Source: a virus. From it: a stretch of DNA of 39,427 nt. A program made the position numbers and the translations under genes. The stretch spans positions 1 to 39,427 of IMG/VR virus record IMGVR_UViG_3300043444_000071; one strand, written 5' to 3'. The notes under the pieces are model-generated. The model was not told where the DNA came from. It was given only the letters and a program-made list of their open reading frames with translations, and did no database searches. Shown piece after piece: positions 1-39,427 of this stretch (the stretch's first letter is position 1; each line of letters opens with the position of its first letter).

Positions 1-101
1 GGCTGACGGATGAGGAAATCCTATCTATTGTTTATGACACAAAGGTGGCCCGAGCCATCGAAGCCAAGCTACGCGAGAAGAACACAGGAGGAACAAAATG
101 A
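1..101 (+). CDS. 3' end of the 154-residue mosaic accessory protein (partial, repeated at 38937-39401)
   Basis: This is the last 33 codons or so of the gene complete at 38937-39401, present here because of the terminal overlap. It reads LTDEEILSIVYD through to KLREKNTGGTK and stops at TGA 99-101, overlapping the next start codon (ATGA at 98-101). It should not be counted as a second gene. Confidence 0.9.
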   Translation, partial: LTDEEILSIVYDTKVARAIEAKLREKNTGGTK

Positions 102-127
102 ACGATCAAGAGGCACTGATTAAAGAA
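1..127. repeat. Terminal direct repeat of the contig (first copy)
   Basis: Bases 1-127 are identical to 39301-39427, the last 127 bases of the window. A perfect overlap of exactly 127 bases, lying inside coding sequence and ending arbitrarily within a gene, is what a k=127 graph assembler leaves when a circular or circularly permuted genome is written as a line. It is unlikely to be a biological terminal repeat, because it does not coincide with a gene boundary or promoter. Confidence 0.9.
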
Positions 128-508
128 GCAAAAGACCCAAACATTGTTGGGCTTAATCCAAAACAGGCTGTGGCGCATTTGCTTTGTTTGCTGCAAGACT
201 GTGCAGACGCAATGGCTAAAGCACAGCCAGCCCCTGTGCAGGAGTCTTCAACAAGCTATCCCATGGCACTGACCTGCACAAGATGTGGCGCAGTTGATAA
301 AGGAACGCTGACCGTGCCAAACGTACAGCGGCAATGGGTTGGGCTGACGGATGAGGAATTTCTTGAATCATTGTTGAGAGAAGGAAGTCAGGAGATTGTT
401 GGTGTGACAACTTACGTCACTTCAAAAAGAACAATGGGTCTGTTGCATAGCGCAAAGCTAATCCGAGATTTTGTAAATGCCAAGCTCAAGGAGAAAAATC
501 ATGGATAA
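98..508 (+). CDS. Mosaic accessory protein with GLTDEE module
   Basis: A 136-residue soluble protein of unknown function. The start is supported by a strong ribosome binding site (AGGAGGAAC) and an ATGA overlap with the upstream gene. It has one CxxC pair (CTRCG, near residue 60) and then the module VGLTDEEF (near residue 82), a word shared with the neighbour at 38937-39401. A 19-bp stretch of DNA around that module (340-358) is identical in the two genes, a sign of shuffling or gene conversion between paralogues. The C-terminus (NAKLKEKNHG) also resembles that of the neighbour (EAKLREKNTG). I infer a member of the modular small-protein pool common in proteobacterial phages; no activity can be assigned. 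Confidence 0.8.
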   Translation: MNDQEALIKEAKDPNIVGLNPKQAVAHLLCLLQDCADAMAKAQPAPVQESSTSYPMALTCTRCGAVDKGTLTVPNVQRQWVGLTDEEFLESLLREGSQEIVGVTTYVTSKRTMGLLHSAKLIRDFVNAKLKEKNHG

Positions 509-875
509 GCAAGACATCCTCCGCATGGCGCGGGAGGCTGCTGCACAACACGGCCACACCATTAAACCGACAGACGAGATTGTTGAGACTTTGACAAGCT
601 TCGCCTCCCTTGCCACCGCAGCAGCAGTTGAGCAAGAGCGTAAAGAGTTCGCCGTTCATGCTATTGACATTGCACGTAAAGCCATTGAAGAACGTGACAA
701 GTTTTGGCAAAACCACATGGAACCTCAGATTGAGATTGAAGTGAATGAGGCAATACTTGAAGAACGAGAGGCGTGCGCTAAGGTGTGTGAGGAATACGAA
801 ACCGAGAATGACATAACGGCAACATGGTTAAACATTGTTGCTGAAGCCATCCGAGCAAGAGGAGAAATGAAATGA
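501..875 (+). CDS. EREACAKVCE/AIRARG-family small phage protein
   Basis: A protein of 124 residues from the ATG at 501, chosen because AAGGAG lies just upstream and the codon overlaps the previous stop (ATGGATAA). An in-frame start at 477 would extend further into the previous gene and has no clear ribosome binding site. The N-terminus MDKQDILRMAREAA and the C-terminal EEREACAKVCEEYE followed by AEAIRARGE are the two signatures of a family very common in phages and prophages of Burkholderiales and relatives. Most of the chain is predicted helical and charged. Function is unknown; family recognition is from memory of the motifs. Confidence 0.85.
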   Translation: MDKQDILRMAREAAAQHGHTIKPTDEIVETLTSFASLATAAAVEQERKEFAVHAIDIARKAIEERDKFWQNHMEPQIEIEVNEAILEEREACAKVCEEYETENDITATWLNIVAEAIRARGEMK

Positions 876-1048
876 GGTATGAAGACTTAGAGTTTCGCAG
901 CCTACCCGGACGCCGTCCTGAGATTGTGGCTTGGCAGCCCTCTCCCGACAGCGACAGAGGAGAAGAGTTTTGTTACACTCTGTTGTGGTGGAAGACTGAC
1001 AGTGAAGGTTATTACATTGAGTTTGTAGGCCCTCGTCCTCTTAACTAA
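872..1048 (+). CDS. Small hypothetical protein, probably truncated by an in-frame stop
   Basis: 58 codons from the ATG at 872, which overlaps the previous stop (ATGAAATGA context). The peptide begins MRYEDLEFRSLPGRRPEIVAW and has aromatic-rich strands (FCYTLLWWK, GYYIEFVG), suggesting a small beta fold. Translation ends at TAA 1046-1048. The same reading frame stays open after the stop for another 27 codons and ends at 1132 in an ATGA overlap with the next gene's start. Every neighbour in this block is joined that way, so the intact gene was probably 872-1132 (86 residues with the stop position read as sense). Confidence 0.6.
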   Translation: MRYEDLEFRSLPGRRPEIVAWQPSPDSDRGEEFCYTLLWWKTDSEGYYIEFVGPRPLN

Positions 1049-1132
1049 GACAATCAAGACAGGTTGCTGAAGGTGATGAAGTATGGGCAAGCAGTTCTTG
1101 ATGCTGAATTTGACTTGATGGATGGCATATGA
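1049..1132 (+). pseudogene. Trailing in-frame remnant of the 872 gene beyond the TAA
   Basis: 27 sense codons follow the TAA in frame: DNQDRLLKVMKYGQ and then AVLDAEFDLMDGI, ending at TGA 1130-1132. Composition is normal for a phage protein and the end overlaps the downstream start by ATGA. A short reinitiation product from the ATG at 1076 (18 residues) is possible but lacks a good ribosome binding site. A sequencing error or a recent C-to-T nonsense change (CAA to TAA) would explain it. Confidence 0.5.
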
Positions 1133-1323
1133 CACTAGAGCAAGCAGTGAAACACTTCTTTGACATCCTCAACCGAACAGAGGAGAGTGACAGTGGACGC
1201 ATCTTCCATCCTGTCACAATCAATTGCTGCCGTGTGATGTGGATGAAAGAATTGGAAGATACATTAACTAAGATGGCTGAGCTATCTGGATCGGAGCTGA
1301 AGAGAAATGAACGAACACATTAA
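1129..1323 (+). CDS. Small hypothetical protein
   Basis: 64 residues, MTLEQAVKHFFDILNRTEES at the N-terminus, largely helical and without recognisable domain. Start at ATG 1129 overlaps the stop of the frame before it, and its last 17 bases overlap the next gene. Similar short helical proteins beginning MTLEQAV are common in phage accessory blocks, but I cannot name a family or function. Confidence 0.7.
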   Translation: MTLEQAVKHFFDILNRTEESDSGRIFHPVTINCCRVMWMKELEDTLTKMAELSGSELKRNERTH

Positions 1324-1516
1324 AGAACTTGTCCGTCAATGTGGTGGATATTACATTGACGATGATGGTGAAGTGGGTAACGTAGCTTTGTTGGTTGGCA
1401 CAGATGTAGAAGAGTTTGCCAAGTTACTCATCAAAGAATGTATTGATGTTGTCTCTAAGAAATGTGCAAGTAACACAGCATACGTAGCATTGGTTGAACA
1501 TTTCGGAGTTGAATAA
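1307..1516 (+). CDS. Small hypothetical protein (MNEHIKELV type)
   Basis: 69 residues. The start MNEHIKELVRQCGGYYIDDDGEV resembles the start of the 38937 gene (MNERIKQLVEAW), so the two look like paralogues or share an N-terminal module. A helical segment DVEEFAKLLIKECIDVVSKK follows. The start codon has AAGAGAAA upstream inside the previous gene. The stop overlaps the next start as TAATG. Confidence 0.75.
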   Translation: MNEHIKELVRQCGGYYIDDDGEVGNVALLVGTDVEEFAKLLIKECIDVVSKKCASNTAYVALVEHFGVE

Positions 1517-1680
1517 TGACTGTGGAGCATCTGACGGTGGAACACCTGATCGTAGGAGCAACAGGTTTAGGCTATCTTGTCGTAGGTGTGCTACAATGGC
1601 TAAAAGGCGAGACAGCTAATGGAATGATCTGGACAGGCTATGCGTTTGCACAGGTGGGGCTGTGGTTGAATTTAAAATAA
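1516..1680 (+). CDS. Small membrane protein, two predicted helices
   Basis: 54 residues starting at ATG 1516 (TAATG overlap with the previous stop). Residues about 11-28 (LIVGATGLGYLVVGVLQWL) form a clear transmembrane helix. A second, weaker apolar segment lies near residues 37-52 (MIWTGYAFAQVGLWL), separated by a short polar KGETANG turn, giving a helical-hairpin topology in the inner membrane. It has no lysis-gene neighbours and is in the replication transcript, so a role in host takeover or superinfection exclusion is possible but unproven. Confidence 0.65.
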   Translation: MTVEHLTVEHLIVGATGLGYLVVGVLQWLKGETANGMIWTGYAFAQVGLWLNLK

Positions 1681-1745
1681 CCATCCCTCCAGTAAACCTA
1701 ATCAACTTTAACAGACTGAGGTATTGGATGTTAGGATATAAAGAC

Positions 1746-1949
1746 ATGACATTCTGCGCTGACGAGTGTGGCAACAAAGAATGTTTCCGGCAAATCACTG
1801 AAGAAGTCAAAGCTGCCGGAAAACGCTGGTGGGGCAGTGAAGACTTCCCGATGTATCAAGCCAACTTTAAGCACACTTGTGGTCAATGGACAGCAGTCAC
1901 CACTGCGAAAGCATTGAAGGAAGAAGGACAAGATGGTTTGGACGCTTGA
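1746..1949 (+). CDS. Small cysteine-containing phage protein (MTFCADECGN type)
   Basis: 67 residues from ATG 1746. The frame is open from a GTG at 1662 and there is another ATG at 1728, but proteins of this family begin MTFCxDxxC, so 1746 is preferred. Cysteines at residues 4, 8 and 13 (CADECGNKEC) plus one further on (KHTCGQW) could bind a metal ion. The segment GSEDFPMYQANFKHTC is the usual second conserved patch. Function unknown. Confidence 0.7.
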   Translation: MTFCADECGNKECFRQITEEVKAAGKRWWGSEDFPMYQANFKHTCGQWTAVTTAKALKEEGQDGLDA

Positions 1950-2136
1950 CAACATAGCAGGAAGGCTGCTAGAATTAGAGGAAAGCTACTTTGATCTTCA
2001 AGACAAGTATCAGCTTCTGATTCATCAATATGAGCAACTGAAAGAAGAGCATGAAAAGCATTGTGCTGGACATCGAAACAAACCTTGCCCACGACAAGAT
2101 ATGGGTAGTGGTGACGAAGGACTTATCGACTGGTGA
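1933..2136 (+). CDS. Possible small coiled-coil protein overlapping DNA polymerase start
   Basis: 67 residues; the ATG has a purine-rich AGGAAGAAGGACAAG leader. Residues about 8-45 (LEESYFDLQDKYQLLIHQYE and the QLKEEHEK that follows) look like a coiled coil. The last 86 bases overlap the start of the DNA polymerase gene in another frame, and that part (HRNKPCPRQDMGSGDEGLIDW) looks less protein-like. It fills what would otherwise be a gap of about 100 bases, which favours a real gene. Confidence 0.5.
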   Translation: MVWTLDNIAGRLLELEESYFDLQDKYQLLIHQYEQLKEEHEKHCAGHRNKPCPRQDMGSGDEGLIDW

Positions 2137-3769
2137 AGTAAACTTATGGAAACAAGCAAAGCCCCTTCAGGAGTATTTAAAGGACGTTACGTTGATCGTA
2201 GCCCACAACGGCATCAGCTTCGATTTTCCAGTGTTGAACAGGCTCTGGGGTACGAAGATAACATTGAAGAAAGTCTACGATACATTGATAGTAAGCAGGC
2301 TTCTCGATCCAAGCCGCATCGAAGGACACTCTCTGGAGAGTTGGGGGAAGACTCTTGGGATGGAGAAGATTGACTACAAAGCTGTATGGCAATGGTTGAA
2401 CGACAAACGAGAGGAATACGATGGTCAATGCTTTGACGAACCTCATCATGGTCTTATGGATCATTATTGCGTTAGGGATGTTGAAGTTACTGCTAAACTG
2501 TATCATAAACTATGCAATGACACTTTTGAGAAACAGTTTTCGCAAGATTCTATCGACCTTGAGCACAAAGTTGCAGCTATCATAGCGGAGCAAATCAAAA
2601 ATGGATTCAAACTCGATGTGCCCTATGCAATTAGTCTACTTACTGACATCAAAACAAAGATGGCAGGAATATATGACCAAATGCAAGAGAGATGGCCTCC
2701 ATACGAAGTGCCAAGAGTGTCCGCTAAGACAGGAAAGCAACTCAAGCCCGAAACAGTTACATTCAATCCCGGCTCTAGAAAGCAAATTGGAGAGAAACTG
2801 ATCGAGCTAGGGTGGAAGCCTAAGAAGTTTACTGATACAGGGCAACCTATGGTGGACGAAGGTGTGCTAGCTGAGATCACTAAGATTCCTGAAGCTGCAC
2901 TAATCGCTGAGTATCTGATGCTCCAGAAACGAGTAGCACAGATCACAAGTTGGTTAGAGGCTGTGAAGGATGACGGCAGGGTTCACGGTAAGGTTATAAC
3001 GAACGGTGCGGTAACCGGCAGAATGACCCATAGTAGCCCTAACATGGCACAGATTCCTAATGCAGGTTCTGTCTATGGGCACGAATGTCGTGAATGCTGG
3101 GCTGTAGAAGAAGGTAATGTCTTAGTAGGCTGTGATGCTTCAGGCTTGGAGCTTCGTATGCTTGCACACTATATGAAGGATGATGAGTATGTCAGAACTG
3201 TCACTGAAGGAAGCTCAAAGGAAGGAACAGATGTTCACACAGTTAATCAAAGAGCAGCAGGACTTGCTACAAGAGACAATGCGAAAACTTTCATTTATGC
3301 GTTTCTATATGGAGCAGGAGATGGAAAGATTGGAAGCATTGTTGGAGGCTCAGCTAAAGACGGAGCAAAGCTAAAGGCTAAGTTCCTTGAACAAACTCCA
3401 GCACTCGCAAAGCTCATCAAGCGAGTTGCAAAACAAGCTACTCAAGGATGGGTTCCCGGCTTGGATGGTAGACGCATATGGGTACGATCAGAACACGCAG
3501 CTCTCAACAGCCTCCTCCAAGGAGCAGGAGCAATCGTGATGAAGAAGGCTCTGTGTATCTTCTATGACAAGATTAAGAGTAACAAATGGAATGTCAAACT
3601 AGTAGCGAATGTCCACGATGAATTTCAGTTTGAATGTCATCAAAGTATCGCTGAAGAAGTTGGAAAAGCTGCTAGAATGTCAATCATTGAAGCTGGACAG
3701 TTCTACCAACTTCGATGTCCACTAGACGGAGAATATAAAATTGGAAGAAACTGGAAAGAAACCCACTAA
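2051..3769 (+). CDS. DNA polymerase, family A with 3'-5' exonuclease (T7 gp5-like)
   Basis: Replicative phage DNA polymerase of 572 residues. The exonuclease domain has motif I DIETN (near residue 8), motif II AHNGISFDFPVL (near residue 52) and motif III HYCVRDVEVT (near residue 138, Y-x3-D). The polymerase domain has motif A VGCDASGLELRMLAH (about 358-372, nearly the T7 text), motif B RDNAKTFIYAFLYGAG (about 407-422) and motif C NVHDEFQFE (about 520-527). It is shorter than T7 gp5 (704 residues); no separate thioredoxin-binding insert is obvious. Start ATG 2051 follows GAAAGAAGAG. Together with the primase-helicase and SSB of this genome it would form the T7-type replisome. Confidence 0.97.
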   Translation: MKSIVLDIETNLAHDKIWVVVTKDLSTGEVNLWKQAKPLQEYLKDVTLIVAHNGISFDFPVLNRLWGTKITLKKVYDTLIVSRLLDPSRIEGHSLESWGKTLGMEKIDYKAVWQWLNDKREEYDGQCFDEPHHGLMDHYCVRDVEVTAKLYHKLCNDTFEKQFSQDSIDLEHKVAAIIAEQIKNGFKLDVPYAISLLTDIKTKMAGIYDQMQERWPPYEVPRVSAKTGKQLKPETVTFNPGSRKQIGEKLIELGWKPKKFTDTGQPMVDEGVLAEITKIPEAALIAEYLMLQKRVAQITSWLEAVKDDGRVHGKVITNGAVTGRMTHSSPNMAQIPNAGSVYGHECRECWAVEEGNVLVGCDASGLELRMLAHYMKDDEYVRTVTEGSSKEGTDVHTVNQRAAGLATRDNAKTFIYAFLYGAGDGKIGSIVGGSAKDGAKLKAKFLEQTPALAKLIKRVAKQATQGWVPGLDGRRIWVRSEHAALNSLLQGAGAIVMKKALCIFYDKIKSNKWNVKLVANVHDEFQFECHQSIAEEVGKAARMSIIEAGQFYQLRCPLDGEYKIGRNWKETH

Positions 3770-3938
3770 AGTGTTGACAAAACGGAAAAGAGTTGTTAAA
3801 CTATTAGTAGGCGATGAAGACTTCAGTGTAGAGGCTCCTCAGGATATGGACATCCAAGAGCTTTACGAACTCTTCTACTCTGCTATGATGTACTTGGAGG
3901 AATCAATGGGTGAGCCTCCTAACGATTGGTTAAACTAA
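3741..3938 (+). CDS. Small acidic hypothetical protein
   Basis: Up to 65 residues from a TTG at 3741, which has GGAG about nine bases upstream; a GTG at 3771 just after the polymerase stop would give 55 residues. A basic N-terminus (KPTKVLTKRKRVVK) precedes an acidic helical half (FSVEAPQDMDIQELYELFYSAMMYLEESM). This layout is seen in small regulators, but no family is recognised. The overlap with the polymerase end is 29 bases if the TTG is used. Confidence 0.6.
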   Translation: MEETGKKPTKVLTKRKRVVKLLVGDEDFSVEAPQDMDIQELYELFYSAMMYLEESMGEPPNDWLN

Positions 3939-3956
3939 CTGAAAGGAACTACCAAC

Positions 3957-4124
3957 ATGGAATTTAAACTTGAAGACAACGAAGCAGCATTCATCATTCG
4001 TGTGATTGGTCAGCTGCCTACTGAATCTGGTGCTTTCCCTCTGCATCAGAAGCTTGTAGCACAGTACCAGTCGCAAGACGTACAGTCTCAGGAAAAGCAG
4101 GAAGAAACAGCTAAGGCTGAGTAA
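3957..4124 (+). CDS. Small hypothetical protein, 55 residues
   Basis: ATG 3957 preceded by GAAAGGAACTACCAAC. The protein begins MEFKLEDNEAAFIIRVIGQL and continues PTESGAFPLHQKLVAQYQ, then has a Gln/Glu-rich tail. The N-terminal part (a strand, then 'I..LGQLPT.SG..PL...L..Q') matches a motif I know from short phage proteins with a helical core; function unknown. It is followed after ten bases by a tRNA gene. Confidence 0.75.
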   Translation: MEFKLEDNEAAFIIRVIGQLPTESGAFPLHQKLVAQYQSQDVQSQEKQEETAKAE

Positions 4125-4133
4125 TCTGCAAAA

Positions 4134-4218
4134 GCGAGTGTGTTGGAAGTGGTAGTCAAGACGGTCTTAAAAACCGTTGCCGTAAGGCGTGAGGGTTCGA
4201 GTCCCTCCACTCGCACCA
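4134..4218 (+). tRNA. tRNA-Leu(UAA)
   Basis: 85 nt including an encoded CCA (4216-4218). The acceptor stem GCGAGTG/CACTCGC is perfect, the D stem is TTG/CAA, the anticodon stem ACGGT/ACCGT encloses the loop CTTAAAA giving anticodon TAA, and the T arm is GAGGG-TTCGAGT-CCCTC. A long variable arm (about TGCCGTAAGGCGT) marks a class II tRNA, agreeing with leucine. It sits between two protein genes in the rightward transcript, so it must be cut from an mRNA by host RNases. It would supplement decoding of UUA and UUG. Confidence 0.95.
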
Positions 4219-4266
4219 AAACAATGACAGCACGGAAAGACGGCATAACTTAAAAGGAAATTAAAA

Positions 4267-4689
4267 ATGAGCAACAAAGTAGCGACAATCACTGGTCAAC
4301 TCTTCTACGCATCTGACATGGTGCAATTCAACGACTTCACTGCTGAGAGCCAGAAGTATGTTGCAAAGATTGGTCAACTCAGTGACGCTGATGTAGCTAA
4401 GCTGGAAGAACTGGGCATCAAAGTGGGTCACAATGACAATCTTGGCAGCCACATTAACTGCAAGTCTAAGTATGTTCACAAGCCTGTCGATGATAACGAC
4501 AAGGAAGTTGATCCTAAGACCATCGGTAATGGTTCTAAGTGCACTGCTATCATTAGCGGCTATGAGTGGAAGTTCGGTAAGAAGACTGGCGTAGCTCCTA
4601 GTGCTAAGAAGATCATCGTGACTGATCTGGTCACCTATGATCCTAATGCAGTCCAAGCTGAGCAGGAAGAAGCTGAGGATGTCCTCTAA
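4267..4689 (+). CDS. Single-stranded DNA-binding protein (T7 gp2.5-like)
   Basis: 140 residues. The strand-rich body and position directly before the exonuclease and endonuclease I fit the phage T7 gp2.5 type of OB-fold ssDNA-binding protein. The C-terminus AEQEEAEDVL is strongly acidic, as in gp2.5, where the tail contacts polymerase and helicase. Conserved-looking segments include KYVHKPVDDND and GSKCTAIISGYEWKFGKKTG. The start follows AAGGAAATTAAAA. The family call rests on size, tail and gene order rather than a diagnostic motif. The stop lies 11 bases inside the next gene. Confidence 0.75.
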   Translation: MSNKVATITGQLFYASDMVQFNDFTAESQKYVAKIGQLSDADVAKLEELGIKVGHNDNLGSHINCKSKYVHKPVDDNDKEVDPKTIGNGSKCTAIISGYEWKFGKKTGVAPSAKKIIVTDLVTYDPNAVQAEQEEAEDVL

Positions 4690-5404
4690 GCTTGCGATAG
4701 TTGATGCTGATGTCTTGGTGTACCGTACAGGATTCACAACAGAAGATGAACCTGAGGGTATCGCCAAGGCACGTATGTCAGAGTGGCTAGAGAAGGTTAT
4801 GTACATCGATTTAGGTGTAGAAGACTTTGAGTGCCACCTGACAGGCAAGACTAACTTTAGGGATGAAGTGGCAGTAACAGTACCCTACAAAGGTAATCGT
4901 GTTGACCTTAAGAAGCCTAAACATTATCAGGCTCTACGAGAACACTTGATTACTAAGTACGGTGCTACGGTGTCGGAAGGCATCGAAGCTGATGATAGAG
5001 TAGCTATCCGATCTACAGAGTTGCTAGATAACTGTTGGATAGTTCATGTCGATAAAGACCTAGATCAGCTTCAAGGGCATCACTTCAATCCTGTAAAGGT
5101 AGAGAAATACTATATCTCAGAGTTTGACGGGTACTTTAACTTCTACAAACAAGTGTTGACAGGCGATAGAATTGACAACATTGTAGGTTTGAAAGGTATT
5201 GGGCCTGTGAAGGCTGAGAAGGCATTGGCAGACTGTAAGACGGACAAGGAAATGTTCAAGGTCTGCTACGATATGTACATTGAAAAGGGTGAAACATGGG
5301 AAAGACTACTGGAAAACGCAAAGCTCCTGTTCCTGTTGAGGTACGATCAACAGATTTGGTGTCCACCTTTGAGCTTGCAGGATGTAAGTGGGAAGTCCAC
5401 CTGA
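4679..5404 (+). CDS. 5'-3' exonuclease / flap endonuclease (T7 gp6-like)
   Basis: 242 residues. N-terminal LAIVDADVLVYRTGF carries the first metal-binding aspartates; the middle IEADDRVAI and VHVDKDLDQL supply further acidic metal ligands; TGDRIDNIVGLKGIGPVKAEKAL is the last acidic pair plus the helix-three-turn-helix DNA-binding motif of the FEN family. In T7 this enzyme removes RNA primers and degrades host DNA. I chose ATG 4679, since an upstream in-frame start at 4637 would lie deep inside the SSB gene. Its 3' end overlaps the metallopeptidase gene by 109 bases, and the end (LLENAKLLFLLR...IWCPP) is conserved-looking, so both frames appear to be used. Confidence 0.93.
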   Translation: MSSKLAIVDADVLVYRTGFTTEDEPEGIAKARMSEWLEKVMYIDLGVEDFECHLTGKTNFRDEVAVTVPYKGNRVDLKKPKHYQALREHLITKYGATVSEGIEADDRVAIRSTELLDNCWIVHVDKDLDQLQGHHFNPVKVEKYYISEFDGYFNFYKQVLTGDRIDNIVGLKGIGPVKAEKALADCKTDKEMFKVCYDMYIEKGETWERLLENAKLLFLLRYDQQIWCPPLSLQDVSGKST

Positions 5405-5643
5405 CGGACGAGATGCCCACAATGATGGGCTACTGCGATATGGAACGTAATCAGATCAAGATTCGTGCTGGTATGATGGAGCAAGCTTCTTCGGCTACCT
5501 TCTATCATGAGCTGGTTCACGCTATCTTGTTCACAATGGGTAAGACACAGCACGACGAAGAGTTCGTTGATGGCTTTGCTAACCTTTTGTACCAGTTCCA
5601 GCGTACCATTGTGGATGTTGCTGATGGCGACGAAGAGAAGTAA
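5296..5643 (+). CDS. Small zinc metallopeptidase-like protein (HELVH)
   Basis: 115 residues with the zinc-binding active-site motif FYHELVHAIL (HExxH, near residues 71-75) and a downstream acidic residue run (DEEFVDGFANLLYQF) that could give the third ligand. The layout, a strand pair (WEVHLTDEMPTMMGYCDMER then NQIKIR) before the HExxH helix, is that of phage proteins annotated as metallopeptidases. The target is unknown; removal of a host regulator is possible. It overlaps the exonuclease gene by 109 bases and the endonuclease I gene by 20 bases. The N-terminal strands seem needed for the fold, so a shorter start is unlikely. Confidence 0.8.
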   Translation: MGKTTGKRKAPVPVEVRSTDLVSTFELAGCKWEVHLTDEMPTMMGYCDMERNQIKIRAGMMEQASSATFYHELVHAILFTMGKTQHDEEFVDGFANLLYQFQRTIVDVADGDEEK

Positions 5644-6055
5644 GCATGTGGCAAGGCCACGGCCTCTAACGCAGAAGCAAGTCGGTAAGAAGTATGGCTT
5701 TAGAAGCGGCTTAGAAGAGAAGGTGGCAGAGCAGCTCAACAAACTAGGTGTTGAATACACTTATGAGCAGCTACGCCTTCGCTACGTTAAACCAGCTTCT
5801 ACGCATACGTATACACCTGACTTTCAGTTGCCTAATGGTATCATCATTGAGACTAAAGGTAGATTCCTGTTGGCTGATCGACAAAAGCACATCTTGCTGA
5901 AACGACAACACCCAGAGTTAGATATTCGGTTTGTCTTCAGTAACTCACGCACTAAGATCAGTAAAACATCCTCTACCACCTACGCTAAATGGTGCGAGAA
6001 GGAAGGCTTTAAGTATGCTGATAAAGAGATTCCTAAAGAATGGATTGCAGAATGA
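5624..6055 (+). CDS. Endonuclease I, Holliday junction resolvase (T7 gp3-like)
   Basis: 143 residues from ATG 5624. The T7 endonuclease I pattern is clear: basic N-terminus, YGFRSGLEEKVAEQL (catalytic Glu), YEQLRLRY, YTPDFQLPNGIIIETKG (catalytic Asp, then the E-x-K pair), DRQKHILLKRQHPELDIRFVF and the C-terminal WCEKEGFKYADKEIPKEW. It resolves branched DNA and in T7 helps degrade host DNA before packaging. The stop overlaps the next start (ATGA). The frame is open upstream to 5507 but that part lies inside the peptidase gene. Confidence 0.96.
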   Translation: MATKRSKHVARPRPLTQKQVGKKYGFRSGLEEKVAEQLNKLGVEYTYEQLRLRYVKPASTHTYTPDFQLPNGIIIETKGRFLLADRQKHILLKRQHPELDIRFVFSNSRTKISKTSSTTYAKWCEKEGFKYADKEIPKEWIAE

Positions 6056-6216
6056 ACGTAACAATGATTAAAGAGAACGAAGATGGCTCAGCTAATGTCG
6101 TTTTTGACATGACACCTGAAGAAATTGATGCTCTTGTTCGTTATGGTATCCTTGAGGCTTTGAAGGCTGCTATTCGTGAAGGTGAGAAACTTAAAGTTGA
6201 CGGTGAGGACATTTAA
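6052..6216 (+). CDS. Small hypothetical protein, 54 residues
   Basis: Starts at ATG 6052 (ATGA overlap) and ends at TAA 6214-6216, which overlaps the ThyX start (TAATG). The sequence MNVTMIKENEDGSANVVFDM and then TPEEIDALVRYGILEALKAAI is a strand pair followed by a helix. This 'F.mt.eE...Lv..Gi..al..ai..g' pattern is common in tiny proteins beside phage nucleases. No function known. Confidence 0.8.
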   Translation: MNVTMIKENEDGSANVVFDMTPEEIDALVRYGILEALKAAIREGEKLKVDGEDI

Positions 6217-6848
6217 TGAAAGTTAACTTGGTATGGGCAACTCCTGACATTGAGGAGAAAGTTGCTTATTGTGCTCGGGTGAGTAATCCTGAGAACCAAT
6301 ACAATAACGAAACAGCTGGTAAGCTTCTGAAGTATCTAGTCAAGAATAAGCACTGGAGTCCGATGGAGATGGCTAACGTCTGTATGGAGATTGAATGCAC
6401 TCGTGACATTGCTCGTCAGATTCTTCGTCATCGTAGTTTCAGCTTTCAAGAGTTCTCTCAGCGATATGCTAAGGCTACAGTGTTTGAGAGTCGCGAATGC
6501 CGAATGCAGGACGATAAGAATCGCCAGAATAGCCTAGACACTGAAGACAAATACTTGAAGAACTGGTGGGCATCTGCACAGAATCGAGTATTGGATGAAG
6601 CTGAGTTGATGTATAATGCAGCTCTGAGCAAAGGTATCGCTAAGGAGCAAGCTAGAGCACTGTTGCCTGAGGGCTTAACAATGTCTCGCTTGTACATGAA
6701 TGGTACTCTGCGAAGCTGGTTACATTACATCGAGATTCGCACCGATAAGGCAACACAGAAGGAGCATCGTGATGTCGCTGAAGCTTGTAAGACAGTTTTG
6801 TCTGTTCTTTGTCCTAACATCGTACAAGGAGTATTGAATAATGAGTGA
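6216..6848 (+). CDS. thyX: Flavin-dependent thymidylate synthase ThyX
   Basis: 210 residues. Makes dTMP from dUMP using FAD, NADPH and methylene-tetrahydrofolate. The family signature RHRSFSFQEFSQRY (RHRxxSxxxxSxR, residues about 71-83) is intact, and the C-terminal dUMP-binding LPEGLTMSRLYMNGTLRSWL with HYIEIRTDKATQKEH is typical. Length is at the short end for the family. It supplies thymidylate for phage replication, alongside the MazG and ribonucleotide reductase genes downstream. Start at ATG 6216 is set by the TAATG overlap. Confidence 0.96.
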   Translation: MKVNLVWATPDIEEKVAYCARVSNPENQYNNETAGKLLKYLVKNKHWSPMEMANVCMEIECTRDIARQILRHRSFSFQEFSQRYAKATVFESRECRMQDDKNRQNSLDTEDKYLKNWWASAQNRVLDEAELMYNAALSKGIAKEQARALLPEGLTMSRLYMNGTLRSWLHYIEIRTDKATQKEHRDVAEACKTVLSVLCPNIVQGVLNNE

Positions 6849-7140
6849 TTATCTACATAAGGTTGACTCCATTTTAGATGAATTTGACTTTGATAAAGTT
6901 CGTACAGTTATGAAGACTTTGAACTGGACTTACTTTGATTCTACAGAAGTTCCTACTGTCTCGCGCATTTACCGTATGGCTCGTAACCTTCTTATTGCTG
7001 CTTACACTGCTGATCCTTCGCCTGAGTGGTATACAGCTTCTGGCGGCTTTGAGGTAACTCGCTATATGTATCCCGGAGACACAAAAAAGTATGTGACTCT
7101 TAAGTTTGTAGTAACTGAATGGAGTAAACCAATTGATTGA
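6841..7140 (+). CDS. Hypothetical protein, 99 residues
   Basis: The ATG at 6841 follows AAGGAGTATTGAATA. Sequence such as DEFDFDKVRTVMKTLNWTYF and YTASGGFEVTRYMYPGDTKK matches a small protein often seen in phage metabolic clusters, with a helical first half and a strand-rich second half. I do not recognise a catalytic motif. It overlaps ThyX by 8 bases and the MazG-like gene by 8 bases. Confidence 0.8.
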   Translation: MSDYLHKVDSILDEFDFDKVRTVMKTLNWTYFDSTEVPTVSRIYRMARNLLIAAYTADPSPEWYTASGGFEVTRYMYPGDTKKYVTLKFVVTEWSKPID

Positions 7141-7444
7141 CTTTGAAGAATATCAGAAGAAGGCATGGGAGACAGCACTAGAGACTGCTAAGAACCCTGC
7201 TTATATGGTGAGTAACTTGGCATCAGAGGCTGGTGAAGTAGCTGGCAAGTATGCTAAGTGGGTACGTGATGGTATCCTAGACGAAGAAGGCTTGCAAAAG
7301 GAAATGGGTGACGTACTGTGGCAAGTAGCTGGACTGGCTACTGTGATGGGGTGGAGCTTGTCAGACTTGGCTAGTAAGAATCTGCAGAAGCTTGCTGATC
7401 GTCAGGCACGTATGACGCTTAGTGGCTCTGGTGACAATCGGTAA
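7133..7444 (+). CDS. MazG-like nucleotide pyrophosphohydrolase
   Basis: 103 residues starting at TTG 7133, with GGAG eight bases upstream. The motif pair SEAGEVAGKYAKW (ExxE) and KEMGDVLWQVAGLA (ExxD) is the metal-binding core of the all-alpha NTP pyrophosphatases. Such phage enzymes hydrolyse (d)NTPs, and in aquatic phages they have been proposed to lower ppGpp or recycle host nucleotides. The short single-domain form fits phage versions. The use of TTG where all upstream in-frame codons lie within the previous gene is the only odd point. Confidence 0.92.
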   Translation: MIDFEEYQKKAWETALETAKNPAYMVSNLASEAGEVAGKYAKWVRDGILDEEGLQKEMGDVLWQVAGLATVMGWSLSDLASKNLQKLADRQARMTLSGSGDNR

Positions 7445-7454
7445 GGAGAACAAC

Positions 7455-7760
7455 ATGGGTAAACATTTTCGATTTAACTTTCATGAGAGCCACCTAGAAG
7501 GTGAAATGACCTTTGATGATGTTGAGTATCCTTACGCAAAGGAACTTACCTCTCATGTATCCTTTGAATCCAGTACTCAATGGGATAACATTATCCGAGA
7601 GTTTGCACACTTCCTTGATTCCACTGGATACGTAGGTGTCTATGATCGTGTGAGTGCATTGCTTGAAGGCTATTGGGAACCAGTGTATAACTTTGATGGA
7701 GTAAACGATGAAGATTTTGGTTGTGCCGGACTGTCAGGTAAAGCAGGGTGTACCGACTGA
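7455..7760 (+). CDS. Hypothetical protein, 101 residues
   Basis: ATG 7455 preceded by TAAGGAGAACAAC, a better start than the open frame from 7422. Beginning MGKHFRFNFHESHLEGEMTF, it has alternating strands and then a helix (SSTQWDNIIREFAHFLDSTG). The second half (VGVYDRVSALLEGYWEP) is acidic. No family recognised. It overlaps the phosphoesterase by 53 bases. Confidence 0.8.
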   Translation: MGKHFRFNFHESHLEGEMTFDDVEYPYAKELTSHVSFESSTQWDNIIREFAHFLDSTGYVGVYDRVSALLEGYWEPVYNFDGVNDEDFGCAGLSGKAGCTD

Positions 7761-8487
7761 GCATCTTACGTGGGCAGGAGAGGCTATCTGTGACTATCGC
7801 CCTGACGTTGTGGTTAATCTGGGTGATTTCGCTGATATGCCTAGCCTCAGTAGCCATGACGTTAAAGGCTCTAAGTACTTTGAAGGCTTACGCTACAAGA
7901 CTGACGTTGAAGTTACGAAGGAGGCTATGAAGAAACTTCTAGCTCCTTTGCGTGAGCTTCAAGGTCGTCAGCGTAAGAACAAAGAGAAAGTCTATAAGCC
8001 ACGTATGGTGTTGACGCTAGGGAACCATGAGAACCGTATTGACCGAGCAGTTAACAACAATCCTACGCTTGAAGGTTTGATTAGTACAAAGGATTTGGAA
8101 TATGAGAAAGACTGGGAAGTACATCAGTTCCTACATCCTGTATTCATCAACGGGGTGGGGTTCAACCATTACTGGCCTGTTGGCGCGATGGGTAGACCTG
8201 CTGGCACTGCTGCTGCTATTATCAATAAGCTCCACATGAGCTGTATTGCAGGGCATCAGCAAGGCAAGCAAGTAGCCTACGGTAAACGTGCAGATGGTCA
8301 ACCAATCTGTGCTATCATTGCGGGTAGCTACTACCTTCATTCAGAGAGTTACATGGATCAACTGTCTAATAAACACTGGCGCGGTCTGCTGGTTATGAAT
8401 GAAGTTAACGATGGACACTTCGATGAACTCTTTTTGAGTATCGAATATTTAGGAAAGCGTTATGGCAACAAACAAGAAGAAGTTTAA
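7708..8487 (+). CDS. Calcineurin-like metallophosphoesterase
   Basis: 259 residues. Motifs of the superfamily in order: MKILVVPDCQV (first metal ligands), VVNLGDFADM (GD), VLTLGNHENRID (GNHE, near residue 107) and CIAGHQQGKQ (the GHxH position, here GHQQ). The last motif departs from the usual GHxH, so metal binding at that site may be altered. The substrate cannot be read from sequence; phage homologues are variously called phosphatase or DNA repair exonuclease. The start has GGAG ten bases upstream inside the previous gene. Confidence 0.88.
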   Translation: MKILVVPDCQVKQGVPTEHLTWAGEAICDYRPDVVVNLGDFADMPSLSSHDVKGSKYFEGLRYKTDVEVTKEAMKKLLAPLRELQGRQRKNKEKVYKPRMVLTLGNHENRIDRAVNNNPTLEGLISTKDLEYEKDWEVHQFLHPVFINGVGFNHYWPVGAMGRPAGTAAAIINKLHMSCIAGHQQGKQVAYGKRADGQPICAIIAGSYYLHSESYMDQLSNKHWRGLLVMNEVNDGHFDELFLSIEYLGKRYGNKQEEV

Positions 8488-8842
8488 ATATCACTCACGT
8501 AAGTTCTTGAACAAGACACAAGGACTTGCAGCTATTGAGTGTACAGTTGATAGTTGGGACTTTGGTGATGGCGTAGACGCTGAGGTTAAGATCACTGATT
8601 GCTCTCGTGCAATTCGTCTTGACTTCAGTTTCTATGATGTTGAGTCTATTGCACCATCGTATAAGAAGCTAGGCTTGTTGCTTGAAGAAGTGACAAAGAT
8701 GCACGACTGGTTTACCAATAACTATGAAGCCCTTGCTCAAGCGATGAAAGAGAAAGAGGAGAAGCGTAAAGCTCGTCTTGCTGAGGTCAAAGCTAAAGGT
8801 GTGTCAAAGGTTATTAAGGAGTTGGCTGGCGATGATGAATGA
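8462..8842 (+). CDS. Hypothetical protein, 126 residues
   Basis: ATG 8462 has AGGAAAG just upstream and overlaps the phosphoesterase by 26 bases. The first 70 residues are strand-rich (GLAAIECTVDSWDF, EVKITDCSRAIRLDF), the rest a long charged helix (EALAQAMKEKEEKRKARLAE) that may coil. Similar proteins sit beside DUF3310 genes in other podophages, but no function is known to me. Confidence 0.8.
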   Translation: MATNKKKFKYHSRKFLNKTQGLAAIECTVDSWDFGDGVDAEVKITDCSRAIRLDFSFYDVESIAPSYKKLGLLLEEVTKMHDWFTNNYEALAQAMKEKEEKRKARLAEVKAKGVSKVIKELAGDDE

Positions 8843-9266
8843 ACATAAATGCCATCAGTGCTTCTATGCTCAGTACGAGAAGGATGAAGCTCCGTGCAAT
8901 GGCTGTACAGGGTATAGTAAATTCATTAAGCGTGATATTTACATCAAAACTCCTACCTCTGCTCCTAGCTTCCAGCCTTTGCAAAAAGCAATTGATGAGT
9001 GGCATCGTGAGCAGAAGCTGAACGAAGGCTGCAACGGGTTGTCTAGTAAAGAGCTTAACGATGCTGTGAATAGACCTAAACACTACACTGAGCATCCTTC
9101 AGGTATCGAGTGCATTGAAGTTACTGAACACATGGGTTTTAACCTAGGTAATGCTGTAAAGTACATCTGGCGCTGTGACCTTAAGAAAGATGCCATTGAA
9201 GACCTGAAGAAGGCTAAGTGGTACATCGAGAGGGAGATTGCTAAACGTGTTGACTCTAACTTTTGA
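8832..9266 (+). CDS. DUF3310 protein with N-terminal cysteine cluster (T7 gp1.7-related)
   Basis: 144 residues from ATG 8832 (or 8835). N-terminal CHQCFYAQYEKDEAPCNGC gives two CxxC pairs, a likely zinc knuckle. The C-terminal half, VNRPKHYTEHPSGIECIEVT followed by GNAVKYIWRCDLKKDAIEDL and KKAKWYIERE, is the DUF3310/SaV-like domain found in T7 gp1.7, which has been described as a nucleotide kinase. A role in nucleotide supply fits the neighbours (MazG, ribonucleotide reductase), but activity is inferred only. The stop of the previous gene lies just inside. Confidence 0.88.
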   Translation: MMNEHKCHQCFYAQYEKDEAPCNGCTGYSKFIKRDIYIKTPTSAPSFQPLQKAIDEWHREQKLNEGCNGLSSKELNDAVNRPKHYTEHPSGIECIEVTEHMGFNLGNAVKYIWRCDLKKDAIEDLKKAKWYIEREIAKRVDSNF

Positions 9267-9411
9267 AGAACTAAAAGAGAAACTCGCTATGCTCGATGAG
9301 GTGACACTGTTGGAGATTTTTAACATCCACAGTGTTGACCTCGTTGAACGATTCGAGGATTACATTGAAGATAAACAAGAAAAACTTGAGAGGATGATTA
9401 ATGACCTATAA
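9247..9411 (+). CDS. Small acidic helical protein
   Basis: 54 residues from GTG 9247 (TTG 9250 also possible), with GAGGGAG about ten bases upstream. The sequence LTFEELKEKLAMLDEVTLLEIF followed by SVDLVERFEDYIEDKQEKL is a widespread short phage family, predicted all-helical and acidic. It often lies just before large metabolic or replication genes. Here it overlaps the ribonucleotide reductase start by 11 bases. Function unknown. Confidence 0.82.
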   Translation: MLTLTFEELKEKLAMLDEVTLLEIFNIHSVDLVERFEDYIEDKQEKLERMINDL

Positions 9412-11305
9412 AATGACACCATACAACGAGTACATCTCTAAAAGCCGATATGCACGTTATCTGGATAATGAAGGCCGCCGTGAGCATTGGCATGAGACAG
9501 TAGCTCGATACTTTGACTTCATGACTAAACATCTCAAGGACAAACATAACTATACGCTGACATCTGAGCTGCGTAGTGAGCTTGAAGAGGCTGTGAATGG
9601 TCTTGAAGTAGTGCCTTCGATGCGATCTATCATGACAGCAGGTGAGGCTTTGGAGCGTCAGAACATTGCAGGTTACAACTGTAGCTACCTGCCCATTGAT
9701 GATCCTAAAGCCTTTGATGAGGCTATGTACATCTTGCTGTGTGGCACTGGTGTTGGCTTTAGTGTGGAGCAAAAATATGTTAATAAACTTCCTGAGATTC
9801 CAACTCAGCTCTTTGAGTCTAGCACTCTGGTTGTGGTTAAAGACTCCAAAGAAGGATGGGCTAAATCTCTTCGCCAAGTTATCGCCCTACTGTATGCCGG
9901 TGAAATTCCAAAATGGGACGTATCTGCGGTTCGCCCAGCAGGAACTCGCCTCAAGACCTTTGGTGGTCGCGCCAGTGGGCCTGAGCCGCTTGTGGAACTC
10001 TTTAAGTACGTTGTATCCAAATTCAAAGGTGCTGCTGGTCGAAAACTTACAAGCTTGGAATCCCATGATATTCTGTGTAAAATTGGGGAAGTCGTGGTGG
10101 TCGGTGGAGTACGACGTAGTGCGATGATTAGTTTGTCTGACATCGGCGATGATCGTATGGCTCACGCTAAAGCAGGCAACTGGTGGGATGGCAATGGTCA
10201 ACGTGCTCTAGCGAACAACAGTGCTGTGTACGATGTTAAACCTGATGTTGGTCAATTCATGCGGGAATGGAGTAGCATTTATGAAAGTCACTCGGGAGAA
10301 CGAGGAATCTTTAACCGTTACGCCTCGGAGCTTCAAGCAGCTAAGAATGGGCGTCGAAAGCTTAATCAAGAGTGGGGCACTAATCCTTGTTCAGAAATTA
10401 TTCTTCGTCCTTATCAGTTCTGTAACCTATCTAGCGTTATTGTTCGTAGTTCCGATACTCTGGATCGACTTCGCCATAAGGTACGTTTGGCTACGATTCT
10501 TGGTACTTTTCAATCGACGATGACTAGCTTCCCATATCTGCGTAAGGTGTGGCAGACTAACACTGAAGAAGAGCGTCTGTTGGGTGTGTCTATGACTGGT
10601 ATCTTGGACAACACTCTGCTGAATAACCCTGATGACCCTGAGTTGCCTAGTCGTTTGGAAGGAATGAAAGATGTTGCCGTTAACACTAACGCTGAGTTTG
10701 CTGATGCTATTGGTATCAACCGCAGCGTGGCTATCACTGCTATCAAACCTGAAGGAACTGTTTCACAGCTCACCTCGACTGCAAGTGGTATTCATCCTCA
10801 GCACAGCGAGTATTTTATCCGTAGGGTACGTAGTGATAATAAAGACCCTCTGACGCAGTTCTTGAAGGACAGTGGATTCCCTTGGGAGCCTTGTGTCATG
10901 AAGCCTGAATCTACTACGGTGTTCAGCTTCCCGATGAAGGTTGAGAAGGGTGCTATCTTCCGTGAGGACTTGGATGCTATTAAGCACCTGCGTCTGTGGT
11001 TGATGTACCAGCGACACTACTGTGAGCATAAGCCATCAGTGACCATCAGTGTTCAAGAGCACGAATGGCCTAAAGTTGGTGCATGGGTGTGGGACAACTT
11101 CGATGAGATCACTGGTGTTAGCTTCTTGCCGATGGACGGTGGAACTTATCGACAGGCTCCTTATGAGACTATTGATGCTTCCGTCTATGAGACAATGAAG
11201 GCTCAGATGCCTGAAACTATTGACTGGAACCTCTTCATTGAGAATACAGACAACGTTGAAGGTGCTCAGACTTTGGCGTGTACAGCTGGTGGGTGCGAAA
11301 TCTAA
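9401..11305 (+). CDS. Class II (adenosylcobalamin-dependent) ribonucleotide reductase
   Basis: 634 residues, monomeric type related to the Lactobacillus ribonucleoside-triphosphate reductase. The redox cysteine is in GYNCSYLPI (near residue 89), the glycine-rich GTGVGFSVEQ follows, the radical cysteine is in NPCSEIILRP (near 328) and the partner cysteine in FCNLSS (near 340). The C-terminus LACTAGGCEI has the C-x4-C pair (C627, C632) that is re-reduced by an external thiol protein. It turns ribonucleotides into deoxynucleotides without oxygen or a beta subunit but needs host or environmental vitamin B12. The next gene, one base after the stop, encodes a glutaredoxin-like reductant. Confidence 0.95.
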   Translation: MTYKMTPYNEYISKSRYARYLDNEGRREHWHETVARYFDFMTKHLKDKHNYTLTSELRSELEEAVNGLEVVPSMRSIMTAGEALERQNIAGYNCSYLPIDDPKAFDEAMYILLCGTGVGFSVEQKYVNKLPEIPTQLFESSTLVVVKDSKEGWAKSLRQVIALLYAGEIPKWDVSAVRPAGTRLKTFGGRASGPEPLVELFKYVVSKFKGAAGRKLTSLESHDILCKIGEVVVVGGVRRSAMISLSDIGDDRMAHAKAGNWWDGNGQRALANNSAVYDVKPDVGQFMREWSSIYESHSGERGIFNRYASELQAAKNGRRKLNQEWGTNPCSEIILRPYQFCNLSSVIVRSSDTLDRLRHKVRLATILGTFQSTMTSFPYLRKVWQTNTEEERLLGVSMTGILDNTLLNNPDDPELPSRLEGMKDVAVNTNAEFADAIGINRSVAITAIKPEGTVSQLTSTASGIHPQHSEYFIRRVRSDNKDPLTQFLKDSGFPWEPCVMKPESTTVFSFPMKVEKGAIFREDLDAIKHLRLWLMYQRHYCEHKPSVTISVQEHEWPKVGAWVWDNFDEITGVSFLPMDGGTYRQAPYETIDASVYETMKAQMPETIDWNLFIENTDNVEGAQTLACTAGGCEI

Positions 11306-11527
11306 ATGAAGATTGTATACACAAAGGATAACTGTCCAGCGTGTATTGCCTTGAAAGCGAAACTTCGTAGTGAAGGAGTAGCTTTTAAGGAAGTACATAT
11401 TGGTTCAGACATTAGCCGGGAGAACTTCATCAAGGAGTATCCCTCAGTACGAACAGTCCCTTTTGTAGTTGAAGAGCTTAGCTCGAAGGAAGAGGATACA
11501 GATGGCAACGAAGCAACAACAAACTGA
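11306..11527 (+). CDS. Glutaredoxin/NrdH-like redoxin
   Basis: 73 residues: MKIVYTKDNCPACIALKAKL with the active-site CPAC (residues 10-13), then FKEVHIGSD and RTVPFVVEE with the cis-proline (VP) that lines the thiol groove. It starts on the base after the ribonucleotide reductase stop, so it is almost certainly the electron donor for the C-terminal cysteine pair of that enzyme. The C-terminal acidic tail (EELSSKEEDTDGNE) overlaps the PhoH start by 26 bases. Confidence 0.92.
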   Translation: MKIVYTKDNCPACIALKAKLRSEGVAFKEVHIGSDISRENFIKEYPSVRTVPFVVEELSSKEEDTDGNEATTN

Positions 11528-12236
11528 GCGATCTGGGCCTAAAGAGAAGCCAACACAGAGCTTGAAGATTAAGCTGGATGATATGATTACTATCCAACCT
11601 AAGACTGAAAAGCAAGCTGACTTCTTTAAGTCCTATCAGCGAGGTGATTACTTCATGGCATTGCATGGAGTAGCAGGCACAGGTAAGACATATATTGCTA
11701 TGTATAAAGCCCTTGAGGAGGTACTCAGCCGAGACAATCCTTTCCACAAGGTAACTGTTATTCGTAGTAGTGTACAGAGCCGCGATATGGGCTTCTTACC
11801 CGGGGATGTGGATGAGAAGATGGATGTCTACCTTCAACCATACAAACAGATTTGCTCTGACTTGTTCAAACGCAAAGATGCTTGGGATCGGTTAGCCGAA
11901 CAGAGCCATGTAGAGTTTGTGTCTACTAGCTTCATTCGAGGTACTACATTCACTAACTCTGTCTTGCTAGTAGACGAGGTACAGAACATGACCTTTGAAG
12001 AACTGGATACCATCATTACTCGTGTTGGTGACAAATCAAAGATTATCTTCTGTGGGGACTATCGACAGACTGACTTGAAGAAAAAGGATGACAAGTCTGG
12101 TCTATTGAAATTCCTAGACATCGCTGGTAAAATGAATGAGTTCTCTAGATTTGAGTTCCACATCGAAGACATTGTTCGTAGCTCTTTAGTGAAGAATTAC
12201 ATCATCGCTAAGACTAACTACGAAGACGGTCTGTAA
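11502..12236 (+). CDS. PhoH-like ATPase
   Basis: 244 residues from ATG 11502 (GAAGGAAGAGG upstream). Walker A is HGVAGTGKTYIAM (near residue 57), Walker B is VLLVDEVQNMT (near 152), and FCGDYRQTDL is the sensor-like motif of PhoH and related superfamily 1 helicases. PhoH genes are very frequent in aquatic phages; a link to phosphate stress has been proposed, and nucleic-acid unwinding or RNA metabolism is an alternative. It is the last gene of the rightward transcript before the terminator. Confidence 0.93.
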   Translation: MATKQQQTERSGPKEKPTQSLKIKLDDMITIQPKTEKQADFFKSYQRGDYFMALHGVAGTGKTYIAMYKALEEVLSRDNPFHKVTVIRSSVQSRDMGFLPGDVDEKMDVYLQPYKQICSDLFKRKDAWDRLAEQSHVEFVSTSFIRGTTFTNSVLLVDEVQNMTFEELDTIITRVGDKSKIIFCGDYRQTDLKKKDDKSGLLKFLDIAGKMNEFSRFEFHIEDIVRSSLVKNYIIAKTNYEDGL

Positions 12237-12250
12237 GCACTAATAGAAAC

Positions 12251-12295
12251 AAAAAAGCCCACAACAGAGGTGACTCTGAAGTGGGCTTACTTATT
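12251..12295. terminator. Nested bidirectional terminator between convergent units
   Basis: Stem AAGCCCAC (12255-12262) pairs with GTGGGCTT (12281-12288), and a second stem CAGAG/CTCTG (12265-12269 with 12274-12278) sits inside it. Reading leftward the hairpin is followed by TTTTTTGTTT, a strong intrinsic terminator; reading rightward it is followed by TTACTTATTTG, a weaker one. It lies four bases or so after PhoH and about 30 before the end of the lysis cassette, so it stops both transcripts. Confidence 0.88.
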
Positions 12296-12321
12296 TGTAA
12301 AATAGGATAAGATACTTTACA

Positions 12322-12543
12322 TTATTTATGATTATTCACTACAGCTACGATGGCAGCACCAGCGGCTACTAGCCACAAGATAGGCTTAGCAACTTTAGCT
12401 AGCCATTCGAGTACATGAAATGCACCTTGAGCGTCATTAAAGGCTTTGACCATGTCTTCAGTATCATTAGATACTTTGTCTACCTTAGCTTCAACAGCTA
12501 TGAGTCTCTCATATATCTCTTCGTGAGTTACCTCTTTAGTCAT
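12322..12543 (-). CDS. Small membrane protein, XhlA/holin-like
   Basis: 73 residues. An N-terminal helical coiled-coil part (EIYERLIAVEAKVDKVSND) is followed by GAFHVLEWLAKVAKPILWLV and a C-terminal transmembrane helix (residues about 52-69). This order, coiled coil then 'F..L.WL...AK...' and one membrane helix, resembles haemolysin XhlA, an accessory to holin function. It is the last gene of the leftward unit, overlapping the lysozyme gene by 8 bases. It may be a holin, antiholin or accessory lysis protein. Confidence 0.7.
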   Translation of the reverse strand: MTKEVTHEEIYERLIAVEAKVDKVSNDTEDMVKAFNDAQGAFHVLEWLAKVAKPILWLVAAGAAIVAVVNNHK

Positions 12544-13063
12544 TGTCCTCTTCTCCCATAGTGCTCAAGAATAAAGCCCTTTCAGCTTCTCTTCGTTTAA
12601 CCAATCCGGGGAGAACTTTGCCTCCTCCTTTGACCCATGCCATGAAAGCATCAGCAGCACCTTGCCAGTCACCGCGATTAGCTTTCATACGAATGGTAGA
12701 GTTCTGTAGGTTCCCTAAGCCAGCATTGAAGGCAAAAGAGACCAGAGCATCGAAAGCGCCTTGATTCCCATTAACGCCGGGAACAAGTCGTAGAACACCA
12801 CGTTCAAAGCGTTCGACACTTTTAGCGAAGAGGGTATCAATTTCATCTTGACTCCATACTCTGTTATCCTCAGGCTTCAGAGGGTATTCCTTACGAATAA
12901 GACCAGTGTAGCCTTCTTTACGCACCATTGGAAGCTTAATCTGTTCCTGATACAAGACCTCACCGAAGCCTACAGTCCAGATATGAGCAGGGCATAGGTA
13001 CGGTTTGTTCCTACACCCTTCAAAGCGGTGCATCAAATCTGCGCCAGCTTTGCTCAGCTTCAT
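12536..13063 (-). CDS. Endolysin, GH24 lysozyme
   Basis: 175 residues that cut the glycan strands of peptidoglycan. The T4-type active site is E15 in HRFEGCRNKPYL, C24 (where T4 has Asp) and T30 in HIWTVGFGE, giving the known E-8aa-D/C-5aa-T spacing. Further family marks are FDALVSFAFNAGLGNLQNST and the C-terminal GLVKRREAERALFL. No signal peptide or SAR helix is visible at the N-terminus, so export should depend on a holin pore. It overlaps the neighbouring membrane-protein gene by ATGA. Confidence 0.95.
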   Translation of the reverse strand: MKLSKAGADLMHRFEGCRNKPYLCPAHIWTVGFGEVLYQEQIKLPMVRKEGYTGLIRKEYPLKPEDNRVWSQDEIDTLFAKSVERFERGVLRLVPGVNGNQGAFDALVSFAFNAGLGNLQNSTIRMKANRGDWQGAADAFMAWVKGGGKVLPGLVKRREAERALFLSTMGEEDND

Positions 13064-13584
13064 TTCTTGCTCCAGCCGCGTGAGCCGAACCAGTAACCAA
13101 TGATAGCGCCTAACATACTAAGTTCTGACTCAGTGAAGATGACATCAATGTAGGCCATCAGAGAGGTAAAGTCAGTAATCAGTCCGGGTTGATTTAAGAG
13201 ATAATAACACAGGAAGATGTTAATACCGATCAATTCCAAGACAAACAAGAATGTAACAGCTGGACGTACAATACCGTTAAGATTAACAATCCATGTAGAT
13301 GCTCGTGACATAATGGCTTTGTCATGCTCATGGGCACTTTTGATGCCATCAGCAGCGGCTTGTTCCATCTGAGCTGCAGTCTGCATAGCCACTTGCTCTG
13401 TACGAATCTCTTCAATACGAGCCTGAGCTGCAAAACCTTCTTTGGCTAAAGCTAGTTCACGTTCAATCTGGATACGAGAAAGCTCAGCTTCATGCTTCTG
13501 ATCCTGCTTACTCTGAAAGAAATCTAATAGTTTAGGTAGCCCTGACGTCAATAGACCTAAGAGGGTAGAAATAATAGTTAACAC
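13060..13584 (-). CDS. Holin, 3-TM gene-transfer-release type
   Basis: 174 residues. The N-terminus has a hydrophobic stretch (MLTIISTLLGLLTSGLPKLL), the middle is a long charged helix (residues about 25-90), and the C-terminal half has two membrane segments (RPAVTFLFVLELIGINIFLC and MLGAIIGYWFGSRGWSKK). This is the pattern of Pfam's 'holin of 3TMs, for gene-transfer release' family, and the trailing YWFGSR is typical. Directly upstream of the lysozyme, it is the best candidate for the main holin. Confidence 0.85.
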   Translation of the reverse strand: MLTIISTLLGLLTSGLPKLLDFFQSKQDQKHEAELSRIQIERELALAKEGFAAQARIEEIRTEQVAMQTAAQMEQAAADGIKSAHEHDKAIMSRASTWIVNLNGIVRPAVTFLFVLELIGINIFLCYYLLNQPGLITDFTSLMAYIDVIFTESELSMLGAIIGYWFGSRGWSKK

Positions 13585-13585
13585 T

Positions 13586-14026
13586 TTATTGTCCTTTTGT
13601 TAATATATACCAGACCATTAGGCCTATAATACCGATACCTGATGCACCAATAAGGGTTATAAGAAGAGTAACTGACAAATCGTATATAAACTCTTTTCTA
13701 AGAGCAGCAGCGATGCGTTGTTTCCTAGCTTCCTCTTCACGTTCTTTCTTCTTCTGAGCTTGAAACTTAAGCCAATCCGCCCAAAGACCTGCTCTACCCT
13801 GATAGATCATGATCTCTTTTAGTTGAGTTTCTTGTTTCTTAAGTTTCTCTAATGCCCAGAACTCTTCACTATTGCTACCCTTCCTGTTAGCTTTCTTGGA
13901 GATTTCATTCTTTAAACCGAAGTACTCTCCAAGTTTGGAACCAGCGGCAATTAGATCACCACCGTTCCCAATAGCTTCTTTAATAACAGCAAAGGCAGCG
14001 TTGGCGGCTGCGAGTTCTGCTAACAT
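13586..14026 (-). CDS. Membrane-anchored protein between ejection and lysis genes
   Basis: 146 residues. The N-terminal MLAELAAANAAFAVIKEAIG and GGDLIAAGSKLGEYFGLKNE are followed by a long charged coiled-coil-like helix (KKKEREEEARKQRIAAALRK) and a C-terminal hydrophobic segment (residues about 119-141, VTLLITLIGASGIGIIGLMV). Proteins of this outline sit at the same place in other podophages of aquatic bacteria. A spanin-like or virion membrane role is possible; not recognised with certainty. Confidence 0.75.
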   Translation of the reverse strand: MLAELAAANAAFAVIKEAIGNGGDLIAAGSKLGEYFGLKNEISKKANRKGSNSEEFWALEKLKKQETQLKEIMIYQGRAGLWADWLKFQAQKKKEREEEARKQRIAAALRKEFIYDLSVTLLITLIGASGIGIIGLMVWYILTKGQ

Positions 14027-14027
14027 T

Positions 14028-15824
14028 TTATTTCACCGGAAGGTTAGAAATGTCATAGTTCTCAGGCATAGCTTCAAGCAGCGTACCGCCAGAGTCTGCA
14101 CTTAAAATATTATTGATAGGTTCAACAACAAGTTTAGTGAATGCAGTAGGACTAGTTAATTTATCCTTAGCAGTAGACAAATACTTAATGGCTTTAGCGC
14201 CTTTAGGATCAAGCATCACTTTAGCAAGTTTACGTTGAGAAAGAATCAATGAACCACCTGCAATAGCTGCTTCGCCTAAGTTATCTTTGATGCGTTGCTG
14301 TTGCTCAGGAGACAACAAGAAGGCATAGCCAGAACCGATAGCAATTGCGCCGCCTCCGATGTTAGCTAAAGCACCTGCTGTACGATAGTTCAAACCCGGC
14401 TGACGAACAGGTTCAACTAAGCCTAACTTAGCTGCGTTGTTCATAGCTTCAATAGCTTCTTTCTGAGGAGTACCACCAAAGAGAACATCATAAGTGTTTT
14501 TCATGTTCTTATTTTGTTCTACATCTTTAGCAAACTTCAGTAAGTTCTCGGGAGTATGTGTTAGAGCATCCAGATAACCTACACGAAGAGCGTTGATAAC
14601 TTCAGCAGAAGATTTTTTACTAAGCGTGCCAGCAGCTGCAATAGATTGATACAGTTGTTTTACAGGAGTCTCGTTACCAGCAGCAAACAAGTAAGCGCCT
14701 ACTTCTTCAGGGTTCTTAGACATAGCCACCTGAACTGCTTCAGTGTTTAAGCCTTGGATACCTTTGCGGTAAGTATCGGTAACTTGTTTATACTTAGCGT
14801 AGGTGTCTTTATTAAGAGTGCGACCAGCGGTAAAATCCATTGCTTCGTCAAACTGCTTAATAACAGAGCTAATAGTGTTTACAGCACGTGAATCTTTCTC
14901 AGTGCCTAAACTAGAATATTTGTCTCTATTCTCAGCAAGCCACCGAGAGCGCATCTTGTGCAATAGACTAATATCTACCTGAGGAGGTAAAGTATCAATT
15001 TCTTTTAAGATAGCTCGTTGACCAGCTGTTAAAGCAGCAGGGTCGGATAACTCTTTTTGTGCCCACTGACGAAGGCCAAACATAGAGATACGAGAGTCTG
15101 TGTCCTTAAAGATTTCTTTGTAGATTGGATCAACAGATTCGCTTAATGCTTGCTCGCCTTGTTTAATGAAGCTTTGCAGAACTTCACCAGAGGCTCTCTG
15201 AGCTGAAGTACCGCTACGAAGAGCAGCTTCAAACTCAGGAGACACAGGGAATTGTTTTAAGACATCCTTTTGACCAGACTGAATAGCATCATAAATCTCT
15301 TGCTGTTTCTTCTTAAAGATGTCAAAAGTAGCAGGAGTGTATACTAAACCTTCAATTGCTTTGTCTAAGTTACTACCAGTACGAGCAGAAGCAGGCAGAG
15401 AAGAGCCTTGTTTATCCAAGAAAGTCTGAGCAGCTTTGTTAGCATCAGGAATATCTTTAGATGTAAAGCCTAGCTTATCACTACCAAAACGTAAGACTTT
15501 GCCTGCACCTTTGAGGATTAAGTTACCACCTGCATCCCAAGCAGCTTCTTCAAGACCTGCCATACCAATACGTGATGGGCTAAGCTGCTCGTCTTTGGAG
15601 ATTTGCTCGTAAGCTTCACCCAAAGCACCACCAACACCTGCGCCAGCCATTGAACCGATAGGGCCTAAGACGCCTCCACCAATGCCGCCAATCAAACCAC
15701 CAAGTTCCTGAGCACCAAAAGGATCACGAGCGCGATATTCAGGACTTAACACTGATTTGCTCATGTCCATCTTTGGTTCTTCACCTTCGACGGGAATGTC
15801 TGTAATATCGAACTCGTTAGCCAT
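14028..15824 (-). CDS. Large internal virion / DNA ejection protein
   Basis: 598 residues. The N-terminus carries a glycine-rich hydrophobic stretch (GGLIGGIGGGVLGPIGSMAG, residues about 43-62), and a second lies near 490-505 (GALANIGGGAIAIGSGYAFL). The rest is helical and rich in charged and Gln/Ala residues. Position after the nozzle and before lysis, size, and Gly zippers all fit the ejection proteins that leave the capsid and form a conduit through the cell envelope (T7 gp14-16, P22 gp7/16/20 roles). No lytic transglycosylase motif is visible. Confidence 0.7.
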   Translation of the reverse strand: MANEFDITDIPVEGEEPKMDMSKSVLSPEYRARDPFGAQELGGLIGGIGGGVLGPIGSMAGAGVGGALGEAYEQISKDEQLSPSRIGMAGLEEAAWDAGGNLILKGAGKVLRFGSDKLGFTSKDIPDANKAAQTFLDKQGSSLPASARTGSNLDKAIEGLVYTPATFDIFKKKQQEIYDAIQSGQKDVLKQFPVSPEFEAALRSGTSAQRASGEVLQSFIKQGEQALSESVDPIYKEIFKDTDSRISMFGLRQWAQKELSDPAALTAGQRAILKEIDTLPPQVDISLLHKMRSRWLAENRDKYSSLGTEKDSRAVNTISSVIKQFDEAMDFTAGRTLNKDTYAKYKQVTDTYRKGIQGLNTEAVQVAMSKNPEEVGAYLFAAGNETPVKQLYQSIAAAGTLSKKSSAEVINALRVGYLDALTHTPENLLKFAKDVEQNKNMKNTYDVLFGGTPQKEAIEAMNNAAKLGLVEPVRQPGLNYRTAGALANIGGGAIAIGSGYAFLLSPEQQQRIKDNLGEAAIAGGSLILSQRKLAKVMLDPKGAKAIKYLSTAKDKLTSPTAFTKLVVEPINNILSADSGGTLLEAMPENYDISNLPVK

Positions 15825-17119
15825 TATTCAACTCCAATTTCTTTCTTGATCGCTTCAATCTCAGCCTTTTCAGCAGCAGATAAACTACCTTTCTTACGAG
15901 CAGCATCAACTTTTGTACGCAAAGAATTAAGTTTGTTTTGGAAATCAATACGTGCATCAGCTTGATTGAAATTAATCGCACTGCCTTTGTTAGCAGTCTT
16001 ATATTCTTTAGCTTTGTTGTATACAAACTCGTTCTCAGCCAAATCAACCTTAAGCAGATTCATCAGAGTACGGATAGTCTCAGGCTGTTGTAGAGAATCC
16101 GGAGCAGTCTTTTCCAAACGATCCAATTCCTTAGCAGCCAGCGAACCGGGGAAGTTCTTAACCAACGGGAACACATAGCGGGTACCCATAGCGTTAATCA
16201 ACTGAGTGTTGGTGGCTGCTTGCTTAAGATCATCACCAACAGAGATACCCATGCCTGTTAAAGAAGTAATAATATTCTCTTTGGTGTCTGAAAACTTACC
16301 GGTGAAGGCGTTCTTCAATGCTGCATCCATCACCTGAATGTTACGCTTAGAAGCAGTACCAGAAGCAACAGCAGCACCTAAAGCATTAAAATCTTTAGCT
16401 GCAAAAGTACCAGTTTCTTCGCCTTCTTTCTTCAAAGCAGGGGCTAATGCTTGACCTAACATTCCAAAACCACTGGCAATACCTGCTCCTAGTTCTTCAG
16501 CCATTGTCTTACCAGAAGTAAGTTTCTTGATCTTAGCATCGTACAATGCACGAGTTTCGTTGTCGTTAGGATCAAGAGATGCACGTTCGGTAATAAGCTT
16601 TGCTAGGTCAGACATAGAACCAGTCTTAGACGTCAATCCTTTCAAAGCTTCGTTGTACGCTTTAGCGCCTTCAGGGGTCTTAACATCTAAACCAGCAGAA
16701 GTTACTAAAGCAAGTGCATTACGCTGCTCATTAGTCATCTTCTCAGCAGTCTTAGCTGTAATCTCAGCTGATTTAAGCTGCATAGCCTGAGCTTCTTGTG
16801 CAGCCTTCTGAGCCACATCAGGGCTAATACTACGAGCAGCCTGAGCAAACTGCATCATGCCTTCAGGAGTAGTAGTATCAAACTCAGAAGCTAACTGACG
16901 CAACTGAGTAGCTTGACGAACAACAGGATCAGTAACATCCACACCGAAAGCACCTGCAATGCCTCGACCTAAGCCTGCACCTGCGCTGTAGCCCATAGAG
17001 GCTAAGCGTTGCTCTTGTGTCTGCTCAGCAAACTTAGCAGCACGTTGTTCATCAAGTTGACGCTGCATGGCTGCTTCGTCACCGAGCATACCAAATAAAC
17101 TAGGATTAGTTGTAGCCAT
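15824..17119 (-). CDS. Internal virion / ejection protein
   Basis: 431 residues beginning MATTNPSLFGMLGDEAAMQR. Alanine- and glutamine-rich helices (DVAQKAAQEAQAMQLKSAEI) surround a short Gly-rich segment (MGYSAGAGLGRGIAGAFGVD, residues about 42-61, and LGAGIASGFGMLGQALAP near 207). The stop overlaps the next start by one base. Part of the three-gene ejection block; the exact T7 equivalent cannot be told. Confidence 0.7.
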   Translation of the reverse strand: MATTNPSLFGMLGDEAAMQRQLDEQRAAKFAEQTQEQRLASMGYSAGAGLGRGIAGAFGVDVTDPVVRQATQLRQLASEFDTTTPEGMMQFAQAARSISPDVAQKAAQEAQAMQLKSAEITAKTAEKMTNEQRNALALVTSAGLDVKTPEGAKAYNEALKGLTSKTGSMSDLAKLITERASLDPNDNETRALYDAKIKKLTSGKTMAEELGAGIASGFGMLGQALAPALKKEGEETGTFAAKDFNALGAAVASGTASKRNIQVMDAALKNAFTGKFSDTKENIITSLTGMGISVGDDLKQAATNTQLINAMGTRYVFPLVKNFPGSLAAKELDRLEKTAPDSLQQPETIRTLMNLLKVDLAENEFVYNKAKEYKTANKGSAINFNQADARIDFQNKLNSLRTKVDAARKKGSLSAAEKAEIEAIKKEIGVE

Positions 17120-17131
17120 CTTTATTCCTTA

Positions 17132-18316
17132 TCAATATTGCCCGGGAATCCATGTGTTACCTACTGCCTGATTGCTACTAGTCAAACTACCAATCAATGC
17201 AGCAATAGGATCAGACAAACCTTTTACACCACCTTGAATAGCAGAGCTTTGAAGACCTGCAGCTTGGGATTGCAGAGCAGCAGTACGAGCAGCAGCAGTA
17301 TTAAGCAAGTCACCCTGCTGAGCACCCGCGGCAGCTAACGAAGAGCCTAAGCTAGTACCGGTAGTAAGAGCTTGTTGACCCAAGCCTTCCAGCGTCTGAG
17401 CGCCACCTAAGTAGGCAGTGTACGGAGACAGAGCTTGTGTCTGTAAGCCATAACCTTGACCGACCAAGCCAGCGGAAGTACCGAACAGGCCAGTACCAGT
17501 CTGGAGGTTAGACAGCATACGCTGACGAGCAATCTCTTCAGCAGCTTGTTGAGTCTGCAGAGCCTGTCCACCCAAACCAGAAGCAAGGTTAATATCACTC
17601 TGAAGGTTAGCACGGGCTTGTTGTTGAGCATTAGCAGCCAACTGAGCATCTTGCTGAGCAATAGCGTTGTAGTAAGCAGCCATCTCAGGGTTAGTAGCCA
17701 GCATACCACCAGCTGCAGTAGCGCCAGTAGCTAAACCACTACGACCAGTTTGTTGTAGACGATTACGGATACCGGCTAACTGTTGCTCACGTTGAGGAGC
17801 TAACAGACCTTGCTGCTGTTGCATATACTGCTGAGCAGCTGCAGTAGTATCATAGCTCGTAGGCATAGCTTGACCAGCAATACCACGAAGCTGAGCTGCA
17901 TAGGCTTGAGCCTCAGGAGATGCAGAGTACTGAGTCGAAGTAGGCAGGAACTGTTGACCTAAGTTAAACAGACCTTGAGCTGCTTGGCTGTACTGAGGCA
18001 TCATGCCTTGAGCCGCCTGAGCCTGAGCTAAGGAGCTACCAGACAAACCTAACAGAGCTTCACGCTGAGCAGCAATATCAGGAGCTACTTGATAACCAGC
18101 ACCAACTAAACGGCCCTGATCGTCATATTGGAAGCCACTGCTACCGAAGCGAGTAGTAACACCTACAGGACGGAAAGCTGCAGCCTCAGCAGCCTGTTGA
18201 GCAGCTGCAGTGTTAGCAGCAGCTACGTTCTGTTGAGCACCTGCGGCCTGATTAGCTGCATAGATGGTTCCAGCTGCGCTAATTGCAGGGCCAATTAAAG
18301 TATCATACCATGCCAT
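17132..18316 (-). CDS. Ala/Gln-rich internal virion protein
   Basis: 394 residues with extreme Ala and Gln content. The start MAWYDTLIGPAISAAGTIYAA is followed by ANQAAGAQQNVAAANTAAAQ, the pattern of many podoviral and mu-like 'DNA transfer' proteins in which a short amphipathic helix precedes a Gln/Ala coiled coil. A conserved-looking patch GVTTRFGSSGFQYDDQGRL lies near residue 52. Probably the first of three ejection proteins. Confidence 0.7.
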   Translation of the reverse strand: MAWYDTLIGPAISAAGTIYAANQAAGAQQNVAAANTAAAQQAAEAAAFRPVGVTTRFGSSGFQYDDQGRLVGAGYQVAPDIAAQREALLGLSGSSLAQAQAAQGMMPQYSQAAQGLFNLGQQFLPTSTQYSASPEAQAYAAQLRGIAGQAMPTSYDTTAAAQQYMQQQQGLLAPQREQQLAGIRNRLQQTGRSGLATGATAAGGMLATNPEMAAYYNAIAQQDAQLAANAQQQARANLQSDINLASGLGGQALQTQQAAEEIARQRMLSNLQTGTGLFGTSAGLVGQGYGLQTQALSPYTAYLGGAQTLEGLGQQALTTGTSLGSSLAAAGAQQGDLLNTAAARTAALQSQAAGLQSSAIQGGVKGLSDPIAALIGSLTSSNQAVGNTWIPGQY

Positions 18317-18318
18317 AA

Positions 18319-18549
18319 TTAATATACCCCGCCAGAGATAGTTGCATTTAGTGTTCCACTCACAGTCAGGTTGACTGCAGTTGCCGTACCTGTCAGTGCA
18401 GGACTAGCCAGATCAGCTTTAGAGTTCACTGCAGATTGAATAGCTGCAAATTCAGTATCAATCTCAGTTCCTTTGACCAGCTTGTTAGGGTTCCCTGATG
18501 CCAGAGAATCCTTAACAGCAAAGTCAGTTGCTTTTGTGTAGTTACTCAT
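18319..18549 (-). CDS. Small tail / fibre-associated protein with TISGGVY end
   Basis: 76 residues. MSNYTKATDFAVKDSLASGN and GTEIDTEFAAIQSAVNSKAD are a motif pair found at the N-terminus of many phage fibre proteins, where it is thought to mediate attachment to the tail. The C-terminal part (LTGTATAVNLTVSGTLNATI) is a short beta repeat ending SGGVY. It may be an adaptor peptide or a shortened fibre. The same ending occurs in the 22264 protein. Confidence 0.75.
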   Translation of the reverse strand: MSNYTKATDFAVKDSLASGNPNKLVKGTEIDTEFAAIQSAVNSKADLASPALTGTATAVNLTVSGTLNATISGGVY

Positions 18550-20087
18550 CGTGTCCGTCCTGCTTTAACATAACAATCAAGTTTTTGTAGAGAAATTTCA
18601 AAGTCACTAACCTCAGTCTCAATACCAATCTGCAATACATTACCTGAGCCGCTGGCATTGATGTTCTTATTATCAAAGACAACACCAGCTGTATACTCAC
18701 CAATGCTGTACTCAGAGACGCCATACTCAGCAATGGTCACATTACCTAGGCTGATGTTTCGAGATAAATAACTAGAACTGAAGTCAAATCCATACTTCAC
18801 CGTGACATCAGCACCATTACCTCCAACGAAGGTAGTGTTAATCTTCTTGAGAATCTTTACACTTGTTGGACTACCGAAGTCAAAGTAGTTAGTATAATAT
18901 TTTAACCGATATGAGGCTGTGTTGTCAAGATAATTTTGATACTTTCCGATATATCCTGACTGTCCAAGTAACAAATCTTTATTACGAGTGTAGCAGAAAG
19001 CTCTTGGAGTGATCTGTTGCCAAGTTGTAACCCTTGATGCGCCATTTTGGAGCTGATTACGCATATCGAAGCAGTACACAATGTTAGTAGCCGGTAAAGA
19101 CAATAGATAGAAAGCATCTTTGTCAGAATACACAGCTCTGATGTCTGCAGCTGTCTCAGCCACTAAGTCTTCAATGAGGCTATCCTTGACGTTTAAGCTC
19201 ACCTCACGCATAGGTGCTGACTTCTCTTGGATGGTTCGCATCAGAGAACGTACACCAGTATCGCTCAGGAACAATACATCACCGCCAGTTACTACTACAG
19301 AATCCCTAGCTAAGCAGCCAACACCTGAAATAGTGTCTGCTAACGTCATAGCTGCAGGGTCTTGGGCACCAGAATAGATTAGGACTTGACGACGACCAAA
19401 GATCATTAAGAAGCCATTATGTGCAGCTAAGGCGATAACCTCATCAGCCCCATTAGGCCAAATCTCTGCTACATTCAATGTGCCTGATGTGCCAATAGAT
19501 AATACATGGCCAGCTAAAAGATCAGAGAATTGAACTGTATTTTTGTCTACCGAAGTATTAGCACTCCACGTACGACCATAAGCACTGATGACACAGTTAG
19601 CGTTTTGAACAGTGCCTAAGTAGCCAGTCTTCTCAGATACTCGCTTATACGTTGTAGTACTGACAGCAGGGTCGAACACCAGAGGATCATGGCCTACTTG
19701 ATACAAATACAATACACCATTCAAAGCAGCCATTTGCCAGTTATCAGCAGAGATCGTAGGGGCTGACCCCCCACCACCGTAAGTAAGTTCACTTAAAGTA
19801 GAACCTGATAACTTCCACAGCTTATTAGCACCAGCGGCAACAATGTAACTTGTACCGCTGTTGTCTATCAATTCACCAATAGCTTTGATGTAGGAACCTG
19901 TAAGAGCAGCTTCTTCAGCGTGTGCTGTAGTCCAACCCTTACGAGCACCAATACGTCCAAACTTGTCAATGACACAGTTCTGAGCAACAGTAGCATAACC
20001 ATTATCCAAACTCACAGAAGAGTCTTGGAGGTTTAGGCCCATGAAGCCCGGAGCTTGAATAGTAGTGGTTAATAACTGTTCTGCCAT
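18546..20087 (-). CDS. Tail nozzle protein (tail tubular protein B-like)
   Basis: 513 residues, beta-rich. The opening GFMGLNLQDSSVSLDNGYAT and VAQNCVIDKFGRIGARKGWT is the typical N-terminus of podoviral proteins equivalent to T7 gp12 and P22 gp10 ('G.N..d.p..l....a..a.N...d..G....R.G'). Repeated blades such as VIALAAHNGFLMIFGRRQVL and DVLFLSDTGVRSL point to a propeller domain. It would sit beneath the adaptor in the tail tube. Gene order, right after the adaptor, agrees. Confidence 0.85.
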   Translation of the reverse strand: MAEQLLTTTIQAPGFMGLNLQDSSVSLDNGYATVAQNCVIDKFGRIGARKGWTTAHAEEAALTGSYIKAIGELIDNSGTSYIVAAGANKLWKLSGSTLSELTYGGGGSAPTISADNWQMAALNGVLYLYQVGHDPLVFDPAVSTTTYKRVSEKTGYLGTVQNANCVISAYGRTWSANTSVDKNTVQFSDLLAGHVLSIGTSGTLNVAEIWPNGADEVIALAAHNGFLMIFGRRQVLIYSGAQDPAAMTLADTISGVGCLARDSVVVTGGDVLFLSDTGVRSLMRTIQEKSAPMREVSLNVKDSLIEDLVAETAADIRAVYSDKDAFYLLSLPATNIVYCFDMRNQLQNGASRVTTWQQITPRAFCYTRNKDLLLGQSGYIGKYQNYLDNTASYRLKYYTNYFDFGSPTSVKILKKINTTFVGGNGADVTVKYGFDFSSSYLSRNISLGNVTIAEYGVSEYSIGEYTAGVVFDNKNINASGSGNVLQIGIETEVSDFEISLQKLDCYVKAGRTR

Positions 20088-20090
20088 AAC

Positions 20091-20741
20091 TTAGATACTT
20101 TCCCAGATAGTTTCTTCTTTGTAGTGATTACGTTCAATGGCTACAGCATCAGCAAGAGCTAACCGATACATTTGGTAAGCTTCGGAACTAACTAAACCAG
20201 AGTCCTCACCACGCTCAGCAATAGCTTTAGAGTGAGCCAACATAGCTACTAAATGATCTGGTACTAAGATACGATCATTATCAGCACTCAAATCAGCTTG
20301 AGGAATAGTTAAGTTAAAGCGAATGTTGTATACGCCATCAGGCACAGGGTACAGATCAACTTGAGTATCACCATTAGTGTCTACACCGTTGAAGTTATAG
20401 TACAGAGGCTCACCATCTTGTGTGTCTGTAATCAGATACTGTCGGTTCATCCACGAAGTAGGTGCATACTTCAGTTCAAAGTCTTTGGTGTCGTTAAGAA
20501 CATCAATGACTCTGAAGCGAGTCTTAGAACCTACTAATACATAGTTAAACACACCAGCAGAGGTTACAGCAGTGAGGGTATCCGACAGTGCATTCCAATC
20601 GTAAGCATCTTCTACTTCACGCTTAGCATCGTTGACGAATACCCCAATCATTGCACTATAATCAGTATCATTGACGGAAGTTACAGTAGGCTCCCGCAGT
20701 CGTCTGAGCACATTGTTTACTACATCTAAATACGTAGCCAT
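20091..20741 (-). CDS. Tail adaptor protein (tail tubular protein A, T7 gp11-like)
   Basis: 216 residues. The N-terminal MATYLDVVNNVLRRLREPTV and then FVNDAKREVEDAYDWNALSD is the standard start of gp11-type adaptors ('VN.AkreVE.a.dW..L'). The middle is beta-rich (FRVIDVLNDTKDFELKYAPT) and the end carries a helix (SEAYQMYRLALADAVAIERN). It links portal and nozzle. The stop lies three bases from the nozzle start. Confidence 0.92.
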   Translation of the reverse strand: MATYLDVVNNVLRRLREPTVTSVNDTDYSAMIGVFVNDAKREVEDAYDWNALSDTLTAVTSAGVFNYVLVGSKTRFRVIDVLNDTKDFELKYAPTSWMNRQYLITDTQDGEPLYYNFNGVDTNGDTQVDLYPVPDGVYNIRFNLTIPQADLSADNDRILVPDHLVAMLAHSKAIAERGEDSGLVSSEAYQMYRLALADAVAIERNHYKEETIWESI

Positions 20742-20758
20742 ACTATTTTATTCCTTTA

Positions 20759-20923
20759 TTACTTAGCTTTCTTTTTAGCCTTCTTAGGCTTTTCCTTGCC
20801 TTCGCTACCGCTGGCCTCACTCAAAGCAATCGCTATAGCTTGCTTCTGAGGTTTACCCTCTTTAACAAGCTTAGCGATATTGCTAGAGATTGTCTTATCA
20901 GATGATCCCTTCTTCAGAGGCAT
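20759..20923 (-). CDS. Small basic protein, DUF6496-like
   Basis: 54 residues: [20 protein letters not shown] then [20 protein letters not shown], ending in a Lys/Ala tail ([12 protein letters not shown]). The text 'KG.S.KTIS.NI..Lv.EGKPqkQA.AIA' is a widely conserved phage and bacterial small protein. Its basic tail suggests nucleic acid contact; the function is unknown. It is placed among virion genes. Confidence 0.88.
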
Positions 20924-21003
20924 CTTAGTTGCTCCAAGGCGTACCAGAAGCCGTCAGCAGTGTTGCGGTCGAGTTGGCTAATGCGCCAGTTAATAGTAGT
21001 CAT
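20914..21003 (-). pseudogene. Truncated 29-codon remnant (MTTINWRISQLDRN)
   Basis: A short frame reads [20 protein letters not shown] then YALEQLRCL. The first 18 residues match the start of a conserved phage small protein ('INW.Is.LDR...DG.v...HW.v'), but the rest of that domain is missing and the frame stops inside the next gene's start. It is either a decayed gene or a tiny coupled peptide. Confidence 0.4.
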
Positions 21004-21026
21004 GAGTCGTTTCCTTTACAGATTTA

Positions 21027-22247
21027 TTAACAAGCCATCAGCACACAAGGAACACAGAAACTTCCGTCTTCATATGTGCAGGTGACATGGGTTGAGGTTA
21101 CTTTGGCGATGGTCTTGGCGCGAACAATGTCATCACCTTGAGGCTTGGCAGTGCCGTCACCAGCAGACATCAGCAAGTCACCACGCTGGACAGTCACGCC
21201 TTGAGCGATGCGGATAATCATGTCGCCAGTCATAGCCATATTGATTTCATCAACGTTGTGCTGCTCATCAAACGACCAGTTGACAAACACACCAGCCACG
21301 TTCACATCGCCTTCAACGTCAGAGACTTTCACCTTGTTAAGCTGTTCATTCTCGACAGCGTTGCCTTCAGCGTCTGTGTAGCTGTTCATCTCATCCAAGT
21401 TGGACAGCACTGTGCCCTTCTTGAGAGAGTCGTCTTTGGCTGCGACAGTCTGAGCAAAACGAGCCAAATGACCGCCGTTGTAGGAGACAGTTGTGCCGGA
21501 GACGGAGATGGTACCTTCTTGAGTCCCTTGACCATAGAAAATAACGATAGTTCCATCAGTTCCCATTCTATTCAAACGGAGTGAATCAGCACTATCTGAT
21601 GCAACTTCAATCCTATCGCCTAATAATCCGATACCTTCTCCACTTGTATTACTAAAAAGAGAAGTGTCAGTCGTCCCAACCAGCAAATTCCCACTCGCAT
21701 CCAGCGTCATCGCCTGAGTGAAGCTGATGGCGTTACCTGCTGTGCCGGAGGGGGCGGTGTACCAAGCGTGAGCGCCTGTTGAGTTGCTGTTTAGCTCATA
21801 GCGGCAAGACTCTTGTGATTGCTTGTAAATCCAGTTTGTGCCGTTGTAATACGCATTGACGCCGATATAACCAATTGCGCTTGTTGAATCAATTGAGCCA
21901 AAGTGCATTGCGTTTCTTGTTTCAAACATTGCACTAGCTAAAGGGCTACCCCAAGCACTCGGAGTAACCCCCAAGCCGAGGTTGCTACCGTCGAATTGCA
22001 GCGCAGACCCAGTGGTCAGGACTTTGGAGCCGTTGAGGTATGGGACTCCATTAGCAGTACCACCCGTGAGAGTCAGTGAAGAAGGATTAGTACCCAGTTC
22101 GACTACAGTGCCTCCAGAGTCTTTAGTGAACAGACGCTTATCGGCAGTGTTAACAGCAAGTTCAGCACCGCTGGTAGAGTTAGTTAAATCAGCAGCCAAA
22201 GGCACAGAACTAGCTGTGTTGCTGCGTTTAGTTAAGATAGTTGCCAT
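21027..22247 (-). CDS. Tail fibre / receptor-binding protein
   Basis: 406 residues. The N-terminus MATILTKRSNTASSVPLAAD then LAVNTADKRLFTKDSGGTVV is a standard fibre start ('k.SN......P....l..GElAvN..dkrLft'). Repeats of the type LGLGVTPSAW and AMTLDASGNLLVGTTD (residues about 90-190) are common in tail-fibre shafts. The C-terminal 160 residues (GGHLARFAQTVAAKDDSLKK, VEGDVNVAGVFVNWSFDE, MIIRIAQGVTVQRGDLLMSA) resemble the intramolecular-chaperone/peptidase G2 style endings of fibres. This part probably meets the host surface. Confidence 0.85.
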   Translation of the reverse strand: MATILTKRSNTASSVPLAADLTNSTSGAELAVNTADKRLFTKDSGGTVVELGTNPSSLTLTGGTANGVPYLNGSKVLTTGSALQFDGSNLGLGVTPSAWGSPLASAMFETRNAMHFGSIDSTSAIGYIGVNAYYNGTNWIYKQSQESCRYELNSNSTGAHAWYTAPSGTAGNAISFTQAMTLDASGNLLVGTTDTSLFSNTSGEGIGLLGDRIEVASDSADSLRLNRMGTDGTIVIFYGQGTQEGTISVSGTTVSYNGGHLARFAQTVAAKDDSLKKGTVLSNLDEMNSYTDAEGNAVENEQLNKVKVSDVEGDVNVAGVFVNWSFDEQHNVDEINMAMTGDMIIRIAQGVTVQRGDLLMSAGDGTAKPQGDDIVRAKTIAKVTSTHVTCTYEDGSFCVPCVLMAC

Positions 22248-22263
22248 TGTTGTTTACCCTTAA

Positions 22264-23238
22264 TTAATAGGTTCCACCAGAAATTGTTCCATTGACATAA
22301 CTTGCTGCCTCTGTCGCACTAGCAGCGGCTGAAGCGGCTGAGTTGCTCGCTGAGGTAGCGCTGCTGCTCGCTGACGTTGCACTACTAGCCGCTGCAGTGG
22401 CTGACGTAGAGGCATTAGAGGCTGACGTAGAAGCTGCTGTAGCAGACGTTGATGCTGCAGAAGCACTAGAGGCTGCTGTTGTTGCGCTAGAAGCCGCTGC
22501 TGTTGCCGAAGTAGCTGCATCAGAGGCCGAACTAGCGGCTGTAGAGGCGCTAGAGGCCGATGCTGTTGCGCTAGAGGCACTAGATGTCGCACTATTGCTT
22601 GCTGACGTTGCACTAGACGCTGCAGCTGTAGCACTACTACTTGCATTAGATGCGCTAGTAGAAGCTGCTGTAGCAGACGTTGAAGCTGCAGAGGCCGAAC
22701 TAGTAGCCGAAGATGCACTATTGCTCGCTGACGTTGCACTAGCGGCTGCATTAGAAGCTTCAGTAGCTGCTGTAGTTGCATAACCACTAGCTGAAGTTAC
22801 ATGACCTGCTGCTGTGGTTGCACTTGCTGCGGATGCAGTAGCTGAGTTGCTCGCTGAAGTAGCACTGTTAGCCGCAGCTGTAGCCGAAGACGAAGCATCA
22901 GAAGCTGAGCTAGAAGAAGCACTGGCACTAGAGGCTGCTGAGGTAGCCGAAGAAGCTGCCTGTGTAGCTTGTGTAGCAGCGCTTGACGCTGACGTAGAAG
23001 CGTTAGAAGCGTAGGTAGAAGCAGAACTTGCAGAAGTAGACGCATTTGATGCTGACGTAGAGGCTGAAGCTGCGCTAGAAGCTGCAGAAGTAGCTGAAGT
23101 GCTAGCTGCTGTTGCACTAGTAGCCGCTGCAGCCGCTGAAGCACTAGCTTCGTTAGCCTTTGCTACAGCTAATAGCACTTCACTAGTTGAATCTCCTACA
23201 GCGTCACCAGCGCCACCAGCGCCGCGATAGATTGCCAT
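22264..23238 (-). CDS. Ser/Ala heptad-repeat fibre stalk
   Basis: 324 residues. After a head of about 30 residues (MAIYRGAGGAGDAVGDSTSE, VLLAVAKANEAS), some 270 residues consist almost only of Ser, Ala, Thr and Asn in a seven-residue pattern xxAxxAx, for example TSATAAS, TSASNAS, SSATAAA, SSATSAS. This predicts a long, slender Ala-packed coiled coil, probably trimeric. The last residues are SYVNGTISGGTY. The head resembles attachment regions of T7-like fibres, so this is likely a tail stalk with the 406-residue fibre next to it. Two near-identical blocks of six heptads suggest internal duplication. All six frames are unusually open here because of codon bias. Confidence 0.8.
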   Translation of the reverse strand: MAIYRGAGGAGDAVGDSTSEVLLAVAKANEASASAAAAATSATAASTSATSAASSAASASTSASNASTSASSASTYASNASTSASSAATQATQAASSATSAASSASASSSSASDASSSATAAANSATSASNSATASAASATTAAGHVTSASGYATTAATEASNAAASATSASNSASSATSSASAASTSATAASTSASNASSSATAAASSATSASNSATSSASSATASASSASTAASSASDAATSATAAASSATTAASSASAASTSATAASTSASNASTSATAAASSATSASSSATSASNSAASAAASATEAASYVNGTISGGTY

Positions 23239-23243
23239 AATAA

Positions 23244-24527
23244 TTATCCTTTGTTAAACTGTGCTTGGGTGTACTGATCGGGGCCAGTGTAACCTTGTGC
23301 ATACCATTGTTGCAGAGGAGTAGCCACATCACGAGGAACCTCAGGCATATACCCTGTGTAATAGTTCTGTACTTGCTGGAAGTATTCAGGAGTATATGTT
23401 TGCTGAGCTTGTAGTGGTCGATAAGCAGGCACTGGAGCAGCTTGTTGAATTGTTTGATTGTTAAAAAGAGCAGGGGCAATACTCGTCAACGTGTTAGCTA
23501 ATGTCAACTGAGTCAAAGTATCTAAAATACTGTTCTGGTTTGTTAACGAATTAAAAACAGAATCAAATAGACCAGAAGTTGTACTTTGTTGGGAAGCTAA
23601 TTGTTGTCCTAGATCAGAAAACATTCCAGAAGTATTGGTCTGCATATCGGACATAGTTTGACGTAAGGCTTCGTCACTACTCATACCCAATTGTTGGTAT
23701 TGCTCTAACAATGTTTGAAACTGCTGACCTTGTGTATTTATTTGAGAAGATACATTGGTCTGCATATCGGACATAGCCCGATTTAAAGCTTCTTGTTGTG
23801 AAAAACCTAGTCCCTCATATTGCTGAGCTAATAGGTTTAACTGACTTTGCTGTGCTCCTAGCTGAGCTGATAAATCATTATATAAAGAAGGATCATAAAA
23901 AGAAGCAAGGCTATTTGCAAGTTGCTCTTGGGTAACGTAAGGGTTTAAAGCCAACTGCTGTGTTATATCAGCAGATACCATCGGGTCTAAGCCAGAAGCA
24001 ACTAAATTCTGCTCTATTGCTGCAGTATTCGATCCTAATTGCTGTGCTAACTGTGTAGCATCTGCTGCTGCAAAGCTTGCGTCGTTTGTAGGAATAGATG
24101 TTAATCCTGTGTTAGTAGACAAATTATTTAACTGCGAGGACATCACAGATTCAGACACACCATTAGTAGCCATAGAAGCTGCTAAAGAGGCTGCACTGCC
24201 TGAGACACCAGAAGCTGCTAACGTGGATGCAATTTGAGCTTCGCCTAAGCCTTGAGCTGCCAACTGCGCAGCATCAGCAGCAATGAAAGAAGCATCTGTA
24301 ACAGGGGTAGAAAGAAGGCCACCAACAGCATCACCTAAAACACTTGATACAGCTATGTTGGCTGCAGTGTTAACAATAGGAACAATACCACCACCATTAG
24401 GGTCTAAGCCTAAGATGTCATCAGCGATAGTGTCTCCTAGAATGTCGTTAGCAACATTGTAGATGCCACCACCATTAGGATCGAAGCCTAATACATCGTC
24501 TGTTACCCAATTAACTACGCCACCCAT
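23244..24527 (-). CDS. Structural protein with internal repeats (Gln/Ala/Ser-rich)
   Basis: 427 residues. It opens with two copies of a motif (DDVLGFDPNGGGI and DDILGLDPNGGGI, near residues 10 and 37). Two copies of a further unit follow (LAQQYEGLGFSQQEALNRAM then SDMQTN, and LEQYQQLGMSSDEALRQTM then SDMQTN). The C-terminus is Tyr/Gln-rich (YFQQVQNYYTGYMPEVPRDV). It sits between the fibre stalk and the GNAT-like gene, so it is probably a virion protein, perhaps a tail or internal component. No enzyme motif seen. Confidence 0.7.
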   Translation of the reverse strand: MGGVVNWVTDDVLGFDPNGGGIYNVANDILGDTIADDILGLDPNGGGIVPIVNTAANIAVSSVLGDAVGGLLSTPVTDASFIAADAAQLAAQGLGEAQIASTLAASGVSGSAASLAASMATNGVSESVMSSQLNNLSTNTGLTSIPTNDASFAAADATQLAQQLGSNTAAIEQNLVASGLDPMVSADITQQLALNPYVTQEQLANSLASFYDPSLYNDLSAQLGAQQSQLNLLAQQYEGLGFSQQEALNRAMSDMQTNVSSQINTQGQQFQTLLEQYQQLGMSSDEALRQTMSDMQTNTSGMFSDLGQQLASQQSTTSGLFDSVFNSLTNQNSILDTLTQLTLANTLTSIAPALFNNQTIQQAAPVPAYRPLQAQQTYTPEYFQQVQNYYTGYMPEVPRDVATPLQQWYAQGYTGPDQYTQAQFNKG

Positions 24528-24817
24528 TATTTACCTCTTTTCCATATCTGATAGGGTTCTTTGTTAGGAACATCTTTTAAATATTTGAACCCAAACGCTT
24601 CAATGTAACGCTTTGATGGAACATTGGTAGCGGAGTTATAAAGAACATATAAATCTGAGTCCAGCTTTAAAGTAAACTGTTCCCAAGCATCCCTCATGTT
24701 TTTCATTGAAGATAGAGAAAGTTTATACACATCACAATGAACCCATAAAACATTAGCATGAGGCTCCAAAGTTACCAGAAAGTCTTTATCAGTAATAACT
24801 GGAATCTTTGGATACAT
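24527..24817 (-). CDS. GNAT-like acyltransferase fold protein (T7 gp13-like)
   Basis: 96 residues. The C-terminal PSKRYIEAFGFKYLKDVPNK resembles the late GNAT motif ('a..yie..GF'), and VLWVHCDVYKLSLSSMKNMR forms the strand-helix before it. Small GNAT-like proteins of this size occur at the T7 gp13 position and assist virion morphogenesis. Without the usual acetyl-CoA loop (QxxGxG/A) it may not be an active enzyme. Confidence 0.7.
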   Translation of the reverse strand: MYPKIPVITDKDFLVTLEPHANVLWVHCDVYKLSLSSMKNMRDAWEQFTLKLDSDLYVLYNSATNVPSKRYIEAFGFKYLKDVPNKEPYQIWKRGK

Positions 24818-24819
24818 TG

Positions 24820-25149
24820 TTAAGCTTTCCTAATCAACTCAAAGGTATTGATACAAGCCATTGTCGATCCCAACTCAGACTTAATGCGAACCTGATCGCC
24901 CTCTTCAAGTACAACAAAAGCACCACCATCAAACTTAAGGAACTGTGTAGGGCTAAGAATGTAACCACTAACTACAGCGTATTCCTCGTTAGTTGACTTA
25001 TCGTACCACCAAGCACTAACTGACTTATTGTTGCCGGTGTTGTTTACAATGTAACACAGATTCCACTTAGCAAAGTAGCCAGTAGGCACTGTATACACTG
25101 TTGTCTTAGTATCTGCTACTAAGTTTGTTCCTACTGATACTTCACGCAT
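24820..25149 (-). CDS. Small beta-rich structural protein
   Basis: 109 residues with regular strands: TNLVADTKTTVYTVPTGYFA, KWNLCYIVNNTGNNKSVSAW, LKFDGGAFVVLEEGDQVRIK. The 'vytVP.gy.a.w......N' opening is typical of beta-sandwich phage proteins that decorate capsids or tails. Function not recognised; the place after the capsid gene suggests a virion component. Confidence 0.75.
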   Translation of the reverse strand: MREVSVGTNLVADTKTTVYTVPTGYFAKWNLCYIVNNTGNNKSVSAWWYDKSTNEEYAVVSGYILSPTQFLKFDGGAFVVLEEGDQVRIKSELGSTMACINTFELIRKA

Positions 25150-25154
25150 AGTGT

Positions 25155-25343
25155 TTATTCTTCCTGTGGTGTTTGTAAATTACTCTTAGGCGGACGGCCT
25201 ACAGGCTTCTTAGGCTCTTCTTGTATTACTTCGGTGTAGCCCGGATGGGTACGCATAGTCTTAATGTCATGCTCTGAAGTAAACTCAAAGATGTTACCTG
25301 ATTGATTACATTTGAAGCGGGTTCCGCTGGTGAATTTAACCAT
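25155..25343 (-). CDS. Small protein with AT-hook-like tail
   Basis: 62 residues. The first half (VKFTSGTRFKCNQSGNIFEF) is beta-rich with one Cys; the tail EEPKKPVGRPPKSNLQ contains a GRP core flanked by basic residues, the AT-hook pattern that binds the minor groove of AT-rich DNA. It lies just after the capsid gene and its hairpin. Function unknown. Confidence 0.75.
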   Translation of the reverse strand: MVKFTSGTRFKCNQSGNIFEFTSEHDIKTMRTHPGYTEVIQEEPKKPVGRPPKSNLQTPQEE

Positions 25344-25397
25344 CTATTATTCCTCAATTTGAGATTGCATAGCAATCGTTGGAGTAGATACACAGAA

Positions 25398-25423
25398 GCC
25401 CCCTCAGAGCTAACTGAAGGGGC
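25398..25423 (-). terminator. Hairpin after the capsid gene
   Basis: Arms GCCCCTTCAG and CTGAGGGGGC (leftward reading, 25423 to 25398) pair with one mismatch around a six-base loop and are followed by TTCTGTGTATCT. It lies 17 bases past the capsid stop. The U-tract is imperfect, so it probably reduces rather than abolishes transcription into the tail genes, as with the partial terminator after the T7 capsid gene. Confidence 0.7.
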
Positions 25424-25439
25424 AACTATTTACCTACTA

Positions 25440-26345
25440 TTAGGCGGGAACGGCCAGAGCCACAGCGGAATTATCACGCAGCTCGTCAGCGCCGAACAGA
25501 ACGTCAGCGGTGAACAGAGTGCCCAAATATTCCTGCTTGTATTGCGTCTGAGTACGCACACCCATTTGCTCAACCAGAACAGCGAAGTCCTTATGAGCCA
25601 GCAAGCAGATGCGGTCGCCATCGGTAGCGGTGTCAGCGTTGGTGGTCACGAAGACGGGGATGCCGTACACGTTGCCAACTTCACCGTTGCGGATAGTGTT
25701 GCCACCGCCGACTTCACCCACGAAGGCTTGCTCGGTGAAACGAGCGATACCCATCAGAGTGTTACGGGTCGACGGAGGAACGATCAGGAAACGACCGTCC
25801 ATAGGCACATCGTTGTCATCCAGACGCTGGATAGAACGACGAATAGCTGCATCGGTCAGAGCGCCAGCAGTGCCAGTGTAAGCCGTAGTACCGTCAGCAC
25901 CAGAGTAAGCACCAGTGTAGCCAGCAGTGCCGTCACCACCGTTAGCCTTACGGCCCAGTTGCACCAGAACGGAGTCAACTTTCTTAGCCAGAGCGTAGCC
26001 AGCATCGTCCGTGTAGAACTGACGCAGGGAAGCCAGAGCTTGAGCTTCAACGATGTCTTCGATCAGGCGGCTGTATTCCCAGTGCTGGTTGATGCTCACG
26101 GTCTTCTCAGACTCAGTAGCAGCAATCAGGGTCACTTGGGTGGAAGCAGCCTTAGCGGAAGCATCGCCACGGGTAGGAGCCGGAATGTGAACGGTGTCAC
26201 CTTTCTTGCCCTTGAAGTTCATCTTCTTAACGAGGTTAGCAGCAACCAAGTTCTTCTTGTAAGCTGCAATAATTTCGTCACTCCATACCTCAGGGATAAA
26301 GGTTGCAGAGGTGGTGGTCGTAACGTGGTTAGTACCTAAAGCCAT
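25440..26345 (-). CDS. Major capsid protein
   Basis: 301 residues. TFIPEVWSDEIIAAYKKNLV and KGDTVHIPAPTRGDASAKAA, then the E-loop-like VSINQHWEYSRLIEDI and the long spine helix RQFYTDDAGYALAKKVDSVL, match the HK97-fold capsid proteins of podo- and siphoviruses ('IPE.Ws..i...y.......l'). An inserted Gly/Thr/Tyr-rich loop (GGDGTAGYTGAYSGADGTTA, residues about 135-154) is probably surface-exposed. No separate protease is seen; the scaffold gene lies just upstream. Codon choice is noticeably more GC-rich here than in neighbours, as expected for a highly expressed gene. Confidence 0.93.
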   Translation of the reverse strand: MALGTNHVTTTTSATFIPEVWSDEIIAAYKKNLVAANLVKKMNFKGKKGDTVHIPAPTRGDASAKAASTQVTLIAATESEKTVSINQHWEYSRLIEDIVEAQALASLRQFYTDDAGYALAKKVDSVLVQLGRKANGGDGTAGYTGAYSGADGTTAYTGTAGALTDAAIRRSIQRLDDNDVPMDGRFLIVPPSTRNTLMGIARFTEQAFVGEVGGGNTIRNGEVGNVYGIPVFVTTNADTATDGDRICLLAHKDFAVLVEQMGVRTQTQYKQEYLGTLFTADVLFGADELRDNSAVALAVPA

Positions 26346-26382
26346 TTTTAAATCTCCTAAAGATTAAATTAAATTGAATAAA

Positions 26383-27189
26383 TCATTTAACGCGACCCTC
26401 AGCGTATGCTGCCATGATTTCATCTTGTAAGGCATCATAACGAGAAGGATCAGTCATACGTAGCCGGATAAGGTCGGCACGGCGATAGACTTTCTTGGAG
26501 GACTCACCAGTTCCGCTAACATCGACAGCAGCAGCTTTTAAGTTCTGCTTAAGAGCTTGTTTACCAGCTTCTTGTGTTTGTTGTGTCTTTGCACCGCGAA
26601 TCTGTTTAAAAGTAGACAGTAATTCGTCAGCAGCTGTAAAATCGTATTGAGCATCAGCCATTGCGTACATATTCAAACGTAACGGAGAAGCTTTAACCCA
26701 CTCGATAAACTCACCATCTTTAATGACATCTACAAAGTCAGGGTGCTTAGCAGCAAGTTTCTGCTGAGTTTGCATGGCCTTCATTTGCATAGCAGCCTGT
26801 TTAGCTGCAATCACATCAGGGTGGTTTTGAACTGCTTTCTCAACTGCCTTCTTTGGGTCTTCAAAGAAGTCAATCTCTTGTGTTTGTGTTTCTTGTGGTT
26901 GTGCTTGAGATTGTTGCTTTTGGGAGAGTGTCTGTTTCAGGAGTTCATCAGCTAACTTACGAACTTCACCAACTTCTTGTGCTTGACGACCGATAAGCTT
27001 TTCAGCCTCTTGGTGCATCTTCACAATATCTTCTAGGTTCTTACCCTTGTATTTCTCGGGAACCGTAAAAGCTTCTGGTTCATTCTTAGTCTCTTGTGGT
27101 TCGACTTGCTGTTGCTGTTTTTCAACTGCGTCGATTTCACTGAATTGTTCACCTTTCGACAGGTCTTCACTATCATCAATTAAAGCCAT
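26383..27189 (-). CDS. Capsid scaffolding protein
   Basis: 268 residues, acidic and Gln-rich, helical. The opening EAFTVPEKYKGKNLEDIVKM then HQEAEKLIGRQAQEVGEVRK is the typical N-terminal motif of podoviral scaffolds ('vPekykgKs.ediv.mh.e.ek..gr..nE.g..r'). The C-terminus (SKKVYRRADLIRLRMTDPSR, YDALQDEIMAAYAEGRVK) is the capsid-binding helix region. It guides assembly of the prohead and is then removed. Confidence 0.93.
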   Translation of the reverse strand: MALIDDSEDLSKGEQFSEIDAVEKQQQQVEPQETKNEPEAFTVPEKYKGKNLEDIVKMHQEAEKLIGRQAQEVGEVRKLADELLKQTLSQKQQSQAQPQETQTQEIDFFEDPKKAVEKAVQNHPDVIAAKQAAMQMKAMQTQQKLAAKHPDFVDVIKDGEFIEWVKASPLRLNMYAMADAQYDFTAADELLSTFKQIRGAKTQQTQEAGKQALKQNLKAAAVDVSGTGESSKKVYRRADLIRLRMTDPSRYDALQDEIMAAYAEGRVK

Positions 27190-27262
27190 ACCTAACCTTT
27201 CATCCTGTCCACTATGATTTATTGGATTACAGGAAACTTAAAAATAGATTCAGAGTTGCTCC

Positions 27263-27496
27263 TTAGAGGGAGTTCCGTTTCTGTTCTTGTTTGAGCTTCT
27301 CAGCTCGGACTCTTGACCACTTGTCGTAAGCATCTGGGAAGGCTCCAGAGAAACCTTCTAGCTTTACTTGTGGAGAAGAAACTAAACGATCTGCGTCCTT
27401 ACCACAAACCGGACATTTAATAGTCCGAACGCTATCGTCAACAAACGCTTCGGATTCGTGAGCGTCTGAGCAGAGGAAATCAAACATTCGTCTCAT
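27263..27496 (-). CDS. FmdB-type zinc ribbon protein
   Basis: 77 residues. MFDFLCSDAHESEAFVDDSV then IKCPVCGKDADRLVSSPQVK has the FmdB zinc-ribbon layout, but the first knuckle keeps only one cysteine (C9, with a histidine at 13) while the second CPVC is intact, so metal binding may be CH/CC. C-terminal GAFPDAYDKWSRVRAEKLKQ is conserved in phage versions. Placement between portal and scaffold is usual. Function unknown. Confidence 0.85.
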   Translation of the reverse strand: MRRMFDFLCSDAHESEAFVDDSVRTIKCPVCGKDADRLVSSPQVKLEGFSGAFPDAYDKWSRVRAEKLKQEQKRNSL

Positions 27497-27719
27497 TTAA
27501 CTCTTCCCATACTTTCTCACAAGTTTCCTTGCGATTTAAAACCAAGTCTAAGATGTCAAGCTGACCTTTACGGAAAAATAAATCTTGTGTGTCCGTTGTC
27601 AATGTTACATCGTTAATACTTGCCTTTAACTTGGCGAAGTCTTCTAAGAGGTCTTTCCACCCCTCAGAAGCCATCATATCAAAGTGATTCTCGTAGTACT
27701 TAGTTAAGGATTGATCCAT
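27480..27719 (-). CDS. Hypothetical helical protein between portal and scaffold
   Basis: 79 residues, all helical: SLTKYYENHFDMMASEGWKD and FFRKGQLDILDLVLNRKETC. The pattern 'f..eg.q.l..d........' is a small conserved phage protein found beside FmdB-like genes. It overlaps that gene by 17 bases and has AAGGA upstream. It is the first gene behind the internal leftward promoter at 27753-27780. Confidence 0.82.
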   Translation of the reverse strand: MDQSLTKYYENHFDMMASEGWKDLLEDFAKLKASINDVTLTTDTQDLFFRKGQLDILDLVLNRKETCEKVWEELNETNV

Positions 27720-27748
27720 TTTTGGGAGTCCTTTTTGTTACACATGGG

Positions 27749-27780
27749 TACTATTATACACTACTTTTTGTATAATACAA
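27749..27780 (-). promoter_or_regulatory. Internal leftward sigma70-type promoter with inverted-repeat operator
   Basis: Leftward reading gives -35 TTGTAT (27780-27775), a 16-base spacer and a perfect -10 TATAAT (27758-27753). The inverted repeat TATTATAC (27752-27759) / GTATAATA (27770-27777), perfect over eight bases with a ten-base gap, covers both elements. The start would be near 27746, ahead of the genes for the helical protein, FmdB-like protein, scaffold and capsid. 26 of 32 bases match the promoter at 32190-32221. Confidence 0.75.
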
Positions 27781-29781
27781 CTATTTATTTGCTACTTTTT
27801 GACGAGAATTAATCATTTGGGCTACAGCAATGCGCTCATTTGACTTAATATCTTGTTCTTTAAGCATCAACTCAGCCAGTTTCACACGCTTTTCAAAGTC
27901 TTTAGTCTCATCATCCTCATTGAGGTTGTTACTGAGAGCAGAAATGACCTTAGCTTGAGCAACTTGGGGAGCAGTCTGAGCTTCAACAACAGCTTTTTGA
28001 GCTTCTGCGGTAGACTTTTGAGCCTTAGCCTGTAAGTCTTGAATCTGAGCCTGCAACAAGGCAAGTTGCATCTGTTGTTGCTGCATTTGAGCCTGTTGTT
28101 GCTCTGGATTAGGCTGAGACATCTGTTCAAGCGTCTGAATCAACTCACCACGATTAGTCAGAGAGCTGTTCTGCAGGATACCCTTCAGAATCAGAGGCAA
28201 GACAGGAGTATTTGGGCCTAAAGTCTGCAACAAACCAATCAGTTGCTGCTGTTCAAACTCACGAGCAAGGATACCCAGAGTAGCGGTAGGAATGAAATTC
28301 ATATCTACAGATGGATAACGCTCAGGATCGAACTGCATGAAGCGATAAGCTGCTTTGTAGATGAACGGAACCATGAAATCTTCTTGGAAGTTCGTCAAAG
28401 TACGCTTATACTTCTTAATAATGCCAGCCATAGCCATCGACATACCACCAGCACCAGCATCACGAGGCACATTAGAAGGCATTCCAGCGGAGTCTACAGT
28501 GCCGGTAGCTTGCAAGAGCATACGCTCAAAGTTCTGAGCCGCTGCAGCTGCATTACCGTCTGTTTGTCCGAAGTGGAATGGAGTCAGAATCTCACTAGGA
28601 TTACCGTTAGTAAGAATAGCCTTACCCGGACGTACCTCAAACTTAGCGCCACGAGGCAAGCGAGTAGCATCCATGCCAATCATTGGGGCAGTCGTCAGAG
28701 CAAGAGAGTCCATGTGGGCACGAAGCTGACCATCAATAGCTTTTTGCATATTGAAAGCCTTCTCAATCGTACCGCGACCCCAGAAGCGCCCCGGAACCGT
28801 ATCATCTTGATAAGCCAAGACAGGACGATCCTTCATCATGTAGGGGTTCTCTTCAGCTTTGAGCAAGACGCCATCGTTAGCGATCACAATGATTGCTTCA
28901 ACGAGGTTACAGTAGTCATCAGCTTCAGAGTCTTCAGGGAAAATCTCTTCGTATTCTTCTTCATCACCGCCAGTCAGGTACTCTTTAGGAACCAAACCGT
29001 AGTAAGTGAGCAGCTTAACCTTATCGTCTTGGAACTGACGAAGCTCTTGAGTAGGCTCTAAGTCCTGATCTTCGTAGTTAGAACCGATGTCTGCCTTCTT
29101 GTAAATACCTTTTTCCATTCCTTCCACGATTTTGTGGATAGAAACGTACTTTTCGATAGCTACGCCCAGAGCGTCATCAATGGAGTCAGCGTTAGGGTCA
29201 ATCAGGAAGTTCTTAGGGTTAACAGGCTTGAGCTTAACAGCAACTCGTTCTTTCTCTTGCACACCAATAGCAGCTGTATTAGCAATGCCGGGGATAGCCT
29301 GAGTAGCTGGAATATACTCTTTCTCTGTCTTGATGATAACTTCACCAATACCTGTACCGTAGATTTCAGCCATCAGTTCAATCTGATCTACGGACTTCTT
29401 GATCTTATCCTTCTTGAAGTCTTCCATCAGTTGTAGCTTGAGAGCTTCAACGTCTAAGGAGTTACCATTAACGTCCTTGATGTCGTCTTCGATGTCAAAG
29501 AACTCACCTTGACCGAAGATAGCTTCCATGATCTCAGCGTGGCGAGTCTCCACAGCCTGCTGAGTAGCTGGTGCAATGATTCGGCTACGCTCGGACTCAC
29601 GAGTCTTATCCTCAGCAGCCCATTGACCACGGAAGATACGCTCATATTCGAGCCAAGTGTCCATATAGTTAGCATCACGGTGGTCACGCCAACGAGTCGT
29701 ATGATCCACCACCCAAGCTGTTAATTCCTTTTCAGCTTCGGTAGGCTCTTCATACTGAGAGTTACTAATTTCTTCAGCCAT
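27781..29781 (-). CDS. Portal protein (head-tail connector)
   Basis: 666 residues. TRWRDHRDANYMDTWLEYER then IFRGQWAAEDKTRESERSRI, APATQQAVETRHAEIMEAIF and the middle VLAYQDDTVPGRFWGRGTIE identify the podoviral portal family ('y.ddt.p..fWG.G..e.....q..id'). A long Gln-rich helical C-terminus (QQQAQMQQQQMQLALLQAQI, residues about 565-600) corresponds to the barrel region. Twelve copies would form the DNA gate that docks terminase and later the adaptor. Confidence 0.95.
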   Translation of the reverse strand: MAEEISNSQYEEPTEAEKELTAWVVDHTTRWRDHRDANYMDTWLEYERIFRGQWAAEDKTRESERSRIIAPATQQAVETRHAEIMEAIFGQGEFFDIEDDIKDVNGNSLDVEALKLQLMEDFKKDKIKKSVDQIELMAEIYGTGIGEVIIKTEKEYIPATQAIPGIANTAAIGVQEKERVAVKLKPVNPKNFLIDPNADSIDDALGVAIEKYVSIHKIVEGMEKGIYKKADIGSNYEDQDLEPTQELRQFQDDKVKLLTYYGLVPKEYLTGGDEEEYEEIFPEDSEADDYCNLVEAIIVIANDGVLLKAEENPYMMKDRPVLAYQDDTVPGRFWGRGTIEKAFNMQKAIDGQLRAHMDSLALTTAPMIGMDATRLPRGAKFEVRPGKAILTNGNPSEILTPFHFGQTDGNAAAAAQNFERMLLQATGTVDSAGMPSNVPRDAGAGGMSMAMAGIIKKYKRTLTNFQEDFMVPFIYKAAYRFMQFDPERYPSVDMNFIPTATLGILAREFEQQQLIGLLQTLGPNTPVLPLILKGILQNSSLTNRGELIQTLEQMSQPNPEQQQAQMQQQQMQLALLQAQIQDLQAKAQKSTAEAQKAVVEAQTAPQVAQAKVISALSNNLNEDDETKDFEKRVKLAELMLKEQDIKSNERIAVAQMINSRQKVANK

Positions 29782-29791
29782 TTATATTCCT

Positions 29792-31051
29792 TTAATAGCC
29801 CGATATTGGGTCTAAGACTTCATACTCATCCTGTTCGTAGTCCTGTTGGTAGGAAACGATAGCAAGCTGATCGACGTAAGAGAGGGCATCAACGAGGTCA
29901 TCGTGTACCCCTGCAGTAGGGAACATGATTAACTGATCCTTGAACTCATCCCAATCTTCTTGTTTGTTAAAGCTAATACGTCCATGCTCTAAACGACCTT
30001 GAAGACTCCAGACAACACGATCTACTTTCTTCTTATTACCGTGTGTCAGGTCTTGGATGTGAGCATAGACATTGTTCTTACGCATCAAATCGTTTAGATA
30101 AGGTAGAACAGCATTCTTTAGAGCACCTCGTTCAATACCTACTGCTGTAGGCTCATAGTCTCTAATAGCTTGTAGAATCTTTACTGCTGTCTCTCTGATG
30201 TCCCATCGACCATGAATGATCTTAGCAATCCACCAATCACCGTTATCAGCTATCTTAGCAACAGCAATAGCAGATTCGTCTAGACGCTTCTTAGATGCTC
30301 CAGCATTCTTAGCTACCTCTTCAAAGCCAGCTAAGTCGATAGCTACAACATAGCTACCAAACTGAGGCTCATCGCCTAGCTTAAACCACTCAGGCTTAAA
30401 GACATCAGCACCAGAAGTATCAAAGCTGGATAAATATTCCTGCTTAAATGCAAAGGAGCTAAGGGTTCGCTTAGCAGCTTCAATTTCTTTAGGGTCAATA
30501 GTCTCGTTATCAGCAGTAGTAAAGTGCCAAGACTTCCACTCTTCGTCTGTACCTTCTTGTCCTAAATGAAATGTATCATAGAACCAGTTGCGGCCTGACG
30601 GTGTACTGATGAACAAAGCTCTACCCTTCTTGTCGGACAAAGCAGCACGTAGAATCTTTTGCCATACATCTTCTTTAATGAAGGCGCACTCGTCTAGCAC
30701 TAAATATGTTAAAGATACACCACGAAGAGAGTCAGGGTTATCAGCGCCTCTGACGAGAATCTTCTTACCATTAACAAGAGTAATCTCAAGGTTATTGATG
30801 TGACTAGACTTGATGACAGGTCTACCCAGCTCGTGTATCAAGTCCCAGATAATCGTTCTAGCTTGGCCTAACGTAGGAGCTACATACATCACTGAAGAAC
30901 CTTCAGGACAGTTCAGAGCCTCAATGAGCAATGTAACAGCAGACAATCGGGACTTACCACAGCGACGACCAGCTGCTACGACCTTAAAGCGATGAGAGTC
31001 TTTAAAGACTTCTTGCTGCCATTTCAGGAGTTCAAAGTTAAGACTGGTCAT
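29792..31051 (-). CDS. Terminase large subunit
   Basis: 419 residues from the ATG at 31051 (AGGAG upstream); an in-frame start at 31072 would add seven residues. Walker A is VVAAGRRCGKSRLSA (near residue 30), Walker B is YLVLDECAF (near 119), and STPSGRNWFYD follows as motif III. The C-terminal nuclease has VVAIDLAG (near 228), GIERGALKN and the final AGVHDDLVDALSY with its metal-binding Asp residues. It pumps and cuts DNA during packaging. The start lies inside the small subunit gene. Confidence 0.96.
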   Translation of the reverse strand: MTSLNFELLKWQQEVFKDSHRFKVVAAGRRCGKSRLSAVTLLIEALNCPEGSSVMYVAPTLGQARTIIWDLIHELGRPVIKSSHINNLEITLVNGKKILVRGADNPDSLRGVSLTYLVLDECAFIKEDVWQKILRAALSDKKGRALFISTPSGRNWFYDTFHLGQEGTDEEWKSWHFTTADNETIDPKEIEAAKRTLSSFAFKQEYLSSFDTSGADVFKPEWFKLGDEPQFGSYVVAIDLAGFEEVAKNAGASKKRLDESAIAVAKIADNGDWWIAKIIHGRWDIRETAVKILQAIRDYEPTAVGIERGALKNAVLPYLNDLMRKNNVYAHIQDLTHGNKKKVDRVVWSLQGRLEHGRISFNKQEDWDEFKDQLIMFPTAGVHDDLVDALSYVDQLAIVSYQQDYEQDEYEVLDPISGY

Positions 31052-31424
31052 CAGAGTACTCCTTAACTTCAACGTCTGTTACATCTTCTAGTGTCTGCAC
31101 GGTAGGTGAATTAAGACCAGATATATTGATACTGATCTGAGGAGCACCTCCACCTTGCTTAGCAGCTTCAAAGGCAGACACTGGGACGATACGATCCACA
31201 ATTAGCTTCCACGCTGCTGCTTGATTCTTATGCTCATCATTCAAAGCTGCATCATAAATAGCTTCAAGCACTTTAGCAGATTTAGGAGAGTTAAGCATTC
31301 TGAGCTTATACTCGTTGATGATGGCTGCTTCACCTTTAGGACGGCCTACAGACCTAGATTCTTTAATCTCTTTGATTGCTGTCTTTGAGGGTCTACCCTT
31401 TTTGTTACCAGTTGCTGCTGTCAT
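31038..31424 (-). CDS. Terminase small subunit (probable)
   Basis: 128 residues just upstream of the large subunit, overlapping it by 14 bases. The N-terminus has two GRP motifs in basic surroundings (KKGRPSKTAIKEIKES and VGRPKGEAA), like AT-hooks. A helical core follows (IINEYKLRMLNSPKSAKVLE, AIYDAALNDEHKNQAAAWKL) with a flexible tail. The 'r.l.sp.s..Vle.i...A.n.dh..q..A.Kl..dR..P' text is typical of small subunits in this phage group. It would choose the packaging site. Confidence 0.85.
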   Translation of the reverse strand: MTAATGNKKGRPSKTAIKEIKESRSVGRPKGEAAIINEYKLRMLNSPKSAKVLEAIYDAALNDEHKNQAAAWKLIVDRIVPVSAFEAAKQGGGAPQISINISGLNSPTVQTLEDVTDVEVKEYSDDQS

Positions 31425-31876
31425 TTCAACTCCTCGCTTCGCTGCTCGTGATTCTTAAACAAGGATGGCAAGGAGTTATATCTATCACTAGACAACTTAG
31501 AGCTACACTCTTTACACCAGCTGCTATATCGTTGATAGCCATCTTGTGTCTTGTTTACTCTCTTATAAAAAGATTCTAGAGGCTTATCCTCTTTGCAATG
31601 AGTGCACTCCTTCTCACCCTTCTCTAATACAGACATAGCCTTTTGTTTACTTTTAGTAAGAATAGCTTTCTTACGACCAGCTTTGATCTGTGCTTCAGGG
31701 TTATGAAGTTGAGTAGCAATCTTTTGATAATAGTCTTCTTTTGCTTTCCACTTAGACAAAGAACACTTCCTACATTCGTGGTGGTAACCAGTAGGCGATT
31801 CTTTAGATGGATAGAAGTTATCCTTAGACAACTCTAATTCAGTGGAACAAGAAGAACAAGTTTGAGTGAGTTTCAT
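31421..31876 (-). CDS. Protein with two tandem zinc-binding modules
   Basis: 151 residues. Two copies of one cysteine module flank a basic linker. The first is CSSC at residues 7-10 with CRKC at about 35-38; the second is CTHC at about 92-95 with CKEC at about 121-124. In each, 'L....FY......GY...C..C' lies between the pairs (LSKDNFYPSKESPTGYHHEC and LESFYKRVNKTQDGYQRYSS). The linker is Lys-rich (AGRKKAILTKSKQKAM). The module looks like the zinc scaffold of HNH/endonuclease VII-type proteins, but I see no clear HNH catalytic triad. First gene of the leftward unit, joined to the small terminase by ATGA. Confidence 0.8.
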   Translation of the reverse strand: MKLTQTCSSCSTELELSKDNFYPSKESPTGYHHECRKCSLSKWKAKEDYYQKIATQLHNPEAQIKAGRKKAILTKSKQKAMSVLEKGEKECTHCKEDKPLESFYKRVNKTQDGYQRYSSWCKECSSKLSSDRYNSLPSLFKNHEQRSEELK

Positions 31877-31951
31877 TGTGTGTCTTTATCCTTTTGGGAG
31901 ACTATATAGGCTATATGTTTTTAGTTTATCTCATTAAAGGTTTGTATTTGG

Positions 31952-31967
31952 CTATATCGTTATATAG
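31952..31967. promoter_or_regulatory. Hairpin in the leftward leader
   Basis: CTATAT-CGTT-ATATAG, a perfect six-base stem with a four-base loop, lies about 80 bases upstream of the first leftward gene, within the presumed 5' leader of that transcript. A related direct repeat CTATAT-AGG-CTATAT occurs at about 31902-31916. Role unknown. Confidence 0.4.
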
Positions 31968-31974
31968 ACAAAGG

Positions 31975-32024
31975 TGTCTTTAATGTTACAGAATCTAAGA
32001 TGAAGTACTTATGTCTTTAATGTT
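31975..32024. repeat. Direct repeat pair TGTCTTTAATGTT
   Basis: Two exact 13-base copies at 31975-31987 and 32012-32024, 37 bases apart start to start. The inner 11 bases (TCTTTAATGTT) recur in inverted orientation at 32583-32593 and 32616-32626 in the iteron array. The leftward leader therefore contains the same word as the presumed origin. Confidence 0.8.
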
Positions 32025-32170
32025 GCCTTTCAGGTGCTTAGATGCTATCGCTGATGCTGCCTTACAGGTGTACAGATAGAAGAATAAATACTTATCTAGA
32101 CTCTTCGTTGTACTACACAGTGGGGTCAGGCTGTATAGATTCCTCATCTTGAGTTCTGTAGTGTTGACTC

Positions 32171-32189
32171 CTTAGTTTCAACAACTAAG
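32171..32189 (-). promoter_or_regulatory. Stem-loop at the presumed 5' end of the leftward transcript
   Basis: CTTAGTT (32171-32177) and AACTAAG (32183-32189) form a perfect seven-base stem with a five-base loop. The leftward -10 ends at 32194, so transcription should start near 32187, placing the hairpin at the extreme 5' end of the RNA. Such structures protect phage mRNAs from RNase E, and it could equally be an operator. Confidence 0.55.
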
Positions 32190-32221
32190 TAATATTATAC
32201 ACCAACTTTCGTGTAATACAA
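32190..32221 (-). promoter_or_regulatory. Main leftward (late) sigma70-type promoter with operator-like repeat
   Basis: Leftward reading: -35 TTGTAT (32221-32216), 16-base spacer, -10 TATAAT (32199-32194). TATTATAC (32193-32200) and GTGTAATA (32211-32218) form an inverted repeat with one mismatch and a ten-base gap, the same geometry as at 27749-27780. It would drive terminase, portal and the genes beyond, with a leader of about 310 bases. Confidence 0.78.
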
Positions 32222-32507
32222 GTCTTTTCTTCATCTTTGTTACAATTATTTACATATTTTACACTTTAGATACCATCTAAGCAGCTTTCAGTGTCCTCCT
32301 TTAAGCCACCCTAGCCATCAGAGTCTTTGTGTCTAAGCAATATTATGTTAAGTCTATACAGATCAATGACTTAGCTGGTGTCTATACTGCCTACTTTTTA
32401 GGCACTAATCTGTCCCTAATTAGCTTAATTTTTCCTTTTTGTGTGCTTCAGAGGCTCCACCAAAGTTCTCTCACTCTCCAGCACCCCTCCCCCCATCAAC
32501 ATTGTAT

Positions 32508-32529
32508 ACAATACTGTTTACAATACTGT
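32508..32529. repeat. Direct repeat pair ACAATACTGT
   Basis: Copies at 32508-32517 and 32520-32529, 12 bases apart, overlapping the palindrome TTGTATACAA at 32502-32511. They lie directly before the first ACACTATAGGTAG box. They look like a protein-binding cluster. Confidence 0.6.
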
Positions 32530-32574
32530 ACACTATAGGTAGCGTTAGTGAGCACTTACAAACACTATAGGTAG
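32530..32574 (+). promoter_or_regulatory. Two ACACTATAGGTAG boxes
   Basis: Identical 13-base copies at 32530-32542 and 32562-32574, 32 bases (about three helix turns) apart. CACTATAGG is the initiation core of T7- and SP6-class promoters, but the upstream specificity parts of those promoters are not evident and no phage RNA polymerase gene is present. Either an origin element, a binding site for a phage regulator, or promoters for a polymerase not encoded here. Confidence 0.5.
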
Positions 32575-32585
32575 TGTCTACTAAC

Positions 32586-32634
32586 ATTAAAGAAATATTA
32601 AAGAAATATTAAAGAAACATTAAAGAAACATTAA
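32586..32634. repeat. Tandem 11-bp iterons (four copies plus a part copy)
   Basis: Units at 32586-32596, 32597-32607, 32608-32618 and 32619-32629 read ATTAAAGAAAT, ATTAAAGAAAT, ATTAAAGAAAC, ATTAAAGAAAC, followed by ATTAA. The 11-base period puts each copy on nearly the same helix face and the array is very AT-rich, as in iteron-type origins. Confidence 0.85.
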
Positions 32635-32848
32635 TGACCAGTCAGTCAGTACTCAATGGGCAAGTGTGAGGGGCATTGTAGGTGCCTATAGAGATAACCT
32701 ATCATGTTCAATAAGTCAATAGCCTAAGCCTATACAGTCAACTATACCAGTGGCTCGCAGAGCTACGCTGTGATTCTATACAGTAGTTTAATTAAGTGTT
32801 GTATTTATACCACTGATTGTAAAGTTATGTAAAGACAATAAAAACTTG

Positions 32849-32876
32849 TTGACACGGTACAAAAGTACGATATAAT
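32849..32876 (+). promoter_or_regulatory. Early rightward sigma70 promoter
   Basis: Consensus -35 TTGACA (32849-32854), 16-base spacer, consensus -10 TATAAT (32871-32876), with an A-rich upstream stretch (AAAGACAATAAAAAC) like an UP element. The spacer contains the palindrome GTAC-AAAA-GTAC (32857-32868), a possible operator. The transcript would begin near 32883, about 42 bases before the first early gene. This is the strongest promoter in the window by eye. Confidence 0.9.
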
Positions 32877-32924
32877 ACACCCATGCCAAGCAATAAAGCA
32901 GGGCAGTAACCAAAGGAACTAACC

Positions 32925-33110
32925 ATGAATAAGCAAGAAACCAAACAAGCAGAGCAAGTAATCAAGTTCGGTCAGGCTCTTGGCACTGATTATATCGCAC
33001 GTGGTCTTTCTGCCCTGCATCGCTCTGCCCGCACCACTAAGAGCAAGCAAGCTATCCTCGCTCTGGGTATTGCATACAAAGCAGTAAGCAGCAAAGAATG
33101 GATTATTTAA
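32925..33110 (+). CDS. Early protein 1, basic, 61 residues
   Basis: ATG 32925 behind AAAGGAACTAACC. The protein is basic and helical: MNKQETKQAEQVIKFGQALG, then YIARGLSALHRSARTTKSKQ. As the first gene after the strong early promoter it should be made in quantity on infection, so a role in host takeover or transcription control is likely. No family with a known function is recognised. Confidence 0.8.
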   Translation: MNKQETKQAEQVIKFGQALGTDYIARGLSALHRSARTTKSKQAILALGIAYKAVSSKEWII

Positions 33111-33123
33111 GGGTAAACACCTA

Positions 33124-33150
33124 TTGTAGGGGCCTTCAAAGCCTCTACAA
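33124..33150 (+). promoter_or_regulatory. Intergenic hairpin between early genes 1 and 2
   Basis: TTGTAGGGGC (33124-33133) pairs with GCCTCTACAA (33141-33150) over ten bases with one G-U pair and loop CTTCAAA. No run of T follows, so it is unlikely to be a strong terminator. An RNase III processing site or mRNA 3'-end stabiliser is more likely. Confidence 0.6.
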
Positions 33151-33178
33151 TTGACACCATCAACAAAGGATAAGCACC

Positions 33179-33376
33179 ATGAAAACCATAAACCTAAACA
33201 AGCACTACGACCAAGAAATCAAAGCAGTAAAGAGCATGAAAGAGCGGGGCATTATCGAGGATTTTAAGGGTAACCCTGATGCTGGCATTGTATGGATCAA
33301 AGCAGAGGGAGAATGGCTAGAGGTCTGGAACATGAGCGAAGCCCTTGATAGCCATACAGCATACAATAACGCTTAA
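33179..33376 (+). CDS. Early hypothetical protein, 65 residues
   Basis: ATG 33179 with AAAGGATAAGCACC upstream. The sequence MKTINLNKHYDQEIKAVKSM then IIEDFKGNPDAGIVWIKAEG is a helix followed by a beta pair; acidic near the end. Similar 'NPD.G.VWI....W' proteins occur in early regions of other phages; function unknown. Confidence 0.75.
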   Translation: MKTINLNKHYDQEIKAVKSMKERGIIEDFKGNPDAGIVWIKAEGEWLEVWNMSEALDSHTAYNNA

Positions 33377-33392
33377 CCTAGGAGAACCTAAA

Positions 33393-33470
33393 ATGTCCGA
33401 CTTCACAGTAATGATCCTGACCCTGATTGTCTTCGCCTTCATTGGCGTCCTGTTTGCACTGTTTATCTAA
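33393..33470 (+). CDS. 25-residue single-helix membrane peptide
   Basis: MSDFTVMILTLIVFAFIGVL then FALFI. The ATG has an excellent ribosome binding site (AGGAGAACCTAAA). The whole peptide is one transmembrane helix with a short polar N-terminus. Its sequence offers no charge at the C-terminus. Tiny early membrane peptides of phages can block host enzymes or secondary infection; that is inference here. Confidence 0.65.
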   Translation: MSDFTVMILTLIVFAFIGVLFALFI

Positions 33471-33482
33471 GAGGAAACCACC

Positions 33483-33614
33483 ATGAAATACATCAATGTC
33501 ACCATCTATGGGAAACAATACAAGGCCAAGGTTTTGAAGGTACATCCCTTCGGTACTGTTGACGTAGAGTTGTCCTCTGGCCGCTGTTTCCGTGTGTCTG
33601 GCCTTAACATCTAA
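33483..33614 (+). CDS. Early small protein, 43 residues
   Basis: ATG 33483 with GAGGAAACCACC just before it. MKYINVTIYGKQYKAKVLKV then HPFGTVDVELSSGRCFRVSG is a basic beta-strand protein, perhaps an SH3-like barrel. Function unknown. It stops about 28 bases before a possible -10 box. Confidence 0.7.
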   Translation: MKYINVTIYGKQYKAKVLKVHPFGTVDVELSSGRCFRVSGLNI

Positions 33615-33619
33615 GAGGC

Positions 33620-33647
33620 TTCACCGTGATGGGTTATCCTGTATAAT
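33620..33647 (+). promoter_or_regulatory. Possible second early promoter
   Basis: -10 TATAAT (33642-33647) with TTCACC (33620-33625) at the -35 position and the same 16-base spacing as the other promoters. The -35 match is weak. It would restart transcription ahead of the 33719 gene. Confidence 0.45.
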
Positions 33648-33653
33648 CCATTG

Positions 33654-33695
33654 CAGTGCACCTTCAGCACTGAATCCCGCTAGAGATGTTCTAGC
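33654..33695 (+). promoter_or_regulatory. Two adjacent hairpins upstream of the 33719 gene
   Basis: CAGTGC-ACCTTCA-GCACTG (33654-33672) is followed after six bases by GCTAGA-GATGT-TCTAGC (33679-33695). Both stems are perfect over six bases. They would form at the 5' end of RNA from the 33642 promoter, or act as processing sites in a longer early RNA. No T-run follows either stem. Confidence 0.55.
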
Positions 33696-33718
33696 AACTA
33701 ACCTTCAAAGGTAACACC

Positions 33719-34054
33719 ATGGCAATCGTTCAAACATTGACTAAATATTCATTCATCGAAGCGTTCAGGCAATCGAGCCGCAAAGATCAATTCAGCTATG
33801 AGGCGTTAGAGGCAATCTTTGACTATCTCGAAGAGTACAGCGATAGCACAGGCGAGCCGGTAGAGTTTGACATCATTGCTATTTGCTGTGATTGGACTGA
33901 GCAACATTGGGAAAGTATTGCGGAGTACTTTAGTATCGACCTAGAAGGATGTGACGATGACGAAGAGCGCATTGAGGCAGTGCGCGACTATCTGGAATAT
34001 GAGACACAATGCGTAGAGCTGTCCAAGGGCTTGTTTGTCTATGTCAACTTTTAA
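33719..34054 (+). CDS. Conserved acidic early phage protein
   Basis: 111 residues, strongly acidic. The text SFIEAFRQSSRKDQFSYEAL then EAIFDYLEEYSDSTGEPVEF and DIIAICCDWTE is a well-known conserved hypothetical of many phages and prophages ('F...F...gR.dnFSyegL..LFdyLee.e...g...elDvIaiCCe..E'). Overall charge is DNA-mimic-like, so inhibition of a host DNA-binding enzyme is possible, but not shown. Start follows AAAGGTAACACC. Confidence 0.85.
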   Translation: MAIVQTLTKYSFIEAFRQSSRKDQFSYEALEAIFDYLEEYSDSTGEPVEFDIIAICCDWTEQHWESIAEYFSIDLEGCDDDEERIEAVRDYLEYETQCVELSKGLFVYVNF

Positions 34055-34069
34055 GAGGATTAAACCATC

Positions 34070-34330
34070 ATGAAAACATCTCCACAGCAAAAAGCAATTA
34101 GTGCCTTCATGTCTGCCCGTAAACGTCACCTAACAGGAATCCATAGATCATTCCCTAAATATTGGCCGGGGATGTCAACGGCTGAATATGTAGACAAATA
34201 TCGACGCCTTAACGTAGGAAATTTTGACAAACAGACAGCAGAGGTGCTACCTATTGACCTTAGCGCCTATCTACGCCCTGCAACAGTGCCTAGCAGTGGC
34301 TATGATGAAGTCATTGAGGAGTTAGTCTAA
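34070..34330 (+). CDS. Early hypothetical protein, 86 residues
   Basis: ATG 34070 with AAGAGGATTAAACCATC upstream. The N-terminal half is basic (AISAFMSARKRHLTGIHRSF), then PKYWPGMSTAEYVDKYRRLN; the C-terminal half is neutral to acidic. No motif recognised. The next gene starts on the base after its stop. Confidence 0.7.
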   Translation: MKTSPQQKAISAFMSARKRHLTGIHRSFPKYWPGMSTAEYVDKYRRLNVGNFDKQTAEVLPIDLSAYLRPATVPSSGYDEVIEELV

Positions 34331-34540
34331 ATGTATCAAGTCCAATTTATATCATCAGGCATCAGCGCCTTTTCGTCTAACGATAGGGGCCAAGCAAAGC
34401 ATTGGCTAGAATGCAACAACTACGGGCCAGACGTACCCATCATTGACCCTGACACCGGAGAGGTGCAAGGGTACAGCAGAGGTGAGTGCCTTGGATTATT
34501 TAAACTATGTAAGGTGAACACCTATGCTATGGCCTTTTAA
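34331..34540 (+). CDS. Early hypothetical protein, 69 residues
   Basis: ATG 34331, directly after the previous stop, with GAGGAG in the end of the previous gene as ribosome binding site. MYQVQFISSGISAFSSNDRG then QAKHWLECNNYGPDVPIIDP is a strand-helix-strand layout. Function unknown. It overlaps the next gene by 17 bases. Confidence 0.7.
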   Translation: MYQVQFISSGISAFSSNDRGQAKHWLECNNYGPDVPIIDPDTGEVQGYSRGECLGLFKLCKVNTYAMAF

Positions 34541-34670
34541 GTACATCAACGGCGAACAAACCGAAGAAAGTAAGGCATTAGAGGCTAAACCACAGGAAAA
34601 GCCTTACAATGTCGAAGGGCGATACGCCCGGGCACTACTTGAAACGAATGAAGAGGAGGCTCTATTGTGA
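34524..34670 (+). CDS. Small hypothetical protein, 48 residues
   Basis: ATG 34524 has AAGGTGAACACCT upstream inside the previous gene. MLWPFKYINGEQTEESKALE then AKPQEKPYNVEGRYARALLE is a short charged protein with an aromatic N-terminus. Its stop overlaps the next start as GTGA. It fills an otherwise empty gap of about 130 bases. Confidence 0.6.
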   Translation: MLWPFKYINGEQTEESKALEAKPQEKPYNVEGRYARALLETNEEEALL

Positions 34671-34888
34671 AGATTAAACAATTTGCTTATAAAATAGGCA
34701 GTTTTGAATGGTATGGTCTAGCCGAGATCGAAGAAGACGAAGAGCTAGGGGCCATTGTGACTGTAACGGACTTGTACCTTGAAGGGTATAGAGACGACAA
34801 TCCACCAGACATGGTAAGCATTGTCAATTACCAGTTAGTGCTAGACATCGCTGACATGGTACGAATTGAATTCAACAACGGAAGGTAA
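34667..34888 (+). CDS. Early acidic hypothetical protein, 73 residues
   Basis: Starts at GTG 34667, supported by AGAGGAGGC upstream and the GTGA overlap. MKIKQFAYKIGSFEWYGLAE then IEEDEELGAIVTVTDLYLEG is a beta-rich acidic protein; a short helix (YQLVLDIADMVRIEF) ends it. No family recognised. Confidence 0.7.
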   Translation: MKIKQFAYKIGSFEWYGLAEIEEDEELGAIVTVTDLYLEGYRDDNPPDMVSIVNYQLVLDIADMVRIEFNNGR

Positions 34889-34897
34889 CTCAACATC

Positions 34898-35116
34898 ATG
34901 AATAAGCACACACCGGGGCCTTGGAAGGCCGTATACGTTGGTTGCGGAGATTGGGATTTGAATGGCCCAGTCACGCAAGAAGACTGGACGCTTGCCGCCG
35001 CAGCCCCTGAGTTGCTGGAGGCGTTGCAATACCTTTTGGTCGCGCATGGAGAACAGCTAGACCACGCATTTCAAATGGCACAAGACGCCATCGCAAAAGC
35101 AACAAAAGGAAATTAA
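34898..35116 (+). CDS. HTPGPW-family small phage protein
   Basis: 72 residues. MNKHTPGPWKAVYVGCGDWD carries the HTPGPW signature and LAAAAPELLEALQYLLVAHG the second conserved patch of a family found in very many phages. Here the linking region (QEDWTLAAAAPELL) is shorter than usual. Function unknown. ATG has GGAAGGTAACTCAACATC upstream. Confidence 0.9.
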   Translation: MNKHTPGPWKAVYVGCGDWDLNGPVTQEDWTLAAAAPELLEALQYLLVAHGEQLDHAFQMAQDAIAKATKGN

Positions 35117-35123
35117 TTACATC

Positions 35124-35261
35124 ATGAAACAATCACACATCACCACACCTCGAACACTTGGTGAATGCTACTTTGACCCTCGTGGAAGTGCTATCGAAAA
35201 GCCACTACGTGAGCACATTGGAGTGCTTAGTCTGCTTTGGCGTATGTTGACTGGACGTTAA
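35124..35261 (+). CDS. Small conserved protein with FDPRG motif
   Basis: 45 residues: MKQSHITTPRTLGECYFDPR then GSAIEKPLREHIGVLSLLWR. 'PRTLgEC.FDP.G..ie.p..eh' is the start of a small phage family that normally continues into a membrane helix. Here only a short apolar segment (IGVLSLLWRML) follows, so this copy may be shortened. ATG has AAAGGAAATTAATTAC upstream. Confidence 0.75.
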   Translation: MKQSHITTPRTLGECYFDPRGSAIEKPLREHIGVLSLLWRMLTGR

Positions 35262-35275
35262 GATGTATCAGGAAG

Positions 35276-35309
35276 GCACTTTAAAGGCCCTAGAAGGCCA
35301 CTAAAGTGC
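35276..35309 (+). promoter_or_regulatory. Nested hairpin after the FDPRG gene
   Basis: GCACTTTA (35276-35283) pairs with TAAAGTGC (35302-35309); inside, GGCC (35286-35289) pairs with GGCC (35296-35299) around CTAGAA, with two-base bulges on each side. It is followed by TGAGTTGATACC, without a T-run. An RNase III-type processing site or weak terminator; the gap to the next gene is about 115 bases. Confidence 0.6.
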
Positions 35310-35377
35310 TGAGTTGATACCTGCACTAGGGTGACACCTAATAATTGATTTAAACTTGATGAACAAGGAAGACTAAA

Positions 35378-35629
35378 ATGACACGATGCGTATGCTGTAA
35401 CAAAAATTTGAGTGACTTTGAAGCCACTAGGCGTCATGCTTCAACAGGTGAATTCCTCGATATGTGCAACAATTGTATTACAGACACAGGGATTGCCACT
35501 AAAGATCGGCGTGACCTGCTCACCGAGGAGGGAACAAATAGTTACACTGATGACGAAGAAGGGCTTGACAAGATCGAAAAAGACACTATAATAAACTATG
35601 TAGACAATAGAGGCATTGAAGAACTCTAA
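35378..35629 (+). CDS. Small zinc-ribbon protein
   Basis: 83 residues. MTRCVCCNKNLSDFEATRRH then STGEFLDMCNNC gives two CxxC pairs (C4-x2-C7 and C30-x2-C33), the layout of a short zinc ribbon common in phage early regions ('C.cCn..L.d.E.......g...d.C..C'). An acidic tail (TDDEEGLDKIEKDTIINYVD) follows. Start has AAGGAAGACTAAA upstream. Confidence 0.85.
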   Translation: MTRCVCCNKNLSDFEATRRHASTGEFLDMCNNCITDTGIATKDRRDLLTEEGTNSYTDDEEGLDKIEKDTIINYVDNRGIEEL

Positions 35630-35640
35630 TGTTAAATACA

Positions 35641-35677
35641 TACTTTAATGATATATAAATAAATATACATTAAAGTA
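35641..35677. promoter_or_regulatory. AT-rich ten-base inverted repeat
   Basis: TACTTTAATG (35641-35650) and CATTAAAGTA (35668-35677) are perfect complements around a 17-base loop made only of A and T. The CATTAAAG half-site is the same as in the iterons and direct repeats of the control region. It lies in the gap before the 35715 gene; a protein-binding site or hairpin. Confidence 0.6.
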
Positions 35678-35714
35678 CATTGATGTCTTTAAAGTAACCC
35701 CAAGAGGATGTTTT

Positions 35715-35912
35715 ATGTCTAAGTTTGATGACTACATGATGGAGCTTGATGAACGAGAAAAAGAAGCTATGGACTTTGAGTTCTTTTATTGGTCTGTTGT
35801 CAACGATGTGGCTATGCTCATCAAAGACAACGGTTACAATGAGGTCTTAAAGGACATTCTGGACACTGCGCAACGAATAGTTGACAAGCAACAAAGTGGC
35901 GATGTACAATGA
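35715..35912 (+). CDS. Small acidic helical protein, 65 residues
   Basis: ATG 35715 with AAGAGGATGTTTT upstream. MSKFDDYMMELDEREKEAMD then FEFFYWSVVNDVAMLIKDNG is helical and acidic. The stop overlaps the next start (ATGA at 35909-35912). No family recognised. Confidence 0.75.
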   Translation: MSKFDDYMMELDEREKEAMDFEFFYWSVVNDVAMLIKDNGYNEVLKDILDTAQRIVDKQQSGDVQ

Positions 35913-35965
35913 TTGTCTCTTTATTTTTGTTTGTCTTAACACTTGTGAAGGTTGTTTTGAAATGA
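35909..35965 (+). CDS. 18-residue hydrophobic peptide, coupled at both ends
   Basis: Reads MIVSLFLFVLTLVKVVLK. The ATG overlaps the upstream stop and the TGA overlaps the next ATG (AATGA), so it exactly fills the space between two genes in a third frame. The peptide is a near-perfect single membrane helix with Lys at positions 14 and 18. It may be made in its own right, or serve only to pass ribosomes to the next gene. Confidence 0.45.
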   Translation: MIVSLFLFVLTLVKVVLK

Positions 35966-36222
35966 ACTCTTTGTCTTTGTCTATGCCCCTCAACGAAGGG
36001 GAAGTAGTTGTAGAGTTTGATTGGTATGGAGCCTCTGATGATTCAGAGCCTGAATGGGATACAATGGAAGTATGGGCTTTGTTGAACACCCAAGTACCGT
36101 CAGAGAAGCGATGGGTTAAGATCAATGACTTGATTCACGAACAGGACTGGCTTAAGATTGAGAAGGAAATCTACCAACGTGAGGATGAACTAAGGCAACA
36201 AGCTTATGAAAACCAGTTCTAA
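35962..36222 (+). CDS. Acidic hypothetical protein before primase-helicase
   Basis: 86 residues from ATG 35962 (GAAGG ten bases upstream). A longer in-frame reading from 35881 would give an unlikely Cys-rich start inside the previous gene. MNSLSLSMPLNEGEVVVEFD then TMEVWALLNTQVPSEKRWVK, ending in a charged helix (LKIEKEIYQREDELRQQAYE). It overlaps the primase-helicase start by 17 bases. Function unknown. Confidence 0.75.
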   Translation: MNSLSLSMPLNEGEVVVEFDWYGASDDSEPEWDTMEVWALLNTQVPSEKRWVKINDLIHEQDWLKIEKEIYQREDELRQQAYENQF

Positions 36223-37813
36223 CTTCGTCAAGCACATACCCTGTGAGCACTGCGGTAGCTCAGACGGTAATAGCTTGTACGATGATGGGCATGAGTACTG
36301 TCATGTTTGCCAAGCTTTTAAGCCTGCTGACAGCGAGAGTGACAAACTGTCGGTAATTAGGAATAACTACAAACAAAAGGATATTACTGTGTTAACAAAC
36401 AAGGGGACAGTTAAAGCTATCCCAGAACGTAACATCACCAGCGCAACCTGCGAGAAATATGGAGTAACTCAAGACAATGGAAAACACTACTACCCTTACA
36501 CTGACGAAGGAGGAACTAGAGTTGCTTATAAGGTACGTTCAGTTGCTGACAAGAGTTTTGCCATCGAAGGAAGCTTTAAAGATGCCTCTCTATTCGGTCA
36601 ATCTCTCTTTCACACAGGTGGGAAGTACCTAACCATCGTAGAAGGTGAACTGGATGCTCTAGCAGCTTATCAGATGACTGGCTCACAGTGGCCTGTAGTG
36701 TCTATCCGCAATGGTGCTCAAGCAGCTCTAAAGGACTGCAAGGCACAGTACGAATGGATCAATAGCTTTGAGGCTGTAGTGATCTGTTTTGATGACGATG
36801 AGCCGGGCAAGAAAGCAGCTAAAGAAGTAGCAGAACTCTTTGGGCAGAAAGCTAAGATTGTCCAGCATAAGAGTGGCTACAAAGATGCTTGTGAGTACCT
36901 GATTGCAGGAGCTACTAAGGAGTTTGTCAATGAATGGTGGAGGGCTGAAGTATTTATCCCTGACGGCATCGTTAATGCTGCAACACTCTGGGAAGAAATC
37001 TGTAAGCCAGAACCTAAAGCAGAGGCACAATATCCGTGGGAAGGCCTTAACAAGCTGTTGTACGGGCTTCGTAGGGCAGAACTCATTACTGTCACCGCAG
37101 GCAGCGGCTTAGGTAAGAGTCAATTCCTGCGAGAGATTCTGTACCACTTGCTCAAGACTACCAGCTGGAACATTGGTGGATTGTTTTTGGAAGAGAGTAC
37201 AAGGAAGACTGCACGTAGCATTATGAGCCTTCACGCTAATAAGCTATTGCACCTGCCTGACACTCCAGTCACTGAAGAGGAACTTAAAGATGCTTTCGAC
37301 GCAACGCTTGGAACTAATCGCGTTTATCTATTTGACCACTTTGGTAGTTCTGATGTGGACAACATTGCTAATCGAATCCGATATATGGCTAAGGCGTGTG
37401 ATTGTCGGGTTATCTTTCTTGACCATATTAGTATCGTGGTTTCTGGTCAGGATGTAGGCGATGAACGTAAAGCAATTGATGCAATGATGACTAAGTTGCG
37501 TACACTGGTACAGGAACTTGAAGTAACACTGATCTGTGTATCACATTTACGGAGGCCACAAGGAAATGCAGGACATGAAGATGGACAAGCTGTTAGCCTC
37601 TCTCAGCTTCGAGGATCAGGAGCTATTGCGCAGCTTAGCGATGCGGTCATTACTCTCGAACGGAACAGTATGGCTGAAAATGAACTGGAACGACACCGAA
37701 CAAAAGTTGCAGTGGCAAAAAATAGATACAACGGATACACTGGCCCTGCATGTGAACTCCAGTACATCAAAGAAACAGGACGAATGTTAGAAGCAAAGGA
37801 AGAAACGCTATGA
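36206..37813 (+). CDS. DNA primase-helicase (T7 gp4-like)
   Basis: 535 residues with both activities of the T7 replication fork enzyme. The zinc domain is CEHCGSSDGNSLYDDGHEYC then HVC (residues about 13-35). The TOPRIM primase core has VEGELDALAAYQ (near 145) and ICFDDDEPGKKAA (near 195). The RecA-type helicase domain has Walker A TAGSGLGKSQFL (near 297), LEESTRKTAR, Walker B VIFLDHISIV (near 405), the arginine/His sensor CVSHLRRPQG and QLRGSGAIAQLSDAVITLER. It unwinds DNA and lays primers for the family A polymerase. Confidence 0.97.
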   Translation: MKTSSNFVKHIPCEHCGSSDGNSLYDDGHEYCHVCQAFKPADSESDKLSVIRNNYKQKDITVLTNKGTVKAIPERNITSATCEKYGVTQDNGKHYYPYTDEGGTRVAYKVRSVADKSFAIEGSFKDASLFGQSLFHTGGKYLTIVEGELDALAAYQMTGSQWPVVSIRNGAQAALKDCKAQYEWINSFEAVVICFDDDEPGKKAAKEVAELFGQKAKIVQHKSGYKDACEYLIAGATKEFVNEWWRAEVFIPDGIVNAATLWEEICKPEPKAEAQYPWEGLNKLLYGLRRAELITVTAGSGLGKSQFLREILYHLLKTTSWNIGGLFLEESTRKTARSIMSLHANKLLHLPDTPVTEEELKDAFDATLGTNRVYLFDHFGSSDVDNIANRIRYMAKACDCRVIFLDHISIVVSGQDVGDERKAIDAMMTKLRTLVQELEVTLICVSHLRRPQGNAGHEDGQAVSLSQLRGSGAIAQLSDAVITLERNSMAENELERHRTKVAVAKNRYNGYTGPACELQYIKETGRMLEAKEETL

Positions 37814-37983
37814 AGATGGATAAAATGTATCTTGAGCAGTTATCTTTAACTGACCTTGATGAAGGTGAGCCTGTGTACTTAGGGGATGATATATTCATTC
37901 TCCCTGATGGCAGCATTGTTGACTCTGATTCTGAAGACTATAAACACTACTGGAGTGAATACTATGGCACACGAGGCTGGTAA
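37810..37983 (+). CDS. Small acidic hypothetical protein, 57 residues
   Basis: ATG 37810 overlaps the helicase stop (ATGA), with AAGGAAGAAACGC upstream. MKMDKMYLEQLSLTDLDEGE then PVYLGDDIFILPDGSIVDSD is acidic and beta-rich, ending YKHYWSEYYGTRGW. It overlaps the next gene by 20 bases. No known function. Confidence 0.75.
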   Translation: MKMDKMYLEQLSLTDLDEGEPVYLGDDIFILPDGSIVDSDSEDYKHYWSEYYGTRGW

Positions 37984-38149
37984 AGGAAGTTCACCACGTA
38001 AGCAACAAGATCAAGAAGCTTATGCGGCTAACTATGAGGCCATCTTTGGACGCAAGAAGAAAGCTGAAGAAGTGCCTTTGGCATTGAAGGATTGGTCTTA
38101 CGAAGAACAACTTGAGAAAGAAACACAGAAACATGAAACCAACAGTTAG
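37964..38149 (+). CDS. Small charged protein, 61 residues
   Basis: From ATG 37964, preferred over the open frame from 37886. MAHEAGKGSSPRKQQDQEAY then AANYEAIFGRKKKAEEVPLA matches a recurrent phage text ('GKGS.pRk....y..nyd.IFg.k'), a short, basic, probably disordered protein found next to replication genes. Function unknown. Confidence 0.82.
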   Translation: MAHEAGKGSSPRKQQDQEAYAANYEAIFGRKKKAEEVPLALKDWSYEEQLEKETQKHETNS

Positions 38150-38375
38150 ATTTATCGGTGATGCAGTCTTCTACAACTACTACACCTATGAAAAAGAAGA
38201 TGAGCTTACTAAAGACACTGTGGCACGAGTGAGCGCACTTGACCACCCTGTCTGGGGTAGGGACACTGTGCGTACCAGTGTGGTGTTGCAGAAGTTCAGT
38301 GATGGTAGCTTTGAAACCATGAATACTGTTTATAGACCACTACAAAAGGAAGATAAGGATGAGCAAGCAGATTGA
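38133..38375 (+). CDS. Hypothetical protein, 80 residues
   Basis: From ATG 38133 (a TTG at 38112 is also in frame). MKPTVRFIGDAVFYNYYTYE then ARVSALDHPVWGRDTVRTSV is beta-rich; 'aaV..ldHP.WG.d.VrTS.V......g.fET.Nt.Y.P' is a conserved phage small-protein pattern I have seen beside replication genes. Function unknown. Confidence 0.78.
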   Translation: MKPTVRFIGDAVFYNYYTYEKEDELTKDTVARVSALDHPVWGRDTVRTSVVLQKFSDGSFETMNTVYRPLQKEDKDEQAD

Positions 38376-38940
38376 AGCAATGAAGCAGGCGCTGGAGGCG
38401 CTGGAAGCAAATGTTGGGTCTTATCATCCATTGCGAAGAAGTGCCATCATTACCCTCCGCACCGCCATTAGCGAGGTTGAACGCTATGAAGACGAAAAGT
38501 TTAAGCCTGACTGGATGAACTATCAAGAGGGATTTGCGGCTGGTGTCCTTGAAGGTCGAGAGCAAATGAAGCAAAGCGCGGAGGAACTACGTTCCGTAGA
38601 GCGCGTGGAGCCGGTGGCGTGGCCTTGTGTAATTGCCGAGGCTGATTTTGAGAAAAACACCATCACGCTTGAAATGCAATGTTCAGACTACAAAGTTGGA
38701 GGAGGGCAGCATTGGCTACACACCACCCCACCCGGAGGACGTCAGTCCGAGGAACTTCGTTCCGAAGAGGACTGCCTTACCGCAGCACCTGTGCAGGAGC
38801 CAGTGACAGACGTTCTGATCCGCAGCTACGTGCAAGCGTTGATTGCAAACAAACCGGACGAAGCTGCCGATGTGACAAAACGAATGGTTGACTATGTGTT
38901 TGACACTACATCACCATCAACACAAGGAGAAACCAAATGA
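38359..38940 (+). CDS. Mosaic accessory protein, 193 residues
   Basis: N-terminal coiled-coil-like MSKQIEAMKQALEALEANVG with the LRTAISEVERYE patch, a middle helix (YQEGFAAGVLEGREQMKQSA), then VEPVAWPCVIAEADFEK and HWLHTTPP, a module common to many unrelated small proteins of proteobacterial phages, and a C-terminal helix (LIRSYVQALIANKPDEAADV). The repeated LRS(E/V)E patches (EELRSVERVE, EELRSEEDCL) hint at a small internal duplication. ATG follows AAGGAAGATAAGG. Function unknown. Confidence 0.8.
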   Translation: MSKQIEAMKQALEALEANVGSYHPLRRSAIITLRTAISEVERYEDEKFKPDWMNYQEGFAAGVLEGREQMKQSAEELRSVERVEPVAWPCVIAEADFEKNTITLEMQCSDYKVGGGQHWLHTTPPGGRQSEELRSEEDCLTAAPVQEPVTDVLIRSYVQALIANKPDEAADVTKRMVDYVFDTTSPSTQGETK

Positions 38941-39401
38941 ACGAACGAATCAAACAACTTGTAGAAGCATGGGACAACGGTGTGCGAACTACCGCAGAGG
39001 CTTTGATTTCAGAAATGCGCACCGCCATTGAGGAAGCTGAGAAGCAGGAGCCTTCAGGGTTTTTCCGACATGAGGATGTGTGCGGCGATGAAGTTGGCCC
39101 ACCTGTCCCATACTATCTCACACCACCCGCAGCAACCCGCCCTGCAACCCGTGAAGAAAAGATTGTGAATCCGGGTGTGTATGAAGTGCCTGTGCAGAAC
39201 CTTCAATGCTTTCACTGCCAAGACACCATTGAAACACTGAACGACAAAGTGATGCACTTGATGGCACAGCGGCCCGTGGCGAATCCACATAAATGGCATG
39301 GGCTGACGGATGAGGAAATCCTATCTATTGTTTATGACACAAAGGTGGCCCGAGCCATCGAAGCCAAGCTACGCGAGAAGAACACAGGAGGAACAAAATG
39401 A
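38937..39401 (+). CDS. Mosaic accessory protein with GLTDEE module, 154 residues
   Basis: Complete copy of the gene whose end also appears at 1-101. N-terminal MNERIKQLVEAWDNGVRTTA and MRTAIEEAEKQEPSGFF, a linker with PVPYYLTPPAATRP, a CxxC (CFHCQDTIETLNDKVMHLMA) and the C-terminal HGLTDEEILSIVYDTKVARA module. Start overlaps the previous stop (ATGA). The GLTDEE DNA is shared with the next gene (98-508). This is typical of shuffled accessory proteins; function unknown. Confidence 0.82.
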   Translation: MNERIKQLVEAWDNGVRTTAEALISEMRTAIEEAEKQEPSGFFRHEDVCGDEVGPPVPYYLTPPAATRPATREEKIVNPGVYEVPVQNLQCFHCQDTIETLNDKVMHLMAQRPVANPHKWHGLTDEEILSIVYDTKVARAIEAKLREKNTGGTK

Positions 39402-39427
39402 ACGATCAAGAGGCACTGATTAAAGAA
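39301..39427. repeat. Terminal direct repeat of the contig (second copy)
   Basis: Identical to bases 1-127. The last 30 bases include the first ten codons of the gene complete at 98-508 (ATG at 39398). Confidence 0.9.

Follow-up and report, generated by a model that had tools for sequence, protein, structure and literature searches.

The window analysed here, which is the full 39,427 bases of IMG/VR virus record IMGVR_UViG_3300043444_000071, is probably a complete genome because its first and last 127 bases are identical, forming a direct terminal repeat (1-127 and 39301-39427, 127/127 bases the same). The late genes run leftward in the order endonuclease VII-like gene, small terminase (terS), large terminase (terL), portal, two small genes, scaffold-like gene, major capsid gene, and tail genes (Table 1). 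The terS candidate gave no PHROG match. No near match to the 26.0-34.5 kb region of the window was present in annotated phage records; judged by the major capsid protein, the nearest annotated records were freshwater cyanophages of the Pf-WMP3/A-4L type, which are 28-38% identical to the window in that protein but share no DNA similarity with it. For comparison we assembled more than 200 loci of related viral contigs from portal, terL, and scaffold searches. One near-identical sibling, L145, is 96% identical to the window (about 92-96% over the late region); compared with the window, its interval between terL and portal is longer by ~575 bp (L145 5132-5706). It alone carries a close homologue of the endonuclease VII/HNH-like gene at the same place (L145 3071-3496), and in the window lineage this gene is likely a mobile insertion.

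Several other repeats were noted. Early and late genes diverge from a noncoding region of ~1 kb, which has four to five copies of the tandem 11-bp repeat AACATTAAAGA (32583-32637) and may be an origin or a regulatory region. The same region contains direct repeats of TACAATACTGT and ACACTATAGGTAG, two copies each (32507-32574). ACACTATAGGTAG resembles a T7-type promoter core, a candidate that was set aside since just two exact copies occur (at 32530 and 32562) and no polymerase was recognised. A tail-fibre-like gene (22310-23140) has many diverged internal repeats.

Table 1. Features of the late region, listed in the leftward direction of transcription
Feature	Position	Strand	Remarks
P1, sigma70-type late promoter, TTGTAT-16-TATAAT	32194..32221	-	precedes leader RNA and packaging genes
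Inverted repeat in P1, TATTACAC-N10-GTATAATA, one mismatch	32193..32218	-	lineage-specific, probably no operator
P1 leader, 5' end of late transcript	31877..32193	-	conserved structured RNA
Hairpin A, extreme 5' end of transcript	32159..32187	-	folds; in relatives at the same place with different sequence
Stem D, 5' strand, CAGAA-CUC-AAGAUGA	32144..32158	-	long-range stem
Hairpin B, CUAUACAG-CCUGACCCCA-CUGUGUAG	32113..32138	-	invariant loop, covarying stem
Putative hairpin C region (UACACC..AAGG)	32060..32072	-	by eye only
Stem D, 3' strand, UCAUCUU-AGA-UUCUG	31989..32003	-	
Endonuclease VII/HNH-like gene	31421..31876	-	between leader and terS
terS, putative small terminase	31038..31424	-	by position before terL; adjoins terL in relatives
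terL, large terminase	29792..31072	-	annotated
Portal protein	27781..29781	-	annotated
P2, sigma70-type late promoter, TTGTAT-16-TATAAT	27753..27780	-	between portal and scaffold/capsid genes
Inverted repeat in P2, TATTATAC-N10-GTATAATA, perfect	27752..27777	-	lineage-specific, probably no operator
g79, first gene after P2	27480..27719	-	
g77, small conserved gene	27263..27496	-	
Scaffold-like protein	26383..27189	-	by position
Major capsid protein	25440..26345	-	annotated
Intrinsic terminator	25398..25423	-	directly after capsid gene

Two probable late promoters at fixed positions

An earlier note on this DNA had described two similar leftward elements, at 27749-27780 and 32190-32221, that share a -35 box, a -10 box, and their spacing; our recount confirmed that they agree at 26/32 bases. 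Exactly two matches to TTGTAT-N16-TATAAT were found in the window, both on the minus strand and forming P2 and P1, respectively, as compared with 0 expected from shuffles, and two first-order Markov shuffles of the window contained no pair of 32-mers alike at 26/32 bases or better. Apart from one pair at 329/39288, the other real pairs at this level belong to the terminal repeat or to repeats that are tandem or coding. Outside the boxes, P1 and P2 agree at 14/20 bases. Their high similarity is confined to the promoter, as might be seen if one had recently been duplicated into the place of the other, but the downstream sequences are unrelated and both positions are judged to be old because the family has promoters at both; such a duplication is a very improbable source of the 26/32 match.

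The relatives were examined for promoters at the same places. Upstream of terS, the position of P1, a promoter-like site was found in about 85/115 relatives, a count in which a few best matches lie far from terS and hence are not P1. Between portal and g79, the position of P2, a promoter-like site was present in 62/79 distinct regions; just before g79, 39/79 relatives had a promoter matching at least 11/12 positions versus 0.7% of random windows, and P2 was absent from several close relatives. The family consensus was TTGACA-17-TATAAT plus TGn, with the 17-bp spacer in 72/77 and TGn in 59/77 cases. Most relatives match the E. coli-type extended -10 promoters of sigma70 (TTGACA-17-TGnTATAAT), and the window copies share the exact TATAAT but differ in their -35 (TTGTAT), in their spacing (16 bp), and in a TG placed immediately upstream of the -10. 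Both hexamers, spacing within 16-18 bp, and a conserved gene position are thus all found for P1 and P2, with a -35 that matches the consensus at only 3/6 bases in both copies. Because this -35 and the 16-bp spacer depart from the family consensus, the two promoters are possibly weak or in need of help. In L145, both elements are unchanged. Two perfect early promoters on the plus strand, TTGACA-16-TATAAT at 32849-32876 and 35565-35592, also have 16-bp spacers. The results support the earlier reading of both elements as leftward promoters before late gene blocks, P1 serving terminase and portal and P2 serving scaffold and capsid, and we conclude that they are probably ordinary host-type sigma70 promoters that occupy fixed sites in a large family of uncultured phages.

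Mirror symmetry within the promoters

Inverted arms ten bases apart had also been reported for both elements, and they are present as described, with one mismatch in the 32.2 kb copy (TATTACAC); the repeat at 27.75 kb extends to 9-bp arms (TATTATACA-N8-TGTATAATA). When the boxes were held fixed and the same geometry was required, the chance of the symmetry in shuffles was ~0.001 for P2 and ~0.015 for P1, two values that depend on each other, given how similar the copies are. Over all geometries, the inverted repeat gave p = 0.006 for P2 and an unremarkable p = 0.69 for P1. Bidirectional use of the mirrored -10 was considered and rejected, the plus strand having no good -35 by eye.

The earlier note had gone on to propose that the symmetry is an operator through which one dimeric regulator switches both promoters. 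The comparison with relatives did not support this proposal: promoters are present at both positions, but symmetry outside the boxes is kept only in L145, an outcome that the earlier note had itself named as refuting. Among distinct relatives, no promoter other than that of the near-identical L145 contained TATTATAC-N10-GTATAATA, and the exact arms occurred in 64 stretches of viral contigs, among which only L145 is a relative. Inverted repeats were not enriched in the relatives' promoters, with p < 0.05 in 4.5% of 44 P1 sites and 6.7% of 30 P2 sites; those around the -10 in L008, the L026-type, and L023 were suggestive but showed no excess over shuffles. No HTH protein was recognised among ten small or unannotated early ORFs or in the ORF at 33719. 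On the basis of the relatives, the exact-arm scan, and the shuffles, the family-wide operator reading was rejected; a common switch is probably not what the symmetry represents because the relatives are without it. The symmetry is best read as a feature of the window lineage (the window and L145), not as a family operator.

A narrower form of co-regulation was also weighed, in which both promoters of this lineage would have shifted together to a weak -35 and would be switched by one factor, from the phage or its host, that binds a common site (TTGTATTAYAC...GTGTATAATA). The non-consensus -35 is identical in both window copies, and L245 (TTGACT) is the only one of ~27 other distinct genomes possessing P1 and P2 in which the two share a -35 other than TTGACA. 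Furthermore, just 2.5% of cross-genome P1 x P2 pairs reach the 14/20 non-box matches, and the P2 repeat stands out from shuffles at the p value given above. However, the joint change is confined to a single lineage and so lies beyond statistical test, the P1 arms are imperfect, L245 shows equal similarity between P1 and P2 with no symmetry, and the early ORFs tested included no recognisable DNA-binding protein. We consider this explanation quite unlikely. The promoter pair itself appears ordinary, and the operator claim can be set aside.

A conserved RNA structure in the P1 leader

The 317 nt that separate the P1 -10 from the first gene contain no conserved gene. This leader, which is found at P1 and not at P2, begins within ~10 nt of the -10. 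In relatives, stem D has the form CAG(G)AA-CUC-8 nt paired with 8 nt-AGA-UUC(C)UG, and its CUC/AGA internal loop is invariant. In the loci searched around hairpin B, neither CAG(G)AACTC nor AGATTC(C)TG occurred alone, and the extra G always appeared together with the extra C. Pairing was counted on fixed-length strands that were cut around the conserved loops and joined, because the 3' strand of stem D was displaced in automatic alignments. Across 10 distinct variants of stem D, 98.3% of cells were paired, 8/12 pairs were changed on both sides, 28 cells had changes on both sides, and slid controls gave 0-2; for stem D and hairpin B together (eight rows) 97.2% were paired with double changes in 10/18 pairs, all of these counts being favoured because the loci were selected by loop motifs. 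Variants of stem D from L316, L322, L292, L219, and L023 were added by a wider scan that demanded near-complete pairing, which the eight-row set did not; because scans with other loop pairs each yielded 24-51 chance matches, the added variants are supported by their location, in P1 leaders upstream of terS.

Hairpin B was searched for with a pattern that left four stem bases free on each side. It matched 173 loci, some of which are the same contig fetched twice, and in 164/164 loci with terS in view it lay on the same strand, 157-682 nt upstream of terS. All four pair types occurred at the position beside the fixed AG/CT, and the outer stem had a mismatch in some variants. In a second group of relatives (L026-type), hairpin B is present and stem D is absent. 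Host assignment by hairpin B was attempted on 257 Gb of bacterial and archaeal genomes and abandoned; the only 2 matches, both in one Terriglobia MAG without late genes, were taken as chance. No Rfam 15 covariance model matched the leader at E <= 1 in the window (25000-39427) or in six relatives, phage records held no match, and no description of such a leader was found in the PMC literature. The covariation identifies the leader as a well-supported conserved RNA structure outside Rfam, which would start the late message of many uncultured phages.

Our inference is that the leader most likely works in cis and affects the translation, stability, or termination of the late message. One specific version, which we hold tentatively as plausible though short of probable, is that the leader governs how the terminase message is translated or how stable it is, for example through a phage protein that binds at the CCUGACCCCA loop or the CUC/AGA loop, possibly with a switch between stem D and a competing pairing. 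It is favoured by invariant loops on covarying stems and by GUCUCC..GGAYAAAGAC (31882-31903), a motif located at the first late gene's ribosome-binding site and present in 55/66 of the relatives' leaders. It is also favoured by a competing pairing of similar energy in the window and some relatives. The competing strand, however, is absent in L245 and L147, which argues against this version. A point against stem D itself is that the lowest-energy single-sequence fold of the window lacks it (-45.0 kcal/mol versus -43.0 kcal/mol with stem D).

A proposed capsid cassette and late transcription

In 75/88 relatives, the capsid gene is directly followed by a terminator, a hairpin rich in GC that runs into a T-rich tail, as compared with 0.5% of random windows; beyond it, no promoter reaching 11/12 was found in the relatives. 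The scaffold/capsid block lies between P2 and this terminator. In T7, the capsid gene forms the cassette phi10-gene 10-Tphi. In the window, too, the capsid block is preceded by an internal promoter and the capsid gene is followed by a terminator, but the window differs in using a sigma70-type host promoter, with no phage RNA polymerase recognised. None of the large ORFs annotated matched an RNA polymerase family; a search with PF00940 (RNA polymerase) also gave no match, a weak result since control genomes gave none either.

These features suggest a model, which we consider probable, of a P1 packaging operon with a structured leader and a capsid cassette formed by P2 and the terminator, both using host sigma70. 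Host RNA polymerase at P1 would produce a packaging transcript of leader, terS, terL, and portal, and P2 would supply an additional scaffold/capsid transcript ending at the post-capsid terminator. The terminator would limit flow into the tail genes, and the leader would regulate the P1 message in cis. Because the extra P2 transcript would run to the post-capsid terminator, we propose that capsid proteins are made in excess. The model builds on positions, promoter and terminator conservation, and RNA covariation, all read directly from the sequences. Transcription itself, its late timing, the dosage logic, and the function of the leader are deduced.

Could the leader instead be a put-like RNA antiterminator that allows P1 transcripts to read through the terminator behind the capsid gene and reach the tail genes? 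A structured RNA so close to the -10 of P1, together with tail genes that lie behind a strong terminator and have no promoter after it, would fit such a role. The put RNA of HK022 occurs at early promoters and has two stem-loops in ~70 nt, and its binding partner is the beta-prime zinc-binding domain (PMC9378689). Like the window leader, it is structured and comes immediately after a phage promoter (PMC9378689), but the window leader is longer, combines hairpin A with a long-range stem enclosing further hairpins, and follows a late promoter; two stem-loops within ~70 nt directly after the promoter were not found, an architecture unlike that of put RNA (PMC9378689). Moreover, the terminator is equally common without the leader (12/14) and with it (31/33), so the leader shows no tie to antitermination, and the terminator may simply leak. 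Antitermination of this kind is unlikely.

Action in cis on the late message remains the preferred reading. At its broadest, and somewhat doubtfully, the leader could be an undescribed class of phage RNA that controls late genes in a widespread uncultured family without a phage polymerase, for instance a processive antiterminator or a two-state RNA in which stem D alternates with the competing pairing. As a concrete target, the leader could show how phages without a recognised polymerase time and balance their late genes; it could also serve as a marker in the search for them.
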